A stretch of 42,720 bases of DNA, taken from positions 1 to 42,720 of the forward strand of contig NZ_JAFBDI010000020.1 of the NCBI RefSeq assembly GCF_016908145.1, written 5' to 3'. The DNA is from Marinitoga litoralis. GTDB lineage: Bacteria; Thermotogota; Thermotogae; Petrotogales; Petrotogaceae. Shown here in pieces: positions 1-42,720 of this stretch. The translations under genes and the position numbers were made by a program. A model generated the notes under the pieces. It did no database searches, was not told the DNA's origin, and was given only the letters and a program-made list of their open reading frames with translations. Numbering within the stretch: the first letter of the stretch is position 1; every line of letters begins with the position of its first letter.

Positions 1-43
1 ATCCCTCCATCTTTTCTAAAAAACGCCAACAAAATGAATAAAA

Positions 44-78
44 CCCGCTTCTAGTCTAATTTTACTACTAGAAGCGGG
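44..78 (-). terminator. Rho-independent terminator of the small membrane protein gene
   Basis: Perfect 12-bp inverted repeat, CCCGCTTCTAGT at 44-55 and ACTAGAAGCGGG at 67-78, with an 11-nt loop. Read on the minus strand it is followed by TTTTATTCATTTTG, as expected of an intrinsic terminator. It overlaps the last codons and stop of the minus-strand gene at 51-311. A purine-rich GGAGGGAT on the minus strand at 1-8 suggests the next minus-strand gene starts just outside the left edge. Confidence 0.75.
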
Positions 79-311
79 GGTTTGTCAACAGTCTGAACAA
101 TATCTGACGCTGTGTCAGATATTGTTTTTTTAGCTTTGATTTTAATTTGTTTATAACACTTGTTTGATAAATTGTCTTTTTTTTCTTCATTAATTTTGCT
201 TTTTAATGGTAATTTCATTACAATATAAGACAATTTTATTACTACTATAAAAATGGCAATTGAAAAAATTAAATTCAAAATACTAATAAAGCTCGTTAAG
301 AAAGAATCCAT
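51..311 (-). CDS. Small single-pass membrane protein, unknown function
   Basis: An 86-residue protein that I do not recognise. Residues about 4-32 form one hydrophobic segment rich in Ile, Phe and Leu. A basic tail follows, with many Lys around residues 37-63, so the C-terminus is probably cytoplasmic. The ATG at 311 has a good Shine-Dalgarno, AAGGAGG, seven bases upstream. That supports a real gene despite its size and despite the two hairpins inside or at the end of the frame. The last codons encode part of a strong terminator stem, which is unusual and could mean the C-terminus is not constrained. No neighbouring gene hints at a role. Confidence 0.55.
   Translation of the reverse strand: MDSFLTSFISILNLIFSIAIFIVVIKLSYIVMKLPLKSKINEEKKDNLSNKCYKQIKIKAKKTISDTASDIVQTVDKPPLLVVKLD
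96..131 (+). terminator. Plus-strand intrinsic terminator-like hairpin lying inside the opposite gene
   Basis: Perfect 13-bp stem: AACAATATCTGAC at 96-108 pairs with GTCAGATATTGTT at 114-126 across a 5-nt loop, and a run of seven T follows at 125-131 on the plus strand. It lies inside the minus-strand gene at 51-311, so it would stop transcription running rightwards into that gene. No plus-strand gene is visible to its left within the window. Confidence 0.55.
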
Positions 312-429
312 TTCATCCCCTCCTTAATAGTTTATTTATAAGTCCAGACTAACATTATAATTATAAACTAATTGCCAAAAAATATACCTATGAAAAAATT
401 CTTTATATTTAATATAAATTTTATTCTTT

Positions 430-1881
430 TTATTTGATTAATATTTTGCCTTTAGAAGATTTTTTTATTTCATATAACACTTCATCAGCTCTTCTAATAA
501 ATTTATTAATTTCTTTAGGGTTTTCACATATAATAGCCCCTGCAGAAAATGTATATCCTGTCTTTTTATTATACTCATTTTTTATTCTCTCTAAAATTTT
601 ATATAAGTCTTCTTTTGTTATATTTTCAAACATTAAAACAAATTCATCTCCACCATACCTAAATGCCTTATCTGTTTCTCTAATATTATCTAAAATAATT
701 TTAGATATATCCCTTAATAATTCATCTCCCATATGATGACCATATTCATCATTAACCTTTTTAAAATTATCCATGTCTATAATTACAATACCTACATTAT
801 CTTGTTTTCCCTGCTCTAAAGAATTAACATACTTATCAAAGCTTCTTCTATTATAAAATCCTGTCAAGAAATCTTTTTTTGCCTCTAATTTTAATGATTC
901 AATATGTCTTTTGTTTTCATATAGTATTGAAAATTGTTTTGATATATAATCCAAAAAATATAATTGGTTATTTGTTATGTTTTTTAAATTATATTTATTA
1001 TCAGCAATAACAAAGCCTAAAATCCCGTTATTACTTTTTAAAATACTAATAGCACATTGCCCTTCTATATTTAATTTGTTATTCAATTTTTTAGGTAAAA
1101 TTGATGAGGGGATTATTATAGAATTATTTTCATTATACAACACTTCTTTAAAAAAATCATTTTCTGTAAAATCTTCTTCTAATATATAAAAGTGTTTTAT
1201 TTCTTTTTCTAATGATGAAAAATATTCCATTTTTTTATATTCTCTAATTTTATCTTCAAAATCATAATGATATTTTTCCATGTAATTCCATATTTCATTA
1301 GCTTCATTAACACCTTTAAAACCTAATGCTCTAGAAGCAATATATTTATTTCCGCTTTTTTGAAAAAATACAGCTCTATTAAATTCACCGCCAGTTCCTA
1401 TTGTTATAATTGTTAAATACAAATATATTAATTTATCAATATCAGTATCACTTTTTGATGCCTCTTCTAAAAATTGCTTGGAATTTAATAATATATAAGA
1501 TAAATCGCTACCTTTTAATAAATTATCAATTATTTCTAAAGATATCCAGTTATGCGATTTATTAATTATATATTTTATCAATTCTGATTCTGAAGCATTT
1601 AATATTGAATATTTTAATAACAAAACTTCTCCTTTAAATTCAATTAAAACCTTTTGTTTATATGGTTTATCAACCTTATAAATTTTAGAAATTTTAATCA
1701 AATTTCTACTTTCTGATATTTTCATAAATTTATATATATTCACTGGAACTTCTGCTGGATTTTCAGAAATGTAAATTTCAACATTTAAAGAATCTACCAT
1801 TTTTTTCAAATTATCTAATACAAATATAAAACCATGAGAGTATTGAACTTTAGAAATATAATCTATATACTCTAATAACAT
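430..1881 (-). CDS. Diguanylate cyclase with GAF-like sensor and GGDEF domain
   Basis: A 483-residue cytoplasmic protein. Residues about 130-320 look like a degenerate GAF-type sensor, preceded by a further unassigned N-terminal segment. Residues about 335-483 form a GGDEF domain with DFLTGFYNRRSF, the metal-binding IDMDNFKKVNDEYGH stretch and an intact RYGGDEF active site. RETD sits exactly five residues before GGDEF. This is the RxxD inhibitory I-site, so the enzyme is predicted to make cyclic di-GMP from two GTP and to be product-inhibited. There is no transmembrane segment or signal peptide. The ATG at 1881 has AGGGGG upstream. It is divergent from the secreted-protein/secA operon. Ligand and output are unknown; the catalytic assignment is firm. 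Confidence 0.9.
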   Translation of the reverse strand: MLLEYIDYISKVQYSHGFIFVLDNLKKMVDSLNVEIYISENPAEVPVNIYKFMKISESRNLIKISKIYKVDKPYKQKVLIEFKGEVLLLKYSILNASESELIKYIINKSHNWISLEIIDNLLKGSDLSYILLNSKQFLEEASKSDTDIDKLIYLYLTIITIGTGGEFNRAVFFQKSGNKYIASRALGFKGVNEANEIWNYMEKYHYDFEDKIREYKKMEYFSSLEKEIKHFYILEEDFTENDFFKEVLYNENNSIIIPSSILPKKLNNKLNIEGQCAISILKSNNGILGFVIADNKYNLKNITNNQLYFLDYISKQFSILYENKRHIESLKLEAKKDFLTGFYNRRSFDKYVNSLEQGKQDNVGIVIIDMDNFKKVNDEYGHHMGDELLRDISKIILDNIRETDKAFRYGGDEFVLMFENITKEDLYKILERIKNEYNKKTGYTFSAGAIICENPKEINKFIRRADEVLYEIKKSSKGKILIK

Positions 1882-1967
1882 GTAATTCCCCCTGTATTGT
1901 AACTTTTATTTAATAAATTGATATTTTATATTATTATATAATTATATCAAAAAAACGAGGTGATTAA

Positions 1968-3314
1968 ATGAAGAAAATAATAATTTTTACATTTTTAATA
2001 ATAAGCTCTTATATTTTTTCATATCAAATTTTAGAAAATTATGATTTCTATATATATATTAACAATCCAAGAAATTTTTATAATAATTTATATTCTAATA
2101 TCCCTTTTTATAGATATATATACTCTAAAGAGGGAACAGGACAAGAATTATTATACGAATATTTATCAAAAAATTTATCAGATTCAGAATTAAATGATGC
2201 CATTAATTTTATATCATCAAATTTTCTATTTGTATCAAATGATTCTTTTGATATACAAAGTGTACTTTGGTTAAATCCTGTACAAGATACTATTAAGTTT
2301 ATATCAAATTTTAATGGCATTATAATAACAGATTACAATAATCAAGAAAAATTAATTAATTTGATAAAAAAACTTTTTAGTTATGATGTAGAATATATAC
2401 AGGGAGAATATTATATCAAATATTTGAATATAAAATTTTATTATCTCGGTGGTCATATCGTATTATATAATGATGAGATTTCTTTAGAAAAGATATTTAG
2501 GTTATTAGATGATTTTAATTCATTAAAACTTGAAATTAAAGATAATATTTATATTTCATTTAGAAACAATAAATTTAATTATTTTATTGAACCATTACAA
2601 AAAAAGTATATGTCAAAATATTCAGATAATCTTGAAGGCTTTCTAAAAATTAATTATAATAATAAAGAGATTATAATTGATATAGAAAGTTCTTTAAATT
2701 TAATTAATTTATCAAAATTTGATCCTGAATACAAACTTTTCGGAGATTCTATATTATTTTTTAATCTATCATCTTCTATAGAAATACAAGATGTAATATT
2801 TCAAATATTTTTACCAAAAGATGATTATTCAAAGGAATCTTTAAAATTCATTCTTAGTAGCATAATACCTGAAAACAGTTTATATATTACAGAATATTTT
2901 TCAAGAAAAGATTTGGGATTATCAGTTATCATACCTGGGGATGTTGATATAGAAAAATTAGATAACAAGTTAAAAACATGGGGAATAAATAAAAATTCTT
3001 TAGGTAACTACTATTATTATTCTATATATTACGATAATGTTGGCGACCCTGTATATCTATATTTCAACTCTAAACAAATGGTTATTTCTTCTATTCCACC
3101 ATCTTTAATGAAATATTTAATCGTAAATACAAAGAAATTCTCTAATTTAAAAATATATAGTTCAAATGAAATTCCTAAAAATATATTATATATTTGGTAT
3201 TCTAATATTAACTCATTTTTTGAAGAATATATTGGTAATTCTGTTCCAGGCGAGTTTATAATAATAAATGCTTCTGATAATAATAAGTTTATTGAAAAAA
3301 TAATATTAAGGTAG
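1968..3314 (+). CDS. Secreted protein of unknown function upstream of secA (DUF3352-like?)
   Basis: A 448-residue protein beginning with a clear signal peptide ([18 protein letters not shown], then YQ), so it is probably periplasmic or exposed under the toga. No lipobox Cys is seen. The mature part is rich in Tyr, Asn, Ile and Ser, with beta-like segments and a repeated theme of short stretches such as [12 protein letters not shown]. The layout reminds me of DUF3352-type proteins but I could not confirm this. The ATG at 1968 follows GAGGTGATTAA. It is the first gene of a unit with secA (8-bp gap) and prfB, so it is probably co-transcribed with the secretion ATPase. A functional link to secretion is only a guess from position. 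Confidence 0.65.
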
Positions 3315-3322
3315 GTGTCAAA

Positions 3323-5773
3323 ATGAGTATATTATCAAAGATTTTTGATAAAAACAAGAGGTTTTTAAATAAATACCGAAAAATAGTTGAAAAAATAAAT
3401 GCTTTAGAACCTCAAATTGAAAAATTAAACGATGAAGAATTAAAAGCAAAAACTGATGAATTCAAAAAAAGATTAAATGATGGCGAAACGTTAGACGACT
3501 TATTAGTTGAAGCTTTTGCTGTTGTTAGAGAAACAGCAAAAAGAGTTTTAAAAATGAGACATTTTGATGTTCAATTAATGGGTGGAATTGCATTACACGA
3601 AGGAAATATAGCTGAAATGAAAACTGGTGAAGGTAAAACATTAGTAGCAACATTACCTGTTTATTTAAATGCATTGACAGGTAAAGGTGTTCATCTTGCT
3701 ACACATAATGATTATTTGGCTAAGAGGGATGCTCAATGGATGGGGCCTATATATGAATTTTTAGGACTTTCTGTTGGGTTTATACAAGCTGGAATGGAAA
3801 ACGAAGATAGAAAAAAAGCATATCAATGTGATATTACATACGGTACAGCTAATGAATTTGGATTTGACTATCTAAGAGATAATTTAGTATATGATTTAAA
3901 TGATAAAGTGCAAAGAGGACATTATTATGCTATTGTTGATGAAGCTGATAGTATCTTAATCGACGAAGCTAGAACACCTTTAATTATTTCTGGTCCTTCT
4001 GATACACCATCACAATTATACTCAAGATTCGCTACTATTGTAAAAAAACTAAAAAAGGATGAAGATTTTACTTTAGATGAAAAAGGTAAGGCTGTAATAT
4101 TAACAGATAATGGTATAGAAAAATTAGAAAAAATGTTGGGAATTGATAATTTATACGATCCCAAAAATATTCACTATTTATTCCATGCATTAAATGCATT
4201 AAAAGCATTATACTACTTCAAAAGAGATAAAGATTATATTGTTCAAGATGGAGAAGTTATTATTGTTGATGAATTCACTGGAAGGTTAATGCAAGGAAGA
4301 AGATATTCTGAAGGGTTACACCAAGCTATAGAAGCTAAAGAAGGAGTAAAAGTAAAAGATGAATCTTTAACATATGCTACTATAACATTCCAAAATTATT
4401 TCAGAATGTATGAAAAACTCGCTGGAATGACAGGTACTGCTAAAACAGAAGAAGATGAATTCAAACAAATATATAATTGTGAAGTTGTTGTTATACCTAC
4501 TAATAAACCTGTTATTAGACAGGATAAAAATGATTTAATATTTAAAACACAAAGAGAAAAATGGAATGCCGTTTTAAATGAAATCAAAGAAAGATACAAA
4601 AAAGGACAACCTATGCTAGTAGGTACTACTTCTATTGAAACTAGTGAATTATTAAGTGCTATGTTGAAAAAAGAAGGTATTCCTCATAACGTTTTAAATG
4701 CAAAGTATCATGAAAAAGAAGCTGAAATTGTTGCTCAAGCCGGTCAAAAGGGTATGATAACTATAGCTACAAATATGGCTGGTAGAGGTACTGATATTAA
4801 GTTGGGTGAAGGTGTTGTCGAACTAGGTGGTTTATACGTTATTGGTACAGAAAGACATGAAAGCAGAAGAATCGATAACCAATTAGTAGGACGTTCCGGA
4901 AGACAAGGAGACCCTGGAGAATCAAGATTTTTCCTATCTTTTGAAGATGATCTGCTAAGATTATTTGGTGGAGATAGATTAAAGAACATAATGAACACTT
5001 TAAAAATAGAAGATGGACAACCAATTGAACATAGTCTTTTAAGCAAAATAATTAGAGATGCTCAAAAAAGAGTAGAAGGTATTCATTTCTCAATAAGAAA
5101 AAGATTATTTGAATTAGACTCTATTATGGATTATCAACGATCTTCTATTTATTCACACAGAGATTGGATACTCAGTCAAGATGACTATGATGAACATTTA
5201 AAAGAAATATTTGAAGATGTAGTTGATAGAATCGTTGAATCTTCTATTAATGAAGAAGAAATGGTTGACAAAAATGAACTTAGTAAAAAATTATTAGCTT
5301 TTGGAATAGTTGAGAAGATAGAATTTGATAATATTGAAGAATGTAAAGATAAAGTATTTAAACTATTATGGGATAAATATGATTTAAAGAAAAAAGATTT
5401 TGGTGATGAATTCCACAGAGTTGCTAAATTCATTATGCTAAGAATTATAGATGAACGATGGAGAAAACATCTTGAGGCCATTGAACATTTAAAAGAAGCT
5501 GTAAGTTTAAGAGCATATGGTCAAAAAGATCCTGCTATGGAATTTAAAAGAGAATCATATATGTTATTTGAAGAATTAATTAATAATATATATGATGATA
5601 CTGTTTCTTATTTAATGAGAATTGTCAAAGTGGATACAAGCAAAGAGGAAGAAGAAACGAAGAAAAAGATCAAACAATTAAATTTCGTACATAATGAAGG
5701 CAGTGTTATTAATAGATCTGAAAAAAGAAAAGAAAAGAAATCCTCACATAAAAGAATAAGAGTAAAGAGGTGA
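3323..5773 (+). CDS. secA: Protein translocase ATPase SecA
   Basis: An 816-residue motor ATPase that drives proteins through SecYEG. Residues 99-106 are MKTGEGKT (Walker A) and about 206-217 are [12 protein letters not shown] (Walker B/DEAD). The preprotein cross-linking domain and the second nucleotide-binding fold follow, including [13 protein letters not shown] and [11 protein letters not shown]. The helical scaffold contains [14 protein letters not shown]. The protein ends in a Lys/Arg-rich tail (about 795-816) with no Cys-rich SEC-C zinc motif, so it is the short form that would contact membrane and SecB-like partners without that module. It is preceded by a Shine-Dalgarno AGGTAGGTG, and its final codons carry the ribosome-binding site of prfB. 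Confidence 0.98.
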
Positions 5774-5777
5774 AAAG

Positions 5778-6887
5778 ATGTTAGATTATGAAGTAAAAGT
5801 AAAAATTGAAGAGTTAAGAGAAAAATTTAAAAACCTTCAAAATCTTTTTGATATAGAAAAAACAAATAATAGAATAATTGAACTTGAAAATGAAATGACA
5901 AATCCAGACTTTTGGAATGATCAAAAAAGGGCTGAAAAAATTTCTAGAGAAGTTCAACATTTAAAAAATGAAAGAGATGAATTTAATACTCTTCAGGCTC
6001 TTTTTGAAGATCTTGATGTAGCAATAGAATTTTCGGAAGAAGATCCTGGTATGGATGATCAAGCTTTGGAAATTTTAAAGGAAATAGAAAAAAAAGTTAA
6101 AGAATTTGAGTTAGCTATGTTATTATCTGGGAAATATGATTCAAATAATGTCTTTTTAACTATTCACCCAGGTGCTGGCGGAACTGAATCACATGATTGG
6201 GCAGATATGCTATTAAGAATGTACACTAGATGGGCTGAAAAAAATAATTATAAGATAGATATAATAGATTATTTACCCGGTGATGAAGCTGGTATTAAAA
6301 GCGTTACTGTAAAAATTAATGGTTCTTTTGTATATGGAAAATTAAAATATGAATCTGGCGTTCACAGATTAGTTAGAGTTTCACCATTTGATGCTGCTAA
6401 CAGAAGACATACATCATTTGCTTCTGTATCTGTTACCCCAGAATTAGATGAAGATATTGATATAGAAATTAAACCAGATGATTTGAAAATTGATACATAC
6501 AGATCTGGTGGTGCCGGAGGGCAACATGTTAATAAGACGGATTCTGCTGTTAGAATTACTCATTTACCTACGGGTATTGTAGTTGCTTGTCAAAATGAAA
6601 GATCACAACATCAAAATAAAGCAACTGCTATGCAAATTTTAAAAGCAAGATTATTTGAACTTGAAATGCAAAAGAAAATGGAAGAAAAATTAAAATTAAT
6701 GGGAGACATGAAAGATATATCTTGGGGTAATCAAATTAGATCATATGTATTATATCCATATAAAATGGTTAAAGATCATAGGACAAATTACGAAACTTCA
6801 AATGCCGATGCTGTTTTAGATGGAGATTTAGATGGATTTATTGAAGCTGAATTATTATATTTTGCAAAATTAAATAAAGAAGATTAA
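5778..6887 (+). CDS. prfB: Peptide chain release factor 2 (no programmed frameshift)
   Basis: A 369-residue class I release factor that recognises UGA and UAA. It has the SPF tripeptide in RVSPFDAANRRHTSF, which is diagnostic of RF2, and the universal GGQ peptidyl-hydrolysis motif in SGGAGGQHVNKTDSAV. The helical N-terminal domain is complete in a single frame from the ATG at 5778. The internal UGA and frameshift signal around codon 25 used for autoregulation in many bacteria is therefore absent. GAGGTG overlapping the secA stop provides the ribosome-binding site, implying coupling to secA. Transcription ends in the bidirectional terminator that overlaps its stop codon. Confidence 0.98.
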   Translation: MLDYEVKVKIEELREKFKNLQNLFDIEKTNNRIIELENEMTNPDFWNDQKRAEKISREVQHLKNERDEFNTLQALFEDLDVAIEFSEEDPGMDDQALEILKEIEKKVKEFELAMLLSGKYDSNNVFLTIHPGAGGTESHDWADMLLRMYTRWAEKNNYKIDIIDYLPGDEAGIKSVTVKINGSFVYGKLKYESGVHRLVRVSPFDAANRRHTSFASVSVTPELDEDIDIEIKPDDLKIDTYRSGGAGGQHVNKTDSAVRITHLPTGIVVACQNERSQHQNKATAMQILKARLFELEMQKKMEEKLKLMGDMKDISWGNQIRSYVLYPYKMVKDHRTNYETSNADAVLDGDLDGFIEAELLYFAKLNKED

Positions 6888-6914
6888 AAATTCCCCTTAG
6901 CGGGGAATTTTTAA
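6884..6914. terminator. Bidirectional terminator between prfB and the FolD-like gene
   Basis: A 13-bp perfect stem, TTAAAAATTCCCC at 6884-6896 and GGGGAATTTTTAA at 6902-6914, with a 5-nt loop. A/T-rich arms provide a T run in both directions. It contains the TAA stop of prfB (6885-6887) and the stop of the convergent minus-strand gene (6911-6913), so one palindrome ends both units. Confidence 0.9.
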
Positions 6915-7915
6915 TCAAATATGCTATTTTCAAATTCTTTTAATTCAATTAAATCTTCTTTTGGAAGTTTCCTATTTATTAAATAAAATAAATTTGAAAT
7001 TAATCTATGTAATGTCATATCATTTATTCTATTTCCTTTTTCAACCATATTCCATTTTGGAGATATTTTATATACCCTTTCAAACACTTCTGGATATTCA
7101 AAATTCCCTTCAAAAGATATATCAAATACAATAGATCTTTCGGGTAAATATTTTGTTGGTATTGTAAATTCATCAGAAGGAACTGCTGATACTATTATAT
7201 CTGAAAAAGAAACAAATTTTAATATATCATTATAATCTGTATATTTTTGACATACACGCACACTTGCATTTTCATTAAGCAGCATCAATGCTAAAGACCT
7301 TCCCACCGCTAACGAATCATTTATTACAACTACTTTCTTTCCTTCTAATTTAAATGGATTTTCTTTTAAATTCTCGGGATATCTTCCATAATTACTAAAG
7401 TATTTTTCATACACCATATAATTTCTTTTTAATACATATAATATGCCCTTAGCTGTAGGTGGAATTATTAATTTTCTTAAATTTTCATTGTCATTATAAA
7501 ATTCATGTTGGACTAAATAACCCATGTACTCATGATTTAATCCTTCTACATCTTTTTCAATTGATACTAAATTCATGAAATGGGTATCATTCCCAAAGGG
7601 TGTAGGATACATAACAATTATCCCATGAATTTTATCATTATTATTATAATATCTTATTTTCTCTTTCAATTCTTCTTTTGTATTTATCTTATCTAATATA
7701 AACTCTATATTGTATGACTTGCAAATTCCTTTTATACCTTTAGCATATGAAATACTTCCTGGATCGTCTGAGGTTAGAATACACACTAAACTAGGTTTAA
7801 TATTGTTTTTTTCGAATAATTCTATATTTTTCTCAAATATAGGTTTATCAAATTTTTCTATTATATATTTAATATCAAATAATTTATCTTGAATTAAATC
7901 CTTCACCCCCAGCAA
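6911..7915 (-). CDS. FolD-family methylenetetrahydrofolate dehydrogenase, MTD1-like (probably monofunctional)
   Basis: About 334 residues, longer than the usual 280-300 of FolD. The fold is recognisable from SDDPGSISYAKGIKG, GIIVMYPTPFGN, EKDVEGLNHEYMGYL, KVVVINDSLAVGRS and SAVPSDEFTIPTKYL. The catalytic Lys of bifunctional FolD (Tyr+4 in YxxxK) is Ile here. The partner Gln of the VQxPLP motif is Met, and the GGVGPMT motif is absent. KDVEGLN and the PSDEF..PTKYL block instead match the yeast NAD-dependent enzyme MTD1 from memory. I infer dehydrogenase activity (5,10-methylene-THF to 5,10-methenyl-THF, NAD-linked) without cyclohydrolase activity. The start is unclear: TTG at 7915 has no Shine-Dalgarno, whereas GGGGGTGAAGG inside the frame would suit an ATT start near 7895. 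It follows the DUF1292 gene by 3 bp. Confidence 0.8.
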   Translation of the reverse strand: MLGVKDLIQDKLFDIKYIIEKFDKPIFEKNIELFEKNNIKPSLVCILTSDDPGSISYAKGIKGICKSYNIEFILDKINTKEELKEKIRYYNNNDKIHGIIVMYPTPFGNDTHFMNLVSIEKDVEGLNHEYMGYLVQHEFYNDNENLRKLIIPPTAKGILYVLKRNYMVYEKYFSNYGRYPENLKENPFKLEGKKVVVINDSLAVGRSLALMLLNENASVRVCQKYTDYNDILKFVSFSDIIVSAVPSDEFTIPTKYLPERSIVFDISFEGNFEYPEVFERVYKISPKWNMVEKGNRINDMTLHRLISNLFYLINRKLPKEDLIELKEFENSIFD

Positions 7916-7918
7916 TAA

Positions 7919-8260
7919 TTAATTTTCTTGTTCGTCATCAACTATTTCATCATTGCCATCAAGAATAATAAAATCTTCATTTTCATCAATATCAACATCT
8001 TCCATTACTTTTTTCCATTCTTCTTCTACTTTTTCTAATTCTTTGTCGTCTTCTACAGCATCTAGGAATATTTCTCCCTTTTCCTCATTTACTTTAAATG
8101 CTACTGTATCCCCTAAAATTATATCTTCGCTATTATCTTCTTTAAATGCTTCATAACAAATCCAATATCTTTCTCCATCAATTTTCAATTCTTCAACAAA
8201 CATAAAATTGTATTCATTTCCATCTTCACCTGTAATTGTAAAAAATTCTAATCTTTCCAT
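7919..8260 (-). CDS. DUF1292 family protein
   Basis: A 113-residue, very acidic cytoplasmic protein. The N-terminal part (EFFTITGEDGNEYNFMFVEELKIDGERYWICYEAF) has the beta-strand pattern of DUF1292 (YrzB-like) proteins, whose biochemical role is unknown. The C-terminal third (about 70-113) is a Glu/Asp-rich tail. The ATG at 8260 has GGAGGG nine bases upstream. It is first in a two-gene minus-strand unit with the FolD-like enzyme and diverges from smc across a 119-bp intergenic region. Confidence 0.8.
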   Translation of the reverse strand: MERLEFFTITGEDGNEYNFMFVEELKIDGERYWICYEAFKEDNSEDIILGDTVAFKVNEEKGEIFLDAVEDDKELEKVEEEWKKVMEDVDIDENEDFIILDGNDEIVDDEQEN

Positions 8261-8344
8261 TTTTATCCCTCCAAATATACAATATTAATATAATTATATT
8301 TTAAATTAAAATTGTGAAATTATAGTGTCTAAATGGTGTAAATA

Positions 8345-8353
8345 TGATATAAT
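8345..8353 (+). promoter_or_regulatory. Extended -10 promoter element for smc
   Basis: TGATATAAT at 8345-8353 is an extended -10 (TGnTATAAT), with a second overlapping TATAAT at 8353-8358. No convincing -35 hexamer is seen at the usual distance, which extended -10 promoters can do without. It lies about 27 bases before the TTG start of smc at 8380. Confidence 0.5.
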
Positions 8354-8379
8354 ATAATGGAAATAAGGGGGTTATAATA

Positions 8380-11300
8380 TTGAATCTATTAGAATTGCGA
8401 ATCAAAGGATTCAAAAGTTTTGCTAAAAATACAATTTTAAATTTAGACTCAAATATTGTAAGTATAGTCGGACCTAATGGGTCCGGAAAATCTAATATTG
8501 TAGACGCAATTAGATGGTTATTAGGCGAACAATCATCAAAACAAATAAGAATCTCTGAAAAAAATGACGTTATTTTTAGTGGTTCAGATAAATATCCACC
8601 CGCTAAAAAAGCAGAGGTGTATATAAAAATTCGTGATGATGAAGGAAAAATTAGAACTATAGGAAAAATCTTAACTGCCGATGGAAACAATATTTATAAA
8701 ATTGACAACAGAACAGCAAGATTAAAAGATATTTTTGATATTATCGGAGGTGCTGGAGTAGGTAAATCTTTCTATTCCATTATATCTCAAGATCAAGTTA
8801 GAGAATTAGTATCTGCATCTTCTGACCAAATTAGAAATATAATAGAAGATGCTGCTGGAATAAAAACATATTTAGATAAAAAAGAAATTGCTTTAAAAAT
8901 GCTACAACAAACAAAGGAAAATCTAGAAAGATTAAACGATGTATTATATGAAGTTGAAAAAAGAGTTAGATCTCTTTCTAATAGAGCTTCTAGAGCAAAA
9001 AAACATGTTGAATATAATGAAGAATTAAAAAGTATAGGGGTTAAATATTTTGGTTCAAAAAGTCTTTCTATTGATAAAAAAATAAAAGAAATTGAAAATT
9101 CTATAATTGAAAATAAGGAAAAGATTAAATCGTACTTATCCGAAAGTTTTGAAGTGGAAAGGTTGTACAAAGAATTAAAAAAAGAAATTGAAGAAAAAGA
9201 AGAACAACTATCAGTATATGGTGAAAAAATTGAAAATTTCAGACAACGCTTAAAATCATATGAGGAAATGAAATCACGTTTAGAAAATGAAATTAATGAT
9301 TTAAATTCAAAAATAGTTGAAAAAGATTGGGAAAAGAAAAAATTAGAAGAAGACTTACAAAAAAATGAAAAAAGATTTGATGAAGTAAATGATTTACTAA
9401 GTAAATACGAAAATGAAATTAACAAATATATTGAAGAAATAAAAGTTATCGAAAAAGAAAAAAAAGAAATTGAAAATTCTATTTCTGAAGAAATGAATAA
9501 ACTAACCGAATTAAAGGAAGAAATAAAAAAGAAAAATAATTATCTAAAAGACGCTGAAAACAGAAAGAATAAATTAATCAATGAATTGGCTGATAAAGAA
9601 GAAAGATTGAAATTTTTAAATAATGAAAAGGATAATCTTGAAAAAAATATTTCTGAATTAGAAGAACATCTAAAAAAATTAGAATCGGAATTAGATACTA
9701 TAACAAAAAAAGAAGAAAAGTTAAATACCGAAATTTATCAAAAGAAAAACAAAGTAGATACCCTACATAATGAACTAAATAATACCTATAACTATTTACA
9801 AAAATTAAATCATGATAAAGATTTAACAGAAAGAAAAATACAAAATTTATCATTACAAATAACTGAATATGAGGGTTTTTCGTATGCAATTAAAAAATTA
9901 TTTGAAGCATTCTATAATGATGATAATTTAGTTGATGTTGTTTTAAATTTAATTGATGTTCCAGAAGAATTGGAAACTGCTATTACTATGGTTGCTGGTT
10001 ATAGACTTCAAAATGTAGTAGTAAAAAACTCAAAAAATGTTTCTTCATATATTAATTACTTAAAAGCTGAGAGAGCTGGAAGAGTAACTTTTTTACCGCT
10101 TGATTTAATATCAACAAAATTTAGAAGATATACCGAATTAGAAACCGAACCTGGATTCTATGGTTATATAGTGGATCTAATAAATTATAAACAGGAATAT
10201 AAAAAAGCAATAGAATATGTTTTCGGAAATGCAATTGTAGTAGACTCATTAAAAACCGCTTTAAATATCAAGAATAATTATAAAAATATATCTTTAACTA
10301 TTTCTACAACAGATGGAGAAATCATAAATACTTCTGGTGCAATTACTGGAGGTATTTCAAAAGAAAATAATTCAACATTACTTTTAACAAGAAAAAGGGA
10401 ATTACAAACATTAAATGAACATTTAAATGAACTAAATGATGAAATATCAGAATATGAAGAAAAACTTAAAATTGTTGAATATGAATACAAAAAAGAATTA
10501 TTAGAATTAAGAAAATTAGAAGAGAAATTAAATGAAATTAAATATAATAGATTAAATGGTGCTAATTCATATAAAGATTTTAAAAACAATTATGAATCTT
10601 CTAAAAAACGTCTAAATGAGATAATTAGCAGAGTAGATTCATATGAAGAAAGAAAAGATGAAATACATTTTGAGCTAAAGGAATTAGAAAATAATATAGA
10701 AAATGCCAAATCAAAAATAGTATCTTTGGAATATGAAATAAATGAATTAGAAAAGAGCAATAAAAGTACTCATGACGAATTGCGTTTAAAAATTGCAAAA
10801 TTAGATGAATTAAATTTATACAAAAATTCTATTAACGAAAAAATTGATTCATATAGGTTTGAACATACGCAAATAAAGAGTGAAATAAGAACTATTAATA
10901 ATACTATAGAATCTATAAATAATATTTTAATTGAATTAAAATCTGATATAAATAGAAAAAAATTAGATTTAGAAGATTATGAAAAAGAAATAAAAGCTAT
11001 GAATGACGAAATTGAAGATGCTTTCAAAATGATGAGAATGAGCAGAGAAGGTAAATCTGAAAAATTTGATGAATTAGAAAAGTATGAACAAAAGAAAAAT
11101 GAATTAAAGGATAAAATTGATGATTTAAAAAATTTATCCCATGAATTAGATTTAGAAATACAAAATTTAAAACATGAAAAAGATTTTTTAATTGAAAAAG
11201 CTAGAAATATAGGAATATTACTAGACGATTTTCAATATGAAAAATTAAGCGAAGCTGAAATATTAGCCTTAGAAAGAAGAATTGAAGATATTAAAAAAGC

Positions 11301-11925
11301 GTTAAAACAATTAGGTAGTGTTGATTTAGGTGTGTTAGATGAATATGAAATGGTAAAAAAAGAATTGGACGATAGACAAAAACAAAAAGAAGATATATTA
11401 CAATCAATAAAAACCATTCAAGAAGGTATTGACAAAATAGATAACGAAGCTGAAGAAAAATATTTGTACACATTTAATCTTGTAAATGAAAAATTTGCTC
11501 AATTCATAAAAGAACTATTTGTAGGTGGAGACGGAGTTTTAAAAATGGTCGGCGAAGGAAAAGCATTCGAAAAAGGGGTTGAAATATCAGTAAAAAAACC
11601 AGGAAGAAATTTTCAAAAATTACAATTGTTTTCGGGTGGAGAAAAAGCATTGATAACTTCAGCATTTTTATTCGCTTTAATGAATGTTAATCCAAGTCCA
11701 TTTTATTTATTAGATGAAATTGATGCACCACTAGATGATGTTAATGCTGCAAAATTAGCTAAATTAATAAAAAATCATGCTGAAAAAACACAGTTTATGA
11801 TAATTACTCATAACAAATTAATGATGGAAATAGGAGAAATATTCCATGGTATTACTATGAGACACGGTGTTTCGCAAGTTGTTCCAGTTGACTTTAAATT
11901 TTTAGAAAAATTAGAACAAAAATAA
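8380..11925 (+). CDS. smc: Chromosome segregation protein SMC
   Basis: An 1181-residue SMC ATPase that organises and segregates the chromosome, normally with ScpA and ScpB. Residues 31-38 are Walker A (GPNGSGKS) and SQDQV near 138 is the Q-loop. Two long Lys/Glu-rich coiled coils flank a hinge at about 500-660 containing TSGAITGG. The C-terminal head carries the signature LFSGGEKA (about 1084) and Walker B YLLDEIDAPLDD (about 1106-1113). The start is TTG at 8380, with AAGGGGG (8365-8371) eight bases upstream; no ATG fits the conserved N-terminus. It is monocistronic: it diverges from the DUF1292 gene and is followed directly by its own terminator. scpA and scpB are not in the window. Confidence 0.98.
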   Translation: MNLLELRIKGFKSFAKNTILNLDSNIVSIVGPNGSGKSNIVDAIRWLLGEQSSKQIRISEKNDVIFSGSDKYPPAKKAEVYIKIRDDEGKIRTIGKILTADGNNIYKIDNRTARLKDIFDIIGGAGVGKSFYSIISQDQVRELVSASSDQIRNIIEDAAGIKTYLDKKEIALKMLQQTKENLERLNDVLYEVEKRVRSLSNRASRAKKHVEYNEELKSIGVKYFGSKSLSIDKKIKEIENSIIENKEKIKSYLSESFEVERLYKELKKEIEEKEEQLSVYGEKIENFRQRLKSYEEMKSRLENEINDLNSKIVEKDWEKKKLEEDLQKNEKRFDEVNDLLSKYENEINKYIEEIKVIEKEKKEIENSISEEMNKLTELKEEIKKKNNYLKDAENRKNKLINELADKEERLKFLNNEKDNLEKNISELEEHLKKLESELDTITKKEEKLNTEIYQKKNKVDTLHNELNNTYNYLQKLNHDKDLTERKIQNLSLQITEYEGFSYAIKKLFEAFYNDDNLVDVVLNLIDVPEELETAITMVAGYRLQNVVVKNSKNVSSYINYLKAERAGRVTFLPLDLISTKFRRYTELETEPGFYGYIVDLINYKQEYKKAIEYVFGNAIVVDSLKTALNIKNNYKNISLTISTTDGEIINTSGAITGGISKENNSTLLLTRKRELQTLNEHLNELNDEISEYEEKLKIVEYEYKKELLELRKLEEKLNEIKYNRLNGANSYKDFKNNYESSKKRLNEIISRVDSYEERKDEIHFELKELENNIENAKSKIVSLEYEINELEKSNKSTHDELRLKIAKLDELNLYKNSINEKIDSYRFEHTQIKSEIRTINNTIESINNILIELKSDINRKKLDLEDYEKEIKAMNDEIEDAFKMMRMSREGKSEKFDELEKYEQKKNELKDKIDDLKNLSHELDLEIQNLKHEKDFLIEKARNIGILLDDFQYEKLSEAEILALERRIEDIKKALKQLGSVDLGVLDEYEMVKKELDDRQKQKEDILQSIKTIQEGIDKIDNEAEEKYLYTFNLVNEKFAQFIKELFVGGDGVLKMVGEGKAFEKGVEISVKKPGRNFQKLQLFSGGEKALITSAFLFALMNVNPSPFYLLDEIDAPLDDVNAAKLAKLIKNHAEKTQFMIITHNKLMMEIGEIFHGITMRHGVSQVVPVDFKFLEKLEQK

Positions 11926-11935
11926 TAATCTTTTG

Positions 11936-11961
11936 AGAACGCCTTTGGCGTTCTTTTTTTT
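11936..11961 (+). terminator. Intrinsic terminator of smc
   Basis: AGAACGCC (11936-11943) and GGCGTTCT (11947-11954) form an 8-bp stem with a TTT loop, followed by a long T run to 11961. It lies 11 bp after the smc stop. Confidence 0.92.
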
Positions 11962-12055
11962 ACTTTATTAAGTATTAACAAGAAATTACAATTAATTAAA
12001 TGCAATTATAAGTAATTATTGTCTGTAGATTAATTATTACTTTATACTATGTTAC

Positions 12056-12084
12056 TTGTAATATATGATTAATAAGACTATAAT
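12056..12084 (+). promoter_or_regulatory. Sigma-70-type promoter of the molybdenum hydroxylase/AllFGH cluster
   Basis: TTGTAA at 12056-12061 (-35) and TATAAT at 12079-12084 (-10) are separated by exactly 17 bp. Transcription would start near 12091, leaving an A/T-rich leader of about 70 nt before the start codon at 12161. I looked for a purine riboswitch fold in the leader and saw none. Any regulation is more likely through an operator in the A/T-rich region 11962-12055, where no clear palindrome stood out. Confidence 0.7.
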
Positions 12085-12160
12085 ATATGTATATTTAAAT
12101 AATTTTTCATCAAAAAAACTTTAATGTTTTTTTTATTTTATTTTAAAAAGGGGGGACACT

Positions 12161-13027
12161 ATGATTACTTTTTCCTATGATTATGTTAAACCCAAAAACC
12201 TTGAAGAAGCGTTAGACATATTAGATCAAGAAAATGTTTATCCTATTTTAGGAGGAACTGATTTAATTGTAAAAATGAGAGCTGGTGTAATCAAACCCAA
12301 TTTAATAGTAGACTTGAAAAACATTGACGAGCTTTTTCATGTTGACTTTTCAAAGGAACATGGGTTAACCTTTGGTGCTGGGTTAAAGTTGAATGTTTTA
12401 ATTGAAGAATTTGATTATGTAAGAGAGTATTATCCAACATTATACCAAGGCATTCGTGTTGTTGGAGGTTATCAAACCAGGAATAGAGGTACTGTTGTAG
12501 GTAATATTTGTAATGCTTCACCTGCATCCGATACAGCTCCAGCATTATTGACTTATAATGCTGAATTAAACCTTGTTTCTAAAAGCGGAGAACGAACTGT
12601 AAAAATTACTGAATTTTTTAAGGGGCCTGGAAAAACAGTATTAGAAAAAGGAGAAATTGTAAAATCTATTCATATTCCTTTTGAAGGAGAAAGTATAGGA
12701 AGATATTATAAAATTTCAAGAATTAAAGCTGTTGATTTGGCAACAATAGGTATGGCTTTAACAATCATTGATCCTGAAGGAGCTAGAGACATTAGAGTTG
12801 CACTTGCATCAGTAGCTCCTACTCCTATAAGACTTTTTGAAGCGGAAGAATTTATTAAAGGTAAAGAATTAACCATGGAAAATGTAGAACAATTTGCTCA
12901 AATTATCCAAGATAGCGTTAATCCTATAACAGATGCTAGAGGAACAGCAGAATATAGAAAGAGAATGGCTAAAATATTACCTATTAAATTATTAAGAGAA
13001 ATGAATATGATAAAGGAGGGATTATAA
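12161..13027 (+). CDS. Molybdenum hydroxylase (xanthine dehydrogenase family), FAD-binding subunit
   Basis: A 288-residue medium subunit of a three-subunit xanthine-dehydrogenase-type enzyme. It carries electrons from the 2Fe-2S subunit to NAD or another acceptor. PILGGTDLIVKMR (about 28-40) and GNICNASPASDTAPALL (about 115-131) are the two FAD-binding signatures of this family. The C-terminal third has the CO-dehydrogenase-flavoprotein-like fold with VALASVAPTPIR. It is the first gene of the cluster, with a strong GGGGGG purine tract before the ATG at 12161. It overlaps the next gene by one base (TAATG), implying translational coupling. Whether the substrate is xanthine, uracil or another N-heterocycle cannot be read from this subunit. 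Confidence 0.93.
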   Translation: MITFSYDYVKPKNLEEALDILDQENVYPILGGTDLIVKMRAGVIKPNLIVDLKNIDELFHVDFSKEHGLTFGAGLKLNVLIEEFDYVREYYPTLYQGIRVVGGYQTRNRGTVVGNICNASPASDTAPALLTYNAELNLVSKSGERTVKITEFFKGPGKTVLEKGEIVKSIHIPFEGESIGRYYKISRIKAVDLATIGMALTIIDPEGARDIRVALASVAPTPIRLFEAEEFIKGKELTMENVEQFAQIIQDSVNPITDARGTAEYRKRMAKILPIKLLREMNMIKEGL

Positions 13028-13497
13028 TGAAAATTACTTTTACCGTAAATAATGAAAATGTAGAAGTGGATGTAAAACCAAATGAAACCCTCCTCGATGT
13101 ATTAAGAGAAAAATTATATTTAACAGGTGCTAAAGAAGGTTGCGGTAATGGGGAATGTGGTGCTTGTACTGTAATATATAATGGGCGACCTGTTAATTCA
13201 TGTTTAATATTAGCACCCGAAGCCGATGGATCTGTCATTGAAACTGTTGAAGGTTTAACAAAAGATAATAAATTACATCCCGTTCAAGAAGCTTTTGTTG
13301 AAGCAAATGCATTTCAATGTGGATATTGTACTCCTGGTTTTATTATGTCAACTAAAGCTATGTTAGAAAAAATACCAAATCCTACAAAAGATGTAATCGT
13401 TGAAAGACTAGCTGGAAATTTATGTAGGTGTACAGGTTATACTGTAATTTTAGATGCAGTAAAATTAGCTGCCCAGAAAATGGGAGGTGCAGAATAA
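13027..13497 (+). CDS. Molybdenum hydroxylase (xanthine dehydrogenase family), 2Fe-2S subunit
   Basis: A 156-residue small subunit with two [2Fe-2S] clusters. The plant-type cluster ligands are in GCGNGECGACTVIYNGRPVNSC (about 38-59). The second, helical-domain cluster is in CGYCTPGF and CRCTGY (about 98-140). The length and spacing are those of complete XdhC/CoxS-type subunits. The start ATG at 13027 overlaps the stop of the FAD subunit, and its own stop overlaps the ATG of the Mo subunit, both as TAATG. The three subunits are therefore probably made in equal amounts. Confidence 0.95.
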   Translation: MKITFTVNNENVEVDVKPNETLLDVLREKLYLTGAKEGCGNGECGACTVIYNGRPVNSCLILAPEADGSVIETVEGLTKDNKLHPVQEAFVEANAFQCGYCTPGFIMSTKAMLEKIPNPTKDVIVERLAGNLCRCTGYTVILDAVKLAAQKMGGAE

Positions 13498-15839
13498 TGA
13501 AATATAAATATCAATCACCAATTAAATTTGAATATGTAGGAAAACCCATGAATAGAGTAGACGCAATTGAAAAAGTAACTGGCCAAGCAAAATATGTAAC
13601 AGACATGTTCTTCCCAAATATGTTACACGCTGCTATAAAAAAGAGTCCTATACCTCATGGAATAATTAAAAAAATTGATACTTCAAAGGCTGAAAAATTA
13701 CCAGGTGTTAGAGCTATTGTTACTGGTAAAGATGTTCCATATAGACAAGGTATATATTTAGTAGATAGACCAATTATAACTCCTGATAGAGTTAGATATG
13801 TTGGAGAACCAGTTGCTGCTGTTGCTGCAGATTCATTGGATATCGCACGACAAGCTGTTGAATTAATAGAAGTTGAATATGAAGAACTTCCTGTAATTCA
13901 AGATCCTAGAGAAGCAATGAAAGGTGATGTTTTAATACATCCTGATTTAGCTAATTACGATAAATTACCTTTATATAATATTGAACCAGAAAAAAACGTT
14001 TTCCATCATCATAAAACCAGAAAAGGTGATGTTGAAAAAGGTTTTGCAGAGGCTGATATTATAGTAGAAAAAGAATATTCATTACCTCAAATGTACCACG
14101 CTCCACTAGAACCTCATGGTGCTATAGCTTTTTGGGACTATAATGAAAAATTAACAGTATACTCTTCTGCTCAATCTCCTTTCACTTTAAGAAATTTAAT
14201 AGCTCATGCTTTTAAACTACCAAGACATAAAGTTAGAGTTATTGCTCCTTATGTTGGTGGAGGGTTTGGCGCTAAAGCTGGAATTAATATGGAAGGTATT
14301 GTAATTGCTTTATCTGAAAAATTAAAAGGAAGATATATTAAATTAATATATACAAGGGAAGAAGATATTAGAGCTGTTGTTAGACAAGGTATGTATGCAA
14401 AAATTAAAACCGGCGTAAAAAAAGATGGAACTATAACTGCTATGGAAGCTACCCTAATTTTTGATGGTGGTGCTTATGCTGAATATGGAACAAATGTAGT
14501 TAGAGCCGCTGGTTATACATTACCAGGTTCAATATATGTTCCTAATTTAAAAACTGATTCATATGGTGTATATACAAACCATTTCTTAGGGGGAGCATTT
14601 AGAGGATTTGGTCATGGAGAACTTCATTGGGCAACAGAAAGAAATCTTGATGAAGTCGCTCAAGTATTAGGAATGGATCCAGTTGAACTACGTCTAAAAA
14701 ACTTACTTAAACCAGGTTTAACGAATTCAATGGGACAAACAATTCATCATGATACTGGAGATCCCGAAGCTTGTTTGAAAAAAGCTGCTGAATTAATAGA
14801 ATATGGCAAAAAAACAGAACCTAGTGGTCCTAGAAAAGTAAGAGGTAAAGGATTAGCTACTTTAGTAAAAGCTCCAGCTATGCCAACAAATGCGGGGTCT
14901 GCTGTAATTATAAAATTCCATGAAGATGCAACTGTTACCTTACAAGCAAGTATACAAGAAATTGGTCAAGGATTTAATACAGCTGTTGTTCAAATGGCTG
15001 CTGATGCTCTTCATATTTCACCAGATAAAATACATTTTGTAACTCCTAATGATACAGATGTAAATCCATATGAGTGGCAAACTGTTGCATCAAGAGCATT
15101 ATGGACAGTAGGTAATGCATTATATAGAGCTGCTGAGGATGCTTTAAATCAAATAAAAAATATTGCTTCTCAAGTTCTAGGTGTTGCTCCACATAACTTA
15201 GAAGTTGAAGATGACAGAGTGTTCGTTAAATATAGACCAGAAAAATTTATATTACTAAAAGATGTTGTAATGGGTTATACATATCCTGATGGACATGCTA
15301 TAGGTGGACCAGTTATTGGTAGAGGTAGTTTTGTTCCTGAAATGCTTACAAATCTTGATTTGGAAACTGGCCAAGGAAATGCCGCAGCTGAGTGGACTTT
15401 TGGTGCACAAGGTGCAGAAGTTGAAATAGACCTTGATACTGGTGAATTAAAAATAATTCAATTAGTCGGTGTTTTTGATGCTGGAACTATTATTAATCCT
15501 ATTACAGCAGGAGGACAAGTTGTGGGTGGAATGATTCAAGGTATGGGACCTGCAATTTTTGAAGGCATTAAATATAACGAAAAAGGATATCCTTTAACTG
15601 TATCATTTACTGATTATAAAATACCTACTATAGCTGATATACCAGATGATATTAAATATGATTTTGTTCAAACTTTTGAAGAATCATCACCATTTGGTGC
15701 TAAAGGTGTAGGAGAACATCCTATGATCTCAGTACCTCCAGCTATTGCATCTGCTATTTATGATGCCATAGGTGTAAATCTTAGAGAGTTACCTTTAACT
15801 GCAGATAAAATATTAAATGCTTTAGATAAAAAAAATTAA
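13497..15839 (+). CDS. Molybdenum hydroxylase (xanthine dehydrogenase family), molybdopterin-binding subunit
   Basis: A 780-residue catalytic subunit that inserts an oxygen from water into an N-heterocycle using a Mo-pterin cofactor. Visible motifs are YVGGGFGAKAG, the substrate-stabilising Arg in GAFRGFGHGE, LEPHG, the Gln of GQGFNT and the catalytic Glu of GAKGVGEHP. An upstream in-frame ATG at 13428 exists, but ATG at 13497 is chosen: it has GGGAGGTG at the right distance, forms TAATG with the previous stop, and starts the conserved KFEYVGKPMNRVDAIEKVTG region. The family is certain; substrate specificity is not. The adjacent UraA-type permease and AllFGH genes suggest a pyrimidine or purine ring. 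No cofactor-sulfurase/XdhC-type maturation gene is adjacent. Confidence 0.94.
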   Translation: MKYKYQSPIKFEYVGKPMNRVDAIEKVTGQAKYVTDMFFPNMLHAAIKKSPIPHGIIKKIDTSKAEKLPGVRAIVTGKDVPYRQGIYLVDRPIITPDRVRYVGEPVAAVAADSLDIARQAVELIEVEYEELPVIQDPREAMKGDVLIHPDLANYDKLPLYNIEPEKNVFHHHKTRKGDVEKGFAEADIIVEKEYSLPQMYHAPLEPHGAIAFWDYNEKLTVYSSAQSPFTLRNLIAHAFKLPRHKVRVIAPYVGGGFGAKAGINMEGIVIALSEKLKGRYIKLIYTREEDIRAVVRQGMYAKIKTGVKKDGTITAMEATLIFDGGAYAEYGTNVVRAAGYTLPGSIYVPNLKTDSYGVYTNHFLGGAFRGFGHGELHWATERNLDEVAQVLGMDPVELRLKNLLKPGLTNSMGQTIHHDTGDPEACLKKAAELIEYGKKTEPSGPRKVRGKGLATLVKAPAMPTNAGSAVIIKFHEDATVTLQASIQEIGQGFNTAVVQMAADALHISPDKIHFVTPNDTDVNPYEWQTVASRALWTVGNALYRAAEDALNQIKNIASQVLGVAPHNLEVEDDRVFVKYRPEKFILLKDVVMGYTYPDGHAIGGPVIGRGSFVPEMLTNLDLETGQGNAAAEWTFGAQGAEVEIDLDTGELKIIQLVGVFDAGTIINPITAGGQVVGGMIQGMGPAIFEGIKYNEKGYPLTVSFTDYKIPTIADIPDDIKYDFVQTFEESSPFGAKGVGEHPMISVPPAIASAIYDAIGVNLRELPLTADKILNALDKKN

Positions 15840-15875
15840 TTGTCTATCCAAATCTTATTTTAGGAGGGGAGAAAC

Positions 15876-17177
15876 ATGAGTGAAAGCGAATATTTGAATG
15901 TCGTGCCTCAAGAAGACAGAAGTGAAGGTATGAGTACAGGGGGATTAATATTATTAGGATTACAACACACCTTCACAATGTTTGGAGCAACAGTATTGGT
16001 ACCTTATTTAACAGGTATTCCAGTAAATGTAGCATTATTTACAGCCGGACTCGGAACATTATTATTCCACTGGATTACCAATTGGAAAGTACCAGTATTT
16101 TTAGGTTCTAGTTTTGCATATATTGCACCAATTATAGCAGTTACAATGCATTACATGAATGAAGCTGGTTTAAATTATGGAAGTATAAATGATGCGGTAG
16201 CAGCAGGTGTAGATTTAAGACCATATTTGGCATATGCAACAGGCGGAATATTCTTAGCTGGATTGGTTAAATTTGGTTTTGGTATATTGATAAAGTTTAT
16301 AGGTATTAGGAGATTCGAAAAATTATTCCCACCAGTAATATCAGGAACAATGATTATATTAATTGGTTTGATATTAAGTCCAGTAGCAATAAATATGGCA
16401 AGTGGAAATTGGTGGATAGCATTAGTATCATTATTTACAGCAGTAATAGTAAGATTATACACAAGAGGATTTAGTAGATTGATACCTGTTATTTGGGGGA
16501 TAATAGTAGGATATATAGTAGCAGCAATAACAGGAAATGTAAGTTTTGCAGAAGTAGGAACAGCAAGCTGGGTAGGAATGCCAGAATTATACTTACCAAA
16601 ATTCTCATGGTATGCAGCTGCAGCAATAATACCAGTTGCAATAGCACCATCAGTTGAACATTTTGGAGATGTATTTGCAATATCAGCAGTAGTTGGAAAA
16701 AAATTCTATGAAGATCCAGGAATGCACAGGACATTAATGGGAGATGGGCTTGCAACATCATTAGGAGGATTTTTAGGAGGACCTGCAAATACAACATATA
16801 GTGAAAACACAGGAGTATTAGCATTTACAAAAGCATTTAACCCATGGATAATGAGAATAGCAGCATTCTTTGCAATATTATTAGCATTAATACCTAAAGT
16901 AGGAGCAATAGTAAGATCAATACCAGTACCAGTAATGGGCGGAATAGAAATATTATTATTTGGAATGATAGCAAGTATAGGTGCAAAAACATTGATAAAC
17001 AACCAAGTAAAGGTAGAAGGAAAGAACTTAGTAACAATGTCATTGATGTTAGTAACAGGATTAGGTGGAGCAGTTTTCCAAGCTGGTAACTTTGCTTTAC
17101 AAGGTTTAGGTCTTGCTGCTGTTGTTGGTATTATCGTTAATGGTGTATTGACTTTAACAGGAGCTTCTGACGAATAA
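15876..17177 (+). CDS. NCS2-family nucleobase permease, UraA-like
   Basis: A 433-residue inner-membrane carrier, probably a proton symporter for a nucleobase, with hydrophobic segments throughout. GLQHTFTMFGATVLVP (about 28-43), SVEHFGD (about 260), DPGMHRTLMGDGLATSLGGF and GPANTTYSENTGV (about 308) match the UraA (uracil) branch more closely than the XanQ/PbuX purine branch. They include the two membrane-embedded Glu positions used for substrate binding. The start ATG at 15876 has AGGAGGGG upstream. The middle of the gene uses A-ending codons (GCA, ATA, GTA, GGA) almost exclusively, unlike its neighbours, and switches to GCT/GGT near 17070. It lies directly after the Mo hydroxylase, so it probably imports that enzyme's substrate. 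Confidence 0.92.
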   Translation: MSESEYLNVVPQEDRSEGMSTGGLILLGLQHTFTMFGATVLVPYLTGIPVNVALFTAGLGTLLFHWITNWKVPVFLGSSFAYIAPIIAVTMHYMNEAGLNYGSINDAVAAGVDLRPYLAYATGGIFLAGLVKFGFGILIKFIGIRRFEKLFPPVISGTMIILIGLILSPVAINMASGNWWIALVSLFTAVIVRLYTRGFSRLIPVIWGIIVGYIVAAITGNVSFAEVGTASWVGMPELYLPKFSWYAAAAIIPVAIAPSVEHFGDVFAISAVVGKKFYEDPGMHRTLMGDGLATSLGGFLGGPANTTYSENTGVLAFTKAFNPWIMRIAAFFAILLALIPKVGAIVRSIPVPVMGGIEILLFGMIASIGAKTLINNQVKVEGKNLVTMSLMLVTGLGGAVFQAGNFALQGLGLAAVVGIIVNGVLTLTGASDE

Positions 17178-17185
17178 GGTGAATA

Positions 17186-17857
17186 ATGATTGAAGTTTCA
17201 AAATTATTGTTTAATAAGGAAAATTTAATAGCTAAAGAATTTTTTAAAACAAAACATTCAAAGTATTTTGAATTTGATGATGGTGACATTTTTACTTTAA
17301 CCACTTATGAAAATAGGGTTGGGGCATTAGGAATGACCGCTCCCTCCCATTTTCTTAGATTTTCATCAATTAAATTAGAAAATAATAATTTGATTTTTGA
17401 TAATAATTATTTTTTAAGTAATTATACAATTTATGATCCAAGCATTTCGCATATATCATATTTTGATCCTTTAGATAAATATGTTAATTTGTTAAAAGAG
17501 AAAATTGATATTAGGATTTTTAATAAAATAATTTCTGCATTAAATGAACAAAAATATGATAATCTAATAGGTTTTGGACCTGGATTAACTCCATTATTTG
17601 ATGATATATTATCTGGAATATTGTTAATAAATTTCATAAAAAAATTATTTGATGCTTCATATATTCTTGAAAAAGCAAAATATAAAACAAACAAATTATC
17701 TTATTTCCAATTATATTATTCATCAAAAGGATATGCTCCAAAACCGGTTAAAGAATATTTAGAAAACGGGAATAGGGCTGCTTTGTTAAACATGGGGGAT
17801 ACATCAGGATTAGGCTGGATTATTGGTATTTCATTTTTCTTTGATTTGGAGGGATAA
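17186..17857 (+). CDS. DUF2877 protein, AllH-like subunit of a carbamoyltransferase
   Basis: A 223-residue cytoplasmic protein. GFGPGLTPLFDDILSG (about 128-143) and the C-terminal NMGDTSGLGWIIGI are the hallmarks of DUF2877. In E. coli the homologue (YlbF, now AllH) works with FdrA (AllF) and YlbE (AllG) in oxamate carbamoyltransferase, the phosphorolysis of oxalurate to oxamate and carbamoyl phosphate. The next two genes here encode exactly those partners. The ATG at 17186 has AAGGTG upstream and lies 8 bp after the permease stop. It carries the Shine-Dalgarno of fdrA in its final codons. The exact substrate in this organism is unknown. Confidence 0.85.
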   Translation: MIEVSKLLFNKENLIAKEFFKTKHSKYFEFDDGDIFTLTTYENRVGALGMTAPSHFLRFSSIKLENNNLIFDNNYFLSNYTIYDPSISHISYFDPLDKYVNLLKEKIDIRIFNKIISALNEQKYDNLIGFGPGLTPLFDDILSGILLINFIKKLFDASYILEKAKYKTNKLSYFQLYYSSKGYAPKPVKEYLENGNRAALLNMGDTSGLGWIIGISFFFDLEG

Positions 17858-17859
17858 AT

Positions 17860-19401
17860 GTGGTTTATAAATTGATTAAACCAAATTCGTATTATGATTC
17901 AGTTACACTTATGCTTATTACAGAAGATATCAAAAAACGTGATGAAGTAGAAGAAGCGTTAGTAGGAATGGGAACAGATACAAATAAAGAATTTTTAAAA
18001 GAATTAGACATGATTGATGAGGAATTAGAAAAAACTACCCCTAATGATTTATTAATAGTTATAAAAGGGGAAAATATAAACTTGGAAGAAATAGAAAAAG
18101 AAATAGAAAAATTATTGAAAGCCGAAGCTGAGGAAGAAGAAGGAGAAAAATTCTATCCTTCACTCGATAGTGCTGTAAAAAAATTAGATGGCGCAAATAT
18201 GGCCGTAATATCTATAGCTGGCGAATACGCTGGATTTGAAACAAAAAAAGCTTTAGATTACGGATTAAATGTAATGCTTTTTAGTGACAATGTCCCTTTA
18301 GAAACAGAGATAGAATTGAAAAAATATGCATTAGAAAAAGGATTATTAGTTATGGGACCTGATTGTGGAACAGCTATTATAAATGGAGTCCCTATGGCAT
18401 TTTCAAATGTTGTAAAAAGAGGGAAGATTGGTATAGTCGCAGCTTCAGGAACTGGTGCTCAAGAAGTTTCATCAATAATTTCCAATCTCGGTTGTGGGAT
18501 TTCACAATTAATAGGTACTGGCGGTAGAGATGTAAAAAAAGATGTTGGTGGATTAATGTTCTTGGAAGGAATTAGAAGGCTTATTGAAGATGACGAAACA
18601 GATATTATTGTTTTAGTATCAAAACCTCCTTATCCCGAAGTAGTTAAAAAAGCAACAGAATTATTGAATAAAACAAATAAAAAACATGTTGTTCATTTTG
18701 TAAATGGTGTAGTTGAAGATCCCACTATTACTGTTGGTTATACTTTAGAAGATGCCGCAATAAAAGCTGCATTATTATGTCAAGGAAAAGAGATAGAAAA
18801 AGATATATATACATATTTTGATTTCTTAGAATCATTTGATTTTGAATCAAAAGTAAAAGAAGAAGCTGCAAAAATCAAAGAAGGTAAATATATAAGAGGG
18901 TTATATTCTGGTGGCACTTTAGCTGATGAAACAATGGTGTTATTATCAAAAGAAATTGGACCTATTTATTCACCGGCACCTCTTGATCCAAAATATAAAT
19001 TGGAAAACATAAATTCAAGTAAAGAAAACACTGTTGTTGATATGGGAGAAGATGAATTTACTGTAGGAAGACCACATCCAATGATTGACTTTACTATGAG
19101 AAAATCTAGATTAATAAAAGAATATTTAGATAAAGATACTGCAATAATAATGGTTGATGTTGTATTAGGTTGGGGATCTCACATGGATCCTGCTGGAGAA
19201 ATCGCAGAAGCCGTAAGGGCTGCACGTGAAACTTCAGATAATTATCGATGTATTATAGCTAATATTTGTGGAACATATGAAGATCCACAAAAATATTATG
19301 AACAAAAGAAAAAGCTGGAAGATGAAGGCGTAATTGTCTTCCCAAGCAATGCAAGTGCAGTTAAATTTGCAGTTAATGTTTGGAAGGAGTTGGGAAGATG
19401 A
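17860..19401 (+). CDS. fdrA: FdrA/AllF-like subunit of a carbamoyltransferase
   Basis: A 513-residue protein of the FdrA family, built like the alpha subunit of succinyl-CoA synthetase. It has GKIGIVAASGTGAQEVSSII, LIGTGGRDVKKDVGG, a repeated second half beginning YIRGLYSGGTLADE, and HPMIDFTMRKSRL. The family is often annotated acyl-CoA synthetase, but in E. coli it is part of the AllFGH oxamate carbamoyltransferase. The start is GTG at 17860, with GGAGGG seven bases upstream, overlapping an out-of-frame ATG at 17858. Residues about 75-95 form an extra Glu/Lys-rich linker. The stop overlaps the ATG of the next gene (ATGA), so production is coupled. Confidence 0.92.
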   Translation: MVYKLIKPNSYYDSVTLMLITEDIKKRDEVEEALVGMGTDTNKEFLKELDMIDEELEKTTPNDLLIVIKGENINLEEIEKEIEKLLKAEAEEEEGEKFYPSLDSAVKKLDGANMAVISIAGEYAGFETKKALDYGLNVMLFSDNVPLETEIELKKYALEKGLLVMGPDCGTAIINGVPMAFSNVVKRGKIGIVAASGTGAQEVSSIISNLGCGISQLIGTGGRDVKKDVGGLMFLEGIRRLIEDDETDIIVLVSKPPYPEVVKKATELLNKTNKKHVVHFVNGVVEDPTITVGYTLEDAAIKAALLCQGKEIEKDIYTYFDFLESFDFESKVKEEAAKIKEGKYIRGLYSGGTLADETMVLLSKEIGPIYSPAPLDPKYKLENINSSKENTVVDMGEDEFTVGRPHPMIDFTMRKSRLIKEYLDKDTAIIMVDVVLGWGSHMDPAGEIAEAVRAARETSDNYRCIIANICGTYEDPQKYYEQKKKLEDEGVIVFPSNASAVKFAVNVWKELGR

Positions 19402-20801
19402 GTTTATTCAAAGAAGAATTAAAAATAGTTAATATTGGTTTAAAATCATTCTATGAAGATTTAAAAAAACAAGGGGCTAATGTTGTTCATGTTGATTGGA
19501 AACCTCCTCTTGGAGGGTCAAAAGCTTTAAAAATATTAAATGATTTTAATATGTTAAATATTGATGTTGATGCAGCAAACAAAGAAGCTGTTGAACGAAT
19601 CATGAATTCTCAACCAACTCTTGTTGGCATGGGAATAGCTAGGGATGTTGTTCCTGGTATGAAAGATAACATGATTTTACATGCAGGACCACCAATTACA
19701 TGGGATAGAATGTGCGGTCCATTAAAAGGTGCTGTTATTGGTGGATTAATATATGAAGGAAAAGCTAAAGATGAAAAAGAAGCTATTGAATTAATAGAAT
19801 CTGGTGAAATAGAATTTGACCCTTGGCATCATCACTATGGTGTTGGACCAATGGCTGGTGTAGCAACTCCATCAATGCCTGTATTTATAATAGAAAATAA
19901 AACATATGGAATTAAATCATATTGTACTATGAATGAAGGTTTAGGTAAAGTTTTAAGATATGGTGCAAATGGTCCTGATGTAATTGCTAGATTAAAATGG
20001 ATGGAAGAAGTTTTATATCCAGTATTGAAAGAGGCTATTGAATTAAAAGGTGAAATTAATTTAAAGAATTTAATTGCTCAAGCTGTACAAATGGGTGATG
20101 AATGTCATAATAGGAATAGAGCAGCAACTTCATTATTCATAAGGGAAATAGCTCCTGCTATATTAGATACTAGTTTTTCAAATAAAGAAAAGAAAGAAGT
20201 TATTGAATTTATTAATTCCAATGACCATTTCTTCTTAAATTTATCAATGCCAGCTGCTAAATCAGCTACATTAGCTGCCGAAGGTATTAAAGGAAGTACA
20301 ATAGTTACTGTAATGGCTAGAAATGGTACAGATTTTGGAATTAGATTAGCCGGATTACCCGAACAATGGTTTGTCGGCCCAGCACAAGATGTCGATGGAT
20401 TATACTTCCCAGGATTCACAAAGGAAGATGCAAATCCAGATATTGGTGATAGTACTATAACAGAAACAGGTGGTTTTGGTGGTTTTGCAATGGCTGGTGC
20501 TCCAGCAATAGTTAAATTTGTTGGAGGTACTGTTCAAGAAGCTATTGAAACTACATTAAAAATGTATGAAATAACAGATGCTGAAAACAATACATATAAA
20601 ATACCATTTTTAAACTTTAGAGGAACACCTACAGGTTTAAATGTAAAGAAAGTTGTTGAAAAAGGTATACTACCAAGAATTAACACTGGTATTGCCCATA
20701 AAGAACCAGGTATAGGTCAGGTTGGAGCAGGTTTAACCTATCCACCTATGAATATATTTATCGATGCATTAGAGGCATTTGTAAAAACTTATTTAGATTA
20801 A
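19398..20801 (+). CDS. DUF1116 protein, AllG (YlbE)-like subunit of a carbamoyltransferase
   Basis: A 467-residue DUF1116 protein, with HVDWKPPLGG near the N-terminus, GPPITWDRMCGPLKGA, GDECHNRNRAATSLF and ARNGTDFGIRL. E. coli YlbE (AllG) is the counterpart and acts with AllF and AllH. An in-frame GTG-type start six codons upstream (19380) is possible. I prefer ATG at 19398, because it overlaps the fdrA stop as ATGA and has AAGGAG/GGGAAG just upstream. All three transcarbamoylase-type subunits are present and adjacent, so the complex is probably functional. No carbamate kinase gene, which would convert carbamoyl phosphate to ATP, is in the window. Confidence 0.9.
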   Translation: MSLFKEELKIVNIGLKSFYEDLKKQGANVVHVDWKPPLGGSKALKILNDFNMLNIDVDAANKEAVERIMNSQPTLVGMGIARDVVPGMKDNMILHAGPPITWDRMCGPLKGAVIGGLIYEGKAKDEKEAIELIESGEIEFDPWHHHYGVGPMAGVATPSMPVFIIENKTYGIKSYCTMNEGLGKVLRYGANGPDVIARLKWMEEVLYPVLKEAIELKGEINLKNLIAQAVQMGDECHNRNRAATSLFIREIAPAILDTSFSNKEKKEVIEFINSNDHFFLNLSMPAAKSATLAAEGIKGSTIVTVMARNGTDFGIRLAGLPEQWFVGPAQDVDGLYFPGFTKEDANPDIGDSTITETGGFGGFAMAGAPAIVKFVGGTVQEAIETTLKMYEITDAENNTYKIPFLNFRGTPTGLNVKKVVEKGILPRINTGIAHKEPGIGQVGAGLTYPPMNIFIDALEAFVKTYLD

Positions 20802-20813
20802 GGGGGGAACATT

Positions 20814-21605
20814 ATGGCAGGTATTAAAGTGTATGATTTAACTCAAAAGATTGGTATTACAACACCACCTTGGCCAGGTTATGAGCCAATGAAATTATGG
20901 TATTTTAAAAGAATGATGCTTCAAAAAGTTAACGGACAAATTGTTCAAACAAGCATGCATAACGGAACACATTTAGATGGTCAAAGACATTTCATGACAG
21001 GTGGAAGAGATATTGCATCATTGCCATTAGATGGTTATTTATTCCATGAAGGTGTAATTTTAGATATATCTAAAGAAGTTGGAGACTTTGATATTTATAC
21101 TCCTGATACATTATTAAAAGTCGCTAAAGAAAACAATCTTGAAATTAAAAAAGGTGACATTTTAATTATTAATACTGGTTATCACAAATATGCTTGGGAT
21201 CAACCAGAAGCTAATGAAAATAAATATTATTATTTCCATCCAGGACCAGATCAAAGATTTGCTGATTGGTTAAAAGAAATGGAAATTAAATGGGTAGGTG
21301 TTGACTGCGGTTCTGCAGATCATCCAATGAATACTATATTAAGAGAGTATAGACCTGAATTTGCTGCAATGGCAGATAAACATTTTAGAGAAAAATATGG
21401 AAAATCTCTTGATGAATATTTTGATGATAAAACATATCAATTAATGCATATTGATTTATTCCCACATTTAATTCTTCATGCAGAAAATCTTGGTGGAGAA
21501 ATTGATAAAGTATTAAACAGAAGAATGTACATTGGTATATTCCCATGGAAATTGGTTGATGGTGAATCAAGTATTGCTCGTGTTGCTGCATTTGAAATTG
21601 AATAA
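20814..21605 (+). CDS. Cyclase-family metal-dependent amide hydrolase
   Basis: A 263-residue member of the cyclase family (kynurenine formamidase / isatin hydrolase fold). The metal site HNGTHLDGQRH at residues 49-59 (His49, His53, Asp55, His59) is intact, as are TPPWPG near the N-terminus and the family's ENL motif (HAENLGGEIDKV) near the C-terminus. Members hydrolyse linear or cyclic amides with a divalent metal. Downstream of a ring-hydroxylating Mo enzyme and an AllFGH set, a ring-opening role on a cyclic imide is a reasonable inference, not a demonstrated one. AGGGGGG precedes the ATG at 20814, and the gene lies 12 bp after AllG. Confidence 0.88.
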   Translation: MAGIKVYDLTQKIGITTPPWPGYEPMKLWYFKRMMLQKVNGQIVQTSMHNGTHLDGQRHFMTGGRDIASLPLDGYLFHEGVILDISKEVGDFDIYTPDTLLKVAKENNLEIKKGDILIINTGYHKYAWDQPEANENKYYYFHPGPDQRFADWLKEMEIKWVGVDCGSADHPMNTILREYRPEFAAMADKHFREKYGKSLDEYFDDKTYQLMHIDLFPHLILHAENLGGEIDKVLNRRMYIGIFPWKLVDGESSIARVAAFEIE

Positions 21606-21632
21606 TAATATATTTAAAGGGGGAACTTAATT

Positions 21633-22355
21633 ATGTGGAAAGAAATACCAGAAAAAGTATCACAAGAAAAAATAACTTTTGATGTAAGAGAATTAGAACC
21701 TTTATTATCAGGTCCATCATTAAAGTTACCACCATATGAACCTGAAATGGCTAAATTAAAAGATGGTAGTTATTTATATATAAGACCTTTAGAAAAAGAT
21801 GAAGTTCCAAAATTGTTACCATTTATAAAGAAATTATTAGATGTAGATCATGATTTTTACGACATAGTTGGAGTAAGAGTTTACGGAGAATTATTAGGTT
21901 GGTATAGAAATAGATTAAAGGATCCATATTTTATGATTGGTACAATTAATGGAAAATTAGCAGGATTTGCTAATGCAAGAGTTATGAATAATGGTATTCA
22001 TATAAGTCTTCATTCAATGGCATTTGTTAGAGGCTTAAGAGTTGGAGCTATTATGTATTATGCAAAGGCTAAATATGCATTTGAAAAACTAGGTGCAAAA
22101 GAATGGTGGGCTACATATGAAAGTTATAATGGATTTAAGAGATGGGGATTAGGTATGGCACAACCATCATATCCATGGCCAGATGTACAACATGAACTCG
22201 GTGGCGCAAAAGTCTATTATGTTACAAGAGAATATTGGGATCTTTCAATAAAAGATTACTTACAACAATTAGTAAAAACCGAACTCGAACCAGCTAGCGC
22301 TGAAGTTGCTGAAGCAAATAAAGAATTAATAATTCCAGACAGTCCCGTTGTTTAA
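21633..22355 (+). CDS. GNAT-like acetyltransferase, last gene of the catabolic cluster
   Basis: A 240-residue cytoplasmic protein. Residues about 45-165 have a GNAT pattern: YLYIRPLEKDEVPKL at the start, YFMIGTINGKLAGFANARV as central strands, and RGLRVGAIMYYAKAKYAFEKLGAKEWWATYE as the acetyl-CoA loop and helix. The first 45 residues and the Ala/Glu-rich tail are not part of the core fold. The substrate is unknown, and GNAT proteins are not part of known allantoin or pyrimidine routes. GGGGG precedes the ATG at 21633. The strong palindromic terminator follows within 10 bp, marking the end of the transcription unit. Confidence 0.75.
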   Translation: MWKEIPEKVSQEKITFDVRELEPLLSGPSLKLPPYEPEMAKLKDGSYLYIRPLEKDEVPKLLPFIKKLLDVDHDFYDIVGVRVYGELLGWYRNRLKDPYFMIGTINGKLAGFANARVMNNGIHISLHSMAFVRGLRVGAIMYYAKAKYAFEKLGAKEWWATYESYNGFKRWGLGMAQPSYPWPDVQHELGGAKVYYVTREYWDLSIKDYLQQLVKTELEPASAEVAEANKELIIPDSPVV

Positions 22356-22362
22356 ATAAAAT

Positions 22363-22386
22363 GGGCAGATCATATATGATCTGCCC
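22363..22386. terminator. Bidirectional terminator at the end of the catabolic cluster
   Basis: Perfect 24-nt palindrome with half-site GGGCAGATCATA. It is followed on the plus strand by TATTTTTTATTT and on the minus strand by ATTTTATTT. It ends the nine-gene plus-strand cluster and overlaps the stop codon (22370-22372) of the convergent MFS transporter gene. Confidence 0.9.
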
Positions 22387-23536
22387 TATTTTTTATTTGT
22401 GGTTTAATTAATATCAATGTTAATATTATTCCTACAATACCAAATATCCATAAACTGTTTAAAATAAATGGAACATTATTACCAAAAAAGAATGTATATA
22501 TAGTTATTAAAACATTTCCTACAGCTCTGGTAAAACCCATTAAAGCACCAGAAGCAAAACTTTTATTATCTGGCAATAATTGTTGTGCGTAATGAACATT
22601 TACAGACATGGTTAGAAACATAAAAGCATCTGCTAAAATATATGAAATTGATAATATCCAAATATTTTTAGAAGTTGCAAATAAAAATACTAAAATTGAA
22701 AAAGCAGAAAAATAAATCATGTTAACAAATCTTACACTAGTTTTCTCTTCTAATTTGGCTCCTAACAAATTAGAAAATGTTCCTGCCAAAAATCCTAATG
22801 TTACTAACAATCCACCAACTGTTAAATCATATCCTAACATTCTTGATTTTATCGGAACATATGATCTAAACATTATACTAATAAATGCTCTATGTATTGT
22901 CAAGAACCATATAGGAGCAATATATTTAAAACCTTTAAAACTTTCAAAAAAACGAATTCTTTTATTTTTTGGTCTGAGAGTTTTATGGGTTTTAAAATAA
23001 TTATAAGCAAAATAAAATAAGATTGTATAGATAATTATTCCAATTAACCCTATATATGTTGCATTTTTCAGGTTATAATGAGTTACAAAATATGTTATAA
23101 ATATCGGACCAAGTGCATATCCAAAAGTACCTCCTACCATATATATTGCTAAAGTAGTACTTTTTTCTTTCCCTATAGTCCCACTAATTCCTGCTCCAAG
23201 TGGTTCTTGTGCTGCACTGCCCATATACCCTATCAAAAAAATAACAAATAATAACAATGTGCTTTTTACATATCCCAAAAATATTATCGGTACCATGGTT
23301 ACGATTACAGATAAATATAAAAATTTAAGCTTTTTTTCAGACTTATCTGCTATATAACCAAAGAAAATTTGGCTAAAAGATGATATTAACGTCAAAATTG
23401 AGGCCATCATAACAAATATTCTTGGTTCATCAACATTAAAATATTCCATAAAAAATGGAATTAACGGTTTAAAATATGATTTAAAAAAGCTAGTAAAAAA
23501 ATTTGTGAATGTTATATAAAGAGCTAATGGTTCCAT
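22370..23536 (-). CDS. Major facilitator superfamily transporter
   Basis: A 388-residue inner-membrane protein with about 12 hydrophobic helices. The loop between helices 2 and 3 (FFGYIADKSEKKLKFL) is a variant of the MFS GxxxDRxGRR motif. The second half repeats the topology with LLGAKLEEKTSVRF. The pattern around QEPLGAGISG and NKSFASGALMG recalls the fosmidomycin-resistance-like branch of drug exporters, but the substrate is not readable from sequence. The ATG at 23536 directly follows the pckA stop (TAAATG), and its GGAGGG lies in the last pckA codons, so it is translationally coupled to pckA. Confidence 0.85.
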   Translation of the reverse strand: MEPLALYITFTNFFTSFFKSYFKPLIPFFMEYFNVDEPRIFVMMASILTLISSFSQIFFGYIADKSEKKLKFLYLSVIVTMVPIIFLGYVKSTLLLFVIFLIGYMGSAAQEPLGAGISGTIGKEKSTTLAIYMVGGTFGYALGPIFITYFVTHYNLKNATYIGLIGIIIYTILFYFAYNYFKTHKTLRPKNKRIRFFESFKGFKYIAPIWFLTIHRAFISIMFRSYVPIKSRMLGYDLTVGGLLVTLGFLAGTFSNLLGAKLEEKTSVRFVNMIYFSAFSILVFLFATSKNIWILSISYILADAFMFLTMSVNVHYAQQLLPDNKSFASGALMGFTRAVGNVLITIYTFFFGNNVPFILNSLWIFGIVGIILTLILIKPQIKNRADHI

Positions 23537-25207
23537 TTATCCCTCCAATATATCTTTTTTATTATTTTTACAAACATTTATTATTTCTTCTATAGATTCA
23601 CTACATTCTAATGGTAATTTATCAATTCCTCCTCTTTCTGTTTCACGAGATTTTATAAATTCTAATCTCTTTTTCATTGAACCTATAAAATTATTTACAT
23701 ATTCTTTGTTTGTCATATCAGGAATAAACTCTTCTATATCCATTATTTCTATATTATTTGCCCATTCTTTAAATTCAGCTCTACCCTCAACAACTGATTC
23801 TATTACTGATAATGTAATTTCTTTAGTTATTTTTTTATCCATAAAATGACCTGTATTTAATATATAACACTCTACTCCTTTTTCAAATAACTTTTTAAAA
23901 CTATAGTAATCATCTGAAAGCGGATATGTTCTAAATGGATTTGCATAAGGTTCAAACACTAATGCTTCTGGATCAATTCCTTCAGCTAATTTTTCTGCTG
24001 ATGTTCTTTTTGTTGCTAATGTTGCTCCTAATGTTGACGCTAATACAGGATCGGTTATTTTAACAATAGGTGGTAATACAGGATCTTTCATTAACCAGAA
24101 TATAGCATTTATTGGTTCTTCTACCTTATAAACTCTATTTGGAGACCACAATTTTGATTTAATAGCTCTTCCATTACCATTTCTTATATCTTCAGTAACT
24201 GGTATAACTCTTCCCTCTTCATCTAGAGTTGCTCCACAATTTTGTATTGTTAATAGATACTTATTATCCTCAGAATTTGCTGGATAATCTGATGTTTTAT
24301 CAAAATAAGAAGGTTCTAGTGAAATAGTTGAACCATCGGACATTGAAATAATAAATGCATCATCATGCAATACAGTTATATCATATTTCCCATTATGTTT
24401 TGCATGAGTTAATGTGGATTTACCTGAACCAGATAAACCGAAAAATGCTGCTACAAAGGTTTCATTATTTTTTAGTGTGTATTTTTTTAGTCCTCCATGA
24501 CAAGATGCATATCCATTTCTATTTGCTGTACCCCAACCAAGAGTTAATGTGCCTTTTTTAAATTCTCCAAAGTATCTCATTCCTAATATTGCAGCACAGT
24601 TATGTTGTGGATCGAAAAACGATAATCCTAATGGAAAGTCAGGATGTTTCCAATCTGGATCAGAAAAAATATAAATATCTCCTTCGTTTAAAACTCTCGA
24701 ATTTTCATATATTTTTATAAAATCAACTGTCAAAGGTTGGAAATTTAATAACCAATTGTATAATATATTTTCATGACCTTCAGGAATTAATAAGTGGTTT
24801 TTAACTATAAAATCTTCATGCAAACCCGTAAATGAAATTGCATGGTACATTTTCTTATACCTAGTATTATATACAGCTTCTCTAATTATCTCTGCATATT
24901 TATTTTCATCTACTCCAGGTTCTCCAATAATCCTTCTACCTGCTGCATATCTACCTGTAATAGCTCCATCATTAAAAATAAGAATTTTTGTACCTTCATC
25001 TAAAGCTAGTAACTCTGGCTTATAAACATTAATATTAGTAACTATAGTACCAGGTGAATTTTTTGCCAGTTTATAAGCTTCTTTAGGTGAGTCTACTTTC
25101 ACAACATTATTACCATAAAAGGCTGTTTCAATAGTTGTTCTGATTCTTGAAAAAATAGGATTGGATGATGATATTTCATCTTTTGTGAAAAAACTCTTAG
25201 TTGCCAT
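23537..25207 (-). CDS. pckA: Phosphoenolpyruvate carboxykinase (ATP), divergent
   Basis: A 556-residue ATP-type PEP carboxykinase, interconverting oxaloacetate plus ATP with PEP, CO2 and ADP. Family markers are GAITGRYAAGRR for the substrate Arg, RYFGEFKKG with the metal-ligand Lys, and SCHGG with the metal-ligand His. The P-loop is GLSGSGKST (about 258-266), the kinase-2 region is LHDDAF, and LPPIVKITDP follows. Several motifs differ from E. coli: GSGKST instead of GTGKTT, and DDAF instead of the DDEHGW type. This marks a separate branch, but the key metal and phosphate ligands remain. The ATG at 25207 has AGGGGGTAG upstream. It is first in a unit with the MFS transporter. Confidence 0.88.
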   Translation of the reverse strand: MATKSFFTKDEISSSNPIFSRIRTTIETAFYGNNVVKVDSPKEAYKLAKNSPGTIVTNINVYKPELLALDEGTKILIFNDGAITGRYAAGRRIIGEPGVDENKYAEIIREAVYNTRYKKMYHAISFTGLHEDFIVKNHLLIPEGHENILYNWLLNFQPLTVDFIKIYENSRVLNEGDIYIFSDPDWKHPDFPLGLSFFDPQHNCAAILGMRYFGEFKKGTLTLGWGTANRNGYASCHGGLKKYTLKNNETFVAAFFGLSGSGKSTLTHAKHNGKYDITVLHDDAFIISMSDGSTISLEPSYFDKTSDYPANSEDNKYLLTIQNCGATLDEEGRVIPVTEDIRNGNGRAIKSKLWSPNRVYKVEEPINAIFWLMKDPVLPPIVKITDPVLASTLGATLATKRTSAEKLAEGIDPEALVFEPYANPFRTYPLSDDYYSFKKLFEKGVECYILNTGHFMDKKITKEITLSVIESVVEGRAEFKEWANNIEIMDIEEFIPDMTNKEYVNNFIGSMKKRLEFIKSRETERGGIDKLPLECSESIEEIINVCKNNKKDILEG

Positions 25208-25245
25208 TTATCTACTACCCCCTGTGAAAAAATTATCAAATAAAA

Positions 25246-25265
25246 ATAACCCCTTAAGGGGTTAT
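25246..25265 (-). terminator. Terminator of the surface-sugar operon
   Basis: Perfect 20-nt palindrome ATAACCCCTTAAGGGGTTAT. It is followed on the minus strand by TTTTATTTG. It overlaps the stop codon of the gene at 25262-26467 and lies 38 bp before the pckA start, so it separates the two units. Confidence 0.88.
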
Positions 25266-26467
25266 ATGATTTGATTCAAACTTTTTCCTAATTTACTTAT
25301 TATTTTTCTATACCATTTCTTATAATCCATAACAACACCTTCATCTGAATTTTTCAAATAATCGTTTAATATATATTCTACATCTATTACTTTAAAGTCA
25401 TTTTTTAATTTATCCTTTAATTCAAAAATTGTTTCTATACCATATATTAAAATTAAACTCTTTAACAATTTTTCTTCTTTTTTCTCTTCTTCTTCATCTA
25501 AAACCTTTTTGTTAAATATCTCATAACTTTTTTGAATTTCTTCATATATACTTTCTATCTTTTCTTCTCTAGTTAATATATATTCATTTTCAGTCTCTTC
25601 TGTTTCTAGCATACTCTTTATTTCTTCTTCAATTTCATCAATTATTTCCCATAATGTTTCATTATCTTCGCTATCTTCATCTTCATCCATAAATATTTCA
25701 ATATCTACATCTTCTTCATTTTCTTCTATATTCTTATTTTTTTTCATTTCTCCAATAAAATTAGTAAAAGATTTTAGTGCTTCTTCTGAATCACTTAATG
25801 AAATATTTTGTGTAATATTATTTATATTATACAATTGAAACATATTATCCTCAATATTTTTTAATTCATTATAATCAACAACTTTTATTCTTTCAGATAT
25901 ATGTTTTAAAAATGCTTCTTGATTAATTATTTCTGGTAAAACATTCAATCTAAATTTATTAAATTCATTAATTAATGTTTTATAGAATTTTTTTATTTCT
26001 GACATAGTGGTTTTTATGCTAATATCAAAAACACTTTGATAATCATATCTAGAGAAGATAAAATGATGTTCAAAATATCTGCCTGATTTATTTATATATA
26101 TTGCAGAAAAATCAACACTTTCATTTATTGTATATACCATTAATTCATGACTTATTATGCTTTCTGTTAGCATTAAAGAATCTGTTGCTAAAAATGAAAA
26201 CATACTTCTCATTCTATTATTAAAAAATTTATTTAGTCTAAAAATTGTTAGCAACGTTGGCATGTATTCTATTTCAACATCTATTGAATCTTGTAATTCA
26301 ACACTAAATTCATTAGGATGCCAAATAAAACCACCTGTTTTTGCTTTAACTTCAAAAATATATTTTTCTTCAACTTCTTCATCTAACGAGTCAGTAAACC
26401 AAAATTTTTTTATAACTCTTGGACTCAATTCAAAATAAGAACCATCTATACCTTTTAATAAGGCCAT
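25262..26467 (-). CDS. Acidic protein of unknown function in the surface-sugar operon
   Basis: A 401-residue protein that I do not recognise. It has no signal peptide or transmembrane segment and is probably cytoplasmic. The N-terminal part (about 1-190) looks globular and mixed alpha/beta, with stretches such as GGFIWHPNEFSVELQDSIDVEIEY. A highly acidic linker rich in Glu and Asp covers about 245-300. The C-terminal part is helical and Lys/Glu-rich, ending in DYKKWYRKIISKLGKSLNQII. The ATG at 26467 has GGAGG ten bases upstream. It is the last gene after the aminotransferase, dehydratase and phosphoglycosyltransferase genes, 12 bp downstream of the latter, and is followed by a strong terminator. 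A role in envelope-sugar assembly is only suggested by position. Confidence 0.75.
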   Translation of the reverse strand: MALLKGIDGSYFELSPRVIKKFWFTDSLDEEVEEKYIFEVKAKTGGFIWHPNEFSVELQDSIDVEIEYMPTLLTIFRLNKFFNNRMRSMFSFLATDSLMLTESIISHELMVYTINESVDFSAIYINKSGRYFEHHFIFSRYDYQSVFDISIKTTMSEIKKFYKTLINEFNKFRLNVLPEIINQEAFLKHISERIKVVDYNELKNIEDNMFQLYNINNITQNISLSDSEEALKSFTNFIGEMKKNKNIEENEEDVDIEIFMDEDEDSEDNETLWEIIDEIEEEIKSMLETEETENEYILTREEKIESIYEEIQKSYEIFNKKVLDEEEEKKEEKLLKSLILIYGIETIFELKDKLKNDFKVIDVEYILNDYLKNSDEGVVMDYKKWYRKIISKLGKSLNQII

Positions 26468-26479
26468 ATTATACCTCCA

Positions 26480-27397
26480 TTATAATTTATAGGAATATAA
26501 TTTTAAATATATTCCTAAAAATAAAAATTCAATTAAAGCTAAACTCAAACCCAAGTATGGATAATCCCAACTAATTACACCTATTATACCAAATAAAAAT
26601 GAAAATATATATGTTATAATAGCTGTTTTTTTAACAGAAATATTATATCTCTTTTTTATTTTATCATATATATGATCTCTATCCCCAGAAAACGGTGATT
26701 TGTTATTTAATATCCTTCTTAAAAAACTAAAAAACAAGTCTGTGTAAAATAATGCTGAAACTATTACTGAAATAGCAAATCCACCGAAACCGTGATTAGC
26801 CGTCATAATAACTGTTAAATAAAATATTGTATATCCTAAAAAATATGATCCTGCATCACCTAAAAATATTTTTGCTGGATGAAAATTAAATAATAAAAAT
26901 CCTAGTATCGCTACTACAATATATATATAATCAAAATGTTTCGATATAATACTTAAAAAAAGTATAACAAATAATGTATTACCACCACAAATTCCATCCA
27001 TTCCATCAATCATATTCACAGCATTAATTAATGTTACACCTAAAATTGTTAAAATAATTGAATATATTATTCCAAGTGAGTTATAAAATGGTAATAATGT
27101 TAATACAACACCTATAAACTCATTAATTAACCTAAATCGCGGAGATACGTTTATTATATCATCTAATAAACCTAATAATAGCATTAATGTTCCAAAAATT
27201 ATAAACCTAATATCTTTAATAAACCATATGCTTGATAAATATATTGCTATACCACCTAAATAAGGAATTGCGTTTTGGTGAATCTTTAATTCATTATCTG
27301 GCTTATCAACTATTTTCAATTTTTTGGCTATAGGAATCATAAAGTATGTAACTATAACTGAAATTAAAAATATTATTAAGTAGTTTATATATTCCAT
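26480..27397 (-). CDS. WecA/MraY-family undecaprenyl-phosphate sugar-1-phosphate transferase
   Basis: A 305-residue polytopic membrane enzyme that would move a sugar-1-phosphate from a UDP-sugar to undecaprenyl phosphate, starting a surface glycan. Conserved motifs are LLGLLDD (about 77-83), NAVNMIDGMDG (about 125-135) and KIFLGDAGS, which carry the Asp residues for Mg and catalysis. The substrate-recognition loop normally reading DRxHIHHRL is DRDHIYDKI here, keeping only the first His. A different sugar preference is therefore likely, perhaps the 4-amino-6-deoxy sugar made by the two upstream genes. The ATG at 27397 has GAGGTG overlapping the previous stop. The family call is firm, the substrate open. 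Confidence 0.9.
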   Translation of the reverse strand: MEYINYLIIFLISVIVTYFMIPIAKKLKIVDKPDNELKIHQNAIPYLGGIAIYLSSIWFIKDIRFIIFGTLMLLLGLLDDIINVSPRFRLINEFIGVVLTLLPFYNSLGIIYSIILTILGVTLINAVNMIDGMDGICGGNTLFVILFLSIISKHFDYIYIVVAILGFLLFNFHPAKIFLGDAGSYFLGYTIFYLTVIMTANHGFGGFAISVIVSALFYTDLFFSFLRRILNNKSPFSGDRDHIYDKIKKRYNISVKKTAIITYIFSFLFGIIGVISWDYPYLGLSLALIEFLFLGIYLKLYSYKL

Positions 27398-27405
27398 AAT
27401 TCACC

Positions 27406-29250
27406 TCAATATGCTATATCTCTTTTTATTTTTGATGTACCCTCTGGTATATATTTTTCAATTAATTCATTTAATTTGTCAAAATCTTTTTCTTTGACAC
27501 AACTAATAATATTATCCACTAAATTATTTAATTGATTTAAATCTAAAATATCATTGCTTTTTAGAATATATATTCTTTCATTATCGGTTTTAATAAACTC
27601 TTCAGAATCTAAAAAGAGTTCTTCATATAATTTCTCTCCTGGTCTAATACCAGTATATACTATTTTTATATCCTGATCTGGAATGTATCCAGAAAGTCTA
27701 ATCATTTCTCTAGCCAATTTGTCTATCAACACAGGTTCTCCCATATTTAACACAAAAACTTCTCCATTATTCGCAAATGAACCTGCTTGCAATACTAAAG
27801 CTACTGCTTCTGGTATTGTCATAAAATATCTTTTCATTCTTGGATCAGTTACCGTAACTGGTCCTCCTTTTCTTATTTGTTCTTGGAATATAGGTATAAC
27901 GCTCCCTCTACTTCCTAAAACATTACCAAATCTTACTATTCCAAATTTAGTATTTGAATTTTTTGATAATGCTCTTATAATTATTTCACCAAATCTTTTG
28001 GATGTACCCATTATAGAAGTAGGATTTATAGCTTTATCTGTAGATATATATATAAATCTTTTCACATTATAATCTATAGAATTTTTTGCTAAAATATATG
28101 TTCCATATACATTTACTCTAAAAGCTTCCGTTGGGTTTTTTTCCATTAAAGGTACATGTTTGTGTGCAGCTGCATGAAAAACAACATCTGGCTTAAATTT
28201 CTTGAATATTTGTTCCATTCTAAAATTATCAGTTACATCACCAATAATTTCAATAATTTTTAAATCTGGAAATTTTTCTTTTAGCTCTTTTGAAATATGA
28301 AATATACTGTTTTCTCCTCTACCTAAAATCAATAATTCTTGAGGTTTTAATGCAGCAACTTGCCTACATATTTCAGAACCTATGCTTCCTCCTGCACCTG
28401 TAACTAAAATTTTATTGTCTGTTATATAATACTCTATTTCATCAAAATTTACCTTAACTTCTTTTCTACCTAAAAGATCTTCTATATTAACATCTCTAAT
28501 AAACCCTAAAGAAATTTTGTTATTCAATATTTCAAAAATACCTGGTAATGTTTTTAATCTAACTTTTTTTGTATCAACATAGTCTATAATTCTTTTTAAT
28601 TGATCTGATGTTGCAGAAGGTATTGCTATTATAACCTCATTAATATTGTATTTTTCAACAAAATTCATAACCTCTGATGTTTTTCCTAATATTTCAACAT
28701 CTCTTATTTTTCTCCCAATTTTTGATTCATCATCATCCAAAAAACCTATAACTTTACCAAAAGATGGATGTTTTATAAACTCTTCTAATAATTCTACTCC
28801 CGCATCTCCTGCACCTATAATCAATATTTTTTTATTGTTGTTTATATTATTCCCAGTATCCTTTTTATGTTTTGAAAACCACCATACTCTACTAAATATA
28901 ATAAGTATTGACCCTAATAATGCAGTTATAAACCCTACTGTTATAGGAATAATAAAATTTGGAATAAATGTTCTTCTTAATCCCTCAATTATAAAAAAGT
29001 TAATTATATATCCTAAAAAAGATGAATAAATTATTGGTTTAATTTCTTTTAGTGTTGCAAATCTCCAAACATAATCATATATTTTATTAAAATACAAAAC
29101 AGCAACCATTACCAATGGAAATACTGTTATTGGTAATATATATTTTTGCATTTCAATAAAATCATTTTGAAATCTAAATATCAATGCAATTAAATAACTT
29201 AAAAAGAATATTGCATAATCTATAATCATTAATTGAATTTTTCTTTTCAT
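27406..29250 (-). CDS. Membrane-anchored nucleotide-sugar 4,6-dehydratase (CapD/WbpM/PglF type)
   Basis: A 614-residue protein. Four transmembrane helices (about 5-125) are followed by a Rossmann domain (KILIIGAGDAGVELLEE, about 142-158). A full SDR domain then starts at KILVTGAGGSIGSE (about 280). The active-site region YISTDKAINPTSIMGTSKR has Met where classical SDRs have Tyr, keeping the MxxxK pattern of the large WbpM/PglF enzymes. Those convert UDP-GlcNAc to the UDP-4-keto-6-deoxy sugar, the first step to bacillosamine, QuiNAc or FucNAc. The PLP aminotransferase gene immediately upstream (9-bp gap) would act on that product. AAGGTGAC precedes the ATG at 29250. Confidence 0.93.
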   Translation of the reverse strand: MKRKIQLMIIDYAIFFLSYLIALIFRFQNDFIEMQKYILPITVFPLVMVAVLYFNKIYDYVWRFATLKEIKPIIYSSFLGYIINFFIIEGLRRTFIPNFIIPITVGFITALLGSILIIFSRVWWFSKHKKDTGNNINNNKKILIIGAGDAGVELLEEFIKHPSFGKVIGFLDDDESKIGRKIRDVEILGKTSEVMNFVEKYNINEVIIAIPSATSDQLKRIIDYVDTKKVRLKTLPGIFEILNNKISLGFIRDVNIEDLLGRKEVKVNFDEIEYYITDNKILVTGAGGSIGSEICRQVAALKPQELLILGRGENSIFHISKELKEKFPDLKIIEIIGDVTDNFRMEQIFKKFKPDVVFHAAAHKHVPLMEKNPTEAFRVNVYGTYILAKNSIDYNVKRFIYISTDKAINPTSIMGTSKRFGEIIIRALSKNSNTKFGIVRFGNVLGSRGSVIPIFQEQIRKGGPVTVTDPRMKRYFMTIPEAVALVLQAGSFANNGEVFVLNMGEPVLIDKLAREMIRLSGYIPDQDIKIVYTGIRPGEKLYEELFLDSEEFIKTDNERIYILKSNDILDLNQLNNLVDNIISCVKEKDFDKLNELIEKYIPEGTSKIKRDIAY

Positions 29251-29259
29251 AATGTCACC

Positions 29260-30522
29260 TTATTTCTCAAATTTATTCAATACTCCTTTTATAGTTTCAA
29301 CAACATATTTTTGCTGATCTATAGTAATATCTGTATAAAAAGGTATTGCTATTGTTAATGAAGATATCAATTCAGTAACCGGATAATCTCCTTCTTGATA
29401 TCCATATAATTCCCTATAGAATTTTTGTAAATGCACAGGAGAGAAATAATTCTTTGCTTGAACACCATTATTGTTTAGTTCTTCTATTACTCCATATGTA
29501 ATTTTTCTAATGTTATTTAAAATCTCTTTCCATTCGCTATTATTATCAAAATATAGTGGCAGATTTATATTCTTAACATATTCTGGTAAATCTATTAATT
29601 GTGATATCCAGTCTAAAGATAATCTTACAACATATACAAACCAACTCATTTTAGTTGTATATTCTTCTATTTTTGGCAAAACAATTCTTTTCTCATTTTT
29701 GAATAATTCAAAATATTTATTTGCGACATTCTCCCTTTTTTCTAATATTTCATCAAGTCTTTGCATTTGAGCATATCCTAGTCCTGCAGAAAGTTCATCC
29801 ATTCTATAATTATATCCTAATCTAACATGATCTAACCACTCATTTGAATCTCCTCTGCCTTGATTAGCCATCGATCTAGATAATTTATTAATTTCATCAT
29901 TATCAGTAATAATAATTCCACCTTCGCCAGTTGTGATCTGTTTATTAGGATAAAAAGCAAATGTGCCAGCTTCACCAAATGTACCTACAAATTTATTTTT
30001 ATATTTTGCTCCTATAGCCTCACACGAATCTTCTATTATTTTCCAATTATTTTTTTCACATATTTCTGTTGCTTTATCCCAATCTAATGGTTGTCCAAAG
30101 ATATCTACACCCATAAAAAATTTAACGCTATTTAAGTTTTTTATTCTTTTATAAATTGGATGTTTTTCATCTTGAAGACTTTCTTCAATTTTATCTAAAT
30201 CAATATTATAATTAAATGGATTAATATCAATAAATACAGGATGTGCTCTTTCAAAAAGAGCAACATTTGATGAAGCTATAAAAGTAAAAGGTGTAACTAT
30301 CATTCCATCATTATCTTTTATATCTAATGCTCTTAATATTAAATGCAATGCTGAGGTTCCACTATTCACTGCAATTGCATGCTTTACATGAAAATAATCT
30401 TCTACGATTTTCTCAAATTTATTTAAATAAGGTCCTAATGCCAATCTTTCACTAGAAAAAATATCATCTATTATCTTTTTTTCTAAACTAGTTAAACTAG
30501 CTGACGATAATGGTACGTTCAT
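29260..30522 (-). CDS. DegT/DnrJ/EryC1/StrS-family sugar aminotransferase
   Basis: A 420-residue PLP enzyme of the nucleotide-sugar aminotransferase family. NSGTSALHLILRAL (about 54-67) binds the cofactor phosphate, EDSCEAIG (about 164) holds the PLP ring Asp, and FYPNKQITTGEGG (about 190) contains the Schiff-base Lys. Members aminate 4-keto-6-deoxy nucleotide sugars, as PglE does. With the dehydratase downstream it would give UDP-4-amino-4,6-dideoxy-GlcNAc or its epimer. The C-terminal region (about 275-345) is longer than usual, with an inserted segment. The ATG at 30522 has AAGGGGG upstream. It is the first gene of the operon, separated from infB by a terminator. Confidence 0.9.
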   Translation of the reverse strand: MNVPLSSASLTSLEKKIIDDIFSSERLALGPYLNKFEKIVEDYFHVKHAIAVNSGTSALHLILRALDIKDNDGMIVTPFTFIASSNVALFERAHPVFIDINPFNYNIDLDKIEESLQDEKHPIYKRIKNLNSVKFFMGVDIFGQPLDWDKATEICEKNNWKIIEDSCEAIGAKYKNKFVGTFGEAGTFAFYPNKQITTGEGGIIITDNDEINKLSRSMANQGRGDSNEWLDHVRLGYNYRMDELSAGLGYAQMQRLDEILEKRENVANKYFELFKNEKRIVLPKIEEYTTKMSWFVYVVRLSLDWISQLIDLPEYVKNINLPLYFDNNSEWKEILNNIRKITYGVIEELNNNGVQAKNYFSPVHLQKFYRELYGYQEGDYPVTELISSLTIAIPFYTDITIDQQKYVVETIKGVLNKFEK

Positions 30523-30546
30523 TTATATCCCCCTTAAATTAAAAGG

Positions 30547-30565
30547 AGCTCGCTATTAGCGAGCT
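30547..30565 (-). terminator. Terminator downstream of infB
   Basis: Inverted repeat AGCTCGCTA / TAGCGAGCT centred at 30556. On the minus strand it is followed by CCTTTTAATTTAA. It lies 8 bp after the infB stop and just before the Shine-Dalgarno of the aminotransferase gene, so some read-through into the sugar operon is possible because no separate promoter is obvious. Confidence 0.75.
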
Positions 30566-30572
30566 TTTCCTA

Positions 30573-32726
30573 TTATTCATTTTTTCCAAAATCAATTGTT
30601 CTTTCAACTTGAATGTATTTATAAAATTCCATTTCATCGCCTTCGTTTATATCATCGAAATTAAATATTTTAATTCCGCATTCTTTAGGAGCTTCTATTC
30701 TCTTTACTTCATCCTTATAATGCTTCAATGACTCAATTTTTCCATCGTATACAAGTTTTCCTTGCCTATATAATCTTACTGATCCTGTTCTTTCTACATA
30801 TCCTTCAGTAAGCTGAATTCCAGCAATAGTACCAACCTTTTTGATTTTAAATACTTGTTTTACTTCACCAGAACCTGTTATTTCTTCTTTTTCTTCAGGT
30901 TCTAACATACCTTGTAATGCTTTTTTCAAATCATCTATTAGATTAAATATAATATCATATCTTTTAATTTGGATATTTTCTCTTTCAGCATATTTCTCTA
31001 CACCAGAATCTGATTTTACTCTAAATCCTAATATAACCGCGTCAGAAGCTGTTGCTAACATAACGTCACTTTTTGTAATCGCACCTATACCACCATGAAT
31101 AACTTGCAATTGTATATCAGGATTTTCTAATTTCGCAATAGCATTTTTTAATGCTTCTAAAGAACCATAAGTATCAGCTTTAATTATTATATTTAATGTT
31201 TTTTGTTCTTCATCTTTCATCATTTTTAGAGCATCTTCTAATCTGATATGCCTTTTTTGTACTACTTTTTCTTCAAGTGCTTTTTTCTCTTCTACATAAT
31301 CTCTAGCTTCACTTAATGCTTTTACGCCATACAATATTGAATGCATATCAGGAACTTCTTCAAATCCTAATATTTGAACAGGATCTGATGGATTTGCAAC
31401 TTTTACATTTTTGCCATTTGGATCTATCATTCTTCTAACTTTACCAAATGTACTTCCAGCTACAAAATAATCTCCTACTTTCAATTTACCATCTTTAATT
31501 ATAACAGTAGCTACAGGGCCTAAAAATTTATCTAATTTACTTTCAATTATAACTCCTCTAGCTAACCCTTCTGGATAACATTTAATTTCTTGCATTTCAG
31601 AAACTAATAATATCATTTCTAATAATTCATCAATTCCTTTTCCGGATTTAGCAGATATAGGAACTGTTATTGTATCTCCGCCCCAATCTTCAGGAATAAG
31701 ATTTAATTTAGCTACCATTTGTTGTTTAGTTAATTCAACATTTGCATTAGGTTTATCTATTTTATTAATAGCTACAATTATTGGAACATTAGCATTTTTT
31801 GCATGGTTATATGCCTCAATTGTTTGTGGCATTACACCATCATCAGCTGCAATTATCAATACAACTATATCAGTAGCTTGAGCACCTCTTGCCCTCATTT
31901 CTGTAAAAGCTTCGTGTCCAGGTGTATCTATGAATGTTATTTTTTTACCTTCATAATCAACTTGATACGCACCTATAGATTGTGTAATTCCTCCAGCTTC
32001 TCTTTCAGCAACTCTTGTATGCCTTATATTATCTAACAATGTTGTTTTACCATGATCAACGTGTCCCATAATAGTTACTACTGGTGGTCTTTCAACTAAT
32101 TTGTTTGAGTTTTCCTCGTATAATTTGTTCCAAAACTCTTTTAATCTTTCTTCAGGATCTACATTTTCACTTTTTCCAGATTTTTCTTCAACTTTTGTAG
32201 GTTCATCAGATATTTCAAGTAATGCATTAAACATCATTGCAATTTCTTCTGCTTGTTCTTCTGTTAATATTTGACCAGGTCTTAATACTTTACCTTTCAT
32301 AAAATATTCTTTAATTATATCATTTTGACCTTTACCTAATTTATTAGCTAATATATCTAATTTTAATTCGGATCTTAATAATTTAATTTCTTTTATTTCT
32401 TCTTCTTTGATTTCTTGAGGTTTTTGTTCGATCTTTTTTTCTTTTTTCTTTTTTTCTTTTTTTAATTCTTTTTTCAAAGTCTCTTTTTCAGCTTTTTCAA
32501 GCTTTTTTTCTTTATGTTCAACTTTCTTACTTTCGATTTTTTTCTTTTCAACCTTTTTTTCATTGTTTTTTTCTTCAAATAATTCTCTAATTGTTTCTAC
32601 TTCACCGTCTTCTAAAGTAGACATATGGCTTTTTAAATTATATCCTAAATCATTTAATTCATTTAAAAATTCTTTTGCATGCATTCCGAATTCTTTAGCT
32701 AATTGATATACTCGCGTCTTAGACAA
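30573..32726 (-). CDS. infB: Translation initiation factor IF-2
   Basis: A 717-residue GTPase that brings initiator fMet-tRNA to the 30S subunit. An IF2_N module (about 1-45, [20 protein letters not shown]) is followed by a Lys/Glu-rich linker (about 50-110) and a second small N-domain. The G domain has GHVDHGKTT (about 219), DTPGHEAF and NKIDKPNA, followed by domains II-IV. The frame is open to an ATG at 32744. I choose TTG at 32726 because the Shine-Dalgarno GGAGGTGAT lies between the two and the family starts with the SKxRVYxLAKE helix. The start overlaps the end of ylxQ by 8 bp, so translation is coupled. Confidence 0.96.
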
Positions 32727-33054
32727 TTGAATCACCTCCAGCATCTACTACTTCCTTAATTCCATCAACTATATTTTCATCTAAAACACCTACCACACTT
32801 ATTTCATCTTTACCTAAAGCGTGTCCCAATTGTTCTTTAGTATAATTTTTTAATGTTATATATGGGACTTTATGTGATTCGCATCTTTTTATTGTATCCT
32901 CCCCTATGGATTCACCAACATTAGATGCGATTATTATAAACTTTTTTCTTCTTTTAGGATTTCTAATATATTCTCTAATATTATCTTTTCCAAAAACAAT
33001 TTTCCGCATCCGTGAAGCAAAACCCAAAAGGTTTACAACCTTTTTTTCATTCAT
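32719..33054 (-). CDS. L7Ae-family RNA-binding protein (YlxQ-like)
   Basis: A 111-residue protein of the L7Ae/L30e/S12e fold: [21 protein letters not shown] at the start, a basic [15 protein letters not shown] core and [20 protein letters not shown]. In many bacteria YlxQ sits in the nusA-ylxR-ylxQ-infB operon and binds RNA with kink-turn features. Here only ylxQ-infB are together; nusA and ylxR are not in the window. The ATG at 33054 is preceded by GGAGGT, and the stop overlaps the infB start. Confidence 0.88.
32731..32739 (-). promoter_or_regulatory. Ribosome-binding site that sets the infB TTG start
   Basis: Minus strand GGAGGTGAT, a full match to the 16S anti-Shine-Dalgarno, lies four bases before TTG at 32726 and inside the last codons of ylxQ. 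It sits downstream of the ATG at 32744, which therefore cannot be the start it serves. Confidence 0.8.
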
Positions 33055-33084
33055 TTTTTTACCTCCAATTTTCTTTTCTATAAT

Positions 33085-33093
33085 ATTATAACA
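33085..33093 (-). promoter_or_regulatory. Extended -10 promoter element for ylxQ-infB
   Basis: Minus strand TGTTATAAT (TGnTATAAT, an extended -10) lies about 31 bases upstream of the ylxQ start at 33054. A second TATAAT-like box sits further upstream near 33130-33135. No clean -35 is seen. Confidence 0.5.
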
Positions 33094-33154
33094 TATAAAT
33101 TTAGAATAAAAAAATGTTCATTATAATATAGAAATTAAATAACAGTAATTTAAC

Positions 33155-33180
33155 AAAAATCCTCCTTTCGGAGGATTTTT
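33155..33180. terminator. Terminator between the glycan-binding locus and ylxQ
   Basis: An 11-bp stem, AAAAATCCTCC (33155-33165) and GGAGGATTTTT (33170-33180), with a 4-nt loop and A/T arms on both sides. It lies 12 bp beyond the stop of the minus-strand gene at 33193, which it serves. Confidence 0.85.
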
Positions 33181-33192
33181 TCATGAAATTTA

Positions 33193-34425
33193 TTAAAATT
33201 TAGAACTTGAATTTATATAAAAATAAAAGTTTTCAAAGTCATTTTCAAAATCATGTCCTAATTTAAATATCAATGAAATATCATCTTTTATCAACCCATA
33301 TCCAATTCTGTATCCAATATTATTCAAATTATCATAATATAAGTCTAATAAAACTTTTGATTTTTCAGAAATGCTTAAATTTAAATTAGATTCAATATCA
33401 TATATGTTATTACTAATATTATAATTTCCTGAAATTAGAAAAATATTATTATAATTTCCAGTTAAAGATATATCCTTATTGATAAAATTATATACACCTT
33501 TTATAGATATATTCTCATTATTAAAATCTGAAACAATATATTCTAATTTATCTGTATATTTACCTTCAAGACCTATCCCATTTACTTCTAATCTGCTGTA
33601 AATACTCATTGAAGAATATTTTGTTTCCGGAGTAAATAGTACATTAAAATAAGAATTATTAAATAATACTCTACTTGAAACATAATAATTTAAATTATTA
33701 TTGATAGAAATTAAATCAATACCAACATCTATAAATTTACTTTTATAAACTCCAAAAAATCCAGAATTATTTTCTTCTATATTTTCATTAAAATTAATTA
33801 ATTCATTTGAGGCTTTGTTTTTGTAAATACCAAATTCGAAATCAGAATTTTCCCATATTACTTTTAAAGATTCTAATCCAAATTGCCAATTAGAATTATC
33901 CGCATTTAAAACAGCTTCAAAATTCATCCCTGATTTGTTGGGAGTAATGATTAAATTAAATTTTTGCGAAATTTCTGGAGTCTTTAATGAATAAGTATCA
34001 ATATCTACTTTAGACTTTAAATCAAATGAATATGTACCACTCAAAATACCACTTTTTTGTTTTTCTGGTTTTTTTATTTTTAATACCCCATTTTCCAAAA
34101 TTAATGTAAAGGTCCCGTTTTTACCTCCATACCCATCTGGAACATAATCCGGAGCTTCTGGGTCTTCTTTCCAGTCAGTACCATTAACCACAAATTTATA
34201 TTGATAATCACCAGGTGCTAATTTCATGGAAACTTTCCATATACCATTCATTTTTTTCATAGGCAAAGCGCTAGGATCCCAATTATTAAAAGACCCTGCT
34301 AAAAACACTTTTGATGCTGTAATATCTTTATATTCAAAAACCACCTCATTATTATAAACATATACTTTTGCAAAAGAAATTATTGATAACATTAATACAA
34401 TTAATATTATAATATTTTTTTTCAT
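33193..34425 (-). CDS. Secreted CBM48-like carbohydrate-binding protein with a C-terminal beta-barrel-like region
   Basis: A 410-residue exported protein. The signal peptide (about 1-19, MKKNIIILIVLMLSIISFA) is followed by a compact CBM48/AMPK-type glycogen-binding domain (about 28-115). It contains VFLAGSFNNWDPSALPM, GIWKVSMKLAPGDYQYKFVV and DWKEDPEAPDYVPDGYGGKNG, with the conserved Trp and Lys of alpha-glucan binding. Residues about 130-410 are a run of short alternating beta strands rich in Asn, Ser and Tyr, ending in an aromatic Phe. That suggests an outer-membrane barrel. GAGGTG precedes the ATG at 34425. It is the last gene of a unit with another barrel protein and lipoproteins. Starch or glycogen binding follows from the domain family; the barrel is inference. 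Confidence 0.82.
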   Translation of the reverse strand: MKKNIIILIVLMLSIISFAKVYVYNNEVVFEYKDITASKVFLAGSFNNWDPSALPMKKMNGIWKVSMKLAPGDYQYKFVVNGTDWKEDPEAPDYVPDGYGGKNGTFTLILENGVLKIKKPEKQKSGILSGTYSFDLKSKVDIDTYSLKTPEISQKFNLIITPNKSGMNFEAVLNADNSNWQFGLESLKVIWENSDFEFGIYKNKASNELINFNENIEENNSGFFGVYKSKFIDVGIDLISINNNLNYYVSSRVLFNNSYFNVLFTPETKYSSMSIYSRLEVNGIGLEGKYTDKLEYIVSDFNNENISIKGVYNFINKDISLTGNYNNIFLISGNYNISNNIYDIESNLNLSISEKSKVLLDLYYDNLNNIGYRIGYGLIKDDISLIFKLGHDFENDFENFYFYINSSSKF

Positions 34426-34437
34426 TTAATACACCTC

Positions 34438-35808
34438 CTAAAATCCTGTTCTAACTGTTAAAGAGAATTGCTTTTTGAACTCTTTAGATGCTCCAAAATT
34501 TCCGTCTCCTAAACTTAATAATAATTCCACATTAGAAAATCCTGTATACTTAGCCTCTGCATACATAGTCTTATACCTTTCTATTACACCGTATATATAC
34601 ATTCCTTTCCAAAATAAGTTTAAATTTCCAAAAGATTTTGACAATGTGCCATAAAATACTTCAGAAAAGCCCCCATTATAAACAGTAGAGTTTTCTATAT
34701 TAACTTCATTATTCCCAAAAATATATGATAGATTATAATAATATCCAAGCACATTTCCATTTATATTTGAAGAAATAGAAAATGGTTTATACCTTTTTAT
34801 GTTTTTCCAATCATCTTCTAATCCATATTTATAAAACGAAATATTCACATTTCCTAATAACGGAATATTCAAAGGATAATTAATAGAAAATTCTAAATCA
34901 GTAAAGTTATATTTATTATTTTCAAAAGGGATTCCTATATAAACATAATTATAATTATTTAATGAAAAATAGCTTTTTAAGTAATCTAATGAAAAATTAG
35001 AAAAGTTATCATCTTGATAATTACCTTCTAATGTAATTCCTAATTTATCAAAGTTAAATTCATTTCTAATACTTTTTGAAAAACTATCTGGTAAATAATC
35101 ATTATTATATCCTGAAGCTAAATACTTTATATACAATGAATTATGAATATTACCAAAATTAACTTTATTTCCAAGAAAAATTAAATAGTTATTATCTAAA
35201 TAATTTTCTCCTTTATCATATGAATATCCAAATTCGCCGAACATTTGATTATTAACTAGATTTAAGTTAAAATCAAACAATCTCCAATCAGAATAAATAT
35301 ATTTTGTATAAAATTCTCTTGAATATATATAACTATAATAGAAATTTCCTAAAGGAATTCCTCTTATATGTGAAATAAAAAGAGAAGAAGAACCTCCATC
35401 TTTTTTTACTAAATAATTATCAATATGAATTAATGGCAAATCCAAAGTATATTCAACACCATTAACGGCGCCTATTTTTTCATTATTAAAGGCATTTATC
35501 CAATCTGTAGTATTTACACTTTTCTTTTTCCAAAATGTTTTAAAATTATTTGAATCAAATTTAAATTCAAAAATTCCATCTGTTATGTAATATTTATCGT
35601 CACTTCCCTTATTTAAATTCAATTCTCCAGAAAAATTTGAATTATTTGGTTTGATATATAAGTCTAATTTTAAACCATTATAATAAAATTGAGCAGGAGA
35701 TGATTCTAATGTATAGGTCCATGAAGTTTCTAAATTACCATTTATCTGTACATCTGAAAAAACAAAAACTGAAATAATTATCATTAAAAGTATCATTAAC
35801 TTTTTCAT
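34438..35808 (-). CDS. Putative outer-membrane (toga) beta-barrel protein
   Basis: A 456-residue protein with a signal peptide (MKKLMILLMIIISVFVFS) and a mature part of repeated amphipathic beta strands with many Tyr, Asn and Phe. It ends QFSLTVRTGF. The terminal Phe with alternating hydrophobic residues is the usual recognition signal for barrel insertion by BamA. No known porin family is recognised. The ATG at 35808 overlaps the stop of the upstream gene (ATGA), so it is translationally coupled, and a CBM48-like protein follows 12 bp downstream. The neighbours suggest it lets glycans through, or displays binding proteins on, the toga. That role is inferred. Confidence 0.75.
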   Translation of the reverse strand: MKKLMILLMIIISVFVFSDVQINGNLETSWTYTLESSPAQFYYNGLKLDLYIKPNNSNFSGELNLNKGSDDKYYITDGIFEFKFDSNNFKTFWKKKSVNTTDWINAFNNEKIGAVNGVEYTLDLPLIHIDNYLVKKDGGSSSLFISHIRGIPLGNFYYSYIYSREFYTKYIYSDWRLFDFNLNLVNNQMFGEFGYSYDKGENYLDNNYLIFLGNKVNFGNIHNSLYIKYLASGYNNDYLPDSFSKSIRNEFNFDKLGITLEGNYQDDNFSNFSLDYLKSYFSLNNYNYVYIGIPFENNKYNFTDLEFSINYPLNIPLLGNVNISFYKYGLEDDWKNIKRYKPFSISSNINGNVLGYYYNLSYIFGNNEVNIENSTVYNGGFSEVFYGTLSKSFGNLNLFWKGMYIYGVIERYKTMYAEAKYTGFSNVELLLSLGDGNFGASKEFKKQFSLTVRTGF

Positions 35809-36347
35809 TGAGAATCACCAACCTTCAATTCCTCAATCTCTATATAGCTTATCATAGGATAAAATTTTATTTTAAATCCATTAACATTATTTTTAAATGT
35901 ATATATTTGATTTTGGGATGAATCGGAATATACTTCGCCATTAAAGATTGCTTGCCAAGGTTTCCATGTTGTTGACGCTGGTATCTTATATTCAATATTT
36001 TCTCCTTTATTATATGAATTATCTATTTCTATTTCAAAATGATCGTTAACTTTATTCATCTTTTCAGGAGACCAATTATTAAATGTACCTGCTGCATACC
36101 AATCCATATTTAATTTTGTATCATCACCAACACCAATTGCTTTACCGCTAGTAAGTTTATCAATATCCAAATATACTGTTATTTGATTATTTGACAAAGA
36201 AGATTTTAAAACTGGAATAGAATCAGAAACTATATTACCATCATTTTTTACATAAAATACCTTATAATAACCTATATAAAATTTACTACCTTCATTATCT
36301 ATTTCATTGAAATTCATTTTTGATGCGTCTATAGTAACTTTATACAA
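35805..36347 (-). CDS. C-terminal part of a lipoprotein with CBM48-like domain, split by an in-frame TAA
   Basis: A 180-codon open frame starting at a TTG (36347) with no Shine-Dalgarno and no signal sequence. It continues in the same frame as the short lipoprotein ORF directly upstream, separated only by a TAA (36351-36353) and one Lys codon. WYAAGTFNNWSPEKM (residues about 83-97) and the following strands with WKPWQAIF resemble a CBM48 glycogen-binding domain, like the one encoded at 33193-34425. The joined product would be a lipoprotein of about 240 residues. As read here, the gene is either a nonsense mutant or affected by a sequencing error. Its stop overlaps the ATG of the barrel gene, so read-through would matter for that gene's translation. 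Confidence 0.7.
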   Translation of the reverse strand: MYKVTIDASKMNFNEIDNEGSKFYIGYYKVFYVKNDGNIVSDSIPVLKSSLSNNQITVYLDIDKLTSGKAIGVGDDTKLNMDWYAAGTFNNWSPEKMNKVNDHFEIEIDNSYNKGENIEYKIPASTTWKPWQAIFNGEVYSDSSQNQIYTFKNNVNGFKIKFYPMISYIEIEELKVGDSQ

Positions 36348-36350
36348 TTT

Positions 36351-36536
36351 TTAATTTTCATCATATATAAGCTTACTATTTTCAATAGTATTAATATCAT
36401 CTGTTTGTAACCAATTATTCCCATCATATCCAACATATATACCTTCTGGAACAGATAAATTTAATAATTTCATCATACATCCTGAAAAAATTAACACTGA
36501 AGAAATTATTAAAATCAATAATACAATCTTTTTCAA
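36351..36536 (-). CDS. N-terminal part of the split lipoprotein (signal peptide and lipobox)
   Basis: A short frame encoding MKKIVLLILIISSVLIFSGC followed by an N-terminal glycan-binding-like segment (EGIYVGYDGNNWLQTDD). The lipobox is IFSGC, with the Cys as the lipidation site. Of three possible starts I choose TTG at 36536: GGAGGTGAT (36541-36549) lies four bases upstream, the same arrangement as in infB, and the ATG at 36542 overlaps that site. The frame ends at TAA 36351-36353, after which the same frame continues for 180 codons. The sequence around the stop (KLIYDEN, stop, KLYKVTIDASKM) aligns with an uninterrupted segment of the lipoprotein at 36591-38504. One original gene is therefore the simplest reading. 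Confidence 0.7.
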   Translation of the reverse strand: MKKIVLLILIISSVLIFSGCMMKLLNLSVPEGIYVGYDGNNWLQTDDINTIENSKLIYDEN

Positions 36537-36561
36537 AAACATCACCTCCACTCTTTTAAAA

Positions 36562-36585
36562 ATCCCACCTCAAAAGAGGTGGGAT
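36562..36585 (-). terminator. Internal terminator in the glycan-binding locus
   Basis: ATCCCACCTC (36562-36571) and GAGGTGGGAT (36576-36585) form a 10-bp stem with a 4-nt loop. On the minus strand it is followed by TTTTTAAAAG. It lies 5 bp after the first lipoprotein gene and about 13 bp before the Shine-Dalgarno of the next. It probably makes the first gene's transcript more abundant than the downstream ones. Confidence 0.8.
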
Positions 36586-36590
36586 GATGA

Positions 36591-38504
36591 TCATTGAATA
36601 GTATGTTCTGTCATATTAATTATTGTTATTGGAACATTCCAATCCCAATTATCCGGATATGGATTATCTGGTGCTGTATCTGAAGATGATGAATCATCAC
36701 TACTTCCGACTATAGTACCTACAAATTTAATTTTATCTCCAATACTTAATCCTAAATCTGATAATTTTATTTTAACTTCCATTATAGGATCTGTATTATT
36801 CTTTAATACTATATAATCATCATGTTGTGTCTTGGTTGTAGTGTTATCAACAGTCCATAATTGTGGATCTTGATGTTCCCAAGCCGCTACAAAGAAATGA
36901 ATTGGTGTTCCATCTTGTGTTTGTATAGCTCTTGACCAACCACCAAAATGCATATCAGTAGCTCCGCCTGTTTCTCCTTCTTTAGAGAAATAAATTATAA
37001 ATCCATTTCCAGATGCTTTATAATTTGCAGCTACGTATAAATATTCATCATCATTAGCTATGCCTACCCAATTTACATCATTTGTATCTCCCCATATACT
37101 ATCATTTGTCGCATCTATTGTTATAGTTTTTGTTGCATAATCTGTCCATTCACTTAAATCTCCATCTATAATTATTTGCCCAGGAGCTGCTATATCGTTT
37201 TCATCTCTTGGAACAACTTTTAATTGGTCATAATTATACATTACTACTCCTACAATATTATATTCTGCCCCGACTTCAAAAGTTGTAGATGTATAATTTT
37301 TAACTACTATTGTTGCACCATTAGATAAGAAAGATGCATTACCAAATCCATCATTTGCTACTGTACATTCTCCATTAAATTTTACTAATTTTCCATAATA
37401 ATTCCAATTATCTTTAATTTCATCTCCTGTTATATCCTCTAGTAATAATTCTATATTTGATTTTAAAACAGTTACTGAAGCAGCATTGTTTATATTATAC
37501 TCATAAACCTTAGTTGTTTTAGAATTATTTTCATAATATTTAGCTTCTCCTTCTACATATACTAAATCTCCAATTTTCAAATCAGAAATGTTAAATGGTT
37601 TATATATTTCTATTCCTCTTGTCCCATCTTGTATAAATACGTATGTATTATAAACATAATTTACTACACCTACTGAAGAAGATTCAATGGTATTATTCTC
37701 TGCTGTATCAATTGAATCAATAACTTCAGAAATACTTGGTAATTCTTCTAAAGGTTCTACTACAACCTTTGAATAATGAGGATCAAAAGATACTCTTGCA
37801 CCCATTGTGTATTTTCCTTCAGTAAATGCCATTGTGTTATTCCCTGTACCGTAATAATGATTTTCTGAGAATAAAAATGGATTTTCTTCAGCATTTTGTG
37901 GCCAGTGGTTAAGACCAATTCCAATCTTAAATTCCATAGGATTTTCTGGACCAAAAATTGTTTTTGTAGATTTTTCAGTTTCATATACACCATTAGTCAT
38001 TTCAACAAAATTCCATTCTGTTGGGGATCCTACAAAATATATTGGAGAAGCATCTTTTGTATTATCTCCCATAACCCCTGCTATTGTCTTATGATCTGAT
38101 GTATTATCTGCAGAAGGATCAAAATAGAAAATTACTTTATCCATATTTTCTACCACATCTGGATCTATTGGAACACTAGGGTCAAATTCTCCAAATCCTC
38201 CATATGCAACTGATCCATCATCAGTGATTTGAACAACTTTCCACCACCAAACTTTTTCATTATTAGTTGGCGCTGGAACATTTTCTATTAAGTCCAATGC
38301 AGGAATCTCCAACTGATATTTCCCATCATCCTGTTGAATAAATTTCCAATCTGGAATTAAATCAAAATTCCATTCGCTATTAGAAAAATAAAGATAATAA
38401 CCATTCTCAAGAGTCATTTCATCTTGAGGTTTTGGTTTAGGTAAACAACTTACCAACAATAATGATAATAAAATAATACTAAAAATTAAGAAACCTTTCC
38501 TCAT
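36591..38504 (-). CDS. Surface lipoprotein with glycan-binding-like and OB-fold-like domains
   Basis: A 637-residue lipoprotein. The signal peptide ends LLLVSC, with Cys20 as the lipid anchor. An N-terminal pair of beta domains follows; FVGSPTEWNFVEM resembles the strand-loop of CBM48/SusE-like domains. Next come two OB-fold-like segments (about 265-450; TYVFIQDGTRGIEIYKP, DLKIGDLVYVEGEAKYY). The C-terminal DOMON/CBM9-like domain (about 455-620) begins IIIDGDLSEWTDY, a layout seen as accessory modules in amylopullulanases and glucodextranases. The frame is open to 38564, but ATG at 38504 with GAGGGGGTG upstream starts the signal peptide. It is the first gene of the locus. Glycan binding is inferred from domain resemblance. 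Confidence 0.78.
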   Translation of the reverse strand: MRKGFLIFSIILLSLLLVSCLPKPKPQDEMTLENGYYLYFSNSEWNFDLIPDWKFIQQDDGKYQLEIPALDLIENVPAPTNNEKVWWWKVVQITDDGSVAYGGFGEFDPSVPIDPDVVENMDKVIFYFDPSADNTSDHKTIAGVMGDNTKDASPIYFVGSPTEWNFVEMTNGVYETEKSTKTIFGPENPMEFKIGIGLNHWPQNAEENPFLFSENHYYGTGNNTMAFTEGKYTMGARVSFDPHYSKVVVEPLEELPSISEVIDSIDTAENNTIESSSVGVVNYVYNTYVFIQDGTRGIEIYKPFNISDLKIGDLVYVEGEAKYYENNSKTTKVYEYNINNAASVTVLKSNIELLLEDITGDEIKDNWNYYGKLVKFNGECTVANDGFGNASFLSNGATIVVKNYTSTTFEVGAEYNIVGVVMYNYDQLKVVPRDENDIAAPGQIIIDGDLSEWTDYATKTITIDATNDSIWGDTNDVNWVGIANDDEYLYVAANYKASGNGFIIYFSKEGETGGATDMHFGGWSRAIQTQDGTPIHFFVAAWEHQDPQLWTVDNTTTKTQHDDYIVLKNNTDPIMEVKIKLSDLGLSIGDKIKFVGTIVGSSDDSSSSDTAPDNPYPDNWDWNVPITIINMTEHTIQ

Positions 38505-38546
38505 TTTTACACCCCCTCTAAAATGTAAATAAAATATTACATTATT

Positions 38547-38552
38547 ATTATA
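38547..38552 (-). promoter_or_regulatory. Candidate -10 box for the lipoprotein/barrel locus
   Basis: Minus strand TATAAT at 38547-38552 lies 42 bases upstream of the ATG at 38504. Upstream on the minus strand, TTGATG is 23 bp away, too far for a normal -35, and only T-rich sequence lies at 17 bp. It is the best candidate for the start of this unit, but weak. Confidence 0.4.
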
Positions 38553-38652
38553 CAACATTTCCATTTCTCAAAAAACATCAATAATAGTTATTATAATCAA
38601 TTATTTGAAATTATATTTTTTTAAAGGAATTTAAATATAAAATTTTATAAAA

Positions 38653-38681
38653 AAATAAGGAATCCAATGGATTCCTTATTT
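38653..38681 (-). terminator. Terminator of the enolase-superfamily gene
   Basis: A 13-bp stem, AAATAAGGAATCC (38653-38665) and GGATTCCTTATTT (38669-38681), with an AAT loop. A run of T follows on the minus strand (TTTTTTTATAAAATTTT). It overlaps the stop of the gene at 38676. Confidence 0.88.
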
Positions 38682-39605
38682 TGATGTTTTTATTATATAA
38701 TGATCATAATCAAGATCTATATAATCAAAAGAGTTCATTATCTTTTTCGACCAATTTAAAGTTATCGGGTGCTCAATTCTAGAAGAAATCATCGTTTCTA
38801 ATCCAATATCCCTAACAAAATTCAAATATTCTGCTGTTTTCATTAAACCGCCAAATTTAGTTAATTCAAAAACCAATCCCGTTGAATATTCTCTTAATCT
38901 TATAACATCACTTATATTTTTAAATGACTCATCCCAAAATACTGGATATTTAAATAATAAGTCTTTTATCGCATGTTCATTTCCTACAGGTAATGGCTGT
39001 TCAATAGCAATTATATTAATATTTTTAAAAGAATCTAAAATCTTTTTTAATTCAAAATGGTTAAAAATCCCCTTAAAATCTATCCAAACATTATATTTTT
39101 CTATTTTTTCTTTTAATTTTTTTATTTCTTCATTATTTAATTTCTCCAAAAACTCTATTTTAACTTTTGAATCTACTATTTCTTCAAACACATCATAATC
39201 CATATCATTAAATACATATATTTTTTTCATACTCTCATTTATATAATTTTTAGAAAATAATATTTTCGATAAATCTAATTCTTTGGAATTTAGAATATAG
39301 TCAGCAATAGCTATTTCCACGGCTGTTTTTGATGACATATCGAATTTTACTATATTATTCATTTCTTTTTCAAACTCAGCATAATCATTTAAATCTGTCC
39401 AATTCTCTGTTAATTTACGCATTTTTTCTATAATTGCCATAGTAGTCTTATATGTTTCTCCATAATCTGGGTTTGGAGTACCAGCACCTATGCCTTCAAC
39501 CCCATTAGAATCAATTTTAAAAACAGCATGCTCAACCCATTCATTTTTTAAATATTTTGTAATACTTCTTTCTTGCCAATAATATACATCTCTTTTTCTA
39601 TTCAT
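38676..39605 (-). CDS. Enolase-superfamily protein (mandelate racemase / muconate-lactonizing type)
   Basis: A 309-residue protein of the enolase superfamily. The N-terminal capping part (VEHAVFKIDSNGVEGIGAG) is followed by a barrel with DSKVKIEFL (a KxK-type acid/base). The metal ligands appear as WIDFKG, IAIEQPLP and WDESF, and the second catalytic Lys is in ELTKFGGLMKT. This is the layout of the muconate-lactonizing/dipeptide-epimerase subgroup. The enzyme is shorter than the usual 340-370 residues, and the exact reaction is not assignable. The frame is open to 39665; ATG at 39605 with GGAGG ten bases upstream is preferred, because the preceding 20 codons overlap the promoter. It is monocistronic, with its own promoter and terminator. 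Confidence 0.82.
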   Translation of the reverse strand: MNRKRDVYYWQERSITKYLKNEWVEHAVFKIDSNGVEGIGAGTPNPDYGETYKTTMAIIEKMRKLTENWTDLNDYAEFEKEMNNIVKFDMSSKTAVEIAIADYILNSKELDLSKILFSKNYINESMKKIYVFNDMDYDVFEEIVDSKVKIEFLEKLNNEEIKKLKEKIEKYNVWIDFKGIFNHFELKKILDSFKNINIIAIEQPLPVGNEHAIKDLLFKYPVFWDESFKNISDVIRLREYSTGLVFELTKFGGLMKTAEYLNFVRDIGLETMISSRIEHPITLNWSKKIMNSFDYIDLDYDHYIIKTSK

Positions 39606-39636
39606 AATGTTCCTCCTATAGCAAATTTTTTGATAT

Positions 39637-39665
39637 AATATATATACATAATTGATATCCGTCAA
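39637..39665 (-). promoter_or_regulatory. Sigma-70-type promoter of the enolase-superfamily gene
   Basis: On the minus strand, TTGACG (39660-39665) and TATATT (39637-39642) are separated by 17 bp. They lie about 32 bp upstream of the ATG at 39605. The rest of the 295-bp divergent region up to 39900 is A/T-rich; I see no gene, and no clear promoter for the plus-strand SiaA-like gene in it. Confidence 0.7.
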
Positions 39666-39900
39666 AACAAGAGTAAAAGTCTGTTAATTTAAATCTTTTA
39701 TATAAATTATGTTTTTTTAAAAGTTAGCAATAATAATATATTTTATTGGAATATAAATTATATTAATATTTCTTTTTTAAAAAGCCTATATCTAAAAATA
39801 TTTTTATATTTCTAACTCTCTTAAATATTAATAGAACCCTAGATAAATTTTATAAGTAACATATTTTATTTCTAATTTGGTAATTATAAGAGGTGCTAAA

Positions 39901-40473
39901 ATGAAAACAAATTATAAAATTATTTTACCTTTATCATTTATTTCAATTTTATTAATTATTGGAATAGGTCTATTTTTCTCTATTAACTATTATAATATAA
40001 ATTTAAACAAAACACAAGATTATATAAAAAGTGAAAACTCTGTTGTTTCTACGTTTATAGATGATTACTTTAAAGAATTAATACATTTTGCAGAAACATT
40101 TGGTAATGATAAGATTTTTATAGATGCTGAATTTTCAAAAGAAAGCGAAAAAAAAGCCTTAGAAATATTAAAAAATTATCAAAGTTCTAATAAAAATATA
40201 GCATATATTTATGCAGGGTATAAGAGTAAAAAAATGGTTATTAATGATTGGATTGCACCTGATGATTATGATCCTACTATTAGGCCCTGGTATAAAGAAG
40301 GAGTTAAAGAACCAAAAAAAGTTTATATTGGTACTCCCTATAGGGATATTACAACAAATGAATGGCTTGTTTCTACTGGAAAAGCTTTAATTAATGATAA
40401 TAATGAAATTGTTGGCGTTCTTTCAATAGATTGTTCAATAAATCAATTTAATAAACAAAAATATCAGTTATAA
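39901..40473 (+). CDS. SiaA-like phosphatase, N-terminal part (transmembrane helix and Cache domain), frameshifted
   Basis: A 190-codon frame: a transmembrane helix (about 7-29), then an extracellular Cache sensor domain with the typical DPTIRPWYKEG and GTPYRDITTNEWLVSTGKAL. It stops at 40473, in the middle of the Cache fold. The fold resumes in the +1 frame, open from 40442 (VTNQNGIIILHKNL). Removing one A from the A5 run at 40457-40461 joins the two frames smoothly (NKQNISYKTGQT). An upstream in-frame start at 39877 exists, but ATG at 39901 has GAGGTG and starts the signal-anchor. As read here the gene is broken. Confidence 0.82.
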   Translation: MKTNYKIILPLSFISILLIIGIGLFFSINYYNINLNKTQDYIKSENSVVSTFIDDYFKELIHFAETFGNDKIFIDAEFSKESEKKALEILKNYQSSNKNIAYIYAGYKSKKMVINDWIAPDDYDPTIRPWYKEGVKEPKKVYIGTPYRDITTNEWLVSTGKALINDNNEIVGVLSIDCSINQFNKQKYQL

Positions 40474-40534
40474 AACAGGCCAAACTTTTGTTACAAATCA
40501 AAATGGAATAATAATTTTACATAAAAACCTAGAT

Positions 40535-41602
40535 TTGATTAATAATAAACTCTTTAATGATTTAAGCATATTTCCTAATAAAAATGGAATAATTAAAACT
40601 ACTATTGATTCAAAAAAATATTTTATAGCATATAACAAACTTACTTCTACTGGATGGTACGTTTTTACACTAGTTGAAAGTAGTGAAGTTATGACTCCTA
40701 TTATCAAAGGTGTTCTTTCTTTTTCTTCTATTTCTATAACTTTGCTAATAGCATTTGTTTTTTTACAAAGTATATTATTTTCTAATTTACAACTAAAAAA
40801 ATTGGTTGAAGAAAGAACTAAAGAATTGAAAGAAAAAAATAAAAAAATTATGGATAGCATATTATATGCTAAAAATATTCAAAATTCAATTTTACCTTCA
40901 GAAAATTTATTAAAAAAGAAATTCAAAGATTTCTTTATCCTTTGGAAACCTGCTAATATAGTTGGAGGAGATTTTTATTGGTTTAAAGAAAAAGAAGATA
41001 ATTCTTTTTATATAGCTGTAATTGATTGTACAGGTCATGGAGTACCAGGTGCTTTAATGACAATGGTTGCAAACTCTTTGTTAAATAGGATTATTGAAGA
41101 TACTAATCTAAAAAATCCTTCGGATATATTAAGTGAGTTAAATATATTGTTTAAAGAAACTATAAACTTAAATAACAGAGATTATAGAATAGATGATGGT
41201 TTAGAAATCGGATTATGCTATATTCAAGCTGATAAATCGAAAATGATTTACAGTGGAGCTGGTATTTCATTATATTATGCTTATAATAATGATGTAATCA
41301 GAATTAAATCAGATAATAAAGGTATTGGTTATAAACGAACTAAAGATGATTATACCTTTAAAGAACATATAATTGAAATAAAAGAAGATATGATTTTTTA
41401 TATGTCTTCTGATGGATACGAAGATCAAAATAATCAAGAAGGAAAAAGATTTGGAAGAAAGAATTTTATCGATTTGATAAAAAAATTTTCTAAAGAACCT
41501 ATTTCTCAGCAAAAAGATTTATTTAATAAATACCTTAAAGAATATATGGGCTACGAAGACCAGAGAGATGATATCACTATTATTGGTTTTAAGTTAAAAT
41601 AA
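40535..41602 (+). CDS. SiaA-like PP2C (SpoIIE-type) phosphatase, C-terminal part, frameshifted
   Basis: The rest of the Cache domain, a second transmembrane helix (about 59-80 of this frame), a short coiled coil (EERTKELKEKNKKIMDSILYAKNIQ) and a SpoIIE-type PP2C phosphatase domain. Its metal-binding Asp residues are in GGDFYWF, DCTGHGVPGA, SSDGYEDQ and RDDITI, all intact. The TTG at 40535 is only a formal start; the reading frame is open from 40442 and is clearly the continuation of the preceding gene. Such proteins dephosphorylate an anti-sigma-antagonist-like partner in response to a periplasmic ligand. The next gene encodes the matching SiaB-type kinase, so this is a SiaA-like half of a partner switch. 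Confidence 0.85.
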   Translation: MINNKLFNDLSIFPNKNGIIKTTIDSKKYFIAYNKLTSTGWYVFTLVESSEVMTPIIKGVLSFSSISITLLIAFVFLQSILFSNLQLKKLVEERTKELKEKNKKIMDSILYAKNIQNSILPSENLLKKKFKDFFILWKPANIVGGDFYWFKEKEDNSFYIAVIDCTGHGVPGALMTMVANSLLNRIIEDTNLKNPSDILSELNILFKETINLNNRDYRIDDGLEIGLCYIQADKSKMIYSGAGISLYYAYNNDVIRIKSDNKGIGYKRTKDDYTFKEHIIEIKEDMIFYMSSDGYEDQNNQEGKRFGRKNFIDLIKKFSKEPISQQKDLFNKYLKEYMGYEDQRDDITIIGFKLK

Positions 41603-41621
41603 TTTTAAAGGAGGAATTATT

Positions 41622-42167
41622 TTGAATACAGAAATAATTCTTGAATTAAAGAAAAAAATTGCAGAAAGTAATATTATAATGTCTTTTATTGGCCCTTTTT
41701 CTCAGGGAATAATCGAAGAAATTGGGAAAGCATTGAGAGAATATATGAAAAAAGATAAAAATCTTAATGCTCCTGAAAATAATATTTTTTCAGTTTTTAT
41801 TGAACAAAGCCAAAATATTAAAAATTATGAAAAAATTTTAACAGAAGATGAAAAAAAACACTTCTTTTCAGAATCTATATTATTAATAGGAAAAAGTGAA
41901 CAAAAATATTTTATTTGTTCTGGAAATATTATAAAAAAAGAAGATGTAGAAAATTTAAAAGATTATATTAATAATATCAATTCTCTTAGTAAAGATGAGA
42001 TAAAATTATTATATAAAAGGAAATTAAAAGAAAATATTAAAAGCGATAATAATGGTGCTGGTTTAGGTTTTCTTGAAATCGCTAAAAGAACATCAGATAA
42101 AATAAAATATGATTTTATTAAATTGGATGAAAAATATTATTATTTTATATTAATAATAAAAATATAG
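41622..42167 (+). CDS. SiaB-like protein kinase (DUF6272)
   Basis: A 181-residue cytoplasmic protein of the SiaB family. GPFSQGIIEEIGKALREYM near the N-terminus and the C-terminal GAGLGFLEIAKRTSDKIKYDF correspond to the helix and the G-rich ATP-lid region of this GHKL-like kinase. In Pseudomonas aeruginosa, SiaB phosphorylates SiaC and SiaA removes the phosphate, controlling the diguanylate cyclase SiaD. The start is TTG at 41622, with GGAGG eight bases upstream, 19 bp after the phosphatase gene. No SiaC-like gene is present before the IS element at 42339; it may be elsewhere or have been separated by the insertion. Confidence 0.82.
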   Translation: MNTEIILELKKKIAESNIIMSFIGPFSQGIIEEIGKALREYMKKDKNLNAPENNIFSVFIEQSQNIKNYEKILTEDEKKHFFSESILLIGKSEQKYFICSGNIIKKEDVENLKDYINNINSLSKDEIKLLYKRKLKENIKSDNNGAGLGFLEIAKRTSDKIKYDFIKLDEKYYYFILIIKI

Positions 42168-42338
42168 TCTCCGGTAATAAGTCAAGAGGGAAATAAAAAA
42201 ACAATGAAAATTAACAAAGATGAAAAATAACAAGAATTCAGAATAATACAGATAGAAAAAAGAGTAAAACAAATATTATGCACATGGTGCAAAAATTAGA
42301 ATTATTTAGTTGTTTTGTTAATTGTAAACGCTTAATTA
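42168..42338. other. Non-coding A-rich stretch between the SiaB-like gene and the transposase
   Basis: 171 bp without an open frame. A small inverted repeat TGCAC-ATG-GTGCA lies at 42279-42291. This interval probably contains the right end of the IS110-family element and any non-coding guide RNA of that end, but I cannot see the boundary. Confidence 0.5.
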
Positions 42339-42720
42339 TTATTGATTATTACTATCATCCTTTAAAAACACCATTTTTTTAGAAGATTGAGATAATTCAA
42401 CAGGATTATAGGATGAATTATTTTTAAGCATATAATAAATACTTCTAACTAGTTTTCTAGCAGTTAAAACAACAGCAGCTTTGTGAGATTTACCTTGATC
42501 CCTTTTCTTTTTGTAATAAGATTTAAGAACAGGATCATACCTAATAGCACAAGAAGCTGCCTGATATAGATAATATCTTAGATATTTATTTCCTTTTTTT
42601 GATAAATTTTTGTGATTATCAGTTTTTTTACCAGAATCATTTAAATCCCAACGTAATCCTGCATAAGAAGATAATTTAGAATCAGATGCGAAATTATCAA
42701 TATTAATAATTTCAGAAATA
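42339..42720 (-). CDS. IS110-family transposase, C-terminal part (runs off the window)
   Basis: An open frame of 126 codons on the minus strand, continuing past the right edge and stopping at TAA 42339-42341. It contains NFASDSKLSSYAGL with the nucleophilic Ser region, RWDLNDSGKK, NLSKKGNKYLRYYLYQAA and HKAAVVLTARKLVRSIYYML. This is the Transposase_20 domain of IS110/IS1111/IS116 elements. Those DEDD-Ser recombinases act with a non-coding bridge RNA encoded next to the gene. The N-terminal RuvC-like domain is outside the window, so completeness is unknown. Confidence 0.9.
   Translation of the reverse strand, partial: ISEIINIDNFASDSKLSSYAGLRWDLNDSGKKTDNHKNLSKKGNKYLRYYLYQAASCAIRYDPVLKSYYKKKRDQGKSHKAAVVLTARKLVRSIYYMLKNNSSYNPVELSQSSKKMVFLKDDSNNQ

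Follow-up and report, generated by a model that had tools for sequence, protein, structure and literature searches.

A probable outer-membrane module for starch or maltodextrin uptake in Marinitoga, with a predicted beta-barrel fused to a CBM48 domain

Introduction

How do fragments of starch cross the outer sheath of Thermotogota? Known toga proteins are few (OmpA1, OmpB, AmyA and XynA in Thermotoga maritima), and in the literature searched no proteins have been assigned to this passage. The question is raised here by four adjacent genes of a bacterium of the genus Marinitoga (phylum Thermotogota; genome of 2.29 Mb). They lie on its contig C20, a stretch of 42,720 nucleotides that was analysed whole and is called the window below. 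A first-pass annotation had proposed a toga-level alpha-glucan capture locus resembling a SusD/SusE-like system and knew of no description of such a layout. In this work we report predicted folds, domains, selection and gene neighborhood at this locus, and name three conserved candidates, found in laboratory strains of Thermotoga as well, for the passage of starch fragments across the outer sheath.

Results

Organization of the locus

The four genes span positions 38504-33193 on the minus strand in the order P4, P3, P2, P1, and the coordinates annotated earlier, the start coordinate included, were correct for 4 of 4 genes. P4 (36591..38504; ATG at 38504, stop at 36591) encodes a lipoprotein of 637 aa with the lipobox LLVSC. 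Between P4 and P3 lies an intercistronic hairpin (36561..36585, minus strand) that folds into a terminator-like 10-pair stem; hairpins are found at the same place in the sister loci L029 and L028, and this element possibly sets the lipoprotein:barrel ratio. P3 (35805..36542) encodes a two-domain, glucan-binding-like lipoprotein (lipobox IFSGC) with an in-frame TAA at 36353-36351, in agreement with the earlier description of two lipoproteins, one of them broken. P2 (34438..35808) encodes a predicted outer-membrane beta-barrel with a signal peptide, a C-terminal Phe and no plug domain. Its start lies within the stop of P3 (ATGA), and 4-bp overlaps of P3 and P2 are seen in Marinitoga. The product of P1 (33193..34425) consists of a signal peptide, a CBM48/AMPK1_CBM domain (34072..34371; residues 19-118) and a predicted C-terminal beta-barrel ending in Phe (33196..34044; residues 128-410). 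A terminator hairpin with a T run folds 3' of P1 (33155..33180, minus strand; -15.5 kcal/mol). The promoter scan of this AT-rich DNA gave a site count about equal to that of shuffled sequences and was left unused.

Two predicted outer-membrane barrels

Both P1 and P2 combine a signal peptide, a predicted membrane barrel and an aromatic C-terminal residue, the features looked for in an outer-membrane barrel. AlphaFold placed about 24-26 strands after the signal peptide of P2 (pLDDT 81.5) and, in P1 (pLDDT 89.3), the CBM and then ~20 strands, a barrel whose confidence values mostly exceed 90; the Foldseek TM-scores were low (0.2-0.5), which makes strand number and barrel size uncertain for both proteins. 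Among the PDB matches listed by Foldseek for P2, 50 of 50 were outer-membrane barrels, and those listed for P1 were outer-membrane barrels (porins, Occ channels, AlgE, and LptD) and the AMPK beta subunit. P2 had no family match in Pfam, and a PDB sequence search with it returned nothing credible. In the loci read, the C-terminal residue is Phe in all P1 homologues and Phe or Trp in nearly all P2 homologues. Profile comparison aligned the N-terminal part of the P1 barrel with the P2 barrel over ~93 columns (probability 93.6, E = 2e-7), and the two barrels are probably paralogues. Fold prediction had been suggested in the first-pass annotation as a check; it returned barrels for both proteins and bore out the reading of P2 as a barrel-like protein with a C-terminal Phe and of P1 as a CBM48 protein with a barrel-like C-terminus. 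In the homologous locus of Marinitoga lauensis (L032), P2 and IF-2 are both frame-split (9864-11239 and 12931-15104), apparently through sequencing error, not gene loss.

The CBM48 domain of P1

P1 scored above the curated Pfam cut-offs for AMPK1_CBM (E = 1.2e-12, 48.3 bits vs. 26.8) and CBM_48 (E = 9.7e-9, 35.9 bits vs. 22.4), and its profile matched AMPK beta at 2e-11 and a GH13 pullulanase at 1e-15. Residues W49, K77, W85, and N103 of P1 align with the W, K, W, and N of AMPK beta1, which we take to be the glycogen (sugar) contact residues, and they are invariant in 33 homologues. The domain resembles the AMPK-beta glycogen-binding domain/CBM48 in its profile match and its conserved contact residues, but differs in being exported and in belonging to an outer-membrane barrel protein rather than to a kinase subunit or GH13 enzyme.

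An outer-membrane barrel whose strand number is even has both termini in the periplasm, and the known N-terminal extensions of barrels (plug, POTRA, the coiled coil of ScrY, OmpM1) are periplasmic as well. Because the CBM48 is an N-terminal domain on such a barrel, it should face the periplasm, at the inner barrel mouth, and it more likely holds dextrins that are already inside than starch outside. Tandem CBM48 domains were also seen in other proteins of f10 genomes (L055-L057: G056 C1:843656-844375, G054 C3:157681-158400, and G060 C15:2946-3656), one of them in a 1266-aa frame. Their best copy shares 50-55% identity with the P1 CBM, and the P1-type CBM seems common to several exported proteins.

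Lipoproteins P3 and P4

The TAA is the only stop in P3, and the reading frame is open from there to the gene end. Sister genomes carry intact copies with frames of 247-262 aa, and no such in-frame stop was found in the other homologous loci read. The dN/dS of P3 3' of the stop, against two relatives, was 0.08-0.11, like or below that of P2 (0.13-0.14), which points to either a very recent nonsense change or a sequencing error. A functionless pseudogene was considered as well, but the part beyond the stop shows no relaxed selection. The FNNW motif of CBM48 type, reported earlier for at least two proteins, is present in P1 (GSFNNWDP) and P3 (GTFNNWSP). Residues W160, K189, and W196 of P3 (L029 numbering) are invariant in 31 homologues, and by inspection we read them as counterparts of the W, K, and W of AMPK beta. 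Profile similarity of P3 to solved glucan-binding proteins was weak (AMPK beta E = 0.14; SusF E = 0.92). A search of the genome contigs with the P3 profile, using a single strict pattern, found six loci, all in Thermotogota. In other Thermotogota (G021 C1:936336, G040 C69:63059, G057 C1:68530, and G059 C16:18634), P3-like domains form part of frames 2100-2900 aa long, which are possibly giant exported glucan-processing proteins.

By inspection, P4 comprises two E-set-like N-terminal repeats, an OB-like middle part and a CBM9-like C-terminal domain. Its Pfam matches to OB domains and its similarity to solved glucan-binding proteins were weak, and a PDB sequence search gave nothing credible. Orthologues of P4 occur in three Marinitoga genomes and in f10 genomes. 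The slot before P3 is variable: besides P4-type lipoproteins it can hold one with an AMPK1_CBM domain, which takes the place of P4 in two sister genomes, or yet another lipoprotein. At four loci of Thermosipho type (L040, L121, L122, and L124), an SNase-domain protein and OB-fold or DUF5689-type lipoproteins lie upstream of the cassette; these genes are perhaps a nucleic-acid utilization set.

Conservation and gene neighborhood

The P2 profile matched 34 of 103 Thermotogota genomes. One match (G011) was marginal, covering 33 residues, and was left out, so the cassette was counted in 33 of 103 genomes; by the same search it is absent from one Marinitoga (G005) and from many Thermotogota. In each of the 32 homologous loci read besides the window, P3, P2, and P1 follow one another directly and in this order. 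Such a fixed order is far beyond chance, and on this ground we rejected the idea that unrelated secreted proteins had come together by accident.

Of the 32 loci, 18 (families f1, f10, and f11) have a GH13 amylase gene directly upstream. By our own estimate, based on some 12 GH13 genes in a genome of this size, roughly 2% of loci would be expected to have such a gene no more than three genes away. A lipoprotein signal was found in 10 of 10 upstream amylases inspected; the amylase of one genome is split over two frames. Six Thermotoga-type genomes of family f11 share the gene order malEFG (divergent), amyA, lipoprotein, P3, P2, P1, pullulanase, WD40 protein and ROK regulator. MalE of these loci shows no difference from T. 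maritima MalE2 (6dts), and the amylase almost none from 5m99 (AmyA); the CBM41 of 2j71 is part of the pullulanase. The gene order fits the TM1839-TM1845 region of T. maritima (PMC2246101), and we identified the region as such because of the MalE2 and AmyA matches and this published description.

Judged by sequence and order, P3-P2-P1 are the orthologues of TM1842-TM1844, which have been named as ORFs of the mal2/amyA region (PMC2246101). That paper was the only relevant one found when the full text of papers outside subscription was searched for TM1841-TM1844, and no function is assigned to TM1842-TM1844 in the literature searched. Six porin candidates have been listed for T. maritima (TM0153, TM0354, TM0476, TM0639, TM0642, and TM1274), and TM1843 and TM1844 are not among them (PMC3387000). 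AmyA (TM1840) is a demonstrated toga protein (PMC3387000). The set in the window is the same system in another family of the phylum. The first-pass annotation knew of no described case of this layout; the layout is not unique to the window but is the form that the mal2/amyA region of T. maritima takes in Thermotogota. The set in the window differs in that Marinitoga has no adjoining malEFG2, amyA or pulA, and P1 carries one CBM48 copy instead of the three in Thermotoga.

Comparison with known systems

No match to SusD (PF07980) or to the TonB plug of SusC (PF07715) was found in the genome, while the Bacteroides control for the former and the control genomes for the latter were positive; no surface amylase (SusG) is encoded in the window. 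The reported lack of SusC and SusD was thus confirmed, and membership in the Sus family of systems was ruled out by the absence of both protein families. The proposed SusD/SusE-like resemblance survives in outline: as in Bacteroides SusCDEFG, there are lipoproteins with glucan-binding-like domains, a predicted outer-membrane passage, a variable slot for an accessory lipoprotein and, in the loci of relatives, a lipoprotein amylase. Unlike Sus, the Marinitoga set has plugless barrels and a CBM fused to a barrel. At the level of sequence, the likeness of P3 to SusE/SusF is only suggestive.

Maltoporins (LamB/ScrY) were also considered and rejected, since neither P2 nor the P1 barrel had a Pfam porin match. 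Like them, the barrels would form an outer-membrane sugar pore, but with ~20 (P1) and 24-26 (P2) predicted strands vs. the 18 of the trimeric maltoporins. ScrY, too, has an N-terminal periplasmic extension, a coiled coil; P1 has a CBM48 there.

Discussion

Taken together, it is quite probable that P3-P2-P1 with P4 form the outer-membrane module of a Thermotogota system for starch/maltodextrin uptake; pore function, sidedness, ligand and the division of labor between P1 and P2 are what we infer. The lipoproteins P4 and P3, with the lipoprotein alpha-amylase in relatives, would hold and nick starch or glycogen on the toga; these surface steps are proposed because of the known location of AmyA and the synteny. 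Long malto-oligosaccharides would then diffuse through the outer sheath by way of P2, a large plugless barrel acting as a wide passive pore. P1 may be another pore; its CBM48, standing at the inner mouth, would bind incoming dextrins as a glucan sink and keep them for pullulanase in the periplasm and for the maltose ABC transporter, which would finish the work. Somewhat short of an even chance, in our judgment, is the more specific proposal of TonB-independent uptake on two related plugless barrels, in which the CBM48 sink at the periplasmic mouth makes the diffusion of long dextrins directional.

The first-pass reading of toga-level alpha-glucan capture is well supported by the computed folds, lipoprotein signals and CBMs and by the synteny in relatives. 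One part of it has to be moved: the CBM of P1 is expected on the inside, which leaves surface capture to P3, P4, and the amylase. This bears on the strongest alternative, in which P1 and P2 are adhesin-like structural anchors that only attach the cell to granules of starch or to glycogen outside it and pass no sugar, while uptake proceeds via general porins. T. maritima does have a general porin, OmpB (PMC3387000). Adhesion could be explained by the CBMs and lipoproteins alone, but an N-terminal CBM facing the periplasm would be useless for it, the barrels are large and plugless as fits a channel, and two related barrels lie between the amylase and pullulanase genes; we regard anchoring as improbable.

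Still less probable is that the cassette serves the envelope of the cell itself or an exported polysaccharide, in which case it would bind or export a self-made alpha-glucan (capsule or exported glycogen) and import no food. AlgE, a polysaccharide exporter, is among the Foldseek matches of P1, and the neighbors of the four-gene set in the window, IF-2 and an enolase-superfamily gene, are not catabolic; in relatives, however, the genes linked to the cassette serve degradation and import (amyA, pulA, malEFG2), not synthesis. Equally doubtful is a drift of the Marinitoga cassette from starch to another glucan, e.g., pullulan or trehalose-containing oligosaccharides. Marinitoga lacks the linked amylase, and the CBM evolves more slowly (dN/dS 0.16-0.22) than P1 taken whole (0.24-0.28). 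Against this, the contact residues of the CBM are still invariant, and the Marinitoga genome retains, away from the cassette, genes for two exported GH13 proteins, one of them pullulanase-like.

As proposed, the module would bring about surface glycan capture and outer-membrane passage by unassigned protein families, including a fusion of barrel and CBM48. If the uptake proposal is true, a deep-branching phylum has solved surface feeding on starch without TonB-dependent SusCD, and a porin-CBM fusion would join the known designs. On the more specific, directional reading, the fusion would be a new kind of sugar porin, in a functional Sus counterpart that has no SusC/SusD.

Elsewhere in the window, at 12161-22355, genes for a xanthine-dehydrogenase-like enzyme of three subunits, a purine-type permease and FdrA-like proteins stand in a row, as judged by eye from the translations; this suggests a purine or allantoin-type catabolism, which would be unusual in a sugar fermenter. 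A transposase fragment, IS110-like by eye, occupies 42339-42719 and runs off the contig end.
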